Source: Methanobacteriota archaeon
Lineage (GTDB): Archaea > Halobacteriota > Methanosarcinia > Methanosarcinales > Methanosarcinaceae
DNA length: 60,189 nt
NCBI GenBank assembly: GCA_030054735.1
Contig: JASGVX010000037.1
Location: 1-60,189, forward strand
Direction: 5' to 3'
Of this stretch, positions 1-60,189 are shown piece after piece. Under the pieces are notes generated by a model, which ran no database searches, was not told where the DNA came from, and saw nothing but the letters and a program-made list of their open reading frames with translations. Each line of letters begins with the position of its first letter. Within the stretch, counting starts at the first letter, position 1. A program made the translations under genes and the position numbers.

Positions 1-126
1 AATCAGGGCAGTCTTTGTTCAAGCAAAAAAATTGTGAAAAATCGATTTCAGAAGTAATTATGATGCCTCCAAATAATAATAGATTCAAGATTATATAAAA
101 CTATGTCTATGATTTGAGGACACGAC

Positions 127-751
127 CCGTTTTTGAAATAAATCAAATTAATTTGGACTTTTAACCCTAATTTGACAGATTCTGGTAATAAATAGATTAT
201 TTAGCATGAAAGTGCTTCTAGGTACTTTCATTTCTTTGTGCCTGTTATTCGAAGAATTTCATATGCGTTTTATTAGACAAAACACCTTGCATTGAGATAT
301 TACATCCAACTAATGTGGTAAATTTCAAAAAATCATAAGATTCAAGACAAAACATTGAATTGTTTGATGAAAACAGAAGCATGAATCCCATTTAGACATT
401 ATAAACTCTATGCTTCTGTCAAATTTGGGTTTTAATTAAACCTGGTGAAAATTGACTGATATCTTTTATCCTAGATTCGGCAGGTCGACATTAGTAATCA
501 GAACATTTTTCTTGATGTCGTTTTATGCTATCCTCTATATAGAAATGAGATTAAAAGTTAGTTAACATGTGGCACCACTATCACCACATTATGACTACTG
601 AATAATTTTTTTATAAAAGTTTTGTATGAGATATTTTAATTGATCATATGTAAACCTAAAAATTACGTACAAATACTATGTATTATTTCAAAATCGCCAT
701 CAACAGAAATTATGAAAAATTAAATATCGACCAGCCGAATCTAGGTTTTAT
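127..751. mobile_element. Ancestral repeat interrupted by two MITE-like elements
   Basis: No gene is seen in positions 1-964. Bases 127-164 and 436-463 are the two halves of a repeat that is contiguous at 9633-9696. Between them lies a 265-bp element (165-429) with terminal inverted repeats beginning CCCTAATTTGACAGA, flanked by TTTTAA at 159-164 and 430-435. A second, 276-bp element (470-745) begins CCTAGATTCGGCAGGTCGAC and ends in the near-perfect inverse, flanked by TTTTAT at 464-469 and 746-751. Neither has a plausible transposase ORF, so both look non-autonomous. The second belongs to the same family as 39612-40137. Confidence 0.8.
203..272 (+). repeat. Hairpin-bearing intergenic repeat, copy 1
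   Basis: This segment of about 70 bp starts with a hairpin (TGAAAGTGC, six-base loop region, GTACTTTCA) and continues through GCCTGTTATTCGAAGAA to CATATGCGTTTTAT. Related copies are at 39670-39733 (inverted) and 52627-52693. Copy 1 lies inside the 265-bp element. The copy at 39670 interrupts a different element family, so the unit can apparently move by itself. Confidence 0.65.
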
Positions 752-964
752 AGTCCTCTCTTCATTTTTAAGAATATTCCACATTTAGGATAATCAATCC
801 CTTCACAATATTTCCCATTTGGACAAAAATGGGGACATGATAAGTAATATTTACATTTCAAGCGAAAAAGAGTTGACAAAAATCTCATATAAATATCCCC
901 TCTCCTCACTTCTCAAATATATTTATACCTGAAATGTTTAATTCATGAAACATTAGATTAATTT

Positions 965-1219
965 TTAAGCCTGTACCTGCTCTATTTTATTATTTGATAT
1001 CCTTAAATTTTCTGAATTGATCTCGGTTATTTTAAAGTATGGCAACCCTTTAACTGCCAGCAGAGCCATTGAATATTCCATATCCGGAGTATATTCTTTT
1101 ATCTTGATATGACTGGCTATGGCGTTAAGCAGTTCTTCAAGGTTGGGACTGTTTGATTTCCACGTCCCGTCACTTTGAGTTTCAGCAGTAAAAATTTTCC
1201 ACTCTATTTTTACAGACAT
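965..1219 (-). CDS. Small hypothetical protein (84 aa)
   Basis: I do not recognise this protein. It is mixed alpha/beta in composition, soluble, without Cys pairs, signal peptide or membrane segment. The ATG at 1219 is chosen because GGAGG lies about six bases upstream; an in-frame GTG at 1231 would add four residues but overlaps that ribosome-binding site. It stands alone between AT-rich spacers, with mobile elements on both sides. The strong ribosome-binding site and ordinary composition make it likely to be real. Confidence 0.6.
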   Translation of the reverse strand: MSVKIEWKIFTAETQSDGTWKSNSPNLEELLNAIASHIKIKEYTPDMEYSMALLAVKGLPYFKITEINSENLRISNNKIEQVQA

Positions 1220-1808
1220 TAGATCCTCCACATGAGAAACTAATTATTTATGTAACATACTAAAAATAATAAATCACTAATATTTCAGTTTAAGTACATT
1301 TATATGTTTGCACATATAACATTTTATTACCCATATACAGCAGTTCGCTAAAATCTTTCGTCCACTTTTAGTCTAACTGGATTGGATCATTATACTGGCT
1401 GTTTAATTATGGTGCTTATATTTGGACAAGATGACAAAAATATATTAATATCTCCTGATCATATAGGGAAAACAATAGCTTAAAAAAGAAAATATCTATT
1501 AGAGCAAGAACTTAAGATAAATAATATTAGCTGTTAAGGAATGGTGAAAATTTAATTTCAAACATTTATACCCCATATTGTCATAAATGATATTTGGAAG
1601 TGCAATTATAGAGTCATTATCATAGTGAAAACTTGAAGTCATATTTCAACTATTCCTAACTAGATTATTCCTTACTAGATAAGAGTAACCAGAAAAAATT
1701 CGCAAAATCTAGACTCATTGAAGTCAAAAAATCAAAATAAAAATATTGAAACCCAAATTATGTATGTAGGTTTTTATTTTCATAAGCAAAAGAGATGTGG
1801 GGAATAAA
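1220..1808. other. Gene-free spacer with one MITE
   Basis: This AT-rich spacer contains the 124-bp element at 1536-1659. I see no RNA gene or credible small ORF. The promoter of the lipoprotein gene at 1809 must lie in its last 150 bases. Confidence 0.6.
1536..1659 (+). mobile_element. 124-bp MITE-like repeat, copy 1
   Basis: The sequence runs from AAGGAATGGTGAAAATTT to ATTTCAACTATTCCTAA, so its ends form an imperfect inverted repeat of about 20 bases. A second copy of exactly the same length, with roughly a dozen substitutions, lies at 38019-38142 in the same orientation. It has no coding capacity. Confidence 0.75.
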
Positions 1809-2354
1809 ATGAAAACAAAACTCTTTGTTCTACTTCTAGTTCTAAGCGTGATTTTGTTCTCAGGATGCACTGAAAAGGAACAGTCTTCCTCGGGAGCAAA
1901 CGCGACACCGAAAGAAACTACAACTCCGGAAGAAAACGCTACTCCGGAAGAAACTGAGACACCGGCAGTGACTAAAACCCCAGAAAAAGTTGAGACACCG
2001 GTAGTAACGGAGACAGAAGAAGAAAATGGAACTGAGGAAGAAAATGGGACCGAAGAAGGACCGATAGTTAGTGAACCCAAAATAAAGACAACTCCCTATA
2101 CTATAAGGCTGGATAAATACAAGGCATCTGTCTCAAGTCTTGATATCAAAAAAGGAGAAACAGTTGCCTGGTTAAATTATCAGAACAGCCCAATGAGAGT
2201 CTTTACCCTTGTCAGTGAACAGGGACTCTTTGAAAACCAGGGTCTCATATACAGGCGTTCCTTTACCTATACTTTCAATGAAACAGGGGAATACAACTTT
2301 ACTGTTATCGGGCAACCCAATATGAATGTCAATATAACTGTAAGTGAACCCTGA
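1809..2354 (+). CDS. Lipoprotein with Thr/Glu/Pro linker and cupredoxin-like domain
   Basis: The predicted protein has 181 residues. A hydrophobic signal peptide ends in a lipobox (FSGC), so it is expected to be lipid-anchored outside the cytoplasmic membrane. Residues about 25-90 are a low-complexity linker with TPEE/TPE repeats that probably spans the surface layer. The C-terminal ~90 residues (IRLDKYKASV... to ...NVNITV) look like a small cupredoxin-like beta sandwich. The domain has no His or Cys, so type-1 copper binding is unlikely and its role is unknown. The ATG at 1809 follows GGGGA at good spacing; a GTG at 1797 would precede the ribosome-binding site. A broken paralogue lies downstream at 2963-3164. 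Confidence 0.8.
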   Translation: MKTKLFVLLLVLSVILFSGCTEKEQSSSGANATPKETTTPEENATPEETETPAVTKTPEKVETPVVTETEEENGTEEENGTEEGPIVSEPKIKTTPYTIRLDKYKASVSSLDIKKGETVAWLNYQNSPMRVFTLVSEQGLFENQGLIYRRSFTYTFNETGEYNFTVIGQPNMNVNITVSEP

Positions 2355-2456
2355 AGAAGTTTCTCAGGAATCTCTGAGTAACTTTTTAAAAAAATCTGGA
2401 AGAAACATATTTCATAAACGTTTATAACATAACTGGAAAGGCAGTAAAACTTTCCA

Positions 2457-2615
2457 CCTGAGTTCCCAAAATTTAAGCGCATAAATCTAATTTCACTAAT
2501 CTACTATGTCAGATGATTGTTATTTTAAATTAGAACTTATTATTTATGCGCTTAAGTTTAAACACATAATAGGATATCAGAAGAACCTTATGCGCTTAAA
2601 AAGGCGGAAGTTAGG
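2457..2615 (+). mobile_element. 159-bp MITE-like element with GCGCATAA modules, copy 1
   Basis: The ends are CCTGAGTTCC and GGAAGTTAGG, an imperfect 10-bp inverted repeat. Inside, the motif AAGCGCATAA occurs three times in alternating orientation, so the single strand can form large hairpins. An almost identical 159-bp copy is at 39882-40040, where it has a GTTAA target duplication. Here the flanks TTTCCA and TTTACA may be a decayed duplication. Confidence 0.8.
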
Positions 2616-2654
2616 TTTACAGCAACCATATATTTTTTAGATTTAACTCTTTTT

Positions 2655-2815
2655 TATAATATTCTATCTCGATAAGGCGAGAGGGCTCCTTCCTCGGCGG
2701 ATATCAAGCCGGCAGAGAGGAGTAGTTTACTTCTGACAGCTTCTGGATTCTGCATCCTTTGCCAGAGGAGACAATTTAGAGGCAAAAAGCCAGCAAATAG
2801 CCGGTTTACCTTACT
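2655..2815. ncRNA. Possible structured RNA (GC-rich island)
   Basis: This stretch is markedly richer in G+C than the flanking AT-rich spacer and has no ORF. Several short stems can be drawn, for example TCTGGAT...ATCC...CCAGA around 2740-2772 and AGTA-GTT-TACT near 2724. The strand is uncertain. It could also be decayed coding sequence; nothing identifies an RNA family. Confidence 0.25.
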
Positions 2816-2962
2816 TTCATAAATTTGTTTTTGGGAAAAAAGATGACAAATAAATTACAGACAACTATTTCTAAAATAAGCCTTATTATAAGAAAAGGTT
2901 ATTATTTAATAGGATTATATAGAATTGTGGATAAAAAGAAAAATTACTCAAAGGGGGAAGCA

Positions 2963-3164
2963 ATGACAATAAAAAACTTGTCCTGCTTTTTATAGCCACT
3001 CCAGTCTCAATATCCGGCTGCCTTAAATATGGAGAAATTAGGAGCAAAAAAATAAAGAATACGGGAGTTCTGGAGGGACACAGAGTATCCGTTCAATGAA
3101 ACGGAAACTACAGTTTCAGTGTGAAGGGGATCCGAATATGGAGATGACCATCACTGTAAAATAA
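2963..3164 (+). pseudogene. Degenerate paralogue of the cupredoxin-like lipoprotein
   Basis: A ribosome-binding site (AAGGGGGAAG) and ATG at 2963 are intact, but the reading frame breaks in the A-run after three codons. The next frame reads KKLVLLFIATPVSISGCL, a signal peptide with lipobox. A third piece reads YPFNETETTVSV, matching YTFNETGEYNFTV of the intact neighbour. The last reads GDPNMEMTITVK then stop, matching GQPNMNVNITV. At least three frame changes and loss of the whole linker show it is dead. Confidence 0.75.
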
Positions 3165-3188
3165 TATACCAAAGTATAGCAAGTTTAG

Positions 3189-4355
3189 ATGATCTGTAGA
3201 ACTATAGTTGAAGGGACAACGAAGGTATCAGTTCCGGTCCCGCCTCCGGATGCAAACTTCCAACCATCGGCAGCGCCGGTGTTCTATAACCCGGAAATGG
3301 AGCTGAACCGTGATATCAATGTTGCAGCAACTGCAGCATTTGTGGAGAGGCTTCTTTCGAAAAAAGAGATATCGAGAGAGGAGATCCAGTACGTGGATGC
3401 TTTTTCGGCATCAGGAATCCGTGGACTTAGAGTTGCAGGCGAAGTAGGAATTCACGCGACAATGAATGATTGGAGCCCCGAAGCCTTTGGGCTTATAAAA
3501 GAAAATATAAAAATTAACGGGCTTGAAGAAAAAACCCAGGCTACACGCAAAAACGCAAATGTTCTGCTTCATGAGCAGAAGTTCCATATTGTTGACATAG
3601 ATCCGTTTGGGACTCCTTCGCCTTTCCTGGACGCAGCTGCAACTTCAGCACACTGCATGCTTTCGGTTACTGCGACGGATACCGCACCTCTCTGTGGAGC
3701 CCACCTTAACTCAGGGATAAGAAAGTATGCATCCGTACCCCTGAACACGGAATATCATAGCGAGATGGGTTTAAGGGTCCTGCTCGGAGCCTGTGCAAGG
3801 GAACTTGCAAAGCACGAAAAAGGTATGTTGCCCCTGCTTTCCCATGCTACGCGCCATTATGTCCGTACTTACCTTGAAGTCCTGCCAGGGTCTAAACATG
3901 CTGACAGAACCCTGAAATCAATGGGATTCAATATACACTGCCCCAAGTGCAGGTTCAGAGAACCTGTTTATGGGCTTGCCGTACATATTGAGAAGAAGTG
4001 CCCTGTGTGTGGGGGATTGACAAAAATTGCAGGCCCTTTATGGCTTGGTCCTTATAGAGAGCCTGAATACTGCAATGAAGTAATTTCCAAACTTGATGTA
4101 CATCCTCTGAATACAAAAGATAAGGTTAGAAAAATAATCACATTCTGCAGGGATGAACTTGATATTCCCATGTTCTATGACCAGCACGTAATCTGCAAAG
4201 AACTGGGAGCTTCTGCAACAGGTATTGAGAGTCTTTTACAGGCACTTAGAGCCAGTGGGTTTGAAGCTTCAAGGACTCATTTCAGCGGAACCTCTTTCAA
4301 AACAGATGCACCCATAGCCGAAATAAAGAAAATAATCCTAGCACTTTCAGGATAA
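3189..4355 (+). CDS. trm1: tRNA (guanine26-N2)-dimethyltransferase
   Basis: The enzyme methylates the N2 of G26 in tRNA twice using S-adenosylmethionine. At 388 residues it is close to the usual archaeal Trm1 length of about 380. Visible features are the N-terminal [14 protein letters not shown] region, the SAM-binding [12 protein letters not shown] at about residue 75, the catalytic [11 protein letters not shown] at about 137, and a C-terminal zinc-binding pair of CxxC motifs (CPKC and CPVC, about residues 252-278). The ATG at 3189 lacks a clear Shine-Dalgarno sequence but gives the family-typical start ([11 protein letters not shown]). It stands alone, 116 bases upstream of the next gene. 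The assignment is secure. Confidence 0.95.
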
Positions 4356-4471
4356 CTGCAAACTCCTTTGAAAATTAAAGATAGAAAAACTGTTCCTATA
4401 TTATATAAACTATTAAAGAATAATAAACACCTGAGCTCAGATCCAGAAACAATTCGCTAAAAAAACTCTAT

Positions 4472-5146
4472 GTGATATTCATGTCTGACGAAGATGCAGG
4501 AAAGTTATTTTTGCAGGAAAAACCCACACGTGCATTGTTATTCATAGGTTCGACGGGAAAAACCTATGCTTCTGTTATTTCAAAAGAGATAGACTCGACA
4601 TTTGCCCATACTACGAGAATTCTTTCGAAAATGGAACAATTCGGGTTTATAAAATTCTCATTTGTAGGTCGGATAAAATTTGTTGAACTCACGGAGTATG
4701 GAAAAGAAGTAGAGAAGGCCCTTCAAGAGTTCCGGAATATAATTGCAGAAGAATCTCCATTAGAAGAAAAATCAGCAGAAGAAAAAGAGGCAGCAGTAAA
4801 AGGTGAGGAAGGAGAAGGAACGGTAGACAAAGAACCCGGAGAATGGGACGAAAAAGCCGAAAGTGTAAGAGCAAAAGAGCTTGATCCTCTCAGTGTTGAA
4901 ATCCTGGAGAAGGTAAGGAATCTAGGGAACAAAATCGAGAGTATCTACAGGGAAGCAGTTGAGAAAGGTCAGAGTAAGGAAATATTTTCAAGAAAACTTG
5001 GCCCCAACAGCCGGGATATCAAAAAACTATATAATCAGATTGAAAGGGCAGAGACTCCTGTTGATGAAACAGTGATTTCAGCCCTGGAAGAAACAGAAAG
5101 ACTCCTTGAATCTTATCTGAAAAGCTCAAAGCCGGAAAATATGTGA
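4472..5146 (+). CDS. Winged-helix DNA-binding protein with acidic helical tail
   Basis: Residues about 10-85 form a MarR/ArsR-like winged helix (STGKTYASVISKEIDSTFAHTTRILSKMEQFGFIKF, then a wing). Residues 90-145 are a Glu/Lys-rich linker, and the rest is helical (LSVEILEKVRNLGNKIESIYREAVEKG). It is probably a transcription regulator; the target is unknown. GTG at 4472 and ATG at 4481 are both possible and neither has a strong Shine-Dalgarno. The gene is followed after 44 bases by the DUF2110 gene on the same strand, so the two are probably co-transcribed. Confidence 0.75.
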   Translation: MIFMSDEDAGKLFLQEKPTRALLFIGSTGKTYASVISKEIDSTFAHTTRILSKMEQFGFIKFSFVGRIKFVELTEYGKEVEKALQEFRNIIAEESPLEEKSAEEKEAAVKGEEGEGTVDKEPGEWDEKAESVRAKELDPLSVEILEKVRNLGNKIESIYREAVEKGQSKEIFSRKLGPNSRDIKKLYNQIERAETPVDETVISALEETERLLESYLKSSKPENM

Positions 5147-5190
5147 TTCCCGGCGATACAGGCAAAGAAGAATAAATCGGCAGGAAGAAA

Positions 5191-5886
5191 ATGAAAAAGG
5201 TTGTAACCCTCCAGCATATTTATGGAAAAAACCGGGAAAGAATGGCTGAACTCCTGAAAAAACTGGTTGAGAATGAATTGAAAGACCTTGAAGTAAAGGT
5301 TGAGGTCTCTATCACCCCAGGAAATTGGGCAGAATATTCCCTTGAAGGAGAAGATGAAGAGGTGTCAGCAAACCTTCTGGCATCCAGATATGGAAGCCCT
5401 GCAAAAAAAGCTGAACCTGGAAATGTATACATAGGATTTCTTCAGGCTTTTCCGGAAGATTCCTTTATGGTCAATATCGGGATCCCTGTGCAGGTTGAAG
5501 CTGAAGAACTCAAAGCCCTGGGCAATGGAATGCCAAAACAGCTTGCATCAAGGTTTGGACTGATCCCACACCTGCCGGTTGAGATTGAAATACTGGAAGC
5601 AAACAAAAAAATAAAAGCCCGCTTCACCAAAAAGCAGCTTGACCTCTGGTGGAGCTGGAAAAAAGCAAGTACAGATAGGGTTGTCATTAATGCTGCTACC
5701 CGCTCGGAAATTAAAAGTGCAATAAAGAAGACAGGACACGGCAGGGACATTTATGAAGTCGAACGCCTTGGGCTGCTTGAACATGCAGTCGTATGCCGCG
5801 AAACGACTGATGGACCAGGGATTGTGGCAGCAATAGGACCACACCTGAAGTCAGAAATGGGCGTCGTAATAGGGGATTCCCGTTAA
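5191..5886 (+). CDS. DUF2110 family protein
   Basis: The 231-residue soluble protein matches my recollection of the archaeal DUF2110 family in length and motifs (QHIYGKNRERM at the start, the central LASRYGSPAKKAEPGNVYIGF, the terminal TTDGPGIVAAIGPHL and MGVVIGDSR). The function is unknown. AGGAAG lies eight bases before the ATG. Linkage to the winged-helix gene suggests an informational or regulatory role, which is inference only. Confidence 0.75.
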   Translation: MKKVVTLQHIYGKNRERMAELLKKLVENELKDLEVKVEVSITPGNWAEYSLEGEDEEVSANLLASRYGSPAKKAEPGNVYIGFLQAFPEDSFMVNIGIPVQVEAEELKALGNGMPKQLASRFGLIPHLPVEIEILEANKKIKARFTKKQLDLWWSWKKASTDRVVINAATRSEIKSAIKKTGHGRDIYEVERLGLLEHAVVCRETTDGPGIVAAIGPHLKSEMGVVIGDSR

Positions 5887-6319
5887 ATATTTTAATCCTT
5901 AACTCTCATTTTTTGTAGGGAATATGTTGAATTTGAGAGTTTTATCTAATTGAGGTTTTGCCATTTTTCTTTAAATTACTTATTTCTCTGAAATAACAGT
6001 CTAAAAAGGTCTTTTCATAAAAATATTTAATATTATTCTTTTAAATATAATTTAAAGATAAATAGAAAGAATTATACCTAATTAAAGATATTTTAAGTTG
6101 CTAAATTAAAAACAAACTATAAAAAGGTATAATCCATGATAAAAATTATTGGTAAGGGATATAAGTATTTTTTGCTACAACTGGATGATTTTATAGAGAT
6201 TAGAAAAACAATAGTTGTAAGCCTGAAAAGTGTTGAAGGTAGAAATCAGCATATTGTAGCTTTACGAAAATATACTGAAGAGTTACCTTCCTGAATATTT
6301 CTATTTTAAGGGTAAGATT
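5887..6319. other. AT-rich spacer with one small ORF
   Basis: The first 240 bases are extremely AT-rich. The rest is occupied by the 52-codon ORF at 6136-6294. Confidence 0.6.
6136..6294 (+). CDS. Possible small protein (52 aa)
   Basis: This short ORF starts MIKIIGKGYKYFLLQLDDF and ends KYTEELPS. A TATA-like ACTATAAAAAGG lies just upstream, and AGGT sits eight bases before the ATG at 6136. Residue composition is protein-like, alternating hydrophobic and charged, with no membrane segment. It runs towards the 3' end of the UPF0210 gene. I recognise no family; it may be a real small protein or a gene remnant. Confidence 0.4.
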   Translation: MIKIIGKGYKYFLLQLDDFIEIRKTIVVSLKSVEGRNQHIVALRKYTEELPS

Positions 6320-7681
6320 TCAGTTTGTCAGTGACTGGATAGGAGCTGGGATTCTGCCCCCTCGCCTAACGAAAGTTTCTGAACTAAAATTGCTAACCGG
6401 CATAATAGGCGCACTTCCGAGCAGCCCGCCAAATTCAACGAAATCTCCTACCCCTTTTCCGGGAGCGGGAATCAACCTTACTGCTGTTGTCTTTTTGTTT
6501 ATTACACCTATAGCCATTTCATCAGCAATGATTGCGGAAAGAGTAGAAGCATGGGTATCACCAGGAACTGCTATCATATCAAGGCCAACGGAACAGACGC
6601 ATGTCATGGCTTCGAGTTTTTCAAGAGTTAGAGCTCCAGCTTTTACTGCTTCAATCATGCCTGCATCCTCACTTACCGGAATGAAAGCCCCGCTGAGGCC
6701 ACCTACTGAGGAAGAAGCCATTGCTCCGCCCTTTTTTACGGCGTCGTTAAGAAGGGCAAGGGCTGCAGTTGTGCCGTGGGTACCGCAGCGCTCAAGGCCC
6801 ATCGCTTCCAGTATAGCGGCAACACTATCCCCTATTGCCGGAGTTGGAGCAAGCGAGAGGTCGAGAATCCCAAATTCCACGCCAAGCCTTCTCGATGCCT
6901 CTCTTCCGACCATTTCTCCCATGCGTGTAATTTTGAAAGCTGTCCTTTTGATTGTCTCTGAAATTTCTGTGAGGTTGGGGTTTTCGAGTTCGCAAACAGC
7001 TGCATTAACCACGCCAGGTCCGCTTACACCCACATTGATAACACACTCGGGTTCACCTATTCCGTGAAAAGCTCCTGCCATAAAAGGGTTGTCTTCAGGT
7101 GCATTTGCAAAAACCACAAGTTTGGCACAGCCTATCCCGTCCCTGTCAGAAGTCAGTTCTGCAGTCTTTTTGATAATATTTCCCATTAGGCCAACTGCAT
7201 CCATGTTAATACCTGCTTTTGTAGTTGCAACATTTACGGACGAGCAGACCTTATCGGTAGATGCAAGGGCTTCAGGAATGGAATTAATTAATTTGAGGTC
7301 TCCACCAGTTTCTCCTTTATGGACAAGAGCACTGAACCCTCCTATAAAATCGACACCTGCCTCTTTTGCAGCTTCATCCATTGTCTTTGCAACGGAAACA
7401 AAGTCCTGAGACCTGCAGCTTTCGGCGGCTATGGCTATGGGAGTTACGGAAATCCTCCTGTTGATTATAGGAATCCCGTAAAGGCTCTGAATTTCATTTG
7501 TTGTCCGGACAAGGTCCTTTGCCCGGGAGCTTATTTTCTCATAGATGTTTTCGTTAAAGACCTCAATATCTGGGTGGCTGCAGTCCCTGAGGCTGATTCC
7601 CATAGTGACGGTCCTGATGTCCAGATGTTCCATCCTGATCATCTGTATTGTTTCCAGGATTTCTTTTGGGTTTACAAGCAT
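6320..7681 (-). CDS. PFL (UPF0210/DUF711) family protein
   Basis: The 453-residue protein is a full-length member of the UPF0210 family, whose fold resembles pyruvate formate-lyase-type barrels and whose reaction is not established. Recognisable parts are the N-terminal [17 protein letters not shown], the central [11 protein letters not shown] and [12 protein letters not shown]-like region, and the C-terminal [27 protein letters not shown]. It lies 26 bases downstream of the ACT-domain gene on the same strand. This pairing is conserved in bacteria and archaea and suggests that the ACT protein regulates it. Confidence 0.9.
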
Positions 7682-7707
7682 GAAAAATCCTCCTGCGTTC
7701 TCACAGC

Positions 7708-7986
7708 TTAGATCCTGTGCATGAAACGGAAAGCGTCTTCATGCTGTACCTTGACTTCAACTCCAAGGCCCTTTCCTTCAGCATCCATAGCCTGCTGGAA
7801 AGCCTCAAGGTCAAAGTTTTCCTTCGGGGCTTCTGCGAGCATAATCATTGTAAAGATATCCTGCATGATAGTCTGAGTAATATCAACAATATTTACATTG
7901 TAACTGGCCATTACAGTAGTAATTCTGGCAACAATTCCTACTCTGTCACTGCCAATGACCGTAATGATGAATCGGCTTGATGTCAT
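7708..7986 (-). CDS. ACT domain protein (UPF0237 family)
   Basis: The 92-residue protein is essentially one ACT domain with the classic start [33 protein letters not shown] domains bind amino acids or similar small ligands and act as allosteric sensors. It is the first gene of a two-gene unit with the UPF0210 protein, so its likely role is to regulate that partner. AAAGGAGAT sits just before the ATG. Confidence 0.9.
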
Positions 7987-8157
7987 GAAATATCTCCTTT
8001 TAAGCCTGCTTTTGTCTGTGGTTTAATACATGAAAATTGTAAACGAAGAACTCAGTCCAGATTGAAGACCTGATAGATAATAAAGTAAACTGTTTAAAGT
8101 ATGGATCCAGATCCTGAAATAGCTGTGTTAATCCAGATATAGTCAAGTTTCTTATAT

Positions 8158-8667
8158 CTAAAAGTCTTCAAAAAAACAGAGCTTAATTATTCTTTCTACA
8201 AGCTTTTGAACATTTTCCTTTCCTCTTATTTTTATTGAGAGGTCGGCATATTTGTTATATAGAATAAGTCTTTCTTCAAAAAGCTCTTTAAGGCTTCTCT
8301 CCCTGAGCCCTACTATACCCCTTTTCCTCACATTCGGAATCCTTCTTACGATGCTCCTGAAAGGGGCATCCAGAAAGACTATTTTAGAAATATTTTTCAA
8401 GTGCCCCATTGCTTCTTTGGAATAAACCACACTTCCACCAGGTGCGATAATACAGTTGTCCAGCTGCCCAAGTTCCAGAATTGCTTCTTCTTCAATTCTA
8501 AGAAGAGCAGAATCACCCTGCTTATCAATGAGAACCTGAAGGGGCATTCCAGCTCTCTCTGTTATCAAGGTATCAACATCAATAAAAGTATAATTCAGAC
8601 GTTTTGCAAGAGCCTTTCCGATGGTGCTTTTCCCCGCTCCTGCCATACCAATTAATGTTATGTTCAT
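8158..8667 (-). CDS. Shikimate-kinase-like protein (bacterial AroK type)
   Basis: The P-loop GMAGAGKST lies at about residues 7-15 (169 aa). It is followed by FIDVDTLI with the substrate aspartates, an Arg in SALLRIEEEAIL, APGGSVV in place of the usual GGG, and a lid with RGIVGLRERS. This is the bacterial AroK fold. Methanogens usually make shikimate 3-phosphate with an unrelated GHMP-type kinase, so either transfer with replacement or a different phosphate acceptor is possible. The ATG at 8667 has AGGAAG nine bases upstream; a GTG at 8673 would be too close to it. The gene is monocistronic. Confidence 0.75.
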   Translation of the reverse strand: MNITLIGMAGAGKSTIGKALAKRLNYTFIDVDTLITERAGMPLQVLIDKQGDSALLRIEEEAILELGQLDNCIIAPGGSVVYSKEAMGHLKNISKIVFLDAPFRSIVRRIPNVRKRGIVGLRERSLKELFEERLILYNKYADLSIKIRGKENVQKLVERIIKLCFFEDF

Positions 8668-8932
8668 TGCCACACGCTTCCTGCCTGTAAAATCAGGAAC
8701 ATAATGCCGAAAAATCCCCGGATAAAGGATCGGCAGTCAGTAAATCTCAGGACAAAATATAATCTTCTGCTATATAAAATATACAACGTGAATATTTTAA
8801 AGGAAAAGAAAATTCATAGGACATATCTAAAATACTTTAGACATATTACGAATATTTTGCCTTTGATTACGATATGGGAAAAGATGATAGATGAGGTTAG
8901 ATCTAATAGGAGCTACATCAAACTCTAAGAAG

Positions 8933-9349
8933 TTATTTCTTGATGAACTGTTCTTTTCTGCTTGCTGTCTTATAACTCCGGCTGCTAATATGCTTCTCAA
9001 CTTCTTCAGAAGAGTTCATGAAAGCAGAGATGTATTCCAGAAGGACAACCCTGCTGCCGGAGATATAATGCCTCAACATACTTTGGGCTGTAAGCTTATC
9101 CACCTGTTCAAGGGAAATAATTGCAAGGTACATAAGAAGCCGGATGAAGAATACAAGATGGAGCACAAACATTTTGACCCAGGGACTATCTGAACTGATA
9201 GCCATCCCGCAGATCCAGTTGCATAGCTTGAGAGAATAAGAGAGTAACCTGAGTTTATATAAGTGAAAAAACAGAGCCAGAACCACAAAAAGAAACACAA
9301 TTCCGGCTAATGAATTCATTTCCTGCGCTGCTAAGTCCATATGGGTCAC
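8933..9349 (-). CDS. Hypothetical membrane protein
   Basis: The 138-residue ORF has one long hydrophobic segment near the N-terminus (LAGIVFLFVVLALFFHLY) and a second hydrophobic region at about 55-85 (MFVLHLVFFIRLLMYLAII). A charged, Ser/Lys/Arg-rich tail follows. The start could be the GTG at 9349 or the ATG at 9340; no strong ribosome-binding site is visible. I recognise no family. Its hydrophobic pattern supports coding, but the weak start and AT-rich surroundings leave doubt. Confidence 0.45.
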   Translation of the reverse strand: MTHMDLAAQEMNSLAGIVFLFVVLALFFHLYKLRLLSYSLKLCNWICGMAISSDSPWVKMFVLHLVFFIRLLMYLAIISLEQVDKLTAQSMLRHYISGSRVVLLEYISAFMNSSEEVEKHISSRSYKTASRKEQFIKK

Positions 9350-9994
9350 TTATTCTACCTTTTAATCTTATTTGAAGATACCTATTTTTCAGAAAACAAC
9401 ACATTCCAGAAAAATGTAATTTTTCCTCATCTGCTTCTTTGTTAGATTTAAATTCCAAAATAAAAATCTGATGCTGGGAGAAACTAAGGATTAAAATAAA
9501 TCAAACAGTGTTAGGAAAAAATCATAGTATGATTCTGAACAGGAACTGGAGCAAAGATAGAAAAATAGCATATTATAGCTGTTATCCCACATTCCGCAGT
9601 ATTTTTTTTAAAAATAATGTATTTCCTGATAACGTTTTTGAAAGAAATCAAATTAATTTGGACCTTTAATAGAACCTGGTGAAAATTGACTGATATCTTT
9701 TTTGGTCTTTATGATACAGCAGATAACTGCTTTACATCCTGTATAAAAGTCCAAGAAACCACGTTTTATTGGAAATCGATAGCATTAAAATGTAAATATG
9801 AGAAAATTTACTGCGGGAAGTGGGCGTTATTATTCGTTTTTTGCTTTATTATGCCAATTTATCAAATATTATACAACTAGTATCTCTAAATACAATCTAA
9901 ATAATATTAGTTCAATGAGATAACTATTTATAATAAGTGTAAGTACTTTCTATTAACGTACAATCAAAAAAGAACCTAACAGTGGGGGTAAAAG
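9350..9994. other. Spacer with a single-copy relative of the interrupted repeat
   Basis: Positions 9633-9696 carry the uninterrupted version of the repeat split by two MITEs at 127-463. The end of the spacer is the promoter of the DUF1699 gene, with a TATA-like TTATAATA near 9930. Nothing else is recognised. Confidence 0.6.
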
Positions 9995-10402
9995 ATGAGA
10001 ATAAGAGTAGTTAGTGAAAGAGAAGAGATTTTTAGACTTAATCCGAATGAGCGTATTGTTCACCTGGCCTTCAGACCTTCAAACAAGGACATCTTTGGGC
10101 TTGTCGAAACATGTCCTAAGATCGAGGTAATTCAGTTACCTAAATCTTATATGGCTACTATCTCAAAGTCCATAGAAATGTTCCTTCAGATGCAGAGGAT
10201 CCAGCTCCTCGAAGGAGATGTCTGGGGGCACAGAAAAGATATAAACGAATACTATGCAATTCCATCCTCAGTGATTGAAAAAATTAAGGAAATGAAAATA
10301 GAAGGTAAAAGCTCTGAGGAGATTGAGAAAAAGATTTCAAGGGAGAGCAAGTTGAACCCTGGAATGGTCGCTTATATCATGACAAAAGAAACTCTGGTCT
10401 GA
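9995..10402 (+). CDS. DUF1699 family protein
   Basis: The 135-residue soluble protein resembles the DUF1699 family, which I associate mainly with Methanosarcinales. The conserved start MRIRVVSEREEIFRLNPNER is followed by LAFRPSNKDIFGLVETCPKI. The C-terminal third (SVIEKIKEMKIEGKSSEEIEKKISRE) is helical. The function is unknown. GGGGGT lies about six bases before the ATG. The last 15 codons and the following 3' region have been duplicated in tandem (10357-10679). Confidence 0.8.
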   Translation: MRIRVVSEREEIFRLNPNERIVHLAFRPSNKDIFGLVETCPKIEVIQLPKSYMATISKSIEMFLQMQRIQLLEGDVWGHRKDINEYYAIPSSVIEKIKEMKIEGKSSEEIEKKISRESKLNPGMVAYIMTKETLV

Positions 10403-10679
10403 AATCAAACATAAAAAAAATGTCGTAGGTGTTTTACTGGAGATTAGATTAGAAAGAATTGGGTTGAGGCTTTCGTTATCTAATCTCCAACTTAAATCTT
10501 GAAACTTATCACTATTTTCCCTGGAATGTTCGCTTATATAATGACAAAAGAAACTCTGGTCTGAAATCAAACATAAAAAATTGTCGTAGGTGTTTTACTG
10601 GAGATTAGATTAGAAAGAATTGGGTTGAGGCTTTCGTTATCTAATCTCCAACTTAAATCTTGAAACTTATCACTATTTT
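10357..10679 (+). repeat. Tandem duplication of the DUF1699 gene 3' end
   Basis: Unit 1 (10357-10518) covers the last 15 codons of the gene plus its 3' untranslated region. Unit 2 (10519-10679) repeats it with only a few differences and ends the same reading frame with the same residues (AYIMTKETLV, then TGA). Unit 2 has no start codon context of its own, so it is a dead 3' copy with a duplicated terminator hairpin. Confidence 0.9.
10439..10488 (+). terminator. Long hairpin after the DUF1699 gene (copy 1)
   Basis: The arms GGAGATTAGAT and ATCTAATCTCC are perfectly complementary, and an inner GAAAG/CTTTC extends the stem. The same hairpin recurs at 10600-10649. It probably defines or protects the mRNA 3' end, although there is no long U-run directly after it. 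Confidence 0.55.
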
Positions 10680-10719
10680 TTTGAGACTCTTTATTCACTT
10701 GTGGATTTTTTGATTAATT

Positions 10720-11060
10720 GTAACTGAGCCTTTACCAAATTCTTAATAATACTTTAAATGTAAAAAAATTGCTTAAAATTGCTTATTTTGTCACAAAATT
10801 ATATTTAGTGCCCTTAAAATTGAACAACAAAATGCCGCTGAATACGGAATCCCGTATAAATGACCTAATTAATGATGTATATGCTTTAAAAATTAGCATT
10901 TGGTACAATCTTTTTTAATAAATCTCATGAAATTATAAATATTAATTATGTGTTAAAAATTTAAATAGAATTTTTTTCTATTTAATAAGAGGAAAAATGA
11001 TCATAATTATAATTAAAGATGTAATATCATACTAAATTGCTTTTAAATCATCTTAAATAA
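10720..11060 (+). repeat. Truncated copy of the 40158-40848 element
   Basis: From the sequence TGAGCCTTTACCAAA onward, some 340 bases match the interior of the element at 40158-40848 at high identity, but here both inverted-repeat ends are missing. It lacks the 116-bp insertion found in the other copy, so it serves as the empty-site reference. There is no coding capacity. Confidence 0.8.
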
Positions 11061-11079
11061 CATTTTACCCTCTCCAATT

Positions 11080-11232
11080 CCTTTCTTTCCTTCGAAAGTA
11101 AAAGTCTCATTTACCATTACAAAAGCTGTATTTCCTCCTCCTTAATAGGTACCAGACGATGCCTCATTCATTTCGTCCCATATTTTGAGGCAGGTTTCTT
11201 AAATTGTTGAGCGTCGCACCGGCGTAAAATTG
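11080..11232 (-). pseudogene. Relic of TPR and nitrilase coding sequence
   Basis: Reading past the TAG at 11235-11233, the same frame continues QFYAGATLNNLRNLPQNMGR to a TGA near 11165, matching the TPR unit. Beyond this, MRHRLVPI and then, after a small deletion and frame change, GGGNTAFVMVNETFTFEG match MRHRLVPI and GGGNTAFVMANGIFTVDG of the nitrilase domain of the neighbour at 12796. This shows that the 437-residue TPR gene once continued into a nitrilase domain. Confidence 0.8.
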
Positions 11233-12546
11233 CTAGCATCCGTTTTCGGGTTCGTTTTTGAGGATTTTTTCTCTCATATCGAGTGATTTTTCGTACTTAT
11301 TTTTCGCATCATCACTGTGTCCCATATCAGAAAGTAAGGCTCCTAAATTGTTGAGCGTCATTGCTAGATCTGATTGGTAGGCTACATTTTCAGGGTCGTT
11401 TTCGAGGAGTTTTTCATAAATTTCTAGTGATTTTTCGTACCTGTTTTTCGCATCTTCAATGCGCCCCATATCAGAAAGCAAGGTTCCTAAATTGTTGAGC
11501 GTCATTGCTAGATCTGATTGGTAGGTTACATTTTCGGGTTCGTTTTCGAGGAGTTTTTTTCTAATTATGAGTGATTTTTCGTACTTGTTTTTCGCATCTT
11601 CACTGCGCCCCATAGTTTTAAGCAAATTTCCTAAATTGTTGAGTGTTCCCCCTAGATCTGATTGGTAGCTTAAATTTTCGGGTTCGTTTTCGAAGAGTTT
11701 TTTTCTAATTTCAAGTGCTTTTTCGTACTTGTTTTTCGCATCTTCAAAACGTCCCATATAAAAAAGCAAGACTCCTAAATTGTTGAGTGTTCCCCCTACA
11801 CATGACTGGTATGTTGTATCTTCGGGATCATTTTCGAGGAGTATTTCATAAATTTCTAGTGTTTTTTCGTACCTGTTTTTCGCGTCTTCAAAGCACCCCA
11901 CATCAGAAAGCAAGGCTCCTAAATTGTTGAGCGTCATTGCTAGATCTGATTGGTAGCTTAAATTTTCGGGTTCGCTTTCAAGGAGTATTTCATAAATTTC
12001 GAGAGCTTTTTCGTACTTGCTTTTCGCCTCTTCATTGCGCCCTATAGTTTTAAGCAAGTTTCCTATATTGTTGAATATCATTGCTAGATCTGATTGGTAG
12101 CTTAAATTTTCGGGTTCGCTTTCGAGGAGTTTTTTTCTCATTTCGAGTACTTTTTCGTACCTGTTTATCGCATCTTCACTGCGCCCCAGAGTATTAAGTA
12201 AGGTTCCTAAATTGTTGAACGTCATTGCTACGTAAGATTGGTAGCTTACATTTTCTGGGTCGTTTTCGAGAAGTCTTTGAGAGATTAATAGAGACAGCTC
12301 GTAGAAATTTTGTGCTTGAGAAAAACGTCCTACATTGAACAAGAAGTTTCCAAGATTAAAGACAAGGCCAAAGTTCATTTGGAGCTTTCTCTGGAAAAAT
12401 TCATTTTCCGGGTCTTCTAAGAGTAGCTTTGCGACCTCTTCGGCTTTTTGAAGAGGTTCTTGTGCTTTTTTGTATTGCCCCTTTTCTATTAAGTGTATGC
12501 TTTTTTGAAAGTATCTTTCAGCAGAATCACGCAAACGTCTAGACAT
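11233..12546 (-). CDS. TPR protein, truncated paralogue of the TPR-nitrilase
   Basis: The protein has 437 residues, starting MSRRLRDSAERYFQKS like its neighbour. After a helical N-terminal part come seven nearly identical 48-residue units (LLENDPENVSYQSDLAMTLNNLG... pattern) and a partial eighth, built of 144-bp DNA repeats. TPR arrays are protein-binding scaffolds. The frame ends in TAG exactly where the repeat consensus has Tyr, and relics of further TPR and nitrilase sequence follow. It is therefore a truncated copy, or a TAG read-through gene if pyrrolysine is inserted. The promoter region is duplicated in front of the paralogue. Confidence 0.75.
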   Translation of the reverse strand: MSRRLRDSAERYFQKSIHLIEKGQYKKAQEPLQKAEEVAKLLLEDPENEFFQRKLQMNFGLVFNLGNFLFNVGRFSQAQNFYELSLLISQRLLENDPENVSYQSYVAMTFNNLGTLLNTLGRSEDAINRYEKVLEMRKKLLESEPENLSYQSDLAMIFNNIGNLLKTIGRNEEAKSKYEKALEIYEILLESEPENLSYQSDLAMTLNNLGALLSDVGCFEDAKNRYEKTLEIYEILLENDPEDTTYQSCVGGTLNNLGVLLFYMGRFEDAKNKYEKALEIRKKLFENEPENLSYQSDLGGTLNNLGNLLKTMGRSEDAKNKYEKSLIIRKKLLENEPENVTYQSDLAMTLNNLGTLLSDMGRIEDAKNRYEKSLEIYEKLLENDPENVAYQSDLAMTLNNLGALLSDMGHSDDAKNKYEKSLDMREKILKNEPENGC

Positions 12547-12785
12547 AGAAAAGAAATCAACCCTTGATAGCTTAAATATTTCGATTTTTACGCTTCTATT
12601 ATCTCAAAAATTCGAAAATAAGAATTATTCACCTGCTTTCTTGAACCAGGGAAAAAAACTTCAAATACAAGGAAATATTTTTGAAAATAGCTTATTAGAC
12701 TGCGATGAGTAAAATTCAAACCTTCTCAATCTTTTCCCGCCTGAAAACAATTTCTTTCTTTAGCTTCTGATCTCCGGGGTCTTTT
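12547..12785 (-). repeat. Duplicated 5' region, copy 1
   Basis: About 235 bases upstream of the 437-residue TPR gene are repeated almost base for base upstream of the TPR-nitrilase gene (15736-15970). They should carry the promoter of each gene. This copy also overlaps the 3' flank of the neighbouring gene. Confidence 0.85.
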
Positions 12786-12795
12786 TTCTCATAAT

Positions 12796-15735
12796 TTATT
12801 TTGAGGGGATCAGGATAGAGCAGCACCTTTTCTTCATCTGATCTAATTTAAGGTTTTCAATGTTCTGGATATGTTTATTCATAAGTGGAGAATATTGTTC
12901 AATTAGAGATTTTTTCTTACCTTTATCCGCATCTTCGTCATTTTTCAGATCTCTTCGATTTTTTTCAAGAAGCTCTCTTAATTCTTCTCTATTCTCACAG
13001 GAATTTATTTTATTTATTAGTTTGATGAAATCTGCCCCATTTCCTTCAGGGTTATTAAGTATTTCAGTTTCTTCAAAAATATGGATGAGTTTCGTCCTGA
13101 TTGGTACTTGTCCTACCTGGCTTTCCCAGGCAGGGAAAAAGTCAGTGTTTATAGAAGCTAAAAACACAACTTGCTCCATTGCTCCCCCCACAGGAGAGAT
13201 AATGCCTTCTTCTTCTAGCGTTTTTGAGTGCTTGTCCAGTGTTAAGGCAATCCCCGTAGACCCTCCCTGAATTTTTTTCTCTCCATCTACAGTAAAAATC
13301 CCATTTGCCATTACAAAAGCTGTATTTCCTCCTCCCAGAGGACGATTAATATCAGTCAAAGCCATATCATAGAAGCTTCGAGGCTTCGGATTTGTCTGTG
13401 GAACAAGAATAACATTACAAATAGGTACCAGACGATGCCTCATCTCAGTATTTATGAATTCATAACAGATCATAACACCGATATTGAGTTTTTCCCGGAA
13501 TTTGAAAATATGGTTAATTTTTCCTGGTTCCATTCCTTCTTCAAAGAATACTGGTTCTTCTATCCTTGCTCCTAAGTGTTTCTCATTATGCACTATCTTT
13601 GATGAAGGAATGACAACAGGCGAAATATTTTTCAGTAAATCTTCCTCTTCAAACTTGCGGGCGAATAACTTCTCATATTTTTTGAGATTTTCATCGACAA
13701 CATAGTGACTTCCTGCCACAACAATAATATTATTGTCATCCGCGAATTGTTGTATCTCTTCAAGATAATCAAATGGGATAGAAAATTCAGGGAAAACAAT
13801 GATGTCGGTTTTTCCTTTTAAAGCTTCAAGGACTGTTATTACTTTTCGATGGTATGCCTCATCAGTCTTAATTATCACGACTGAATTTTCATTATATCCA
13901 TGATATTTGAGTTGAACTGCCGCAATCCGTAAATTTCCATCAATGCAACACTTGTCGCAACAGTCGTGAAGCAGAATTCTAGTTCTGACGTCACGGTTTA
14001 TGCTTTCAAAATAGTCAATTGACCTCATGACCGGTTTCTTATGTCCCGAGGTTGTGAACGTTATTTCATCCTCTCCTTTTGGGAAGTAACCAGCTTTGAG
14101 ATAGTCTATTTCGAGCAGGTTTCTCTTTGTTTCTTCTTTGCTGAGAGCTCTGTTATATATAATCTTATTACCTGCTTTAACTGTTAATTTCCCTTTTACT
14201 TTTTCGGGATCATCAAATTTAACCTTGAGTTTCCAGTTTTCATAAATTAAGTTTGGGCTGAAAGGCTCTTCAAAATAATCTTTTATCTTCTCATTAATAT
14301 GCCCAAAAATGTTTTCAAGTGCCTTGTATTCTATTATACTTATTCTTTCATCCAGTTTCTTCAGGAGCTCTTTGCGCGTCATTTTGTCTTTTTCTTCAAA
14401 AATCTGAGGAATATTCTCAAAAGAAACCATTATATTGGGGTTGATATCTTCAGGAAGATTTTCAATAACCTTCCTAACCAGTTCTTTCAGTTTTGGAACA
14501 TCAATTTCTTCAAGTTCAGTAATATCTTCAAGAATATTAAGCAGTCCTGTATAAACACAGAAGCACACATTTGCCCTGTCATAGGTTTCTTTTGCACTCT
14601 TGAACTGTTCCACAGCCTGCCTGAGAAGTTCCAGTTCAGGCTCTCTGGAAGCAAGAGCCTCATTGACAAGTTTTCTTCCCCTTAGATAGCAGGCGGCAGA
14701 AGAACATAATCTCGAAATTGTTTCATTTTCTTCTATTTCCTCTAGCTTTTCGACCGCCTGGAGGGCTTTTTCGTACTCTTCCGCTCTCTTCTCAGGATTA
14801 TTTTCTAGCTTAACAAGCATCATTAAAAAATCGATATATGCACTCAACCCGGCTTCAGTAACTAACTTTCTCTCGTGATTTAGCTCATACTCAACAAAAA
14901 ATTCTCGGTTTTTTTTGCATAGTTGAAATATATCTCTCAGGTAATTCATTTGATCGAAAGGATTAGTTTCTTCTTCCGCCTGTTCTGAATTTAATTCTAT
15001 AAGCCTGATTATTGACTCTGACTTTCGACCTATGGTCAGATACTGCATGGGTTCCGTATAGATTTCGAGTGTTTTTTCGTACCTGTTTTTCGCATCTTCA
15101 ATGCGTCCCATATTCCAAAACAATAATCCTAAATTGTTGAGCGTCATTGCTACGTAAGATTGGTAGGCAACATTTTCAGGGTCGTTTTCGAGGAGTTTTT
15201 TTCTCATTTCGAGTGCTTTTTCGTACCTGTTTTTCGCATCTTCAATGCGCCCCATATTCCAAAGCAAGGCTCCTAAATCATTGAACATTGCTCCGGTATA
15301 GTATTGTAAAAAATTATCTTGAGGGAAAAATTGTAGAAGTTTTAGAGAGATATCAAGTCCGGTTTCATATGCTTTTTTTGCTTGAGGAAATCTTCCTGCA
15401 TTATAGTAAGAGTAACCAACAGTGCCGATGTTGTTCAGGTTCATTTGAAGGCTTTGCTGAAAAATTTCGTTTTCAGGGTCTTTTGAGAGAAAGTCTACAA
15501 GAAAGTTTGAAGCAACTATGCAAACTCTCAGTGCCTCATCAAGAACGCCGAGAGATAGCAGCAACTCCCCTTTTATGCTCATTATAGGAAGGAGAACATC
15601 AGATGCTTCTGCCTTCTGTGCGGTCTCCTCGGCTATTAAAAGAGATTTTAAGGCTTCTTCTGTTTTACCTTTTTGCTTTAGGGATAAGGCTTTTTTACAA
15701 TATCTTTTAGCAGAATCTCGCAAACGTCTAGACAT
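12796..15735 (-). CDS. TPR-nitrilase (carbon-nitrogen hydrolase) fusion protein
   Basis: The 979-residue protein starts with TPR-like helices; residues about 130-230 contain two of the 48-residue units seen in its paralogue. A long helical middle (about 230-480) and a beta-rich segment (about 490-600) follow. The C-terminal part, about 620-910, is a nitrilase-superfamily domain. Its three catalytic positions are visible: Glu in FPEFSIP, Lys in NEKHLG, and Cys in GVMICYEF. Such enzymes cleave or form non-peptide C-N bonds in amides or nitriles. The substrate is unknown. An HDCCDKCC cysteine cluster precedes the domain. No signal peptide or membrane segment is seen, so it should be cytoplasmic. 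TPR fusion suggests regulation by a partner protein. Confidence 0.85.
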   Translation of the reverse strand: MSRRLRDSAKRYCKKALSLKQKGKTEEALKSLLIAEETAQKAEASDVLLPIMSIKGELLLSLGVLDEALRVCIVASNFLVDFLSKDPENEIFQQSLQMNLNNIGTVGYSYYNAGRFPQAKKAYETGLDISLKLLQFFPQDNFLQYYTGAMFNDLGALLWNMGRIEDAKNRYEKALEMRKKLLENDPENVAYQSYVAMTLNNLGLLFWNMGRIEDAKNRYEKTLEIYTEPMQYLTIGRKSESIIRLIELNSEQAEEETNPFDQMNYLRDIFQLCKKNREFFVEYELNHERKLVTEAGLSAYIDFLMMLVKLENNPEKRAEEYEKALQAVEKLEEIEENETISRLCSSAACYLRGRKLVNEALASREPELELLRQAVEQFKSAKETYDRANVCFCVYTGLLNILEDITELEEIDVPKLKELVRKVIENLPEDINPNIMVSFENIPQIFEEKDKMTRKELLKKLDERISIIEYKALENIFGHINEKIKDYFEEPFSPNLIYENWKLKVKFDDPEKVKGKLTVKAGNKIIYNRALSKEETKRNLLEIDYLKAGYFPKGEDEITFTTSGHKKPVMRSIDYFESINRDVRTRILLHDCCDKCCIDGNLRIAAVQLKYHGYNENSVVIIKTDEAYHRKVITVLEALKGKTDIIVFPEFSIPFDYLEEIQQFADDNNIIVVAGSHYVVDENLKKYEKLFARKFEEEDLLKNISPVVIPSSKIVHNEKHLGARIEEPVFFEEGMEPGKINHIFKFREKLNIGVMICYEFINTEMRHRLVPICNVILVPQTNPKPRSFYDMALTDINRPLGGGNTAFVMANGIFTVDGEKKIQGGSTGIALTLDKHSKTLEEEGIISPVGGAMEQVVFLASINTDFFPAWESQVGQVPIRTKLIHIFEETEILNNPEGNGADFIKLINKINSCENREELRELLEKNRRDLKNDEDADKGKKKSLIEQYSPLMNKHIQNIENLKLDQMKKRCCSILIPSK

Positions 15736-15970
15736 AGAAAAGAAATCAACCCATGATAGCTTAAATATTTCGTTTTTTACGCTTCTATTATCGCAAAAAT
15801 TCGAAAATAAGAATTATTCACCTGCTTTCTTGAACCCAGGAAAAAAACTTCAAATACAAGGAAATATTTTTGAAAATAGCTTATTAGACTGCGATGAGTA
15901 AAATTTAAACCTTCTCAATCTTTTCCCGCCTGAAAACAATTTCTTTTTTGGGTTCCTGATCTCCGGGGTC
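15736..15970 (-). repeat. Duplicated 5' region, copy 2
   Basis: This is the partner of 12547-12785. The two differ by only a few substitutions and single-base indels, whereas the coding regions differ far more. This indicates recent duplication or gene conversion of the promoter segment. Confidence 0.85.
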
Positions 15971-16020
15971 TTTAATTAGACATAAAAAAATTAACATAAA
16001 AAGTTAACCTTTCTCTTCGC

Positions 16021-19000
16021 TTACTCCACAAAATAAATCATCTCATTTGGGGTGCGGGTCAGTTCATTATTTTCTATCCCGGACTGAATAAGTTTTTCTA
16101 TCCTATCCCAGGCGTTTTTACGGGTTGTCCTGATCCCCAGCACCCTTGAGGCCTGGATAATCAGGTCTTCCATAGGGGTTGAGTACTGGTTGCTAAGGAC
16201 GAAACGGACAGCCTCGTTAATCTCTTCATCGCAGATCCATTCAATCTTTGGATATGACTCAGCATCCCGTCTGCGCAGAAGATCTTCCGGTCCTGAGAGA
16301 GGCCAGCAAAAATCGCCTCTTACCTGAATTTTTCCCAAACTTTCGGACGATGCTATTGAGTCAAGTATCCTCTGTTTGATTTTGCTGAGCATGCGAGGAA
16401 TCCCTGCATGAGTCTTTATCCTCTGGAGTATTTCCTCAGAATGAATGGGACCTTCAAAATCCACAATTCTTACAATTGCTTCCTCAAGCTGCGAGTCAGA
16501 GATTTCAGAAAGGTCTGCTGACTGCGGGAGTCCGGAAGAAGGGCAGACTCTGTAGAGGGGCACAAGGGCCTCAAGGGATTTTCCTTTTCCGGAGCCGGAT
16601 TTTACTCCGTTCTGTACATCACTCACGTTTTCAGTTTCAGGCTTTACTTCAGGCTCATAACCCAGGTCAGGATGATCATCATCTTCAGGGTCTTCAGGTT
16701 CAAAGTAGCCTCCGGAGCCGTAAATATAAGCAAATTCATTAATTCTCCTGCCTTTTTTCTTTTCCGGCCCTGCACTGAAATCTATTTCAGGGTAAGCCTG
16801 GAAAAAGTTCATTTTTTCGGGTTCAGGCTCAGGAACCGGGTTCGATTCTTTCTCAATATCTGTTTCGGAACCCGAACGCGGGTCAACATTGAATTTAAGA
16901 AGTTTTGTTTGTTTTGCTCTTCTGGCAGGTCTATTTCTGGAGTTTTCGTCAGCCAGTCTCTCCATTGACTCGGCTTTCAAAGCCATTTCGGGAAGGAAAT
17001 CCCCACCTGAAGAGGTTGAAAGCCCTTCCTCCTGGCCGGAAAAGATACTCAGATAAGGTTCTTCATCTCCTGCTTCGTATTCCTCAATATCTTTCTCTTC
17101 CTCGTCATATTCCTCTTCATATGCTTCTTCTACCTCCTCTCCGTCCGTCGCTCCAAAAAGAACATTTGAGAATCCTTTCTGTTTAGACGAAGATACAACC
17201 TGGATATTCCTTCCGGATGAATTTCCCAAAATCTTTTCTGAAAGAATATCTGGCCCGGAGGAAGTTTTCATCGGGGTTGCGGTCTCGAAGGGCTTTACTT
17301 CAGGTTCAGTAGAGGAATCGCCCTCAGGCAAAATCAAGCTGGCAGCAGGGCCGGCATTAATCTCATAAGCTTTTGAGGATTTTGCCCATTCAGAGGGCTC
17401 TTTTATACTTACAACTTCAGGTTCAGGTTCTGACTTCGCCTGCTGTTTTGCCTGCTCAACAGCTGCCTTAACGGCTTCAAGCAGTTTTTTCCTGCACTCT
17501 TTCGGATGGAGGTACCAGTCCGTAGACCAGACCCTGTATATATTCCAGCCCAGACCTTCGAGTACCTGCTGGCGCAGGCGGTCGCGGTCCCTTGCAACAG
17601 GGGAGGAGTGGTAGTCCACTCCATCGCACTCGATTCCGAGAACATACCTGCCCGGCTGGAGGGGGTCAGGGACCGCAAGGTCGAGCCTGTATCCCGCACA
17701 CCCGATCTGCCTGTGGACCATACACCCGTTTTCAGTAAGGAAGTCCGCAACTGCTTCTTCGAAAGGAGAATCAAGGTCCTGCCTTCCACACGACTGAGGA
17801 AGCGTTCCGCTCTCTGCAAACTCAAGGAAGACTTTGAGGGCTTTGAGCCCGAAAGATGAATTTTCATCAAGGGGCAGGTCTCTTGAAGTGAAGTTTGAAA
17901 AAACAACACATTTTTCCCTTGCCCTTGTTATAAGTACATTTAGACGCCTTTCTCCCCCTTCACGGTTAAGAGGGCCGAAGTTAAGGGAAAGTTTCCTGTT
18001 TTTATCAAAACCGTAACCCACGCTGAGCAGAATTACATCTCTTTCGTCACCCTGGATGGTTTCAAGGTTCTTTACAAAGAAATGCTCACCCCTCTCGTTT
18101 CCTGAGTTCAGTTCAACACCGGGATTTACTTTCAGGAGGGCTTCGATCTCTTCCTGGATAGCCTCCTGCTGTTTAATATTAAAAGTGCCAACCCCAAGGC
18201 TCTTTCCCGGATACTTCTGGAAATGTTCAAACACTGCCCTTGCAACAGCTCTTGCTTCTATCCTGTTTGCACCAGTCCTGCCCCTGTCATAAGCAGCGTC
18301 AGGGAGGTGAACGCACTTCAACCCAAGGCTTTCATCTTTCTGCATAGGGGACGGGTAAACGTAAAGGCGGTTGTCATAAAATTCCTGGTTTGAGATTGCG
18401 ATAAGAGACTCATGCCTGCTCCTGTAATGCCAGCGCAGGGTCTTTACAGGGAAACCGCGCTTGCAGACGTTCAGGATGCTTTCCATGTCCCCTGCTGGAG
18501 TGTAATCATCAGGTTCAGTCTCATGAGAATCGAGAATAATATCGAAGAAGTTGGTTGGAGGAAGCTGTTTTGAGTCTCCCATTACAACCACCTGCTTTCC
18601 ACGCAGGAGTGCACCGACAGCATCTTCAGGCCTGACCTGACTTGCCTCGTCAAAGATGATAACATCGAACCTTGTGCTCCTGGGGTCAAGGTACTGCGCA
18701 ATGGAAAGCGGGCTCATTAGGAAACAGGGTTTTATTTTCTGTATGAGGCCCCCTGCCTTTTTCATAAGGGTACGGATAGGCATATGCCCGCGTTTGCGGT
18801 TGAATTCATTGAGCAAAATTCCGGCTTCTGAAGCCCTCGATGCTCCTGAGGTCAGCTTTGGGCTGTCCTGATAAGCAGTAGAGACAATCCTCTGCCTGTT
18901 TTCAAGCAGAACTTTTTTGTCAAGCTCGATAAACTTGCTTATCTTGCCTTCATGCAGTTCCCGGATAAAAGAAGACAGTTCAGGCTTTTCCCTGAAAGCC

Positions 19001-21549
19001 TGATGGAGCATGTTTTCTGCATAGTTTCCCTCAAAAGCAGGGATCATATCCTCAGGTTCTATTTTTCCGGCTTCTATGTCCTCAAGCATAGGAAAAGCGA
19101 GCGTTTCAAGGCAGACCTGCCTGTATCCCAGGTACTGGCTCCACAATACAAGGGAAGAAGTCTCATCTTTCCATTTAGTCAGACGCGTTTTTAACTGGCT
19201 GAGCTTTACAGCTTCAATATCGCCGAAGATTTTCCCATAATCTGCCCCTATGAGAGTGCCGAATTTTTCAAGGGAGAGGGTAAAAGCTTCTTTTGCTGAC
19301 AGGACGTCGTTTACTGCAGATTCAATGGATACCGGGTCAACTCCGCTTCCAAGCAGCCTGACCGCCATCTCAGTTAAAAAACCATCTTTAATATTTCTCC
19401 GGAAAGGAACTATCCATTTACAATAGTCTTCCAGAAGGGCAGAGTCGCTCTCAAATCCTTTCCAATATTCCAGGAAGAATTTTTTTCCGCTTATTTCAGC
19501 TTCTTCAAGCTCAGTCCTGCGTGCCTTACATTCAGAAACACAGGCAAGGTCAAGAAGGATTCTGCTGTCTTTTGAGGGTGCTCCTGAGATATAACAGGCT
19601 GAAATCTCCTTTTTTAACTTTCTGTACCTGGAATTAAAAATACTGAGAAGTTTGCCAGATACGTCTTTAAATTCTGAGGCATCAAAATCGAAAATAGAAG
19701 GATGGAAAGTTTTGTCTACATAGGTTTTCAGGTCCCTGTACTGTCTGAGCTTTGATACAAGGGCTTCTGCTTCGGATATAAAATCCTCAGAGTCCCATTC
19801 ATCGTTCTGGAGCAGATTTTCAGGCAGGGGTTTTGCTTTGCCTACAAGTTTTGCAGCTTCAATTATGCCGGAAATATCCTTGAGTGTCTGAGGCTTTGTG
19901 CTTGCAGAGATATCGTTGAGGGTTTTTATTGCCTTTTCAAGCTTTTCAAAAGCAAAAGCGCATTCGTCTGCAGCAGCCCCGATCTCCCCCAGGTCGGAAG
20001 GCAGAACAAGTCCTGGCTCACAGCCGTACCAGATATTTTTCCGGACCGGACCGAGAGCGGGAAGTACCTGCCCCATTTTTTCCAGAATAGATTCAGCTTC
20101 TACCCAGGCTGCAGTTTCCCAGCTTGCAGGGTCCTGAAACTTAAACCTGGGCATTTTCAAGCCCTTTGATTCAAAATAAATCCTGTTATTTTCCTTTACT
20201 CCGTAAAGTGAAAATAGGCTTGGATAGATCTTTCCTGCAGGCTCCCTGAGTGTTTCTGCATACCCATCGAGCTCCTGTTTGAGTTTTTCAAGCTCATTTA
20301 GGTCTCTTTCAGCACTGATAGCAGGAGGTTCTTCCCGGTTAAGGGTTTTTTCCAGCTCTTCCAGTACGGCTTTTTTCCTCGTCTTGTGGCTGTGGACCTC
20401 AAGGCAGAGCTCTCCAAGTCCGGCATTGTCGAGCCTGCTCTTTACCATCTGAAGGGCAGCCATCTTTTCACTCACAAAGAGTACGCTTTTGCCCTGCACG
20501 AGCAGTTCTGCAATCGTGTTTGCAATGGTCTGTGACTTTCCTGTGCCTGGAGGCCCTTCCACAACAAGGTCTTTTCCTGCTTTAACATCTTCAATAACTG
20601 CTATCTGGGAAGAGTCTGCATCCATTATATGGTATGTATCTTTTGCCGACAGCTTAAGGTCGACTTCCTCTTCCTTGAATCCCTGGACCTCACATTCAGG
20701 CTCTTTGGGGTTGAAGACTTTCTGTATAAGGGGGTGCTCTGCAGGAGGCATGTCCTCAGGCCAGGTTGCAGGGTCCAGGTCTTTATACATTACGAATTTT
20801 CGGAAGTTGAAAAGGTCCAGACAGACATCCGGAATGACCTCCCATTCAGTTTTTTCGTGAGTCGCCGCAAGCACTGCCCTGAAGTATTCCTCTATCCCGG
20901 AAGCATCTTCAGGCATCTCAAATTCTGGAATATCTATCCCGAACTCTTTCATCTTCGCCTGAAGAGTAATAGAAGTGAAAACCTCGTCTCCTGTCCACTG
21001 GATTCCGAAATTTCTGCCTTTTCCTATCCTTTTGAGTTCAACTGGGACCAGGACAAGTGGGGCCCTCAGGTTCTTTGCCGAAGATTTCGTTTCACTCCAC
21101 TGCAAGAAGCCCATTGCAAGATAAAGCACAGGATAGCCCTGCTCTTCAAAAATAGAATTTGCCTGGTTGTAAACGTAAAAAAGCTTCCTGTCAAGAGTCT
21201 CATTGTCATCCGGAGTTTCAAGAACGGTATCGGAGCGGGAATTCTGGTTTTTATTCTTTTCTTCGGAAGTAAGGATTTTTCCTATTACTTTTAGAAGCCT
21301 GTTCCCATTTTCCGCAGCGTCGTCTTCCACGCTTTCAGCTTTTTTGCCTCTTTTGGGCCTGGTTTTTGTTGCCCTGAATTTCATCGACTTTTCCTGAAGA
21401 ACAAAAAGGTCATAGACCTCCTCCGGAGTTCTGTCCGTGATTGAAATTGTCCTTCTCGGGGAAGGGCGGTAATTAAGAAAGTTATTTCGAAGGGATAAAT
21501 CAAGCAAATTCTGCCTTAGTGTTTCCAGTTCCTTAACTACATCTACCAT
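16021..21549 (-). CDS. DUF4011 / SF1 helicase / nuclease-like / DUF3320 protein
   Basis: The 1842-residue protein has a DUF4011 N-terminus (LETLRQNLLDLSLRNNFLNY). The helicase Walker A is GPPGTGKSQTIAN at about residue 333, and the Walker B region is DVIIFDEASQVRPEDA at about 965, followed by MGDSKQLPPT and a UvrD/Upf1-like C-terminal core with VLITRAREKCVVF. Residues about 1260-1345 (GYRLDLAV...VLGIECDGVDYHSSPVARDRDR) resemble a Vsr/DUF559-type endonuclease domain. An acidic, disordered stretch of about 250 residues precedes a C-terminal DUF3320 domain. Proteins of this architecture (COG1112-related) often occur in genome-defence islands. The ATG at 21549 is preferred to a TTG at 21570. No partner modification gene is seen nearby. 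Confidence 0.85.
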   Translation of the reverse strand: MVDVVKELETLRQNLLDLSLRNNFLNYRPSPRRTISITDRTPEEVYDLFVLQEKSMKFRATKTRPKRGKKAESVEDDAAENGNRLLKVIGKILTSEEKNKNQNSRSDTVLETPDDNETLDRKLFYVYNQANSIFEEQGYPVLYLAMGFLQWSETKSSAKNLRAPLVLVPVELKRIGKGRNFGIQWTGDEVFTSITLQAKMKEFGIDIPEFEMPEDASGIEEYFRAVLAATHEKTEWEVIPDVCLDLFNFRKFVMYKDLDPATWPEDMPPAEHPLIQKVFNPKEPECEVQGFKEEEVDLKLSAKDTYHIMDADSSQIAVIEDVKAGKDLVVEGPPGTGKSQTIANTIAELLVQGKSVLFVSEKMAALQMVKSRLDNAGLGELCLEVHSHKTRKKAVLEELEKTLNREEPPAISAERDLNELEKLKQELDGYAETLREPAGKIYPSLFSLYGVKENNRIYFESKGLKMPRFKFQDPASWETAAWVEAESILEKMGQVLPALGPVRKNIWYGCEPGLVLPSDLGEIGAAADECAFAFEKLEKAIKTLNDISASTKPQTLKDISGIIEAAKLVGKAKPLPENLLQNDEWDSEDFISEAEALVSKLRQYRDLKTYVDKTFHPSIFDFDASEFKDVSGKLLSIFNSRYRKLKKEISACYISGAPSKDSRILLDLACVSECKARRTELEEAEISGKKFFLEYWKGFESDSALLEDYCKWIVPFRRNIKDGFLTEMAVRLLGSGVDPVSIESAVNDVLSAKEAFTLSLEKFGTLIGADYGKIFGDIEAVKLSQLKTRLTKWKDETSSLVLWSQYLGYRQVCLETLAFPMLEDIEAGKIEPEDMIPAFEGNYAENMLHQAFREKPELSSFIRELHEGKISKFIELDKKVLLENRQRIVSTAYQDSPKLTSGASRASEAGILLNEFNRKRGHMPIRTLMKKAGGLIQKIKPCFLMSPLSIAQYLDPRSTRFDVIIFDEASQVRPEDAVGALLRGKQVVVMGDSKQLPPTNFFDIILDSHETEPDDYTPAGDMESILNVCKRGFPVKTLRWHYRSRHESLIAISNQEFYDNRLYVYPSPMQKDESLGLKCVHLPDAAYDRGRTGANRIEARAVARAVFEHFQKYPGKSLGVGTFNIKQQEAIQEEIEALLKVNPGVELNSGNERGEHFFVKNLETIQGDERDVILLSVGYGFDKNRKLSLNFGPLNREGGERRLNVLITRAREKCVVFSNFTSRDLPLDENSSFGLKALKVFLEFAESGTLPQSCGRQDLDSPFEEAVADFLTENGCMVHRQIGCAGYRLDLAVPDPLQPGRYVLGIECDGVDYHSSPVARDRDRLRQQVLEGLGWNIYRVWSTDWYLHPKECRKKLLEAVKAAVEQAKQQAKSEPEPEVVSIKEPSEWAKSSKAYEINAGPAASLILPEGDSSTEPEVKPFETATPMKTSSGPDILSEKILGNSSGRNIQVVSSSKQKGFSNVLFGATDGEEVEEAYEEEYDEEEKDIEEYEAGDEEPYLSIFSGQEEGLSTSSGGDFLPEMALKAESMERLADENSRNRPARRAKQTKLLKFNVDPRSGSETDIEKESNPVPEPEPEKMNFFQAYPEIDFSAGPEKKKGRRINEFAYIYGSGGYFEPEDPEDDDHPDLGYEPEVKPETENVSDVQNGVKSGSGKGKSLEALVPLYRVCPSSGLPQSADLSEISDSQLEEAIVRIVDFEGPIHSEEILQRIKTHAGIPRMLSKIKQRILDSIASSESLGKIQVRGDFCWPLSGPEDLLRRRDAESYPKIEWICDEEINEAVRFVLSNQYSTPMEDLIIQASRVLGIRTTRKNAWDRIEKLIQSGIENNELTRTPNEMIYFVE

Positions 21550-21570
21550 AAAATACCAGGCCCTGTTCAA

Positions 21571-22135
21571 ACAATTTATAAAATATATTATGATACAGAG
21601 GAGAATACAGGATAGTTACCAATAAATTTTGCTATAGCATACAAGAAATAAAGCTTTAAATCGGGCATGAATTCTCTCGAAACATAAAAGAGCCCTCTAA
21701 ACAACTCTTTTAATTATGAAAGAAAATTACTCAGTAAATTTATGATTGTTAAATATTGATGAGAGTGTATAAAACATTTTACCAAACATCTGCAATTTTA
21801 TTTATATTTCTATTTGCTCTACCCTATTGCTCAGCATTATGTACTCCTCTGAAAAAGAACTATGTAAGTAGTGTAAGTGGGTGTATATTAGCTGTTTGAA
21901 ATCTCATGCGCAATCAAGAAAATACATTTGAATTTATTCATCTGTTATTAAATTTGTTTCTAGCCCCTTATTAACCGATCGTATTATTCAATAATCTCTG
22001 AAGATAGAATACTCAAATAATTTATTTTTCTCTTCTACGCCTGCTTGTACTCATATTTTTCTCTCGGAAAGCGAGTTTAAATCAATATAATACAAATATA
22101 GAACACCCGCCCGCTTGTCTGGCATCTCTACCCGG
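21571..22135. other. Gene-free AT-rich spacer
   Basis: This is the divergent/tandem gap behind the helicase gene. No repeat shared with the rest of the window and no ORF with a credible start was seen. Confidence 0.5.
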
Positions 22136-22175
22136 AAAATCTTCGATTTTCTGTGATCCCGAATTGCAATTCGGG
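22136..22175 (-). terminator. Two adjacent hairpins downstream of the EamA gene
   Basis: GAAAATC-TTC-GATTTTC is followed within a few bases by the perfect 18-bp palindrome CCCGAATTGCAATTCGGG at 22158-22175. They lie directly after the stop codon of the minus-strand transporter gene, so they probably form its transcript end. Confidence 0.6.
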
Positions 22176-22179
22176 TGTT

Positions 22180-23073
22180 TTAGCTTTCCGTTTTTCTTTC
22201 ATCCTCAAGGCTCATAAGAAGAGAACTCGCAAGAATAAGGACGCAGCCCAGTAAGGTGCTCCTGGAAACCGGCTCGTTTAAGATTAAATAAGCAAAGAAA
22301 ATCGCACTAACAGGCTCAAGGAGAGAGATTATGCTTGCGTTCTGGGCTTTCACATGCTCAAGTCCTGTGAAATAAAGAATTGAGCCGATGGAGGTTATCA
22401 CTACTCCTAAAAAGAGAAGGACAGGCAGGTTCTCAAGCAGAGCTGCGGAAGATACCTTCGTCATCAAAGGCAGGAGAATTATGAGAGTCACGCCGGTTGA
22501 GAGAAAAATCTGTTCAAGGCCTGAATATTCATCCCTTAGATAGCGTGAGGTTATAATTATACAGGCGTAAAAAAAGCCTGAAAAAAGACCCATCAGCACC
22601 CCGAAAAAATACCCGGAACCAGTTTCTGCCCTGCCGGAAAAAATATTTTCGGGCCCTACGACCACCACTACCCCTAGAAGAGAGAGTAGAAGGGCGGCAA
22701 GGTTTTTTGTGCTGATTTTTTCTTTAAGGATAACAGGAGCTATCAGCAGGACATAGAGAGGAGCCGTATAGAGTAAAAGCACTGCCATAGAGACCCCTGT
22801 AAAACTCACTGCCGTGTAATTAGAGATCATAACTCCGGCATGCCAGGCTCCAAGCAGCAGCAGAGCTTTTCTCTTTCCTCGAAGTCTTATTTCTGAGAGT
22901 TTTCCTCTGGCTGCCAGATAAATGGCAAGAGCCAGAAAACCAAGAAGAAGCTGGCAAAAAACAACTGGGCCGGTATCCATGTCTTTTATGAACAGGAAAA
23001 AGATACCTGCAAACCCGTAGATAACGGATGCAGCAATAACCTGAGCATTTGCTTTTATGTACCTGGACTCCAT
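22180..23073 (-). CDS. EamA family (DMT) transporter
   Basis: The protein of about 297 residues has ten hydrophobic helices arranged as two EamA halves (AASVIYGFAGIFFLFIKD and later the second half from GYFFGVLMGLFSGFFYACIIITSRY). The conserved end ISLLEPVSAIFFAYLILNEPVS is typical of the family. Members are drug/metabolite exporters; the substrate cannot be read from sequence. The ATG at 23073 or the GTG at 23079 could start it; neither has a strong ribosome-binding site. Monocistronic. Confidence 0.9.
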   Translation of the reverse strand: MESRYIKANAQVIAASVIYGFAGIFFLFIKDMDTGPVVFCQLLLGFLALAIYLAARGKLSEIRLRGKRKALLLLGAWHAGVMISNYTAVSFTGVSMAVLLLYTAPLYVLLIAPVILKEKISTKNLAALLLSLLGVVVVVGPENIFSGRAETGSGYFFGVLMGLFSGFFYACIIITSRYLRDEYSGLEQIFLSTGVTLIILLPLMTKVSSAALLENLPVLLFLGVVITSIGSILYFTGLEHVKAQNASIISLLEPVSAIFFAYLILNEPVSRSTLLGCVLILASSLLMSLEDERKTES

Positions 23074-23079
23074 GACCAC

Positions 23080-23380
23080 TGCAAATAAGGGTTTCTTTTA
23101 AATAATACTTTCTGGAGTTTGGTAAAAGGATAGATGGAAATCAGGATGGAAGTACGCTTTAAACGATAGGAACCCTCAGAATTCTTTCTTTTTCTTCGAT
23201 TTCAGAAAAAGATAGCATGAAAAAATGTGAAAAAATGAAGGACATCTGCGGAAAGCCGGAAGTAATGCAGGGTTTTTGATCAAACCTGGGCATCTTTACC
23301 TTATCTGTAAGATTTAAAACCTTTCTTTCTTCACATTTTTGATTATTCTTCCCCCTACCTTTTTCTAACTCGCAGGTCCT
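23080..23380. other. Spacer, nothing recognised
   Basis: About 300 bases separate the EamA and tatC genes, which are on the same strand. T-rich stretches near 23330-23370 could terminate the tatC transcript. Confidence 0.4.
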
Positions 23381-24142
23381 TTATGATAAAGAAGAGTCAG
23401 GCTTTGAAGCCTTATTTTTCACTCCAATCATCCTTACAATTAACATGCTAATCTCAAAAAAGACTACCATAGGCACGGCAACCATTATCTGGCTGAAGAC
23501 ATCTGCCCCAGGAGTTACAGCAGCTGCAATAACCATGACAAGGACATATATATGCCTGCGGTAGGTCACAAGAGTACTGTATTTTACAAACCCGTTTCGT
23601 GTCAGGAAAGTAAGCACTATCGGGAGTTCAAAGACCAGGCCGAAGATAGCTGTTGTTGTTGCTATAAATGAGATGAACTTGAATATTGAATAAGTTGCAG
23701 TCACTCCTGAAATATCTGCATCCATATAAAGGAATTTAAGAAGGAGGGGCAGCATGAGGAAGTAAGAATACGCAACCCCAATGGCAAACATTAATACAGC
23801 CGCTATGATCAGGAAAAAAAACTGGCCTTTTCCAATAGATAGAGGAATTTTAATTGAATACTTTCTTGAAATAGCCCGATAAGTATAGAATGCAATAATA
23901 GGCAGGGTAAATAGCAGCCCTATTATGATAGATAGCTTAAGCTTAAGCATCATCACTTCCAGGGGAGATACATAAACCAGTTTTGCACCTTCCGGCAGGA
24001 GGTCGGTTTTCATTCTATCGATCAGGGGACCGGTAAACTGAAAGGACACGATTATGCCTGTGAGAAGAACTGCGGCTATCACAAGCAGTTTATTTCTCAG
24101 GGTCACCAGGATTGCACTTAAATTTTCAATAGCTTCTGACAT
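23381..24142 (-). CDS. tatC: Twin-arginine translocase subunit TatC (first paralogue)
   Basis: The 253-residue protein has six membrane helices and is part of the Tat receptor for folded proteins with twin-arginine signals. It keeps the C-terminal half signatures VFELPIVLTFLTRNG (the E170 position of E. coli TatC) and TPGADVFSQIMVAVP. The N-terminal signature HLxELRxRL is here ILVTLRNKL, so the E15 glutamate is missing. The LYxHERR motif with E103 is also absent (RKYSIKIPL). The gene is divergent from the second tatC at 24698, which has the opposite pattern of conservation. Confidence 0.9.
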   Translation of the reverse strand: MSEAIENLSAILVTLRNKLLVIAAVLLTGIIVSFQFTGPLIDRMKTDLLPEGAKLVYVSPLEVMMLKLKLSIIIGLLFTLPIIAFYTYRAISRKYSIKIPLSIGKGQFFFLIIAAVLMFAIGVAYSYFLMLPLLLKFLYMDADISGVTATYSIFKFISFIATTTAIFGLVFELPIVLTFLTRNGFVKYSTLVTYRRHIYVLVMVIAAAVTPGADVFSQIMVAVPMVVFFEISMLIVRMIGVKNKASKPDSSLS

Positions 24143-24628
24143 AGAGAGTACCTATCCGGAAAAGCAAAAAGAAATTCAAATCTTACTACATAGAACCTTT
24201 ACCCATTTCATGGATTATATCATCAACTTTCCTTTTCCTATTTTTGTTTTTTCCTTTCGGTTTTATCCAGTTTTTTTTCAATGAAATCTTTTCTATTTTT
24301 TCAGGAATTGCCACTTATTCAAGAATTGCCACTTATTCAGGAAATTAGTGTAAACAATAATTCCTCTTACATTTCCTGACCGATTATACTGGATTATTTA
24401 ATGTTCGAATTATTATATAATATATAAATTATTATATTGTCGGAACCATACTATAATGATTTAAATACTATAAATATTCAGGTATGTAACTACAGGTATT
24501 ATACATTTATTTCGATATGTACTTTAAGAGAGAATACAGAAGATTGTAAGATATCTGCAAGGAATACCTGCAAAAGCGCTTCCAGGTTAAGAGCGAATAA
24601 TATATTTAAATATTAATATATTTAGGTA
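24143..24628. other. Divergent promoter region of the two tatC genes
   Basis: This AT-rich region contains several TATA-like tracts, including TATATAAATTATTATA near 24417. It should hold promoters for both tatC genes. Confidence 0.5.
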
Positions 24629-24629
24629 C

Positions 24630-24688
24630 GTGTAAGTAAGCTAAGTGTAAGTAAGCTAAGTGTAAGTAAAGTATGTGTAAGTAAGAGC
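24630..24688 (+). repeat. 15-bp tandem repeat upstream of tatC
   Basis: GTGTAAGTAAGCTAA occurs about four times, with decay in the last units, ending only about ten bases before the tatC start at 24698. It lies where the leader and ribosome-binding site should be. Confidence 0.75.
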
Positions 24689-24697
24689 GTAAATACA

Positions 24698-25474
24698 ATG
24701 GACTCACAGCAAACAGGCAATGTTAACCCCTCCACAGATGCATCCGGGAAGAATTCATACGCAACCGGTGTCCCGGGAGATTTTGAAGAACCCGTTATGG
24801 CCCACCTCTTCGAGCTCAGGAACCGGTTAGCTATCGTATTAATCTGGCTCTTTATAGGAATATTTATTTCGTTTCCATTTTCGGCTAGAGGAATGCTGTT
24901 TATCTTGAGAGAGTTCGTAGGTCCCGGCTTTATCATGTCATCATATACTCCACTTGAATGGACCTTTGCCCGCCTTAAACTCTGCCTGGTATTTTCCCTT
25001 GCAATCTCAATTCCCTTGTTCTTTTACCAGCTTTACAGGTTTGCAGCCAAGGGGCTTTATCCGCATGAAAGAAGCTTCTTCCTCAAAGTCATCCCTGCGT
25101 CTTTCCTGCTTTTCATCCTTGGGACTGCAATAGGCTACTTCCTTGTCCTGCCTGTGATGTTCAAATATATTCTCTTCTATTCGGGTGATGTGGCTACAGC
25201 ACAGCTTTCAGTCCATAATACTCTCTCAGCCGTGACCACAATCCTGGCAGGTTTTGGAGTTGTATTCCAGCTCCCCCTACTCGTGGTCTTTGCAGTGAAA
25301 ATGGGACTTGTACAGTACCAGACCCTCAAAAAACAAAGAATTCTTATCTACAGTGCAATTCTGGCTTTCTCCCTTTTCCTTTCCCCGGACCCTACTTTCA
25401 TTGCCCAGATTCTTGTGGCGGTCTTGCTGGCAGTCCTATTTGAGTTCAGCTTGCTGCTGATCAGGCTATTTTAA
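24698..25474 (+). CDS. tatC: Twin-arginine translocase subunit TatC (second paralogue)
   Basis: The 258-residue protein has an N-terminal hydrophilic extension of about 30 residues and six membrane helices. It keeps HLFELRNRL (E15 position) and GLYPHERSFF (E103 position), the two glutamates implicated in twin-arginine signal recognition in E. coli. The third conserved glutamate is replaced: VFQLPLLVVF instead of FELP. The ending LLIRLF shows no C-terminal tail. It heads a plus-strand cluster with two tatA genes. Its defects complement those of the divergent tatC paralogue. Confidence 0.9.
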   Translation: MDSQQTGNVNPSTDASGKNSYATGVPGDFEEPVMAHLFELRNRLAIVLIWLFIGIFISFPFSARGMLFILREFVGPGFIMSSYTPLEWTFARLKLCLVFSLAISIPLFFYQLYRFAAKGLYPHERSFFLKVIPASFLLFILGTAIGYFLVLPVMFKYILFYSGDVATAQLSVHNTLSAVTTILAGFGVVFQLPLLVVFAVKMGLVQYQTLKKQRILIYSAILAFSLFLSPDPTFIAQILVAVLLAVLFEFSLLLIRLF

Positions 25475-25654
25475 GAACAAATCAGTGGTTTGGTGGAATA
25501 GATTATATCGAAAGAACTATACTCTAAAGAACTATCATGTAAAGAACTAAAGAAATATCAAAAGAACCTTCTTTTTTAAAAAATTAAAAGGGAAGACCTG
25601 TCCACAAACTGTTTTAAAAGAATTTTTATATTTGGTTGCCAATAGTAACCATCA

Positions 25655-26005
25655 ATGATAGGTCCTAACGAACTGCTGGTGATCACAATTGCTGCCCTCT
25701 TTCTCTTTGGGCCTCAGAAACTTCCGGAGCTAGCGCGGTCTTTAGGAAGCGCAATTGGAGAATTTAAAAAAGCCCAGCGCGCCGCTGAGCTGGATCTAAC
25801 TGAATTTGATGCATACACCCGAAAGTCTGGAAATAATGCCAGGGAAAAAGAGGAAGGTAAGGAGAATCTTGAAGTTAGCCCCACAGAAGACGGGAAAGAA
25901 ATAAAAGATAGTGAAAATAACAATAAGGAAGCAAAACCCAATCCTCTTAGTGCACTGGAATGCAGTTCCTCTCTTCCATCCCAGGGAAAAACTCCTGAAA
26001 ATTAA
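25655..26005 (+). CDS. tatA: Sec-independent translocase protein TatA (first)
   Basis: The 116-residue protein has the TatA/E pattern: one N-terminal membrane helix (NELLVITIAALFLFG), the hinge FGPQKLPELARSLG, an amphipathic helix (GEFKKAQRAAELDLTEF), and a charged, poorly conserved tail. It oligomerises to form the translocation path. It lies 180 bases after tatC. No twin-arginine or other signal is present. Confidence 0.92.
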   Translation: MIGPNELLVITIAALFLFGPQKLPELARSLGSAIGEFKKAQRAAELDLTEFDAYTRKSGNNAREKEEGKENLEVSPTEDGKEIKDSENNNKEAKPNPLSALECSSSLPSQGKTPEN

Positions 26006-26297
26006 AACACTGGAATGAAATAAAGAAAATAACAAAGGAAATAACTTTTGATCAGGTAAAAAGTAAAATAAAAATATTAAATAATATAAAATATTCCAGA
26101 TAATAATTTAAAATAAAAACTTTATATAATATGAAAAGACTTAGCCTAACTTAAAGAGATTCAGTTCAATTCACTTAGATATCCAGAAAATTTTACATTA
26201 CTTATATTTTACGTTAATTATATCTCACGTTACTTATATAAGTATTAACGTCTAAATTTTACATTATTACGGAAAACGAAAAGCTTGAGGTTCATCC

Positions 26298-26606
26298 ATG
26301 ACAATAGGCCCACAAGAACTTATAATTATTTTTGGAATAGCTGTACTTCTTTTTGGGGCAAGCAAACTTCCGGAACTGGCCCGATCCATGGGAAGCTCGG
26401 TGGGAGAATTCAAAAAAGCCCAGAAAGAATCCGAAAAGAGTCTTCGAGAATTTGAAAAATCATTAAATGATCCCATCCCAGACAAAACAAAGGTGCAGGA
26501 AACAGCTGAAAAACTCGGGATTAACATAAAAGGCAAAACCGACGACCAGCTTCTTGAAGAAATCCAGAAGAATGCCGAGAGGCCAAAAGAAGTTTCAGAA
26601 CCATGA
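26298..26606 (+). CDS. tatA: Sec-independent translocase protein TatA (second)
   Basis: The 102-residue TatA/E protein has helix IGPQELIIIFGIAVLLFG, hinge FGASKLPELARSMGSSVGEFKKA, then a Lys/Glu-rich tail. It shares most of its first 45 residues with the preceding TatA but not the tail, pointing to an old local duplication. The long AT-rich gap before it (292 bases with several TTATATAA tracts) suggests its own promoter. Confidence 0.92.
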   Translation: MTIGPQELIIIFGIAVLLFGASKLPELARSMGSSVGEFKKAQKESEKSLREFEKSLNDPIPDKTKVQETAEKLGINIKGKTDDQLLEEIQKNAERPKEVSEP

Positions 26607-26814
26607 AAAAGTCGGAAGTATAAGCTTTTCTTTTCACCTTATTTTTTGTTCTTTCTATTTTGCTGAAGTTTTTGTTCTTTAGAGTTTCATTTTTTTATAT
26701 ATGTTGAGATATTTTTTTATCGAAAAGATTTTTGAGACTCATTTTCTATAACTGTAGGCTATAAAATAGAAAAATCAACTTAGAGCTTTAAAAAGGAGGC
26801 CTTTTCTGGTAGAA

Positions 26815-27327
26815 ATGATCAGTGAAGTTGACAGAGACGATAATTTTCTTGGCCTGCGCGCCAGGGACGAGTTTTACTCGGGGAAGCACATCCACAGGGC
26901 TTCCCAGCTTATTCTTCTTGACCCGGAAAACAGGATACTCCTTCAGAAACGTTCACCTGGAAAATACTGGTTTCCGAACCGCTATACCTATTCAGTAAGC
27001 GGAACTGTTGCAGATGAGTCCTACGAAGCCTGTATTGCGCGGGAGATGCTTGAGGAATTAGGAATCTCAGTCCCTTTCGGGAGATTGTTTAAAATCCCCT
27101 GCATCCTGGAAAATAAAGGAGCCTACCATACGATATTTTTAGGCCGCTGTTCGGAAGAGACTGCAGACCTTATCCAGTATGACCCGGAAGAAGCTGTATC
27201 CATTGCGTGGGTGGAGCTCGAAGAACTGCACAGGGCTGTTAAAACCGAACCTGACAAATACACTCCTTCCCTGAGGGCTGGGATAATAAAAATCTTTGAA
27301 GAAGGACGCGAAAACTATCATTTATAA
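26815..27327 (+). CDS. Nudix hydrolase family protein
   Basis: The 170-residue protein carries a Nudix box at about residues 62-84 (SGTVADESYEACIAREMLEE). The spacing after the first Gly is one residue short of the textbook motif, while the REMLEELGI core is intact. The N-terminus (EVDRDDNFLGLRARDEFYSGKH) is the IPP-isomerase-like/YfcD type that acts on diphosphate-linked substrates. The exact substrate is unknown. GGAGG lies 15 bases before the ATG, which is long; no better in-frame start is visible. Confidence 0.85.
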   Translation: MISEVDRDDNFLGLRARDEFYSGKHIHRASQLILLDPENRILLQKRSPGKYWFPNRYTYSVSGTVADESYEACIAREMLEELGISVPFGRLFKIPCILENKGAYHTIFLGRCSEETADLIQYDPEEAVSIAWVELEELHRAVKTEPDKYTPSLRAGIIKIFEEGRENYHL

Positions 27328-27396
27328 ACACCAGAGGCGCAACATGCCATAAGCTCCTGGTTTTATCTGTTGCGCACTGCTTCGCATAAATACCTT

Positions 27397-28455
27397 TCAA
27401 AACTCAGTTTCGTTCAATATCTTTTTTGAACCCATGTATTCTCCGACAACAGGTATATTTTCGCCACAGGCCGGGCATGTCTTTTCAGGACTTATTTCAT
27501 ATTTTACTACATCGAAATAACCCCGAAAGATCAAGGTTTTGCCGCATTTCGGGCAGAAGGTATTGTTGTATTTCTGCCCAGGGACATTCCCTACATAAAC
27601 ATACTTCATCCCTTCTTCAGTTGCGATCCTGTGGGCGTCCACGAGAGTCTCTACAGGTGTAGAATAGAAGCCCTGCATGTAGGGGTGGAAGCGCGTAAAG
27701 TGAAGGGGAGTATCCGGGCCGAGGTTTTTGTATACCCATTTGGAAAGTTCCCTGATCTCTTCAGGCGAATCGTTGTGTTCCGGGATAATCAGGTTTGTAA
27801 TCTCCAGATGTATCCCAAGCTCCTTTGCAAGCCTGGACGCCTCAAGTACCGGGCCCAGTTTTGCACTGGCAATGTCGTGATAAAACTTTTCAGTGAAAGC
27901 CTTGATATCAATATTGGCGGCGTCCAGATAAGGAGCGATATGCCTCAGGGCTTCAGGAGTCATGTACCCATTTGTTACGTAAACCGTGCCAAGTCCGGCT
28001 TCTTTTGCCAGTTTTGCACCCTCAAAGGTATATTCATGCCAGATTGTGGGCTCATTATATGTCCAGGCAATGGACTTCGAGCCTGAGTAAAGTGCTCTCT
28101 CCACGAGTTCTTCCGGAAGGATATCTTTTGTATATGAGTCTTCCAGGCGGACCTGGGATATAGACCAGTTCTGGCAGTGCTTGCAGCGGAAATTACACCC
28201 TACTGTGCCTAGCGAATAAACATAGGAACCCGGATAAAAATGGTAAAGCGGCTTTTTTTCGATAGGGTCGACAGCTTCGCTCGAAACGCTGCCGTAAATA
28301 AGAGAATAAAGGTCTCCTTCCCTGTTTTCCCGGACTCCGCAAAAGCCTCTTTTTCCAGAGGCGATTTTGCACCTGTGAGCGCAGAGCCCGCAATGCACTT
28401 TATTGTCTCCAATTTTCTCATAGAACATGGCTTCTTTTATCACAACAATCCCCAT
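27397..28455 (-). CDS. amrS: AmmeMemoRadiSam system radical SAM enzyme
   Basis: The 352-residue protein is a radical SAM enzyme with the cluster motif CNFRCKHC at about residue 90. It begins with a cysteine-rich stretch (CGLCAHRCKIASGKRGFCGV) and ends with two CxxC pairs (CPKC and CPAC), as in AmrS. The family usually co-occurs with MEMO1-like and AMMECR1-like proteins, which are not in this window. The modification it makes is not established. The next gene upstream (feoA) is divergent. Confidence 0.9.
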   Translation of the reverse strand: MGIVVIKEAMFYEKIGDNKVHCGLCAHRCKIASGKRGFCGVRENREGDLYSLIYGSVSSEAVDPIEKKPLYHFYPGSYVYSLGTVGCNFRCKHCQNWSISQVRLEDSYTKDILPEELVERALYSGSKSIAWTYNEPTIWHEYTFEGAKLAKEAGLGTVYVTNGYMTPEALRHIAPYLDAANIDIKAFTEKFYHDIASAKLGPVLEASRLAKELGIHLEITNLIIPEHNDSPEEIRELSKWVYKNLGPDTPLHFTRFHPYMQGFYSTPVETLVDAHRIATEEGMKYVYVGNVPGQKYNNTFCPKCGKTLIFRGYFDVVKYEISPEKTCPACGENIPVVGEYMGSKKILNETEF

Positions 28456-28585
28456 TTAGTGAATTGTTTTTTTGGGTAATAACGGTTACTGTTAAAGATT
28501 TCTTAATAAATTTTCCCCATTATTCAGGAAGCAGGAAAAAATACTCATTTTTGTTATAAAAACTAATTTCATATATACATAATAA

Positions 28586-28613
28586 TTTCGTATATACGAA
28601 ACTTTTAAATAAA
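28586..28613 (+). promoter_or_regulatory. Palindromic operator and TATA box of the feo operon
   Basis: TTTCGTATATACGAAA (28586-28601) is a perfect 16-bp palindrome that abuts the TATA-like element CTTTTAAATAAATG. The position, overlapping where the transcription factor B element would be, is right for repression. A metal-dependent regulator such as the DtxR protein at 41248 is a natural candidate, by inference. A near-identical palindrome is at 38785-38802. Confidence 0.7.
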
Positions 28614-28677
28614 TGCTTTTACATTTTGAGTTTAAGAATAAAATTAGGTTACACTAAATTTCTATGGTGATAGAAAA

Positions 28678-28926
28678 ATGACAGAGAGTACTGATAATAC
28701 CCTGAACATGCTGGAAATAGGGCAGAGGGCCCGTATAATCCAGGTAAAAGGCAAGGGAAGTTCCCGTAAGAGGCTTCTGGATATGGGGATGGTACCCGGA
28801 GCAGTCCTGAGCGTTAGCAAAAAAGCTCCACTTGGAGACCCTCTGGATTTTAAATTGAAAGGATACAACCTCTCCCTGAGAAAGGAAGAAGCAAAAATGG
28901 TATTTGTTGAAGTACTGAGGGATTAA
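28678..28926 (+). CDS. feoA: Ferrous iron transport protein A (first FeoA)
   Basis: The 82-residue protein is one FeoA (SH3-like) domain: LEIGQRARIIQVKGKGSSRKRLLDMGMVPGAVLSV. FeoA proteins are small cytoplasmic partners of the FeoB iron permease. It is the first gene after a palindromic operator and is followed almost directly by a second FeoA gene, then feoB. The two FeoA copies are clearly different, so they may have distinct roles or form a heteromer. Confidence 0.93.
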   Translation: MTESTDNTLNMLEIGQRARIIQVKGKGSSRKRLLDMGMVPGAVLSVSKKAPLGDPLDFKLKGYNLSLRKEEAKMVFVEVLRD

Positions 28927-28939
28927 TTTGTCCGCATTG

Positions 28940-29182
28940 ATGCCGCTTACAATGCTTTCAGAAGGAAATGGCTGCAGGGTTAAAGAAATTCGGGCAGGCC
29001 AGAATCTCAAAAGAAGGCTCGTGGAGATGGGTTTTACGCCTTCGTCTCCCATCCGGCTTATAGGATGTGAAAGAGGACGCCTACTCGTTAATGTGAACGG
29101 AGTTCGTTATGCTCTGGGAAGAGGTATGGCGATGAAGATAATAGTAGAACCCGATTCATTTGAAGGTGCAGGACTTGGCTAA
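28940..29182 (+). CDS. feoA: Ferrous iron transport protein A (second FeoA)
   Basis: The protein of about 80 residues is another FeoA domain (PLTMLSEGNGCRVKEIRAG, then LVEMGFTPSSPIRLI). The ATG at 28940 fits the domain start; a TTG at 28928 would add four residues. Its end overlaps the start of feoB, indicating translational coupling. Confidence 0.9.
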   Translation: MPLTMLSEGNGCRVKEIRAGQNLKRRLVEMGFTPSSPIRLIGCERGRLLVNVNGVRYALGRGMAMKIIVEPDSFEGAGLG

Positions 29183-31172
29183 GGATAAGATCAGGGTTGC
29201 ACTTACTGGAAACCCCAATGTAGGAAAGACAACTGTTTTCAATGCAATTACCGGAGCTAAGCAAAAGGTAGGAAACTGGCCTGGGGTAACAGTCGAGAAA
29301 AAAATAGGCATTAAGGAGTATGCAGGGCATTCTCTTGAAATTGTAGACCTGCCAGGGACCTACAGCCTCACAGCCTATTCTGCAGATGAAATTGTTGCCA
29401 GAGACTATATCATTGAAGAAAAACCCGGTATTGTAGTACAGATTCTCGATTCGATGAACCTGGAACGCAACCTCTACCTGAGCACTCAGTTAATGGAAAT
29501 GGACACAAAGCTTATCTTCGCTCTTAATATGTCTGACCTTGCTGAAAAGAGAGGGGACAAAATAGATCTCTCAATGTTTGAGAAACTCCTGGGAGTTACG
29601 CTGGTCAGGACAACAGCAAGCGAAGGTGAAGGAATTAATTCCCTGCTTGACGCCATTATCTCAAAAGCAAGTTCAGATATGTCCTCCTCCCATAAGATTG
29701 GATATGGGGAGGAAATAGAAGACAGGATCAGCATTCTTGAAAAGATTATCTCTGAAGATAAGGCTCTGGTAAGCAAATATCCCTCAAGGTGGTTGAGCAT
29801 TAAGCTGCTTGAGGGTGATGAAAATGCTTTTTCAAAGCTTTCTTCGTCAAGCATACAGCCTGTTGTTGAAAGGTTCCTTTCAGGTCTGGACCTTGAAGAA
29901 TATGAAGCCGAAATGGCTGATAAGCGTTACGAATTCATAAGCAAGATCCTTCCTCAGGTAGGAAATACCTGCGTTGAAGATGTATCAGCCTCCGACATGA
30001 TCGATAAGGTAATTACTAACAGGTATCTGGGAATCCCTATATTTCTCAGCCTGATGTGGGGTATGTTTGAACTGACCTTTACCTTCGCAACCCCTTTCAT
30101 GGAACTTATTGATATGTTCTTTGCTTTCCTTGCTGAAGTGATAGCTACTAACCTGGAGACTGCCTGGCTGGCATCCTTGCTGGGAGACGGAATCGTTGCA
30201 GGCGCAGGCGCAGTTATGTCCTTTGTACCAAACATATTCATCCTGTTTTTCCTGCTAGCTTTGCTTGAAGACAGCGGGTATCTGGCAAGAGCCGCTTTTA
30301 TAATGGACAGGCTAATGCATTCAATGGGAATCCAGGGAAAATCCTTTATCCCGATGCTTATGGGGTTTGGGTGTACAGTTCCGGCTGTGATGGCTACCCG
30401 TACCCTTGAAGATGAAAAGGACCGCCTGATTACAATGCTTGTTACGCCTTTCATGTCCTGCGGAGCCAGGATACCTGTCTACGTGCTGCTTGCCGGGACT
30501 TTTTTCGGAAGACAGGCAGGATCCATAATTTTCGGGCTTTATGTACTTGGAATAATTGTAGCCATCCTATCTGCCAGGCTGTTTAGAACCTTCATTTTCA
30601 AAGGTACGCCTTCTTCCTTTATCATGGAACTTCCTCCTTACCACAGGCCTTCACCTGGCAATTCTATTAAATATATGTGGAACCAGGGCTCCCTTTATCT
30701 CAAGAGGGTGGGCTCTGTAATCGTTGGAGGAGTAGTTGCCATCTGGCTTCTTGCATATTTCCCGCAAGGAGTTGAATACGGAAGTGCAGAAAGTTACATA
30801 GGCAGCCTTGGAAAACTGATCGAGCCTCTTGTATCTCCGCTTGGGTTTGACTGGAAGATTGCAATTTCCCTGATTTTTGGGTTTGTTGCTAAAGAGGTTG
30901 TGATTGGATCCCTGGGAACTCTCTACGGCACCGGGGCAGATGAAGGGATGCTGTCTTCGGTTCTTCTAGCGGACCCCGTCTTCACACCTGCTGTTGCACT
31001 CGGGCTTATGGTGTTTACCCTTCTTTATGTACCCTGTATAGGAGCAGTTGCAGTAATAAAAAAAGAATCCGGCTCCTGGAAATGGATGCTTTTTTCAGCA
31101 AGTTATTCGACTGCAGTGGCGTGGATCCTGTCCTTTGTAACAGTAAAGATTGGAAACATAATATTTGTATGA
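29160..31172 (+). CDS. feoB: Ferrous iron transport protein B
   Basis: The 670-residue permease imports Fe2+. The N-terminal G domain has GNPNVGKTT (G1), DLPGTYSL (G3) and NMSD (G4), followed by a helical GDI-like region. The membrane part from about residue 290 has the Gate motifs, including the cysteines in MGFGCTVPAVMATRTL and MSCGARIPVYVLLAGTFF. The start is TTG at 29160 or GTG at 29166, both inside the upstream feoA. Length is typical for archaeal FeoB, without a C-terminal cysteine tail. Confidence 0.95.
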   Translation: MKVQDLAKDKIRVALTGNPNVGKTTVFNAITGAKQKVGNWPGVTVEKKIGIKEYAGHSLEIVDLPGTYSLTAYSADEIVARDYIIEEKPGIVVQILDSMNLERNLYLSTQLMEMDTKLIFALNMSDLAEKRGDKIDLSMFEKLLGVTLVRTTASEGEGINSLLDAIISKASSDMSSSHKIGYGEEIEDRISILEKIISEDKALVSKYPSRWLSIKLLEGDENAFSKLSSSSIQPVVERFLSGLDLEEYEAEMADKRYEFISKILPQVGNTCVEDVSASDMIDKVITNRYLGIPIFLSLMWGMFELTFTFATPFMELIDMFFAFLAEVIATNLETAWLASLLGDGIVAGAGAVMSFVPNIFILFFLLALLEDSGYLARAAFIMDRLMHSMGIQGKSFIPMLMGFGCTVPAVMATRTLEDEKDRLITMLVTPFMSCGARIPVYVLLAGTFFGRQAGSIIFGLYVLGIIVAILSARLFRTFIFKGTPSSFIMELPPYHRPSPGNSIKYMWNQGSLYLKRVGSVIVGGVVAIWLLAYFPQGVEYGSAESYIGSLGKLIEPLVSPLGFDWKIAISLIFGFVAKEVVIGSLGTLYGTGADEGMLSSVLLADPVFTPAVALGLMVFTLLYVPCIGAVAVIKKESGSWKWMLFSASYSTAVAWILSFVTVKIGNIIFV

Positions 31173-31185
31173 GGTGGTAAGGCAA

Positions 31186-31626
31186 ATGGAAAACAAGAAT
31201 AAAACTCTGACCTATTTTACTCTTCTCTGGGGGGTAACATACCTTGCATTTGGAAGCTTCCAGGTCCTGAAAGGCTTTGGACTTTTGCCACTTGACTTTA
31301 TCTCCCAGGACCTTGTCCCCCCGGAGATTGCTGGGGGACTGGTGCTGGTAATAGTAAGTGCGGTCTACTTATACGGAACCATAGAATTTTCAAGAGCTTC
31401 CTTTGAAGGAAAAGCCTATGCATATGTGGGAATTGTACTTTCCCTGCTCTTTGGAGGGCTGTATTTTTTGACTTTTATTGCCGATCTTATTAATGCCTGG
31501 GTACTGGCAGCTGACGGATTTGAGGAGTGGACCCCCATTTCTGGAATTAAACCTGCACTCTACCTTGGCCTGCTTTCTCTTATAGTATACGCTGCTTGGG
31601 AAAAAACACTAAGGTTACAGGATTAA
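31186..31626 (+). CDS. Small membrane protein in the feo operon
   Basis: The 146-residue protein has four predicted membrane helices (TLTYFTLLWGVTYLAFGSF, AGGLVLVIVSAVYLYG, AYVGIVLSLLFGGLYFLTF and a final segment) and no recognised motif. GAGGTGG lies eight bases before the ATG at 31186. It begins 13 bases after feoB and precedes the feoC-like gene, so it is probably an accessory of iron uptake. The role is unknown. Confidence 0.8.
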   Translation: MENKNKTLTYFTLLWGVTYLAFGSFQVLKGFGLLPLDFISQDLVPPEIAGGLVLVIVSAVYLYGTIEFSRASFEGKAYAYVGIVLSLLFGGLYFLTFIADLINAWVLAADGFEEWTPISGIKPALYLGLLSLIVYAAWEKTLRLQD

Positions 31627-31658
31627 GAAGCAATTAGAGAATAGAAAAAATTGGAGAT

Positions 31659-31985
31659 ATGGAGAAAACAGACATGGTACTCGGATACATGTATGTGTTA
31701 AAACAGATAGCAGAAGTGGATAAGAAAGGAAATATGTCTTTCAATGAGATATCTGGACATTTGAAAATGAGTACGCAGCAGCTTAGAGGCTTACTCGATA
31801 TAATGGAAGGAATGGGACATGTTGAAAAAGTTATGGACAACCAATCTGTCTTTTCCTCTCCCTGCAATGCTTCCTGCAAAAGGTGCGGATGTTGCGGGTT
31901 TTTAGAAAAACCTTCCGTTTCAACAGCTATGGTTTACAGGCTGACAGAGAAGGGAAGGAGAGTATGTCACAATCAGACAGGCTGA
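31659..31985 (+). CDS. FeoC-like winged-helix protein with cysteine cluster
   Basis: The 108-residue protein begins with a winged-helix fold (NEISGHLKMSTQQLRGLLDIMEGMGHVEKV) and then has five closely spaced cysteines (CNASCKRCGCC). Proteins of this kind at the end of feo operons are treated as FeoC-type regulators, and the cysteines could hold an Fe-S cluster that senses iron or oxygen. The start could be the ATG at 31659 or the one at 31674, which has better spacing from GGAG. Confidence 0.8.
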   Translation: MEKTDMVLGYMYVLKQIAEVDKKGNMSFNEISGHLKMSTQQLRGLLDIMEGMGHVEKVMDNQSVFSSPCNASCKRCGCCGFLEKPSVSTAMVYRLTEKGRRVCHNQTG

Positions 31986-32286
31986 ATCTGAAAAAATCCT
32001 GATGAATAAAAGCCGGAAATTTCAAAACCTGAATACAATCTTCCTGACCTTAAAGTTGTATAAACAGATCAGAAAAAGAACAGGATCAAAAAGCGAATAG
32101 AACCAAAAAACAAGACCAATACGAGAAACAAAAAACGAGAACTGAAAACATACTTTAAAACTTTAAGACAACAGGTGAAAAACAGGTTTTAAAAATATTT
32201 CGGTTTAGCGGAAAGGAAGTATGATCTGTATTTACCGGAAGCAATCCGCATCATGCAGGGTTTTTGTCGAAACTGAACGCTACAGG

Positions 32287-32703
32287 ATGATCGTCAGATC
32301 TGTTTTTGTTGATGCCTGAATGGACGGAATTAATGTAAAGGACAAACCAGTCTTGATCATTGCCGAAGTGATATTGATGTATTTTACCGTTCAAGAAGTC
32401 AAAACCTTGCTGAATAAGCTAATTCCGAATTTCCCAGGGCAAGAAATGCTTCTGGAAGTAATAAGCCCGGACATCGTAAAGATGAGAAAGCAATATGATG
32501 CGGTCGGAAAAATGGATGTTAAGTTTCGATGGGGAATAAAAAGCAGCCAAGAGGAAACCTACAGTAAGCAAATTAGAGTGGTCAATGAGCGGAACTACTT
32601 TGATTGCCACAAAGACAGGTGGGGCCGGCTGTGTTGGCTGGTTTTTATTCCTTCTTTTAAAAACCGTTTCAATAACAGGGTAGTCTATTTGCAATTTACT
32701 TGA
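32287..32703 (+). pseudogene. Remnant of an LCM/TcmP-type methyltransferase gene
   Basis: From 32320 the frame encodes MDGINVKDKPVLIIAEVIL and PGQEMLLEVISP with FRWGI, the middle to C-terminal part of the leucine-carboxyl-methyltransferase-like family. The N-terminal SAM-binding half is absent. Upstream in the same frame, SVFVDA is followed by TGA where the family usually has a Trp (the WMDG position). It is therefore an N-truncated gene with a nonsense codon. The 127-residue part might still be translated from the ATG at 32320 but could not bind SAM. Confidence 0.7.
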
Positions 32704-33000
32704 TGACCAGCATCCTCTTGAATATTGCCGGGTCATCGTTTTACAATGTATAATTGCCAGTATGATATACATCGCGCTAGGAAAGTAATTAATATTATAA
32801 AAAGGACGTGATAAAAAGAGAAAATTTTCAGAAAAACTACAGGAATAAAGTACAGAATACGGTTATGATGCCATTTTATTGATCCGACATGATAAAAGAA
32901 ACGCGGGTCTGAACAGGTTAGCGTATGCTATCAACCGTAATACAAAATATTTACAAATTTTAGGAATAATTTCCAAAAATTGACATAAAGAGGGTTTATT
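32704..33000. promoter_or_regulatory. Upstream region of the giant secreted protein gene
   Basis: About 300 bases precede the gene. GAGGG lies eight bases before the ATG at 33001. No copy of the TTTCGTATATACGAAA operator was seen here. Confidence 0.4.
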
Positions 33001-36000
33001 ATGGAAAAATCACACTTGATCTTCAGTAATCAATGGCAATTGAGAAAAATTCCTGCCATGCTATTGACAGTGTCAATTATTATTTCATTACTTTCAGCCA
33101 CTGCATATGCGTGCGATTCGATTGTAGAAAACTGCACCAGCAGCACAAACATCAACTGTGCGTCAGGCAACGCATTCCAGGCAGATAAGGAAAAAACTGC
33201 CGTGTCTTTGTTCGCCGGAGGCTGCGGAACAGAGTCTGATCCGTACCAGATAGCAACTGCAGAACAGCTTAACAGAGTTCGATGCCATTTGGACAAAAAC
33301 TTTATTCTGATTAATAATATTGACCTGTCCGGCTATGAGAACTGGGAACCCATAGGTACTTTCCAGCCTTTGTCCGACAAACCGGAAGATGAAGATACTC
33401 CGGATCCTGAAGTAGCTTTTACCGGTACCTTTGACGGTAACGGATATACTGTTTCCAACCTGAGCATCTATCAGCCGGAGGGCATGGCAGTTGGCTTGTT
33501 CGGGTGCTTGGTCGGAGATGAGGAAAATCCAAGTTCCATATCCAACCTGAAAATGAAAAATGTGGATGTGACTGGAAATGCTTTTGTGGGTGGCATGCTC
33601 GGCGTTCAATGTTTGAAAGGTAACTTGGAGCGCCTAAGTTTAACCGGTGATCTAAATACAATTCGAGGCAACGCCAATGTAGGTGGCATTGTGGGCGGCA
33701 GCCTGAGTGATATGAAAGACTGCAACGCTGCGGCGGACATCGTGCTCCGAGGTGATGGTGCGAACCACGCGGGTGTTTTGAGCGGTGGACTCGAAGACGG
33801 TTCGTTGCTCAACTGCACGGCGACAGGAGGCACGGTGACGGTGGAAGGAGACAATATCTATGGCGTGGGCGGCCTGGCCGGCTGCGTAATTGAGGGAAAG
33901 GCGGCCACCAACTGCCATGCAAACGATGTGACCATCATAGCTCTGGGTGAAAACAATGCCATGATCGGCGGATTATTGGGGCATACGGGAGCTTCTAACG
34001 CGGATCATAAAACCCAGGTGACGGGCTGCTCGTCTGGTGTCACCATTATTGTGTCTGACAGCACGAACCGGGTCGGCGGGCTGGTGGGCAGCGGGTTTTA
34101 CCTGGAGCAATATAAAGAGTACTACCCCGTGCCAACCATGTACAGGATCGCGAATTGCAGCACCTCGGGCAGGATAATCGGTGGCTTTGAATCCATAGGT
34201 AGTATCGCAGGCTATTCACATAATTCTATAATAGAAAACTGCACCAGCACCATGACCACCTACCGTGCGTCGGAGAACGTACCTCAGGTAGGGAAGGAAG
34301 AAACAGAAACGTCGACCCCAACAACCGGAATACTGGTAGTAGCGCATGGATCAGATGAAGATGAGTGGAACCAGCCGGTGCGGGACGCTGTAGAAGGTAT
34401 TGATTGTCCGTATCCTGTAGAATTGGGTTTCCTGGAGTTTGTTGAAGGGGAAGATATCAGTACGGCAATTGCCAGTCTGGAAGATCAGGGTGTTGAACAC
34501 ATCATCACTGTTCCGATATTTGTGGCCTCGGCTTCAGATCATATTGAAGAAATTAAATACATAGTGGGAATCCCCAGTTCCATCACAGAAGAGGAAGCAG
34601 ATGAAGAGGATCTGGAAGTAGTTTCGCACAGTGCCGAGATTGAAATGAGATTGGCCATGGATGACCACCCCCTGGTAGCAGAAATTCTAGGTGAACGTAT
34701 TGCAACGGTTAGCCAGCAGTCAGATCAGGAAATCGTGGTACTGGTAGCTCACGGTACCTCCACAGCGGAAGACCTGGCAGTCTGGAAAAATAACCTGGCT
34801 TCTTTAGGGAAGCAGCTTAAAGAGAGCTTTCAATTTTTGGATGTCGACTACGGCTTCGTGGCGTTAGGTGAACCGAATGCCAGGGCAGTGGTAGAAGCAC
34901 ATCTAGCGGAAAATCCAGGAGCTTCCATTATTGTTATGCCGGTGATGCTTTCCGAAGGCACATTCACAAGTACCAAGATTCCTGAAGTGTTGTCCGGATT
35001 AACTTACGTATATCCGGAGGAAGGACAGCGTTCTTTACTGCCCCATGATAAGATTTCTCAGTTGATTGTTGCCCGTGCCTGTGATGCCATTGGGGTTTTT
35101 GCGGGCGGAAACGGAACTGAAGAATTCCCCTATCAGATAGCAACACCTGAGCAGCTTGACCGGGTGCGATACTATCTGGACAAGCACTTTGTCCTGATAG
35201 CAGATATCGATCTCAGCAAATATGGAAATTGGACACCCATCGGAACCTTTGATGAAAATCTTTTCGAGAACAACGGCCATAGTGATATTGCCTTTTCCGG
35301 TACGTTTGACGGCAACGACCACACCGTCTCCAATTTGACTGCAACTCACCAGAATCTTGTCGGTATCGGCCTGTTCAGTGTGGCATCCTCCGATGCTGTG
35401 ATTAAAAACCTGACTGTGGAAAATGCCTCGGTTATCGGCTACATGTCAACGGCAGGCATTATAGGCCATAACTGCGGCTCAGTGGAAAATCTGGCGCTTA
35501 AGGGTGAAAATACGATCTCCGGTGTCAACTTCATCGGCGGCATTGTTGGCGGACACGTATTTGGAAGTGTTAAGAACTGCACGGTTGAAAATGTAATGAT
35601 TAACGTGCTGGACGATAACGACTTTTCAAGCGGGTGCATCATCCAGCACGATGTGGAAAATCCGGCACTAATCGAAGACTGCTCGGTCAAGTTTATAATG
35701 AACACATCCAACGCCACACACATCGGCGGGCTCCCAGGCATGGGACCTTACTATATGAGAATGGAAACAGTGTTTTCCATCAATAATTGCAGCGCGGTTG
35801 GTCAAATAAACGTAGAAGCCACTCCAGGTGTGATTGCCGGACGCGCAGAGAACTGTACCATAGGCAGTGAAATCAGCCGTGCCGTAAACTTAGATGGTAA
35901 TTCCCTCCAGGAAAAGATTGGAACCACCGATAGAATGTACGAAAGCTCCGACCAGCCGGAAAGTGTGGAAGACCTTTCCGTCTGGGCAAATAGTGGCAAC

Positions 36001-37953
36001 GGTAGCTTTGAATCTCTTGTCAATTATGTAAACGACGATGCACTAAGTGGCGTTTGGAACGCCGCATCTTCCTCTGAGATGGCACAGATGATGGCAAGAA
36101 TGTTTGGCATGAATGTCACTGACGGCGCATCTCTAAAGGCAATGTTTGCAAATATGGCAGCGGCTCCAGCAAATAATGGTACACAGATCTACCTGATAGA
36201 ATTTAGTAATGATTACAAGACCATCGATTTTTGTGATCAGGAAGGCAATGTCATCGAGTCTCACCCTTACACCTTTGTGGAGAACAACAACAATCTGGGA
36301 ATCTTGGCCGGAGAGACAACCTATGTATTCAAGGCGGATGACGATGCTGGTGTGCTGACTTATATTGCAATGCACGAACCTCACTTTGACGAGAATATGG
36401 ACAAAACCACCATGCCCTCCCACATCCACTTCTACTATGCCGAAACGAAGGATACGCTGGGAACTTACAAACCGGACAGCGTAACGCTTAGCAGCTGGAT
36501 GCCGACTATACTACAGAGAGGCGATGAATTCAGTACGGTTGATAGGGTGGCTATGCTCGAATGCCTGTTTGGCATCGATAACGCTGATGAAGAGCTGGCT
36601 GCCGATATAGGAATATTAGTAGTAGCCCATGGATCAGATGAAAATTGGAACCAGCGTGTACGTGAATCAGTAGCAGAGGTTGAAGTTCCTTATCCAGTAG
36701 AATTAGGCTTTTTGGATACGGAAACTGAAAATATATCCAGAGCCGTGCAGGAACTGGAGGAAAAGGGGGTAAAACGAATTGTGGCTGTACCGATTTTCGT
36801 TTGTTCTGCTTCTAGCCACATGGAAGAAATAAAATACATGCTCGGTTTGCCCAGCTCACTGGACGATGCAGCAGCACAAGAAGAAGGTTTGGATAGAATC
36901 GAAAAAACTGCCATTGTGGACTTGACTCCAGCTTTAGATGATCATTTATTGATTGCCGAAATTCTCAATGAAAGATTGAAAAACCTTAGCCAGAATTCTG
37001 AGAAAGAAATAGTGGTTCTGGTTGCTCACGGTACAGCTGATCCGGAAAATCTAGCTGTCTGGCAAGAAAAGATGGCATCCCTGGGGGATAAACTGCAGCA
37101 AATACAGGGATTCAAGCAAGTATGTTACGGATTTGTGGGGGCTGGAAAACCCAACATAAGAACCGTGGTCGAAGAGGTGAAAAATAATAACCCTGACTGC
37201 ACAGTTATTGTAATGCCTGTTATGTTGAGTGAAGGGGTTTATACTGACAGTAAAATACCCACCAGCCTGGAGAGTATGACCTATCTGTACCCCGAAGCCG
37301 GGCAAAGGGCGCTATTGCCTCATGCCAATATAGCCCAATATATTGCATTTTGTGCCAATGATGCGATCATAGGAGACATAAAACTGCAGGAATCAGGACA
37401 GACATATGTGGTTCGGTATTCCGATGTTGCGCTTGAGGAAGGGGGAAAAGTTTGCGTTTGCGGTTCCTTTGCTTATCGGGCTATGCAGGAAGCGCTCAAG
37501 GTTTTAAGCCCTGGTGCTGTTGCTGAGTGCAGGCGTTTTACAGTAGTCGGACCAAACTCGGAGGGCACTGAGGCTGCACTGCAAACAATACTGGCTACTG
37601 GCAGATACTGTCTGGAAAAACGGCCTCATAATGAGGATTATTATAGTTATCAGATTAATGATCGTAACAACGGCAGGACATTGACAATAAAAGCGTGTCA
37701 CGAGGTATTTCCGGAGAACTTCTATGCCTTAAAAAGTAAGATCAAAAATAATACCGCAACCTCTGAGGAAATAAAGACTTTTCAAGCTCTCCGGGTTCAA
37801 GTGGTGGAAAAATTGCGCTGGGAGGATGCCGATAATTTGTTAGTAATAGAGGAAAACACCGTTGAATCCGATGAGAAGCTGAAGGCGTCAACACCACTCT
37901 ATAGAGAATTATGGATGTTTCTTCAGGTTTATTGGTGGAGGTTTCTATCCTGA
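33001..37953 (+). CDS. Secreted GLUG-repeat / CbiX chelatase / ZinT-like fusion protein
   Basis: The 1650-residue protein starts with a signal peptide (MLLTVSIIISLLSATAYAC). Residues about 60-420 and 700-970 contain GLUG-like beta-helical repeats (YQIATAEQLNRVR, FTGTFDGNGYTVSNL, GLFG). Each block is followed by CbiX-type chelatase lobes: AHGS at about 447 and AHGT at 582, then AHGS at 1209 and AHGT at 1341. Residues about 990-1190 look ZinT-like (DDALSGVW, then HIHFYY and SWMPT). The C-terminal ~190 residues are unassigned. CbiX lobes insert or bind metal at tetrapyrroles inside cells, so a secreted version suggests metal or tetrapyrrole capture. The gene looks G+C-richer than its flanks and lacks an obvious membrane anchor, suggesting acquisition. 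Confidence 0.8.
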   Translation: MEKSHLIFSNQWQLRKIPAMLLTVSIIISLLSATAYACDSIVENCTSSTNINCASGNAFQADKEKTAVSLFAGGCGTESDPYQIATAEQLNRVRCHLDKNFILINNIDLSGYENWEPIGTFQPLSDKPEDEDTPDPEVAFTGTFDGNGYTVSNLSIYQPEGMAVGLFGCLVGDEENPSSISNLKMKNVDVTGNAFVGGMLGVQCLKGNLERLSLTGDLNTIRGNANVGGIVGGSLSDMKDCNAAADIVLRGDGANHAGVLSGGLEDGSLLNCTATGGTVTVEGDNIYGVGGLAGCVIEGKAATNCHANDVTIIALGENNAMIGGLLGHTGASNADHKTQVTGCSSGVTIIVSDSTNRVGGLVGSGFYLEQYKEYYPVPTMYRIANCSTSGRIIGGFESIGSIAGYSHNSIIENCTSTMTTYRASENVPQVGKEETETSTPTTGILVVAHGSDEDEWNQPVRDAVEGIDCPYPVELGFLEFVEGEDISTAIASLEDQGVEHIITVPIFVASASDHIEEIKYIVGIPSSITEEEADEEDLEVVSHSAEIEMRLAMDDHPLVAEILGERIATVSQQSDQEIVVLVAHGTSTAEDLAVWKNNLASLGKQLKESFQFLDVDYGFVALGEPNARAVVEAHLAENPGASIIVMPVMLSEGTFTSTKIPEVLSGLTYVYPEEGQRSLLPHDKISQLIVARACDAIGVFAGGNGTEEFPYQIATPEQLDRVRYYLDKHFVLIADIDLSKYGNWTPIGTFDENLFENNGHSDIAFSGTFDGNDHTVSNLTATHQNLVGIGLFSVASSDAVIKNLTVENASVIGYMSTAGIIGHNCGSVENLALKGENTISGVNFIGGIVGGHVFGSVKNCTVENVMINVLDDNDFSSGCIIQHDVENPALIEDCSVKFIMNTSNATHIGGLPGMGPYYMRMETVFSINNCSAVGQINVEATPGVIAGRAENCTIGSEISRAVNLDGNSLQEKIGTTDRMYESSDQPESVEDLSVWANSGNGSFESLVNYVNDDALSGVWNAASSSEMAQMMARMFGMNVTDGASLKAMFANMAAAPANNGTQIYLIEFSNDYKTIDFCDQEGNVIESHPYTFVENNNNLGILAGETTYVFKADDDAGVLTYIAMHEPHFDENMDKTTMPSHIHFYYAETKDTLGTYKPDSVTLSSWMPTILQRGDEFSTVDRVAMLECLFGIDNADEELAADIGILVVAHGSDENWNQRVRESVAEVEVPYPVELGFLDTETENISRAVQELEEKGVKRIVAVPIFVCSASSHMEEIKYMLGLPSSLDDAAAQEEGLDRIEKTAIVDLTPALDDHLLIAEILNERLKNLSQNSEKEIVVLVAHGTADPENLAVWQEKMASLGDKLQQIQGFKQVCYGFVGAGKPNIRTVVEEVKNNNPDCTVIVMPVMLSEGVYTDSKIPTSLESMTYLYPEAGQRALLPHANIAQYIAFCANDAIIGDIKLQESGQTYVVRYSDVALEEGGKVCVCGSFAYRAMQEALKVLSPGAVAECRRFTVVGPNSEGTEAALQTILATGRYCLEKRPHNEDYYSYQINDRNNGRTLTIKACHEVFPENFYALKSKIKNNTATSEEIKTFQALRVQVVEKLRWEDADNLLVIEENTVESDEKLKASTPLYRELWMFLQVYWWRFLS

Positions 37954-38018
37954 GTAGTATGCTTTGACATCAACTATGCGGCAGACAACAGACAGCGTAC
38001 ATGAAAGCAAAGATAACT

Positions 38019-38142
38019 AAGGAATGGTGAAAATTTGATTTCAAACACTTATACCCAATATTGTCATTAATGGTATTAGGAAGTGCAATTATAGAGCCAT
38101 TAACAAAGTGAAAATTTGAAGTCATATTTCAACTATTCCTAA
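38019..38142 (+). mobile_element. 124-bp MITE-like repeat, copy 2
   Basis: This is the partner of 1536-1659, the same length and orientation. The inverted ends (CTAAGGAATGGTG and CAACTATTCCTAAG) are slightly longer here. Confidence 0.75.
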
Positions 38143-38273
38143 GTACTTTTTCAGGCAGAAGCAGTACGCTGTCTGAACCCGCACCAGAATAAAACGCAGA
38201 GCAGCTTAACTATGTGATGTATTAAATTATCCTGTGTTTATGCCTCTATTTATATTGAATTTACACAAATTTG

Positions 38274-38359
38274 TAGTGTTGCGTCAATCTTTATAAATTT
38301 AACGATTCTGAATAGCTGCAATTGAATTCATACGATATTTTGCTGCTGACGCGACACTA
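38274..38359 (+). mobile_element. 86-bp TA-flanked MITE, copy 1
   Basis: The inverted ends read TAGTGTTGCGTCA and TGACGCGACACTA. Taking the outer TA as target duplication gives an 82-bp element, the insertion signature of IS630/Tc1-mariner transposases. Two other 86-bp copies are in the window. Confidence 0.75.
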
Positions 38360-38782
38360 GTCAGGAATTGCAGAATGAAACACATGGAAAATTCAAGAAT
38401 GGCTGCTTTTCTAAGCTCGTTATACTACTCTGACAGCACTTATTCTGTCGAGTGGGCTATTTTTTCGCAAGAGAAACTGATATCATGGTGTGTAGCACAT
38501 GTTGATATTTTCGTATTTTGGCACCAGGCTCTACAATGTCAGTCAGGGATTTAAAAGAGCTCATCACAAAGGATACATTACCACAAATAATGTAGCCCGG
38601 AAAGTGAGAGTGAACATTTGAGGATACCATGCCATTTGTGTCCCAGGTCACCTTCCTGCATTCAAAAATCAGCAGAATTTACTCAGAGATCTCTGGCGTG
38701 AAATGAAATTTTTTTGTACACAAAAAAGGTTTTATACTACAAATAACTTTCTATATCTAAACTATATTTCATGTAACAGTAA

Positions 38783-38804
38783 AATTTTCGTATATCCGAA
38801 AATT
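38783..38804 (+). promoter_or_regulatory. Orphan copy of the feo-type palindrome
   Basis: TTTTCGTATATCCGAAAA (38785-38802, extended by AA/TT on each side) differs from perfect symmetry at one position pair and closely matches the feo operator. A TATA-like ATTATAAATAGG follows immediately, exactly as at feo. No gene follows except a possible 14-codon ORF at 38832. Confidence 0.65.
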
Positions 38805-38967
38805 ATAAATAGGTACCAGCGTATTATAGATATGTGGAAAAGATTAGTAAGTCAAATAGACTGTGCAAGAAAATAAAAATCTGAAAAAAATCGGGAAAAC
38901 TATAACAGGCTGGAATTATGTGTTCGGAAAACGTCCGGCTCTTAGCCAAAAAAACATCATTTAAAGC

Positions 38968-39053
38968 TAGTGTTGTGTCAGTCATCAAGGATTATACGAT
39001 TTTGTATTGTTGTAATCGATTATATACGACATCTTAACTCTGACGCTACACTA
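38968..39053 (+). mobile_element. 86-bp TA-flanked MITE, copy 2
   Basis: The ends are TAGTGTTGTGTCA and TGACGCTACACTA. It is more diverged internally from copy 1 than copy 3 is, but has the same length and ends. Confidence 0.7.
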
Positions 39054-39669
39054 GGCGGAATCTTAAGCTGAATGGAAATGACATTTATAAAAAATAGGAG
39101 GTGAAAACAAGAACAGGTGAAAACAGAACAGAGTTCAAAAGCAGGAAACAGTATAATCTGAACTGAGTGCTGGCAAATCTACCACAATTGACAAAGATAC
39201 AGGATCAAAAATGAGAACAAAATAAAGAGTATTTAATACTCTAAGACAACAGGTTACGCAATCCAGGCTTTTGGACTCTTCCATATCAACGGAAAGGAAG
39301 AGCAGGATAGGGTGTCTCCTCCTGACCTGAAAAACTCCCGAAAACAACTCCTGAAAATTTCTGTCCTGCATCCTTTTCCGTAAAAAATGCAGAACTTACG
39401 GGCATTTGAAAAGCCAATTATTTGTTTGAAGAGTGAACTATTTTCAGTAGCAACTATCTAATATGTAGGTGCAAAGAATCATATGCTTCTTTTTTCCTTT
39501 CAACTGTTCGCATCTCCAACTGTGATACCATAGGAAGAAGTCTAATTCGCGATTACCAAAATGGTAATGTCAAATGGAATATAAACTTGAAGAAATCGAA
39601 AGAGATTATATCCTCCTTTCGGCAGGTCGACATTTATTCTACATAATTTTTGTTGATGCCTATTTTGAA

Positions 39670-39733
39670 ACGCATATGAAATTCTTCGAATAACAGGCAC
39701 AAAAATGAAAGTACTTGGAAGCACTTTCATGCT
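39670..39733 (-). repeat. Hairpin-bearing intergenic repeat, copy 2
   Basis: This is an inverted copy of 203-272, inserted between TTTTGAAA and TACATAGT of the surrounding element. The element at 470-745 lacks it at the same place. Confidence 0.65.
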
Positions 39734-39881
39734 AAATATACATAGTATTTGTACGTAACTTCTAGGTTTACATTTTATCAATTATTAATATCTCATACTC
39801 AATTATTAATATCTCATACTAAACTTTTATGAAAAAATGACCCAGATATATATATGTGGTGATAGTTGAGCCAGATGTTAA

Positions 39882-40040
39882 CCTGAGTTCCCAAAATTTA
39901 AGCGCATAAATCTAATTTCACTAATCTACTATGTCAGATGATTGTTATTTTAAATTAGAACTTATTATTTATGCGCTTAAGTTTAAGCACATAATTAGAT
40001 ATCAGAAGAACCTTGTGCGCTTAAAAAGGCGGAAGTTAGG
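39882..40040 (+). mobile_element. 159-bp MITE-like element, copy 2
   Basis: It is near-identical to 2457-2615. It is flanked by GTTAA on both sides (39877-39881 and 40041-40045), and the host element elsewhere (470-745) is uninterrupted at this point. This fixes the ends as CCTGAGTTCC and GGAAGTTAGG. Confidence 0.85.
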
Positions 40041-40157
40041 GTTAACCAACTTTCAAACTCATTTCTAGCTAGGGAATACCATAAAACTACATCAAGAAAA
40101 ATTTTCTGATTTTTAATGTCGACCTGCCGAATGTAGGTTTAATTATCTCACATTTCA

Positions 40158-40848
40158 GGCTGTCTCAAAAATAAAGTTAATTGAGCCTTTGCCAAAATTG
40201 TTAACAATACTTTAAATGTAAAAAAAATGTCTAAAATTGCTTATTTTATCACAAAATTATATTTAGTACCTTTAAAATTGAACTAGGATTTACGCACTTG
40301 AAATGTAAAATCAGATACATGCGGGCTCGTCAACATTATTTGAGTTTATACAGTTAAGTCATTCCGCTCGTGGTTTTCAATTCAACTGCGTAAGTCCTAT
40401 GAACAATAAAATGCCACTGAACACGGAATCCCGATAAATAACCTAATTAATGATGTATATATTTTAAAAATTAGCATTTAGTATAATCTTTTTTAATAAA
40501 TCTCATAAAATTATAAATATTAATTATGTGTTAAAAATTTAAACAGAATTTTTTTCTATTTTATAAGAAGAAAAATAATCATAATTATAATTAAGGATTT
40601 AATATTATACTAAATTGGTCTTAAATCATCTTAAATAATTTTTTTACAAAATATATATTACAACCAAATATTATTGAAAAATAAGGAATTTGATGGAAAA
40701 TGGCAAAACCTCAATTCTATAGTAGTGCCAATTTTTTCCACTACAAGGTTAATTTATGTCTAAATTTCTCTATTTTAAGTGGGTTTGTTTTTAAAGTTAA
40801 CGTATCTCATTAGCCAATTGTAGAAATGGTTTGAGTTTTGAGACAGCC
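40158..40848 (+). mobile_element. 691-bp non-autonomous element with GGCTGTCTCAAAA ends
   Basis: The perfect 13-bp inverted ends GGCTGTCTCAAAA and TTTTGAGACAGCC bound a non-coding AT-rich interior. A truncated copy is at 10720-11060. The ends resemble those of several DDE-transposase IS families, but no transposase is left. It contains a 116-bp insertion. Confidence 0.75.
40284..40399 (+). mobile_element. 116-bp MITE with TAGGAYTTACGCA ends
   Basis: The left end TAGGATTTACGCACTTGAA and the right end, read inversely TAGGACTTACGCAGTTGAA, differ at two positions. TGAAC is duplicated on both sides (40279-40283, 40400-40404). The related copy near 10829 is unoccupied, reading TTGAACAACAAAATG. Confidence 0.88.
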
Positions 40849-41196
40849 CGATTTAATCATTTTGTGTTTAATCCTCGATATTCCTATCTTTTTTAATAAC
40901 TATTTTCCTATCTTTTTTAATAACTATTCAGCCTATATAAAACAACATCAATAGCCATCTTTACCTACATTCAATAAACAATTTCTGTACTTTGAGTTTC
41001 TTTGACTGCTGGCTATTGACTGCGTTTTCTCATTGTTCATAAGTTAATTCTCGGTTTCCTTGTTTTCACAGAATCAATATCAATAGAGATGTTTTGATAG
41101 GCTGAATAGTTACCTTTTTTATTACCATTACACAACCGCCTTTCCACATAAGCACAATTCTTAGATAGCTACAATTATATGCTTTTCCTGCATAAA

Positions 41197-41222
41197 CGAA
41201 TATAAATATAGAAAGATATTCG
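41197..41222 (+). promoter_or_regulatory. Inverted repeat around the TATA box of the DtxR gene
   Basis: CGAATAT and ATATTCG form a perfect 7-bp inverted repeat with a 12-base spacer. The left arm abuts the TATA-like TATAAATATAG. It lies about 25-50 bases before the start codon, a plausible autoregulatory site. Confidence 0.5.
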
Positions 41223-41247
41223 GCATACAAAAAAGAGTTCGAGTTTT

Positions 41248-41691
41248 ATGACTACAGAAAGAGATGAAGACTACCTGAAGATTATCGCCTCAATCGTGGA
41301 AGAAAAAGGATACGCAAAAGTTAAAGATGTAGCGAAAGAGCTTGGACTCGTCCCCTCTACTGTAACAGGCATGTTTAAAAAGCTGGATAAAAAAGGCTAT
41401 ATAAATTATGAAAAGTATGGCGGAGTAACCCTTACTGGAAAAGGGACGGAAATTGCCAGAAAGACCAGAGAAAAATACAGCATGCTCAAAGAATTTCTCA
41501 TGCACCTTGGGCTTGATGAAGAGACGGCAGAAGAAGACGCCTGCAAGATTGAGCATATACTTGACCCAAAAACAGCGGAAATCCTGAAAAAGTTTCTGGA
41601 ATTTACGAATAAAGATGATGAGTCAAAAATCTGGATAGAGCATTTCAGGTATTTTGTCCAGACCGGAGACTATATACACTGCAACCCTTAA
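41248..41691 (+). CDS. DtxR/MntR-family metal-dependent regulator
   Basis: The 147-residue protein has an N-terminal winged helix (YLKIIASIVEEKGYAKVKDVAKELGLVPSTVTGMFKKLDKKG) and the helical dimerisation and metal-binding domain (FLMHLGLDEETAEEDACKIEHIL). The ligands C and E/H in EEDACKIEH are in the usual places. It has no C-terminal SH3-like domain, so it is the short MntR-like form. Fe2+ or Mn2+ is the likely co-repressor. Candidate targets in this window are the feo palindrome and its own promoter. Confidence 0.92.
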   Translation: MTTERDEDYLKIIASIVEEKGYAKVKDVAKELGLVPSTVTGMFKKLDKKGYINYEKYGGVTLTGKGTEIARKTREKYSMLKEFLMHLGLDEETAEEDACKIEHILDPKTAEILKKFLEFTNKDDESKIWIEHFRYFVQTGDYIHCNP

Positions 41692-41808
41692 AATAGAGAG
41701 GAATGCCCCAGCAAAAAATAATGAGGAACAGGAACTTCCGGCAATGAAATTCCTGCCTCTCTGAGTAAAAATTACTTCTGTTCCAATAATTCATATCCCC
41801 TGCAAAAC

Positions 41809-43002
41809 TCAGTCTACTTTCCACGAAAAAACAATCCTTGACCCATCTTCCATGTCAAGTGTGCGGAAGACTTCAAGTCCGTAGCTCTCCAGCATCTTTA
41901 TGTATTCGTTAAAGGGGACGCTGTTTTCAAAACTATAGCCTGAACCTCCTTTTTTCACATCTTCAAAGGTCCAGAGGTTCCAGTCAAGGCTGAGGAGAGG
42001 GCTGGACTTCATATTCTCATCAGGGACCTGCCTGGTTACAAAAACTCCTCCAGGTTTTAAGGCTCCGGCAATCTTGGGGATAAGGGAAGGAACTTTTCCT
42101 CCAGGGTTAAAGGAAGAGAAAATAAGGTCGTACTCGTCTCCTATTTCATCTTTAAAAAAGTCTCCCTGAATAATATCGACTTTTGAAGACCCATATTTAT
42201 CTATGAAATACCTTGTTTCTTCAGTAACAGGAGGAAGGTCAAAAACAAAAGCCTGAAGGTCTTTATTCAGTTCTGCAAAAGCTATTGCATATAACCCATG
42301 TCCTCCTCCAAGGTCAAGCATCTTTTTGACATTTGTAAAATCAACGTTTTCCATGACTACCCTGACCGTTTCCTGAAGCAGGCCACTGCGCGCGTTTTCA
42401 GCCATGCAGTGGACAATTTCCCCAAAAAATGCCCCTTTTTCGACAATATCAGGCCCCTGCTTCATAATTTGCGGAAGACGGGCCCAGCGTTCAATATTCC
42501 TGAGCCTTTCGGCAAGGTAATGCTGCTGAGAAAATAGAGAGCTTTCAAGAAGATAAGTTGCACTGAGTTCAGAGACCTGGTAAACTGCTCCGGCATTTTT
42601 TGTCCAGGAGTTATGCTTCTGAGGCCCATTTTCGGATACTCCTTTATCTTCGCCTTCACCTTTTTGCGCAGTCTGCGCCTTCTCCTCTTCCTCATGCACC
42701 CCTTCCTCAAACCTGTCAAGGAGCCCCAGGCTGTGGAGAGACTCACAGAAATGAGGCATGAGCAGAGGGTCACAGCCAAGCTTTTCAGCCAGGGCCCCGG
42801 CAGATAACGGAACCTTAAGAGCTTCAAAAGCCCCGAGCTCAAAAGCCGTAGCAATTAGCCTGCACTCTCTCAAGCCCTGGATAGAGGAATCAAAGAGCTT
42901 GAAAAGTCGGTCTGGGTCTACCTCAGGCTTTTGCATCAGGTCAACAGGTATTTTAGTTTGGTTCTCTACTTTATTTCCTACACCATTGGCTTTCATTTCC
43001 AT
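41809..43002 (-). CDS. SAM-dependent O-methyltransferase-like protein
   Basis: The 397-residue protein has an N-terminal dimerisation winged helix (ATAFELGAFEALKVPLSAGALAEKLG) and a class I methyltransferase core with MLDLGGGHGLYA (motif I) and GALKPGGVFV. This is the arrangement of acetylserotonin/hydroxyneurosporene-type O-methyltransferases. A charged, low-complexity insert (HEEEEKAQTAQKGEGEDKG) separates helices near residue 115. It is on the same strand 178 bases after the ABC importer genes and may modify a ligand that the importer handles. The substrate is unknown. Confidence 0.82.
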   Translation of the reverse strand: MEMKANGVGNKVENQTKIPVDLMQKPEVDPDRLFKLFDSSIQGLRECRLIATAFELGAFEALKVPLSAGALAEKLGCDPLLMPHFCESLHSLGLLDRFEEGVHEEEEKAQTAQKGEGEDKGVSENGPQKHNSWTKNAGAVYQVSELSATYLLESSLFSQQHYLAERLRNIERWARLPQIMKQGPDIVEKGAFFGEIVHCMAENARSGLLQETVRVVMENVDFTNVKKMLDLGGGHGLYAIAFAELNKDLQAFVFDLPPVTEETRYFIDKYGSSKVDIIQGDFFKDEIGDEYDLIFSSFNPGGKVPSLIPKIAGALKPGGVFVTRQVPDENMKSSPLLSLDWNLWTFEDVKKGGSGYSFENSVPFNEYIKMLESYGLEVFRTLDMEDGSRIVFSWKVD

Positions 43003-43180
43003 ACCATTTCTCCTTTAGCATATATTTTCTGTTCATTTTCTTTTACTTATCTTTTTGATCCGATAAAATCTAATGTACAGATTATAATTTAGAGCATACA
43101 ATTGAACAAAAGTAAGCTAGAATTATAAAAATTAAATAGAGACGGGCAAACCAGGGTTAGAGAATTTCAGCACTGCAGCA

Positions 43181-43879
43181 CTACCTGAAACCGACAATTT
43201 TTCCTTCCTCCATAAAAGCGATTTTATCACTCATCCATTCCACTACCTGCATATCGTGCGAGATAAATAGAAAACTGATCTCATAATCAGTTTGTAGTTT
43301 TTTTAGAAGAAGAAGTATCTGGGCCTGGACAAGCGGGTCAAGCATGGATGTGGGCTCATCTGCAACTATGAACCCTGGCTTCAGACCAAGTACCCTGGCT
43401 ATTGCAACCCTCTGAACCTGGCCCCCGCTCAGTTCTCTGGGATAGCGAAATAGCAGTTCCTCACTCAGGGAAACGGCCTCAATAAGCTCCTGAACCCGGC
43501 CGCGCTCTTCATCCTTTCTGCAGAGCCTGTGAAGCCTCAGGGGCTCAGCGATGGCATCATAGATTTTCATCTTCGGGTTAAGGCAGGACTCCGGGTTCTG
43601 GAAAATAATCTGCATTTTTGTCCCGAGACTCTTCAGGGCACTTCCTTTGAAGCCTGAGATGTCCTGCCCATCAAAAAGAACCCTGCCAGCGCTTGGCTCC
43701 AGCAGCCTCAAAACCGTTTTCCCAAGAGTAGATTTCCCGCAGCCACTTTTTCCTATAAGCCCAAGGGTTTCCCCTTTATCAATCTCAAAACTGACCCCAT
43801 CAACCGCCCGGTGGATCTCTTTTTTGAACAGACCTGAATAATAGTATTTTTTCAGGTTTTCTACCTTCAACAGTGCCAT
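43181..43879 (-). CDS. Opp/Nik-type ABC transporter ATP-binding protein (F/E type)
   Basis: The 232-residue ATPase has Walker A GKSGCGKST, signature LSGGQVQR, Walker B FIVADEPT and the switch His in FISHD. It is shorter than usual because it lacks the C-terminal oligopeptide/dipeptide extension with the Cys motif. Its start overlaps the preceding ATPase gene by 13 bases, so the two are translationally coupled. Confidence 0.9.
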   Translation of the reverse strand: MALLKVENLKKYYYSGLFKKEIHRAVDGVSFEIDKGETLGLIGKSGCGKSTLGKTVLRLLEPSAGRVLFDGQDISGFKGSALKSLGTKMQIIFQNPESCLNPKMKIYDAIAEPLRLHRLCRKDEERGRVQELIEAVSLSEELLFRYPRELSGGQVQRVAIARVLGLKPGFIVADEPTSMLDPLVQAQILLLLKKLQTDYEISFLFISHDMQVVEWMSDKIAFMEEGKIVGFR

Positions 43880-44895
43880 ATTTCCTCCTTTTCACATCCG
43901 ATAACAGGCTGTGCATTAAGGAGAGGTTGTTCTAAAGTTTCTTTTCTCCTTTCCTTTTCTGAAAGGAAGCAACGGGTAAAGCCTTCCCCATCTGGCCCCA
44001 GAAGTGGAGGATGGACACGTGAGCAGGCATCAAAGCGGAAACTGCAGCGTGGATGGTACCTGCAGCCCGATGGAGGAGAAACGAGGCTTGGAGGCTGCCC
44101 CAGAACTGTCCTGAGACCTTTTCCAGGAAGTGAGTGCAGCAGGTCAAGGGTGTAAGGATGTTTTGGCTTAGAAATTACCGCTTCTGCTTTTCCGATTTCA
44201 ACAATTTCTCCTGCATACATGACTGCAAGCCTGTCCGCAAGACTTCCAGCAAGATCAAGGTCATGTGTGATAAGGAGCATGGAAGCATTTTCTTTGCGGA
44301 CAAGCCCGACAATCAGTTCTGCTATCTGAACTTTCATATCCTGGTCAAGCCCCTTAGTAGGCTCGTCTGCTATCAGGAGTCCGGGCCTGAGGGCAAGACC
44401 TATTGCGACCATAACCCTCTGAAGCATCCCGCCGCTGAACTGGTGGGGGTAGTCGTTTTTCCTCAAAGAGCTTATTCCTACAAGCTCGAGCATATCTCCG
44501 GCTTTCTTTTCAGCTTCCTTTTTTCCCATGCCTTCGTGGTAGCGGTAGATTTCTGCAATCTGCCTGCCTGTAGAAAGGACAGGGTTGATGCAGGCTGAAG
44601 GGTTCTGGAGCATTATTCCTATTTCCTTTCCCCGAAAGCGCCTCATTTCCTTTTCAGGCAGGGAAAGGAGATTCGTACCTCTGTAGACGATTTTTCCATC
44701 AAGTTTTGCATTCTCTGAGAGCAGCCTCAAGACAGCTTTTCCGAGAGTGGTTTTTCCACATCCGGTCTCCCCGATAAGCCCCAGAATTTCTCCATCTCTG
44801 ACCTCAAGGGAGATGCCTTCATTGGCTTTTACAATGCCTTTCGAGGTTTTGAAAGAAACGTTCAGGTCTTCTATTGAGAGCAGTGCAGAACTCAC
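43867..44895 (-). CDS. Opp/Nik-type ABC transporter ATP-binding protein (D type)
   Basis: The protein of about 342 residues has Walker A GETGCGKTT, signature FSGGMLQR, Walker B LLIADEPT, and the C-terminal oligopeptide-transporter extension with CRYHPRCSFRFDAC. That cysteine pattern can hold an Fe-S cluster in DppD-like proteins. The GTG at 44895 overlaps the permease stop as GTGA, the best start; the frame stays open further upstream but overlaps the permease gene. Confidence 0.9.
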   Translation of the reverse strand: MSSALLSIEDLNVSFKTSKGIVKANEGISLEVRDGEILGLIGETGCGKTTLGKAVLRLLSENAKLDGKIVYRGTNLLSLPEKEMRRFRGKEIGIMLQNPSACINPVLSTGRQIAEIYRYHEGMGKKEAEKKAGDMLELVGISSLRKNDYPHQFSGGMLQRVMVAIGLALRPGLLIADEPTKGLDQDMKVQIAELIVGLVRKENASMLLITHDLDLAGSLADRLAVMYAGEIVEIGKAEAVISKPKHPYTLDLLHSLPGKGLRTVLGQPPSLVSPPSGCRYHPRCSFRFDACSRVHPPLLGPDGEGFTRCFLSEKERRKETLEQPLLNAQPVIGCEKEEIWHC

Positions 44896-45791
44896 CCTGC
44901 GAGCACCTCCTGGCTTACAGGCTGCCCGGAACTTTCCCTCAACCCGTCTCCTGCAAAGTTGAATGCAAAGACTGTGAATATGATCATCAGGCCTGGGAAA
45001 AAGGTGACATGGGGAGCTGTACGGAGATATGGGACCCCGGATTTGAGCATGGAGCCCCATTCCGGGACAGGAGGCTGGATCCCCAGACCGAGGAAGCTCA
45101 GGGCTGAAGCAAAGATTATAACGTGTGCGATTTCAAGAGTCCCAAGAACGATTACAGGTTGTATGCAGTTTGGAAGGATATGTTTTCGCATAATGTAGAA
45201 ACTTGAAGGCCTGAGAGCTCTTGCAGCTTCCACAAAAGCCCTCTTTCTTAGAGAGAGTACCTGCCCGCGTACAAGCCTGGCATAAGCAGGCCAGTGGGTT
45301 AAGGAAAGGGCAAGGACAACACTCGAAAAGCCCGGGCCGAGCAGCCCTGCAATCACAAGGGCAAGGATGATATTAGGAAAAGCCATCACGATGTCCACTC
45401 CTCTCATTATAGCTTCATCAAGCAAGCCCCCCCTGTACCCTGAAAGCAGACCTATAGCCGTTCCTGTAACAGACGTTGCTGCAACTACAAGAATTCCGAT
45501 TCCAAGAGAAATGCGCGTACCGTAAATGACCCTTGAAAAAATACAGCGCCCAAGTTCATCTGTCCCAAAAGGGTATTCTGAAGAAGGAGACAGAAGCCTG
45601 TTCTCAAGCCTCTGGGCAAAGGGGTCATTAGGAGCGATTTTTGGGGCAAAGAGTGCAAAAACGCAGAGGACAGCAATGAGCAGGAGGCCTGAGACTGCAA
45701 GCCAGTTCTTTCCAAACTTCCCTATATTCAGCCTTTTTTCAGCCAGGCATTCCTTTTTGGCAATCTTTATTTTTTCAATCATGTCTGTCAT
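44892..45791 (-). CDS. Opp/Nik-type ABC transporter permease (C type)
   Basis: The 299-residue inner-membrane permease has an N-terminal cytoplasmic segment and six helices. The conserved loop that contacts the ATPase is EAARALRPSSFYIMRKHILPN, and the ending is NFAGDGLREss. The FGTDELGRCIFSRVIYG sequence is diagnostic of OppC/DppC/NikC. It overlaps the preceding permease by 17 bases. Confidence 0.92.
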   Translation of the reverse strand: MTDMIEKIKIAKKECLAEKRLNIGKFGKNWLAVSGLLLIAVLCVFALFAPKIAPNDPFAQRLENRLLSPSSEYPFGTDELGRCIFSRVIYGTRISLGIGILVVAATSVTGTAIGLLSGYRGGLLDEAIMRGVDIVMAFPNIILALVIAGLLGPGFSSVVLALSLTHWPAYARLVRGQVLSLRKRAFVEAARALRPSSFYIMRKHILPNCIQPVIVLGTLEIAHVIIFASALSFLGLGIQPPVPEWGSMLKSGVPYLRTAPHVTFFPGLMIIFTVFAFNFAGDGLRESSGQPVSQEVLAG

Positions 45792-46716
45792 ATCTTATCC
45801 TCGGGTCAAGAACTGCATACAGGAGATCAACGGCAAGGTTGGAGAGGGAAAAGAGCACCGCTATAAAAAGGACACAGCCCTGGATCATGGAAAAGTCCAT
45901 AGCAAAAATCGAGTCAACAAGTAGTTTTCCGATGCCGGGCCAGGAAAAGATAGTTTCCACGATCACGGCTCCTCCAAGAAGGTAGCCAAACTGCATTCCT
46001 GCAAATGTAAGAACCGGGAGAAGAGCATTTTTCATGGCATGCCTGATAAGGACGGTACCTTCGTCAAAACCCCTGGCGCGGGCAGCCACAATATATTCCT
46101 GCCCCATAACTTCAATAAGGCTTGCTCGGGTAAGCCTTGCAGTAACAGCAGCCATTGAGGTTCCAAGAGTAAAGGCAGGTAGGACAAAATGTTTAAGGCT
46201 TCCGTATCCGAAACTGGGAAACATTTGGAGTGTCAGGGCAAAAAGCCAGATCAGTAGAAGCCCAAGCCAGAAGTTAGGAATAGAAACTCCTAAGAGGGAA
46301 ACAAACATGCAGCCGCTGTCAAGCAGGGTATTTTTTCTGAGTGCGCTCAGAACCCCCGCAGGCAGGGCTATCATGAGAGAGACCAGGAGGCTGGCAACTG
46401 CAAGTTCTGCAGTTGCAGGAAGTTTCTGTAGAATTTCAGTGAGGACATCTTCCGAGGTCACAAGAGATTTTCCAAGGTCAAGCCGGAGCAGGTGGCCAAG
46501 CCATATAAGGTACTGAACATGCACTGGAGCATCAAGCCCTTCTGCCTCCCTCAGGGTTTCGATCTGGCTTACGCTCAGGTCATCCCCGTACCTCGCAAGG
46601 GCAATAACCTCTGCAGGGTCACCGGGGGCAAGGTACATCGCGGAAAAAACTACGAACGTAACTCCTGTGATTACAATGGAGACCATAGCCAGTCGCTTTG
46701 CTATGTATTTCCACAT
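45775..46716 (-). CDS. Opp/Nik-type ABC transporter permease (B type)
   Basis: The 313-residue permease begins WKYIAKRLAMVSIVITGVTFVVFS and has the loop YIVAARARGFDEGTVLIRHAMKNALLPV and the ending LLYAVLDPRIRYD, all typical of OppB/NikB. It follows the binding-protein gene after 80 bases. Confidence 0.92.
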   Translation of the reverse strand: MWKYIAKRLAMVSIVITGVTFVVFSAMYLAPGDPAEVIALARYGDDLSVSQIETLREAEGLDAPVHVQYLIWLGHLLRLDLGKSLVTSEDVLTEILQKLPATAELAVASLLVSLMIALPAGVLSALRKNTLLDSGCMFVSLLGVSIPNFWLGLLLIWLFALTLQMFPSFGYGSLKHFVLPAFTLGTSMAAVTARLTRASLIEVMGQEYIVAARARGFDEGTVLIRHAMKNALLPVLTFAGMQFGYLLGGAVIVETIFSWPGIGKLLVDSIFAMDFSMIQGCVLFIAVLFSLSNLAVDLLYAVLDPRIRYDRHD

Positions 46717-46796
46717 GGGTATCTTCCAAACTTTAGATTTTACCAGCTTTCATTTTTTCCGCTTTTTTTTCCGCTTTCATTTTTTGAACTCTATTC

Positions 46797-48371
46797 TCAC
46801 TTCCTTTCCAGATAGACCCCTGATAGGTTCAGCCAGGGGTCTTCAGAGCTTATGGTATAGCCTTTTACAGATGGGCCGGTTCCAACGATCTTTTCTTCAT
46901 GAACAAGGTAAAAAGCCGGGACTTCATCTATCACATAAGCCTGCAGGTTATGGTAGAGTTCTTCCTGCTCCTTTGTATCAATAGCCATATCGGCTGCATT
47001 TACAAGCTGATCATAGGTCTCATTGTGGTAATGCGAATATGGGTTTGCAGAATGGTGCACAAAGAAATGCCTTGGGTAGGGGCCCCAGACGAAATAGCCG
47101 GTTCTCAGTATCATACCAAAGTCCCCTGTGCTTTCGAGTTTGCTTATTCCCCCATCATCAAGCACCTGGATTTTTACATCCATACCTATTTCTCCAAGAG
47201 CCCCCTGCACGACCTGAGCCATTGGGTTATGCCTTGCTGCCCAGACCCCCTTACTTACTATCAGGGTCGTTTGCAGAGGTTTTCCATCTTTGTTCCTTAT
47301 CCCGTCCCCGTCAGGATCCTTCCACCCGGCTTCTTCAAGGAGAGTTTTTGCCTTCTCAAGGTCCTGTGTATATGTTTTAAGGTCAGGGTCGGAGTACATC
47401 ATTACAGGAGAATAGGCCCTTCCACCTGCCGGTTTTCCTATACCTTCAAGCACTTCGTTTACAATAGCTTGGGTATCGACTGCATAAGCAACGCTCTGGC
47501 GTACTCTCGTGTCATTAAAAGGAGAGCTGTCGCAGTTGAACTGCAGGAAGTCCGTAAAAGTCGTAAGTTTCCTGTGTATCTGGATACCCTCTTTGGCTTC
47601 GAGCCTCTTGACATCGTATTCTGGGACCTTGATTATCATGTCCACTTCCCCGGTCTCAAGAGCAATCACCCTTGTAGCGGCTTCAGGGATCACTTTGAAA
47701 GTGACCTTGTCAAGCAGCGATTTATCTCCCCAGTAGGCATCGTTTCTTGTGAGCACTACTTCCTGGTCTTTTGTCTGCCTTTCAAACTTGAAAGGCCCGG
47801 TACCTATAGGTTTAACAAATTTCCCTTCGGCATCAAGACAGCCAGGACCCATTACAGGCCAGGCTACATGGGTAAGATAGTAAGGCAGAGGCATGGGTTT
47901 TGCCAGGACAAATTTCACAGTATGCTTGTCAAGAGCTTCCACGCTTTGAACCGGCCTTAAGACTGCCTGCCTTGCATAGGACTTGTTTGAATAAGAAAAG
48001 ACAACCGAATCCGCATCAAAGGGCATCCCATCATGGAAAGTGACATTTTCACGCAGGTGGAAGATCCAGGTTTTGCCGTTATCATTAGTTTCCCAGGACT
48101 CTGCAAGCCCAGGAATAATTTTAAGGTCCGAATCAAGCCTTAGAAGTGTTTCATAGACCTGAGACCAGACAAAACGGGAGTCACCACCTGCAAACATCTC
48201 AAGGTACCAATTGTTGACGTCCGAACTTATACCCACGACAAGCTCCTGGGAACTTTCTCCAGAGCCTGTATCTTTTGCAGTTTCTTCTTTTTCTTCGCCT
48301 ATGCAAGCACTTGCCATGATTACGGCAAGCAGCATACAGATGGTCAGGATGAACTTGAAATTACGATTCAT
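46797..48371 (-). CDS. Family 5 solute-binding lipoprotein of the importer
   Basis: The 524-residue protein has a lipobox at SAC after a hydrophobic signal, so it is anchored outside the membrane. The SBP family 5 signature LAESWETNDNGKTWIFHLRENVTFHDG is clear. Members bind peptides, nickel complexes or other small solutes. The specificity cannot be read, but nickel is plausible because methanogens use Nik/Opp-type importers for nickel. It is the first gene of the five-gene transport operon. Confidence 0.92.
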   Translation of the reverse strand: MNRNFKFILTICMLLAVIMASACIGEEKEETAKDTGSGESSQELVVGISSDVNNWYLEMFAGGDSRFVWSQVYETLLRLDSDLKIIPGLAESWETNDNGKTWIFHLRENVTFHDGMPFDADSVVFSYSNKSYARQAVLRPVQSVEALDKHTVKFVLAKPMPLPYYLTHVAWPVMGPGCLDAEGKFVKPIGTGPFKFERQTKDQEVVLTRNDAYWGDKSLLDKVTFKVIPEAATRVIALETGEVDMIIKVPEYDVKRLEAKEGIQIHRKLTTFTDFLQFNCDSSPFNDTRVRQSVAYAVDTQAIVNEVLEGIGKPAGGRAYSPVMMYSDPDLKTYTQDLEKAKTLLEEAGWKDPDGDGIRNKDGKPLQTTLIVSKGVWAARHNPMAQVVQGALGEIGMDVKIQVLDDGGISKLESTGDFGMILRTGYFVWGPYPRHFFVHHSANPYSHYHNETYDQLVNAADMAIDTKEQEELYHNLQAYVIDEVPAFYLVHEEKIVGTGPSVKGYTISSEDPWLNLSGVYLERK

Positions 48372-49202
48372 AAATAATCCTCAATTTATGGTGAAAGAAA
48401 ACTTAATAAACGAAAGAGTGGCAGATTTTGACTGATGGAATGACAGTTAACTTTGAAATCATTTAATTGAGCCATAGAGTCAATTGAGCCATAGAGCGGG
48501 TGGAATTACAGTTTAACTGGAAACAATTCAATTGATGGCATTTTGATGGAAAGGTTCTGGAACAAAACATAAATGAAATCTGCAACCGGTTCATTATTTT
48601 GAGGAATGTTTGAAGGCGAGCAAAACTCCAGAGAACCTCACATATTTAAATAGTTCCGGATCTATGCAACTCCATAATTATTATTTTTCTTATATATTGT
48701 AATATTTAATAACATAAAAGGGTTTCCTTATATAGATATATGTAAACACTGTTAACTGAGAATATAATTTTCATACCATCATTTACTGGTAAGAGATTGA
48801 AAAGGCACATTCATGCAATCCTGCTACAGGCTTTTCCTGTGAAAAAGAAGAAGAGAAAAAGCAAAAGGAAAGTCGGCTAAAAAACAGAGCAAAATTTTGG
48901 AAAAGGCCGCCAGATTGTCTGGCAGGGAATTCGATACAATGTATAGTGTCGAGTCAGCAGCAAAATGTCGTATGAATTTAATTGCATCTATTCAGAATCG
49001 TTAAATTTTTGAAGATTGACGCGACAATAGTGAACTACTCTTATCTCTAAAAAACGAGCGCATACTCCATATTTGAAAAAAATAGTAATAGACATGGAGG
49101 CTCTTGGTTTTCAGTAACTCAGCCCACGACAAAATTTCTTATAATGAAAAAAACAAAACAAGAAATGAAAAACAAAACAAGAAATAAGGAAATAAAAGTG
49201 TT
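48372..49202. other. Spacer with the importer promoter and one MITE
   Basis: The 86-bp MITE lies at 48944-49029. Short direct repeats such as CAATTGAGCCATAGAG (around 48480) and AAAACAAGAAATGAAAAAC-like units (49150-49190) are present. A hairpin GCCAGATTGTCTGGC lies at 48909-48923. No gene is called. Confidence 0.55.
48944..49029 (-). mobile_element. 86-bp TA-flanked MITE, copy 3
   Basis: The ends are TAGTGTCGAGTCAGCAG and TTGACGCGACAATA. In inverted orientation it matches copy 1 (38274-38359) over most of its length. Confidence 0.75.
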
Positions 49203-49388
49203 TCAGAAAGCTGCATCGACATAGTCAACAGGTCTTTTAAAGACAGCTGTAGTCATGCCATTTTCGTCGATTTCATTTGAAAACTTGATCAGTTCCCAGC
49301 CCTCAACTCCAAGGTTGTTAAGGTCTTCTTTTGCCTTCGACCACTCACTGAACCTGATCTCTTTAACATCGTATTCCCAGATGATCAC
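49203..49388 (-). CDS. DUF4177-like small protein
   Basis: The 61-residue protein has the DUF4177 pattern: IWEYDVKEI, then DLNNLGVEGWELIKF and a final VFKRP. The domain is a small beta-alpha fold of unknown function. It stands alone between spacers and is upstream of nothing obvious. Confidence 0.7.
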   Translation of the reverse strand: MIIWEYDVKEIRFSEWSKAKEDLNNLGVEGWELIKFSNEIDENGMTTAVFKRPVDYVDAAF

Positions 49389-49888
49389 TCACATTCATCT
49401 CCAGTAAAATTGAGTAATATTGTATCACATATTTACTGGGGGAATCTTCTATATGTATCTATTTAAAAAATATATTTGAGAATAGGTCAACTAAACTTGA
49501 TTTAACAACAGTGACTATCCTGGCACGGCACGAGCTACCTTTATACGTCCAGGATAATTTAAAATGCCATATAGTCAGGAAATTTCAAGTTTCTTAAAGA
49601 CAAGACATATAGCACCTCTGCATCATGCTTATTCGAGCTTCAATCCTATAGATTTATGCGATATCCTCTGAAGTAAGAACCTGGCCAGGAAAACAGTAGA
49701 AACGTTTTCCTCCTGCTGCATCATGATTGTGCTATCCGAATGCATGGAGGCAGGGTTCAGGGCGTGGACGTTCATTCCTTCCGTGCCTCCTTTATATCTT
49801 AAAAGTGGCCATTCTTTCAAGCTATTTTCAGACGGGCCAAGGCAGTCCTGGTCCCTGCTAATTCACACCTGTACTTTTCCTGAATAAC
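49389..49888. other. Spacer, nothing recognised
   Basis: About 500 bases follow the CooC-like gene. A 63-codon frame at 49629-49820 (minus) has no ribosome-binding site or family resemblance and is not called. Confidence 0.45.
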
Positions 49889-50653
49889 TTAGGATACTGT
49901 TTCAGATGCGAGGAAGTCAGCAATGGTTTCTATTTCAGGGACTTCCATATTCAGTTCCTCTCCTGTAAGCCCTGCACGGAAAACCTCAGGATCCGTTGGT
50001 ATTGAAGCCAGGACATGGGTTTTGTCCACGGTTTCCAGCATAAAATGAGCCCCTAATTTATCGACACGGTTAAGTATGAAATACAGAGGTTTCCCAGCTT
50101 TTTCTGCAAGCTGCTTTATTTTTTCTGAAAGCCGTATGGATTCGTAAGACGGGTCAAGCACCATCAGCACAATGTCGCACCCTTCTTCAACCCCTCTTCC
50201 AAAGTGCTCGATCCCGGCTTCTGTGTCCACAAGGACCAGTTCTCCAGATGTGGTTTCTATGTTTTTCAGCAGGTTTTTGGCAAGCGCGCCCATAGGGCAG
50301 GCGCAGCCTTCCCCGAAATCATGGATTTTGCCTACCGCCATTATTTTAATGCCCCCTTTCTCTACCGTGTAAGCCTCAGGAATTTCAGATATTCCCCATT
50401 TCTCGTCAAAAATGCTTGCAATATCTCCTGTCTGAAAAGCCTTCATCATCTTTTCTCCCAGGGATTTCTTTCCTCCCAGGTAATTCATGAAATCCTCAGG
50501 TATTTCAACACCAAGCTGTCTGTGCAGCCCGAAGTTTGACTCATCGCTGTCCACTACGAGTACATTGTACCCTTTTCTTGCCATTGCCTTCGCAAGCAAA
50601 GCAGTAATCGTACTCTTACCACTTCCACCTTTGCCACAAATAATAACTTTCAT
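49889..50653 (-). CDS. CooC-like nickel-insertion ATPase
   Basis: The protein of about 254 residues is a MinD/CooC-type ATPase with the deviant P-loop CGKGGSGKSTITALL and VLVVDSDESNFGL. A CxC motif in GEGCACPMGA matches the CooC position that binds nickel and joins the dimer. CooC helps load nickel into carbon monoxide dehydrogenase. The ATG at 50653 has GAGGT six bases upstream and starts at the P-loop strand. No CODH subunit is in the window, so the client must be encoded elsewhere. Confidence 0.85.
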   Translation of the reverse strand: MKVIICGKGGSGKSTITALLAKAMARKGYNVLVVDSDESNFGLHRQLGVEIPEDFMNYLGGKKSLGEKMMKAFQTGDIASIFDEKWGISEIPEAYTVEKGGIKIMAVGKIHDFGEGCACPMGALAKNLLKNIETTSGELVLVDTEAGIEHFGRGVEEGCDIVLMVLDPSYESIRLSEKIKQLAEKAGKPLYFILNRVDKLGAHFMLETVDKTHVLASIPTDPEVFRAGLTGEELNMEVPEIETIADFLASETVS

Positions 50654-50952
50654 TTTTATACCTCTTTTTAAAACGATTTTAAAATATGATAGAAGCAAAT
50701 TAGCATTTATTATTAATAATTTTTTCACTTTTATGTTAAAATAATAGATGGTTTAAGATTGATAAAACTTTCGAAATATTCCTTTCTTAAAAATAAGGAG
50801 TCTTTGATCAAGTGAAAATAACCGGCAAACCTGCACAGTAATTGGAAAAAAATATACTGAAGAATATCCTCTGACCTGCGGCAATACTATACTTAACACA
50901 GGAAGCCGTTTTTTCAATTTAGATAATACATCGTAGACCTCGAATTATCCTC
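50654..50952. other. Spacer, nothing recognised
   Basis: A divergent intergenic region between the CooC-like gene and the HEAT-repeat gene. It is AT-rich at its left end. Confidence 0.4.
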
Positions 50953-52575
50953 GTGCAGATCCTGAGCTTAGATGAAATCAACCTTTTTGGACCCCAGAGG
51001 AACAAGTTTATCATTATTTATCTGCAATTAAAGGCAGGTGAAGTTTCCTTGCTAGATCAGGCTGAGATTCACAGGCAAACTAAGGATGAAGACAGCGACG
51101 TGCGATGGCAAGCTGCAATAGCTCTGGGAGCTGCGTTCAGCCACGTACCTGATAAAACGTTGGCCTGGCAGGATCTGCACAGGTTGACTAAGGATGAAGA
51201 CAGCGACGTGCGATGGCAAGCTGCAATAGCTCTGGGAGTTGCTTTCAGCCACGTCCCTGATAAAACGTTGGCCTGGCAGGATCTGCACAGGTTGACTAAA
51301 GATGAAGAAAGTTACGTGAGAATGTATGCGTATCATTCTTTGGGGAGAGCTTCAGTTTTCAAGGCCACTGAATTTGATGATAAAGATACAATGAAAAAGG
51401 AATTGGAGGCTGCAGTAAAGTTTTTTGAAAAATCGTCTCAGGAGGATAACTATAGCCCATCCAGATTTTGCTATCCTTTTTATCGCTCATATTTTGCTAT
51501 AACATTCCAGGATGCAAGGGAGGATGAGGTTCAAAGATATCTAACGGAGGCGAAAAATGCAGTCCGTGGCTCTGAGACCAGGGATGTGCTTCTCCAGGCG
51601 GTTGAGAACCTGGCAGGAGCTCTTCGGGAGTCCCAACGTTTGAAGGATAGACCTATCCAAGAGATCATCAGTGATCTGAATGCCTATCGGTGGTATTGTG
51701 ATAAGGCTGGCGAGTATATGGCTGTAGCCGAAGACAAAGCATCTGGAGCAGTTAAGCTGCTGAGGAGAGGCAACTCAATGCTGGAGGAAAGGATACAATC
51801 CACCATTAGAGAGATACAGGATTTGGCCAGGCAGATCTGTCAGGTGACCGCTAGTAAAGGTCCTGGGGCCGAAGAATTCTGCAATCAGATCAAAGATTCA
51901 GCAAGATCCTTGTCGACGGAAGACTTTAATGAGACCTTAAAGGCCATCTCTGATTTATGCTCAATTTTAATGGAGAAGACCGTGCTGTTGCCTGAAGGAG
52001 AGAAGGATCTGGTAAAATCTCATTTGGACGATGTAGCCAAGACTGGACCAGTCCCTGAGAAACTTGATAAATTGAAAAATTTGATCAACTTTTATTTTTC
52101 CAAAATGAAGAATAACAAAGAGATTTATGAGAAACTGGATGAAATTCATAAAGAGGTCAATGCACTCAAAGAATCCCTTCTGAATCGGTTTAATTCAAGC
52201 GAAAGAAAGATACTATCAGCAACTTTTGAGAGGTTGGATAAAGATAAGCTGGAAATCGTCAAGGAAATTATCGACGCTGCAGAGAAAGATATGATTCCCA
52301 AAGAGCTAATTGAAGAAACCCTGAAAGCCACAGAGGATTTGATAACAGAGATAAAATCCGCGCAGGATGAAATTCGAGATCCTGTTATTGCTTCTTGGGA
52401 TGAGGCCTTGAATTCTCCTGAACTTGAGATCGCGAATAGACTGAAGTTTTCTATCCCGATCATCCCCCTGTTTTTGACCTATGAGGGTTCATGCAATTTC
52501 AAAAGCGGATTGAAGCTAGATAAAGCCTGGAATAAGTTGCGAACTCTCGGCAGGGCGGAAGATCAACTGCGATGA
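50953..52575 (+). CDS. HEAT-repeat protein with long helical C-terminus
   Basis: The 540-residue protein starts from a GTG. Residues about 40-145 hold three HEAT-like repeats of 36 residues (TKDEDSDVRWQAAIALG...SHVPDKTLAWQDLHRL). The first two are nearly identical at DNA level (108-bp period from 51079). The rest is helical, with coiled-coil-like stretches (MKNNKEIYEKLDEIHKEVN). Such repeat proteins are common in Methanosarcina and presumably bind partners. The beginning may be missing: no promoter-proximal ribosome-binding site is obvious, and the first 35 residues match nothing. Confidence 0.65.
   Translation: MQILSLDEINLFGPQRNKFIIIYLQLKAGEVSLLDQAEIHRQTKDEDSDVRWQAAIALGAAFSHVPDKTLAWQDLHRLTKDEDSDVRWQAAIALGVAFSHVPDKTLAWQDLHRLTKDEESYVRMYAYHSLGRASVFKATEFDDKDTMKKELEAAVKFFEKSSQEDNYSPSRFCYPFYRSYFAITFQDAREDEVQRYLTEAKNAVRGSETRDVLLQAVENLAGALRESQRLKDRPIQEIISDLNAYRWYCDKAGEYMAVAEDKASGAVKLLRRGNSMLEERIQSTIREIQDLARQICQVTASKGPGAEEFCNQIKDSARSLSTEDFNETLKAISDLCSILMEKTVLLPEGEKDLVKSHLDDVAKTGPVPEKLDKLKNLINFYFSKMKNNKEIYEKLDEIHKEVNALKESLLNRFNSSERKILSATFERLDKDKLEIVKEIIDAAEKDMIPKELIEETLKATEDLITEIKSAQDEIRDPVIASWDEALNSPELEIANRLKFSIPIIPLFLTYEGSCNFKSGLKLDKAWNKLRTLGRAEDQLR
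51061..51310 (+). repeat. 108-bp tandem coding repeat (HEAT units)
   Basis: ACTAAGGATGAAGACAGCGA recurs at 51079 and 51187, with the intervening 108 bases almost unchanged. A third, more diverged unit starts near 51295. Confidence 0.85.
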
Positions 52576-52943
52576 AAAAATCAATCCTAAAATAGCGCTG
52601 AGGGTGAGATACTTCAGCTTATTTGGCATGAAAGTGCTTTAAGATACTTTCGTTTTTTGTGCCTGTTATTCGAAGAAATTCATATGCGTTTTATCCGTAA
52701 ATTAGCCCGTGTCCGTGATTGTCAGATGGAGGATGGGTAATGACTATCAGAGGGCCTGATGCAGGATTCCAAGATATCACATGAGCCTCTGCCTTTTTCT
52801 TCCTGGCCTTTGCATGGTTATCTCTTGCTTCATCTTCATCCTCGCGTAGTTCTCAAAACCTATCATCTATCACTCGGGATATCACCTGCTTTATAATCAG
52901 GATAATATGAGATTTGCATCCAGAAGACGCAGGACTGGGTTTC
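52576..52943. other. Spacer with hairpin repeat
   Basis: It contains copy 3 of the hairpin-bearing repeat (52627-52693). The remaining bases may be decayed coding sequence but match nothing I know. Confidence 0.45.
52627..52693 (+). repeat. Hairpin-bearing intergenic repeat, copy 3
   Basis: The sequence runs from ATGAAAGTGCTTTAAGATAC through GCCTGTTATTCGAAGAAATT to ATATGCGTTTTAT, and matches copies at 203-272 and 39670-39733. Confidence 0.65.
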
Positions 52944-53442
52944 GGTAGTGTGCCAAATATTCTGTAATTTTGCAGGCCCTGAAATCCCACAAGTCAATCC
53001 GCATCTATATTTAAATACATTTTAGTTGTCATCCATTCTTTGTTGATATCTATCAGAATCGATACGCTAAATCTTCTCAACGCGCGAATATCTTTCAAAG
53101 ACTTTCGTTTGAAACTGGATCTCCCGAATTGAGGTTTCTTAAGATTGAATTCGCAAACTCTTGTTTTAAGTGAACGATTTTTGTAGCCGTTTCTATGCGC
53201 CTTTCGAGTGTCTGCTCGCTCATATGGTGCAGCTTCTATCTTGTCCATTGCTTCACATTGCATCACCAGATTCAAGAACCAAGTAAGCAACTTCTTTAAT
53301 CCGTCCTCTTGATCGACAGGTAATCTTCTATGAGATCTATTGGAATCCTGGTCCTGTTTCTTCCTGTTTTCTTAAGACAATGCAGGATACAGGGTCTATA
53401 ATATTTCTTATTATCAAATTATAGAAAATTAGTTACACTGCC
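52944..53442 (-). pseudogene. IS256-family element remnant
   Basis: The central frame on the minus strand (52994 to about 53370) reads LPVDQEDGLKKLLTWFLN, then EAAPYERADTRKAHRNGY and KNRSLKTRV, the N-terminal region of IS256-type transposases. The rest of the transposase, including the DDE core, is lost. The ends GGTAGTGTGCCAAATATTCT and, inverted, GGCAGTGTAACTAATTTTCT are diverged IS256-type inverted repeats. The deletion-derived element is about 500 bp. Confidence 0.8.
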
Positions 53443-53499
53443 GTTTACGACCGTCAAAGGAGCTTGAGAAGATATTATGTTATCGAGCTATGACGGTAT

Positions 53500-54243
53500 T
53501 CACCTCACCCATACAGAGAGTGTCGTCTTATATCTTGTGTTATTATACTGTATCATGTCGCCTGAATTGAAAAAATGACCTAAAGAATGCGTAGCTTTCC
53601 AGATTCCAGCCTCTGGCAAAGAATATCCGACATTAATAAACCAGAGGCCACTTTGAGAGAGGTTTACGTTGAATTTCCCGTCTTCTTTTGTTTCTCCCCT
53701 TTGAACTCTGGGATCGCCGTGCTCGTCCCAGGTCCAGTAAGACGCATTGTAGCTTGCCTTTACTGGCTTACCAAGATACTTAACCTGAATATTGAGATCC
53801 TCGCCTTCTTTAAGTCTATATGGCGCGTGTTCTGAGATCATCTCAAGTGGTAGACCTGCATCCAAGTTGCCTGCAGGTCCATCACCTGCATGAATTACCG
53901 CCTTAGCAAAGTTATAAGACAGGAATGGATTGCTCTTACCACCATGCCAGCCAAGATCATAGACTCCTGGCGATCTGGCGACAAAGAATATGTAATCTCC
54001 TGGCCAAAACAACATGATGTCCGTGAAGAGAAATGCCGAATGACCGTATCCCGCAAGCCAGTCCCCTTTTTTCATCTCCAGGTTAATCCTTTCTCCCTTG
54101 GGAGTGCAGAGATATGCACCGTCCATAAGAGGAACATAAAGACTAGATGCCAAAGATGGGTGGCCAAAGAAGGAATGTGCCCTCAGAATGGTCTTTTCTT
54201 CGGCTGCGTCTCTGACATCTACCCATAATAAGTGAGGAGTCAT
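53500..54243 (-). CDS. DUF4198-like protein without signal peptide
   Basis: The protein of about 247 residues resembles DUF4198 proteins: PHLLWVDV near the start, then RAHSFFGHPSL, and a C-terminal beta-sandwich with GKFNVNLSQSGLWFINVGY. DUF4198 proteins are usually exported and often sit with nickel/cobalt or other metal uptake systems. Here no signal peptide is seen. The ATG at 54243 or a TTG at 54264, directly after the upstream stop, starts the frame. Context with a FecBCD-type importer supports a metal-related role, perhaps lost if it is no longer exported. Confidence 0.65.
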   Translation of the reverse strand: MTPHLLWVDVRDAAEEKTILRAHSFFGHPSLASSLYVPLMDGAYLCTPKGERINLEMKKGDWLAGYGHSAFLFTDIMLFWPGDYIFFVARSPGVYDLGWHGGKSNPFLSYNFAKAVIHAGDGPAGNLDAGLPLEMISEHAPYRLKEGEDLNIQVKYLGKPVKASYNASYWTWDEHGDPRVQRGETKEDGKFNVNLSQSGLWFINVGYSLPEAGIWKATHSLGHFFNSGDMIQYNNTRYKTTLSVWVR

Positions 54244-54264
54244 ATTAAGACCATCTCGCTTCAA

Positions 54265-54729
54265 TCAATCCTTCAATTTGGGCATATGGGAGTAGATCTC
54301 CTCTACTGTTATGAGAACCGCAGCCCTGGGTTTGAGGTTCTTCCTCCACTCTTTCAGTCGATCTGCTTTCTCCTTTAGCTCTGGTGACATCTCTACAGCC
54401 TGCTGCATCTGGGCCCTCTTTCGTTCTGCTTTCTGCTCTCTGATCTGCTGCATTTGCTCGAAGACCGGCCCATCGGTATGAACTTCTGCTTTTCCCTTGA
54501 GCTGGTAAGACTCCCGTCTCTTGTGATCGGTAAATGAGATGGCAACCATCGGATTTGCTTCAAGATTCTTTCGGGTCTTGTCGAACATCACGTCGATAAT
54601 TATAAGCTGCTTGTCGCTTATGGCCTGGCACAGGCCAATAGGCACTACGTTAGGCTTTCCTTCCAGTGTAGATGTTGCCAGGTAAACCAGGTTCTCATCC
54701 AGCATTTGCATTATTTCCTTGCTCATCAT
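54265..54729 (-). CDS. Pyridoxamine 5'-phosphate oxidase-fold flavoprotein
   Basis: The protein of about 154 residues has the split-barrel FMN-binding fold: VYLATSTLEGKPNVVPIGLC, then IIDVMFDKTRKNLEANPMVAISF. It has an unusual Glu/Lys/Arg-rich helical insert (QIREQKAERKRAQMQQ). Members bind FMN or F420 or act on haem. The ATG at 54729 has GGAG about six bases upstream. It sits between the ABC ATPase and the DUF4198 gene on the same strand, so it is probably part of the same uptake unit, possibly reducing the imported cofactor. Confidence 0.8.
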   Translation of the reverse strand: MMSKEIMQMLDENLVYLATSTLEGKPNVVPIGLCQAISDKQLIIIDVMFDKTRKNLEANPMVAISFTDHKRRESYQLKGKAEVHTDGPVFEQMQQIREQKAERKRAQMQQAVEMSPELKEKADRLKEWRKNLKPRAAVLITVEEIYSHMPKLKD

Positions 54730-54774
54730 GTATGGATCTCCTATCAATTAAAATTAATAATTTTATGAATAAAT

Positions 54775-55545
54775 TTAGCCACTTAGATTGGGGAATATGT
54801 ATCTAGCTCCCTCCTTCTCGAAGACCTCAATATCCAATCCGTAGACTTTCATGATATTCTCAGAAGTCAATACTTCCTTGCTGGGACCGTAACTCACGAT
54901 TTCCCCTTTGTTCATCATGAGCAGAACCTTGTCTGAGAAGAGAGAGGCTAGATTGGGGTCGTGCTCACTCATGATCACAGATATGCCCTCTTTGGAGATC
55001 TCCTGGAGGATCTTAAGTACCAATACCCGGTTCTTGAAATCAAGGTTACTGGTGGGCTCGTCCAGGAGCAGCACCTTAGGTTCTTGCACCAGTGCCCTGG
55101 CAATAAGAACCAGCTTCAACTCTCCGCCGCTAATCTGGGTGTAGAATTTATCTGCCAGGTGGCCCACGCCCACCCTGCACAGAGCTTCTCGGGCCAGATC
55201 GTAATCATTCTTAGAGGGAATAGAGAAGCCTAAGCGAGGTGTTCTACCGCTTACAGCCACATCCAGCACCCTATAAGGAAAGCCCGGGGAGTGTATTTGA
55301 GGGACATATCCCATGAGCATGGCCAGGTCCCGGCTGCTCAGTGTCCGAAGATCCAGGTTATCCACCATGACTCTTCCCTCTGGCTTCAGCAGCATATTCA
55401 GGCATTTGAGCAGAGTAGTTTTTCCACAGCCGTTTGCCCCTAAGATGGTGAGAATCTCTCCGGCCTCCAGCTCGAAGCTGACCTGCCGGACGATCATCAT
55501 CTTACCATAACTGAAGCAAAGATCAACAGCCTCAATACCACTCAT
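54775..55545 (-). CDS. ABC transporter ATP-binding protein (FecE/BtuD type)
   Basis: The 256-residue ATPase has Walker A GANGCGKTT, signature ISGGELKL, Walker B VLLLDEPTSNLD and the switch His in SEHD. The GYVPQIHSPGFPYRVLDVAVSGR region is typical of iron-siderophore and cobalamin importers. It overlaps the permease gene by 14 bases. Confidence 0.92.
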   Translation of the reverse strand: MSGIEAVDLCFSYGKMMIVRQVSFELEAGEILTILGANGCGKTTLLKCLNMLLKPEGRVMVDNLDLRTLSSRDLAMLMGYVPQIHSPGFPYRVLDVAVSGRTPRLGFSIPSKNDYDLAREALCRVGVGHLADKFYTQISGGELKLVLIARALVQEPKVLLLDEPTSNLDFKNRVLVLKILQEISKEGISVIMSEHDPNLASLFSDKVLLMMNKGEIVSYGPSKEVLTSENIMKVYGLDIEVFEKEGARYIFPNLSG

Positions 55546-56551
55546 TTTGGGCCCTCCTCATGAGGTAAAGAAATAATGGCGCTCCAATGATCGTGGTGAT
55601 GACTCCAACCGGAATCTCGAAGCTCCAGATGGTCCGGGAGATCATATCCGCCAGCAGCATGAAAGAAGATCCAACTGATATGGAGGCAGGCAGCAGAACT
55701 TTGGGATCTGAGCCCACCAGAAAGCGGGTAATGTGCGGGGCTATAAGGCAGACCCAGCCAATAATCCCCGTCACAGAGATCACAGAGGCTGTGCCAATAG
55801 ATGCCAGCAAGATAATCATCAACCGCTCACGCTCGACGTTGATTCCCAGGGACCTAGCTTCTTCATCGCCCATGGACAGGACGAAGATGCGCCATCTGAA
55901 ATATAGAAGCCCGAGGATGCCAAAGATTGCAAGCGGGGCAGAAACTTTGACATCTGCCCAGGTGATCGTGTGAAGTCTTCCGATCATCCAGGCTACAATG
56001 GATTGGGTCTTCTCCGGCTCAACCAGGATCTGGATCAGGGAAAGGAATCCAGCGAAAAGGGCGGAGATGATCATACCCGATAGCACCAAGGATACGGGCG
56101 AAAACTGACCGCGAAATTTGGATAACCCCAGGGTGAGGGAGACAGCCACCAGGGCGAAGAGAATGGCCGAGGGCTGTATCAGGAAGAAGTTCTTGTGGCC
56201 AAAGATGGCCATGGACAGGGCTGCTCCAAAGGCTGCTCCTGAAGAGATCCCCAGGAAGTAGGGGCTAACCAGTGGGTTACGCAGAGTGGTTTGCAGACTT
56301 GCACCCGATATGCCCATGCAGGCTCCAAAGATTATGGCCTCCACGGCCCTTGGCAGCCTGACGTTGAGGAATATGGTGCGATCGATGGAGTCACTGAAGA
56401 GCAGTAGCTCCAGCGAGTCAAAGGATAGATCGTATTTGCCCACCAAGAGGTAGAGAAGCAAAAGAATAAGGGGGCTGAAGATCAGCGCCGCCTTATACTT
56501 CAGAAATCCCAAATTCGGCCTTGAATATCGAATGCAATCCTCTGACGCCAT
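55532..56551 (-). CDS. ABC transporter permease (FecCD/BtuC type)
   Basis: The 339-residue permease has about ten helices with the family signatures LPRAVEAIIFGACMGISGASLQ, NPLVSPYFLGISSGAAFGAAL, and GIIGWVCLIAPHITRFLVGSDPKVLLPAS. It forms a homodimer in vitamin B12 or iron-chelate importers. The frame overlaps the binding-protein gene by 59 bases, which is unusual and may mean a shorter N-terminus. Confidence 0.92.
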   Translation of the reverse strand: MASEDCIRYSRPNLGFLKYKAALIFSPLILLLLYLLVGKYDLSFDSLELLLFSDSIDRTIFLNVRLPRAVEAIIFGACMGISGASLQTTLRNPLVSPYFLGISSGAAFGAALSMAIFGHKNFFLIQPSAILFALVAVSLTLGLSKFRGQFSPVSLVLSGMIISALFAGFLSLIQILVEPEKTQSIVAWMIGRLHTITWADVKVSAPLAIFGILGLLYFRWRIFVLSMGDEEARSLGINVERERLMIILLASIGTASVISVTGIIGWVCLIAPHITRFLVGSDPKVLLPASISVGSSFMLLADMISRTIWSFEIPVGVITTIIGAPLFLYLMRRAQNEWY

Positions 56552-57587
56552 ATATTTCCTCGAAGACCTGATCAGCCTCTGTATTGAAGTCGAATGTGTA
56601 TTTGTCAGGATGCATTATCTTGGCTAGGTTCAGGGGCTGGACCATGAATATCGCCGGATCGTAGCCTACCATGCCTTGGTAGATCCTGTAGACCTTACCC
56701 TCCTTCACAGCTCGCAATTGCATCCAGTTGGGATCATTCTGAATAACTGTTATGTCGATCAACGAAAGCCCATTAACTAGGATCATATCTGGGTCCCACT
56801 GTGCGATCTGCTCAATGCTTACAGTCTTGGAGGGGCCGCCGCCCTTATATGTATCTGCGCCAAGGTTAACCCCTCCTGCCCAGTCTATAGCAGAGCTGAC
56901 TGTGGCCACTTTGAAGGGATCATTACCCAGAGCCGCGCCGACCATGATAACTTTAGGCCGCTCCTCTTCAGGTATGTCCTTAGAAAGATTAGTAATCCCT
57001 TCAATCTTACTCTGGATGTATCCCTGGATATGTTGGCTCCTTTCTTGCTGGCCCATCACATTGCCAATGACCTCATAGGCGCACAGGAAGTCGCTTACCT
57101 TCTTCACATAGAAATAGCTACAAACACAGGGTATGCCCAGCTCGTTCTGGATCTTTTCAGCCAGCTCCTTACTGGAGCCGCCTACGAAGATCACGTCGGG
57201 CTTGAGAGATGCCAGGGTTTCCATGCTCAGGGTCCCTGAGATGTCGCTTCCTACATCAGTTATGTTTTGAAGCTGTGGATATGCTTGCTTTAGTATTGGA
57301 CACTTCAGTGAGTAGCTGTCTACTCCCACAATTTTGTCGCCCGAACCTAATGATACCAATATCCTGGTGGCATCTGCATTCAGGCTTACCACACGATCAA
57401 CTTCTTCAGGGACAGCCACATTTCGCCCCATGCAGTCAGTAACGTTCACTTTTTCTATCTCTTGAGTATTAGAGCCGGAGTTGAAGAAGACAAACAAGAA
57501 CGCCAATAAGACAAACAAGAACGCAAAAGCGGCATATTTTATTAAGCTCCTTTTTTTACCTATTTCTAGCATGGAATACACCAACAA
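56493..57587 (-). CDS. ABC transporter substrate-binding protein (FecB/BtuF type)
   Basis: The 364-residue protein has an N-terminal hydrophobic segment (YAAFAFLFVLLAFLFVFF) that serves as signal or anchor, without a lipobox Cys. The core is a class III binding protein: VTDCMGRNVAVPEEVDRVVSL, then LKPDVIFVGG, and later QIAQWDPDMILVNG. Such proteins bind iron chelates, haem or corrinoids. It is the promoter-proximal gene of the minus-strand uptake unit. Confidence 0.9.
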   Translation of the reverse strand: MLVYSMLEIGKKRSLIKYAAFAFLFVLLAFLFVFFNSGSNTQEIEKVNVTDCMGRNVAVPEEVDRVVSLNADATRILVSLGSGDKIVGVDSYSLKCPILKQAYPQLQNITDVGSDISGTLSMETLASLKPDVIFVGGSSKELAEKIQNELGIPCVCSYFYVKKVSDFLCAYEVIGNVMGQQERSQHIQGYIQSKIEGITNLSKDIPEEERPKVIMVGAALGNDPFKVATVSSAIDWAGGVNLGADTYKGGGPSKTVSIEQIAQWDPDMILVNGLSLIDITVIQNDPNWMQLRAVKEGKVYRIYQGMVGYDPAIFMVQPLNLAKIMHPDKYTFDFNTEADQVFEEIYGVRGLHSIFKAEFGISEV

Positions 57588-57987
57588 ATTAAATTATTGC
57601 TAATTTACTATTTTATCTCTTTCGTAAGATTAAGTCATATCAAAAAAGAATTTCTATTATTTGAGGTGTTAATAATATATAATGTTATGTTATTAAAAAG
57701 TAAATAGTTGCAATAAATACATTAAATTATGATACATGATGATTTGGACATTTTTTATAGACTGCACTTCACTTTCGCCTCGCCCCCTTGCCTCGCCCAG
57801 AGACATTAACGTCCTGTTCGTTCCTGTGGAGCTTATGGCCGTAGCCATCAACAGCCACCCTGAATTGCATCGCTATAAGGTCTTCGGTTGCGTATATGAT
57901 ATGCTGAAAAGCACAAACGTGTGATGGGAAGGGCACATTAGGTCAAAATGAGCATCATACATCCGATTTTAGCGAAAAATTTCAGTA

Positions 57988-58248
57988 ATTTACACCCTCG
58001 ACCAGGTCTTCTTCATCAGCGGTAACTAATCTCGCATCCTCAGCCGACTGAACAGGAACATCACCATGATGGATGTGCGGTGGGCCTTCACCTCCTTTCA
58101 GCTCATGACCATCCTGGAGGCGAAACACACAGCTTCCTGATCGTGGAGCACGACCATCTGCTCTACGAGTACTCCCATGAGATGGTGGGCTGGCTACCTG
58201 GCCCAAACCCTCAGCAGGCCTCCCGGGAGGCTACAGTCCTGCTCTAGA
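57988..58248 (+). pseudogene. G+C-rich coding relic
   Basis: Two plus-strand frames read like one protein split by a frameshift: ITMMDVRWAFTSFQLMTILE, then FLIVEHDHLLYEYSHEMVGW and REATVLL before a stop. A TGA and a TAA also interrupt the upstream part. I do not know the family with confidence. Composition matches the importer genes to its left rather than the AT-rich spacer. Confidence 0.45.
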
Positions 58249-58310
58249 TCTTCAATCCCCAATCGAGAAACGACATCCTGAACTCGTCTGCTTGAGACAC
58301 CCTGTAGATA

Positions 58311-58412
58311 CAACTAAACTATGGCATTGATCAAAGCCTTCTCAACGCACGAATAATCAAAAACAAGAGGAAAATGGTATAGAGAATTTTACAGAAAATT
58401 AGGCACACTGCC
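58311..58412. mobile_element. Isolated IS256-type terminal fragment
   Basis: The final bases, read inversely, are GGCAGTGTGCCTAATTTTCT, the same terminus as the remnant at 52944-53442 but better conserved. A short internal match (CTTCTCAACGCACGAAT against CTTCTCAACGCGCGAAT near 53074) supports common origin. Confidence 0.6.
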
Positions 58413-58485
58413 AAATAAATAGAAAATGTATAAAAATCACACAGAAAAAATTAAAAAGTTTTAGGAGACTCTCTAAAGCCTCCCA

Positions 58486-59595
58486 TTAAATCTCAATCAG
58501 CTCGTATTCCCTGCTCCCCATCCCGATTTTTTCAGCATATTCAAGCTGGTGGGTGCCGTCAACATTAGACCAGATACCTTTGAACTTGTCAGCACCTGCT
58601 TCATGGTTGCAGTGCAGAGCAGAGCTCACAAGCCCTTTCTGCATGTTGACAAGGTCGTAGCTTGCCTGGTCAAGTGCAACAGGATCGGTTGATGCAAGAA
58701 TGCCTACATCGGGGACTATAGGAGCATCGCTCCAGGGCACACAGTCGCAGTCCGGGGTGATTTTGAGCAGGAAATTGAAATAACCCACCCTGCCCTCTTT
58801 TCCTTTTACGGCTCCGTATGCGTATTCGGTAAGGCACTCAAGGAATTTAGGGATGTCCTCTTCCCAGTTAAGGTCAATGGCGTTTTCGGGACAGACTTCC
58901 ATGCACTGCCCGCAGCTAATGCAGATGCCGGGATTGATCCTGGAAATTTCACCATCGGGTGATGTAGCACCCACAGGGCAGACCTCAACACATTTTCCGC
59001 AGCCAATACATTTTTCTTCGAGAACGTGCGGGCTTGTCGGGTAGTGCTGGTCCTTTTTTCCTGCCGCAGGCGCACAGCCCATTGCCAGGTTCTTGATCGA
59101 ACCTCCAAACCCTGCCATGATATGCCCCTTGAAGTGTGTCATCACGATCATGGAATCAGCTGAAACGATGTCTGACGCTATTTTCACGGTCTTGAAGTGC
59201 TTCTGCCTGATCTCGACCTCTGCGATGTTCTGGCTCCTGAGCCCGTCCGAGATTATGAGGGGAGCCCGGACAACGGAATAATCAAAGCCATGCTCTATGG
59301 CTGTTGTAAGGTGGTCAACAGCGTTATCCCGGCTACCGGAATAGAGAGTATTTGTGTCTGTGATAAACGGTTTTGCTCCTGCTGCCCTGATTTTTTCTAC
59401 CACCTGCCGGAGATAGACAGGGTTTATGTAGCTGTCGTTCCCGTATTCTCCGAAATGTATCTTGATTGCTGTCAAGTCATCTGCTCCCAGAACTTCGACA
59501 AAACCTGCTTCGTCAAAAAGTCTCTGGATCTTGCTTATCGTGCTTTGCTGGGGGGTTTTTGCCCTCAGGTCTGCGAAATAGACTTTACTTGCCAT
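58486..59595 (-). CDS. DUF362 protein with two 4Fe-4S ferredoxin motifs
   Basis: The 369-residue protein has a DUF362 core (TAIKIHFGEYGNDSYINPVYLRQ, then THFKGHIMAGFGGSIKNLAMGCAPAAGK) interrupted by a ferredoxin segment. The cluster motifs are CIGCGKCVEVCP and CISCGQCMEVCP at about residues 198-240. It is probably an electron-transfer or iron-sulphur-dependent redox protein; the reaction is unknown. Ribosome-binding AGGGAGG precedes the ATG at 59595. Monocistronic. Confidence 0.9.
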   Translation of the reverse strand: MASKVYFADLRAKTPQQSTISKIQRLFDEAGFVEVLGADDLTAIKIHFGEYGNDSYINPVYLRQVVEKIRAAGAKPFITDTNTLYSGSRDNAVDHLTTAIEHGFDYSVVRAPLIISDGLRSQNIAEVEIRQKHFKTVKIASDIVSADSMIVMTHFKGHIMAGFGGSIKNLAMGCAPAAGKKDQHYPTSPHVLEEKCIGCGKCVEVCPVGATSPDGEISRINPGICISCGQCMEVCPENAIDLNWEEDIPKFLECLTEYAYGAVKGKEGRVGYFNFLLKITPDCDCVPWSDAPIVPDVGILASTDPVALDQASYDLVNMQKGLVSSALHCNHEAGADKFKGIWSNVDGTHQLEYAEKIGMGSREYELIEI

Positions 59596-59771
59596 TGAAA
59601 TGCCTCCCTAAAATAAGTCGAATTATTACTCTTACCCGTTCTATGCAATCAAGAAAGCCTTTTCTGTTTTTAGATGTTACGCTTTTAGGAGAGGGATAAA
59701 TGCTAGCCCAAACAGGACACATTGGCGTGCAGGATTGTACACATGCAAAAAATAAGAATTAAACCCATCCT

Positions 59772-59990
59772 TTACGCCTTTAATACAGCACAGCCCGGCT
59801 CGTCCCGGTGGGTGCAGTCTTTAAACTTGCAACTGCGGGCTGCATCAACGATTTCGGAAAACGCTTTCTCAAACCCTTCTGTAGAGTGTCCGAGTTGGAT
59901 TTCCCTGATCCGGGGCTGTCTATAAGTACTGCGCCGTTTGGAAGAGGGAACATCTGGCGGACTGTAGTTGTGTGCCTCCCTTTTTTCGTT
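59772..59990 (-). pseudogene. rsgA: Relic of the ribosome biogenesis GTPase RsgA
   Basis: One frame reads [20 protein letters not shown] then LIDSPG. After a single-base loss, the next frame reads [20 protein letters not shown] and [19 protein letters not shown], then stop. These are the switch/G3 region and the zinc-binding C-terminus of RsgA. The OB-fold, G1 motif and most of the GTPase core are missing, and bases 60078-60189 hold no continuation. Confidence 0.75.
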
Positions 59991-60189
59991 AATTGTCTCA
60001 GTTGAAGCTTTGGGAATGGAAATAGAAAGTATTTCAAGGAAGGCAAAAGGTCGAAAAATTAGGAACCTTAACTCCACTTAATTATAGGGACTATATCCTA
60101 GAATTTGCTTATTTTTTCTTTTTTTAAACTTCAATTGAATCATTTCAAATAGAAATTTATTTATACTATGTTCCCCATATCATATAGAA

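Follow-up and report, generated by a model that had tools for sequence, protein, structure and literature searches.

Proteins of the CbiX type normally handle metals and porphyrin-type rings inside cells. What, then, might four CbiX lobes do in a single protein that carries a predicted export signal? The question is raised by a gene in a 60,189-nt stretch of DNA from a methanogen of the Methanosarcinaceae (contig JASGVX010000037.1 of assembly GCA_030054735.1), referred to here as the window; the source genome (G000) is a 2.88-Mb draft in 149 contigs. The original prediction described a secreted fusion of GLUG repeats, CbiX lobes, and a ZinT-like segment, possibly scavenging metals or tetrapyrroles for importers nearby. 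Below, we examine the protein, its relatives, and its gene neighborhood, and we ask which reading these best support.

Domain organization and predicted export

A single open reading frame of 1650 codons spans exactly positions 33001 to 37953 (+ strand, as are all features below unless noted) and is open from the signal peptide through the last domain. Judged by its reading frame, its Pfam and NCBIfam families, and its dN/dS values, it encodes a putative exported multidomain chelatase-like protein of 1650 aa. Hits and alignments give the order signal peptide, GLUG block, bilobal CbiX unit (type I), GLUG block, possible ZinT-like segment, bilobal CbiX unit (type II), and FmdE-like domain, after which about 29 terminal residues have no similarity to relatives. 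The layout proposed originally was largely right but overlooked the C-terminal FmdE-like domain.

The predicted signal peptide (aa 1 to 37; 33001 to 33111) has a typical hydrophobic core, with a hydropathy of 2.5 over aa 17 to 31 compared to 1.0 for the cytoplasmic CfbA of the same genome, and AYA at residues 35 to 37, just before aa 38. Nearly all homologues with a complete N terminus, including those of G002, G016, and Syntrophomonas wolfei, begin in a similar way, which agrees with the proposed secretion. Against the whole protein, the Pfam Glug model matched in four stretches (E = 3.4e-11). GLUG block 1 (aa 66 to 430; 33196 to 34290) gave an E value of 5e-14 on its segment and is 81% identical to its counterpart in G014, while block 2 (aa 697 to 985; 35089 to 35955) is weak on its own (E = 0.009) but has homologous blocks in relatives. 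The paired bilobal units and the paired GLUG blocks of the original description are thus present (Pfam CbiX and Glug), although its simple internal duplication is not: the type I and type II units are ~55% identical and fall into separate clades of the tree, so that the duplication is, on this evidence, one between two old module types.

Two tatC genes lie adjacent and divergent elsewhere in the window (23381 to 24142, − strand, and 24698 to 25474, + strand).

CbiX lobes retain chelatase active-site residues

Membership of the protein in the CbiX sequence family is beyond doubt. Pfam CbiX matched the whole protein in four stretches (E = 6e-48), an NCBIfam CfbA-type model did likewise (E = 1e-46, with 157.9 bits against a cutoff of 120, a score summed over the four lobes), Pfam CbiK matched too, and a search of PDB sequences returned SirB and CfbA. 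As had been claimed, each lobe carries an AHG(S/T) histidine; with the first residues of the motifs at aa 448, 583, 1209, and 1342, the histidines are H449, H584, H1210, and H1343. Since the lobes score best with the nickelochelatase model, the metal could be nickel or cobalt.

The type I unit (aa 441 to 696; 34321 to 35088) is defined by two Pfam CbiX stretches (E = 2.5e-24) and by its tree clade; its candidate site residues are H449, E474, and H514 in lobe A, H584 and F655 in lobe B, and additionally H682. The type II unit (aa 1200 to 1455; 36598 to 37365) is defined by Pfam CbiX (E = 4.8e-26), family conservation, and a Foldseek match to SirB, and has H1210, E1234, and H1273 in lobe A, H1343 and Y1414 in lobe B, plus D1314-H1315 and H1441. 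Foldseek matches of the type II model included SirB (E = 9.5e-7, probability 1.00), CbiK, and CfbA; the AlphaFold2 models, built from shallow alignments of 4 to 5 close rows, were of poor quality, and this one had a pLDDT of only 50 and low TM-scores. In both units, lobe A keeps H, E, and H at the positions of the SirB/CbiX-L site, while lobe B retains the AHG histidine and has F or Y in place of the second histidine of the small CfbA lobe. The active site of SirB and CbiX-L is located in the N-terminal half (PMC4063343).

These residues are kept far from the window. Equivalents of H1210, E1234, H1273, D1314, H1315, H1343, H1441 (the histidine of an LLPH motif), C1485, and C1487 were each found in ~30 to 36 rows outside the close clade, with the lobe A H, E, and H retained in 34 to 36 homologues and the H-E-H set, the lobe B histidine, and the CxC taken together in ~32 to 36 divergent ones. 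Comparison with homologues gave dN/dS values of 0.22 to 0.28 for the type II module and 0.13 to 0.25 for the ZinT-like segment; the single type I pair gave 0.15, and the values for the C-terminal module of the window protein were 0.23 to 0.25. The protein is under purifying selection, and this constraint, together with residue conservation, points to a working site rather than filler.

The FmdE-like domain and a possible ZinT-like segment

The C-terminal domain (aa 1457 to 1621; 37369 to 37863) contains the C1485-x-C1487 pair. Pfam FmdE did not match the window protein itself and fell below the cutoff with the homologue L032 alone (0.019), but it matched the homologue L086, which has three CbiX2-FmdE units, with an E value of 9.3e-20 over residues that BLAST aligns to the window domain. 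The latter is therefore probably FmdE-like, by transitive homology. The gene for L086 (2301 to 6833, − strand) encodes a 1511-aa protein with a dockerin-like C terminus and adjoins an MMPL transporter.

The segment at aa 988 to 1191 (35962 to 36573) was predicted to be ZinT-like. Pfam and NCBIfam searches with it gave no ZinT (PF09223) match, sequence and profile searches found no ZinT among PDB sequences, and its AlphaFold2 model, built from five near-identical rows (pLDDT 54), gave no fold match with Foldseek. ZinT as an established domain was accordingly dropped. On the other hand, hhalign aligned the segment profile to a profile of E. coli ZinT (NC_000913) and six plasmid homologues with a score of 35.0 (P = 1.6e-4) over 44 columns, compared to a maximum of 19.6 in 150 column shuffles; the segment profile included a second copy, 28% identical, taken from G014, and without this copy the match was not significant. 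The zinc ligands H167, H176, and H178 of E. coli ZinT are matched in the alignment by one H and one HxH of the segment, which are not kept in the G014 second copy. What survives of the claim is thus a resemblance that is suggestive, not established. The segment occurs in 3 of the 112 genomes of the archaeon's own family and in both Syntrophomonadaceae. A search for the ZinT family in Bacillota gave one subthreshold hit, and a bacterial candidate for the segment (L133) was rejected as a chance match, being located on the antisense strand of a pgk gene.

A family shared by archaea and bacteria

The window protein is a member of a family of exported, chelatase-like bilobal proteins, which is spread over Halobacteriota and also includes some Bacillota. 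With the type II module (A1) as the query, matches were obtained in 19 of 295 Halobacteriota genomes at an E value of 1e-20 or better, in 8 of 398 genomes of the phylum of S. wolfei at a threshold of 1e-25, and in 2 of 63 genomes of its order; six of the eight phylum-level matches are proteins of 256 to 269 aa without extra domains. Relatives carry different, independent surface devices, namely, three SLH domains (both Syntrophomonadaceae and G705), PGF-CTERM (L083), and dockerin (L086). Two loci in drafts assigned to different families (L089, 4531 to 6426, in G057; L107, 5664 to 7559, in G080) hold an identical CbiX2 module, so one of these drafts may be misbinned.

The closest relatives of the window module outside its genus are bacterial: it is 82% identical to that of Syntrophomonas wolfei subsp. 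methylbutyratica, with 85.7% DNA identity over 1.9 kb, and 80% identical to that of a Syntrophomonadaceae metagenome-assembled genome (MAG), compared to ~38% for other genera of its own family. Because the nearest copies outside the genus are those of Syntrophomonadaceae, the comparison shows the gene to have passed between the methanogen genus and Syntrophomonadaceae, in one direction or the other. Archaeal and bacterial rows are intermixed within the close clade of the tree, and an ABC gene of the MAG is 84 to 86% identical to that of G014. The sister of the close clade is the Bacillota row G705 (98/97), which is long branched, and an archaeal placement of the clade was not rejected by the AU test (P = 0.37).

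Association with ferrous iron uptake

The original view of the neighborhood overlooked feoB and feoC just upstream and a methyltransferase remnant at 32320 to 32703. feoB, encoding a ferrous iron transporter, is at 29160 to 31172 (Pfam FeoB_N, 4.4e-63), a feoC-like regulator gene is at 31659 to 31985 (Pfam FeoC, 9.8e-13), and a gene for a DtxR-type iron-dependent regulator follows at 41248 to 41691 (Pfam Fe_dep_repress, 6.3e-19); the last is also found 3′ of the homologue in G016 and G002 (82%). Across the family, FeoB, FeoA, FeoC, and DtxR-type regulators are the recurring neighbors. FeoA or FeoB was present near 17 of 44 family loci, drawn from many genera and one bacterial genome, compared to 1 of 40 controls, which were 18-kb stretches taken from eight of the family-locus genomes. 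Fisher's test gave P values of 3e-5 and, without four same-genus loci, 6.7e-4, which are indicative only, since the family loci are not fully independent. At the other 27 loci, the available stretch contained no Feo genes, many of the contigs being short. The plainest array is L094, in which an exported CbiX2 protein of 355 aa is followed by feoA and feoB in the same direction. These data support a linkage of the family to iron uptake.

The "importers nearby" of the original prediction fare less well. A NikABCDE-type importer is indeed encoded at 43181 to 48371, 5 kb from the CbiX gene, but on the opposite strand, and in G016 a different gene lies beyond the shared DtxR-type regulator; the Nik importer was therefore dropped as a conserved partner, and it is Feo and DtxR genes that recur instead. 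Beside the nik-type genes is an O-methyltransferase gene (PF00891; 41809 to 43002, − strand), an arrangement reminiscent of a metallophore locus. Further from the locus, the window encodes an 1849-aa DUF4011-helicase-MTES_1575 nuclease (16021 to 21570, − strand), with the makeup of a putative defense or DNA repair helicase-nuclease, and two TPR-rich proteins (11233 to 15735, − strand), the larger of which matches carbon-nitrogen hydrolase.

The locus has also lost material. In G014, an ABC pair and an LCM-type methyltransferase gene lie, in this order, between feoB and the CbiX gene; the intact methyltransferase of G014 and G016 is 280 aa long (Pfam LCM, 8.5e-14). G066 and G237 likewise encode an LCM methyltransferase, at a distance of two genes from the homologue. 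By blastn, the window matches G014 into the region that follows feoC, and at 32219 the match skips to a point midway through the methyltransferase; the window therefore lacks the ABC pair and the N terminus of the methyltransferase, and a remnant is left at 32219 to 32703. The ABC_membrane/ABC_tran pair, which is MsbA/CydDC-like in family scans, adjoins the homologue in G014, in G016, and at the two bacterial loci L032 and L033 and was lost in the window lineage. The C-terminal region of the window protein is cut short, G014, G016, and G002 have shortened or interrupted copies, and the L033 copy ends mid-repeat. The G014 homologue (L034, 2882 to 15559, − strand) has a frame of 4226 codons that contains three complete CbiX2 units and part of a fourth, and its gene looks disrupted, since the signal peptide is in another frame. 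Downstream of the window gene, ~3.3 kb (37954 to 41247) contain no convincing gene; stretches of it match DNA around homologous loci of the genus at 72 to 85% identity and are perhaps repeat relics.

A model for metal release at the cell surface

Metal or tetrapyrrole scavenging outside the cell is plausible. We tentatively favor, as somewhat short of an even chance, a model in which an exported bilobal class II chelatase-like protein, linked to ferrous iron uptake, frees Fe(II) or another metal from metallo-tetrapyrroles for FeoB. The protein would sit at the cell surface or be secreted, with the GLUG blocks serving as surface spacers or attachment. Each bilobal unit would be a fused pseudodimer of CbiX/CfbA lobes, with a metal site formed by a SirB-type H-E-H from the first lobe and one more histidine from the second. 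Outside the membrane, under anoxic conditions, the cleft would bind a metallo-tetrapyrrole, such as heme, siroheme, or a similar ring, or else the metal that it carries. Working as a chelatase run in reverse, the lobes would extract the metal, and the CxC of the FmdE-like domain, perhaps with the ZinT-like segment, would hold it for FeoB. The identity of the ligand, the direction of the reaction, and the handover to FeoB are inferred. No electron donor for dechelation is evident, whereas HmuS, by comparison, needs NADH. It is more doubtful that the whole family constitutes an undescribed, widespread group of reverse-acting surface class II chelatases, delivering Fe(II) from heme-like rings to FeoB in anaerobic archaea and some Bacillota and exchanged between methanogens and syntrophs.

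The same lobes could act without catalysis. In a hemophore-like manner, a surface scavenger could pass heme-, corrinoid-, or F430-like rings whole, or free metal, to a transporter such as the ABC pair of relatives. Several copies in one long surface protein suit binding more than catalysis, and both the possible ZinT-like metal-binding segment and the position of the ABC pair beside the gene in the four relatives named above would fit. Yet a full H-E-H site in very divergent members exceeds what binding needs, and the ABC pair, apart from being absent from the window, has a fold found mostly in exporters; we regard this alternative as possible but doubtful. Methanogens require much nickel and cobalt, and a protein whose top NCBIfam match is the CfbA nickelochelatase model, which Pfam CbiK matches too, and which is encoded 5 kb from a NikABCDE-type importer might instead insert one of these metals into tetrapyrroles outside the cell or salvage cobalamin or F430. 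This is improbable given that the recurring neighbors are Feo genes, that G016 has a different gene beyond the shared regulator, that tetrapyrrole precursors are not expected extracellularly, and that the genome has its own cytoplasmic CfbA.

Finally, GLUG repeats, widely varying repeat numbers, the broken or shortened relatives, and the truncated C terminus and neighboring deletion in the window could all indicate a mobile adhesin-type surface protein, decaying in the genus, in which the chelatase lobes are passive repeat filler. dN/dS values near 0.2, nearly invariant catalytic residues, and the compact, GLUG-free L094 protein encoded directly before feoA-feoB speak against this, and we consider it more improbable again. 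If metal release for FeoB is the correct reading, a surface chelatase with a conserved active site beside feo offers a testable iron route for methanogens and other anaerobes beyond free Fe(II), and the family may help anaerobes to obtain iron, or a metal like it, from extracellular ring-shaped cofactors. A survey published in 2021, covering Fe/S pathways of 326 genomes, named FeoAB as the suggested main iron route, and CbiX/SirB homologues were not part of its compilation (PMC8351635). Independently of mechanism, the locus shows that a gene for a surface protein has moved between a methanogen genus and syntrophic fatty acid oxidizers.

Comparison with known systems

The lobes share their predicted fold, the AHG(S/T) histidine, and the lobe A H-E-H with CbiX-S/CfbA, CbiX-L, and SirB, and the bilobal layout with an N-terminal active site with the last two (PMC4063343). 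Unlike these class II chelatases, the window protein is predicted to be exported, has two bilobal units per chain with GLUG and FmdE-like fusions, keeps an AHG histidine in the second lobe of each unit, and is linked to feo rather than to cobalamin or siroheme genes. A place in a cytoplasmic tetrapyrrole pathway fits neither the signal peptide, nor the surface anchors of relatives, nor the feo neighbors. Desulfovibrio vulgaris has a periplasmic CbiK, likewise an exported class II chelatase, but it is a single CbiK-type enzyme without GLUG or FmdE. A periplasmic cobaltochelatase is mentioned in PMC4063343.

Among the accessory parts, the GLUG motif of PF07581 is present as described above. The C-terminal domain resembles the FmdE family (PF02663) most clearly in L086, but it is fused behind CbiX and exported, and the window copy keeps CxC while scoring below the Pfam cutoff. 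The remaining segment resembles the ZinT/AdcA zinc-binding lipocalin domain (PF09223) in a weak profile match, motif order, and three aligned histidines but differs in lacking a Pfam hit and fold support.

The nearest functional parallel would be HmuS of Bacteroidota, a membrane-bound, NADH-dependent, CobN-like class I protein of the hmu operon. It strips Fe(II) from heme under anaerobic conditions, and FeoB is depicted as importing the Fe(II) (PMC12583661). The likeness is one of proposed role only: HmuS has a CobN-like six-domain fold, no sequence relation was found, and neither Pfam nor NCBIfam matched CobN in the window protein. If the model holds, the family would do the work of HmuS with a fold unrelated to it. 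The open-access literature searched contained no description of an exported CbiX protein, of a GLUG-CbiX fusion, or of CbiX beside feo genes, in line with the earlier statement that no system of this form was described. The parts are known; what is new, relative to that literature, is an exported, feo-linked bilobal family with FmdE, together with its GLUG-rich form.
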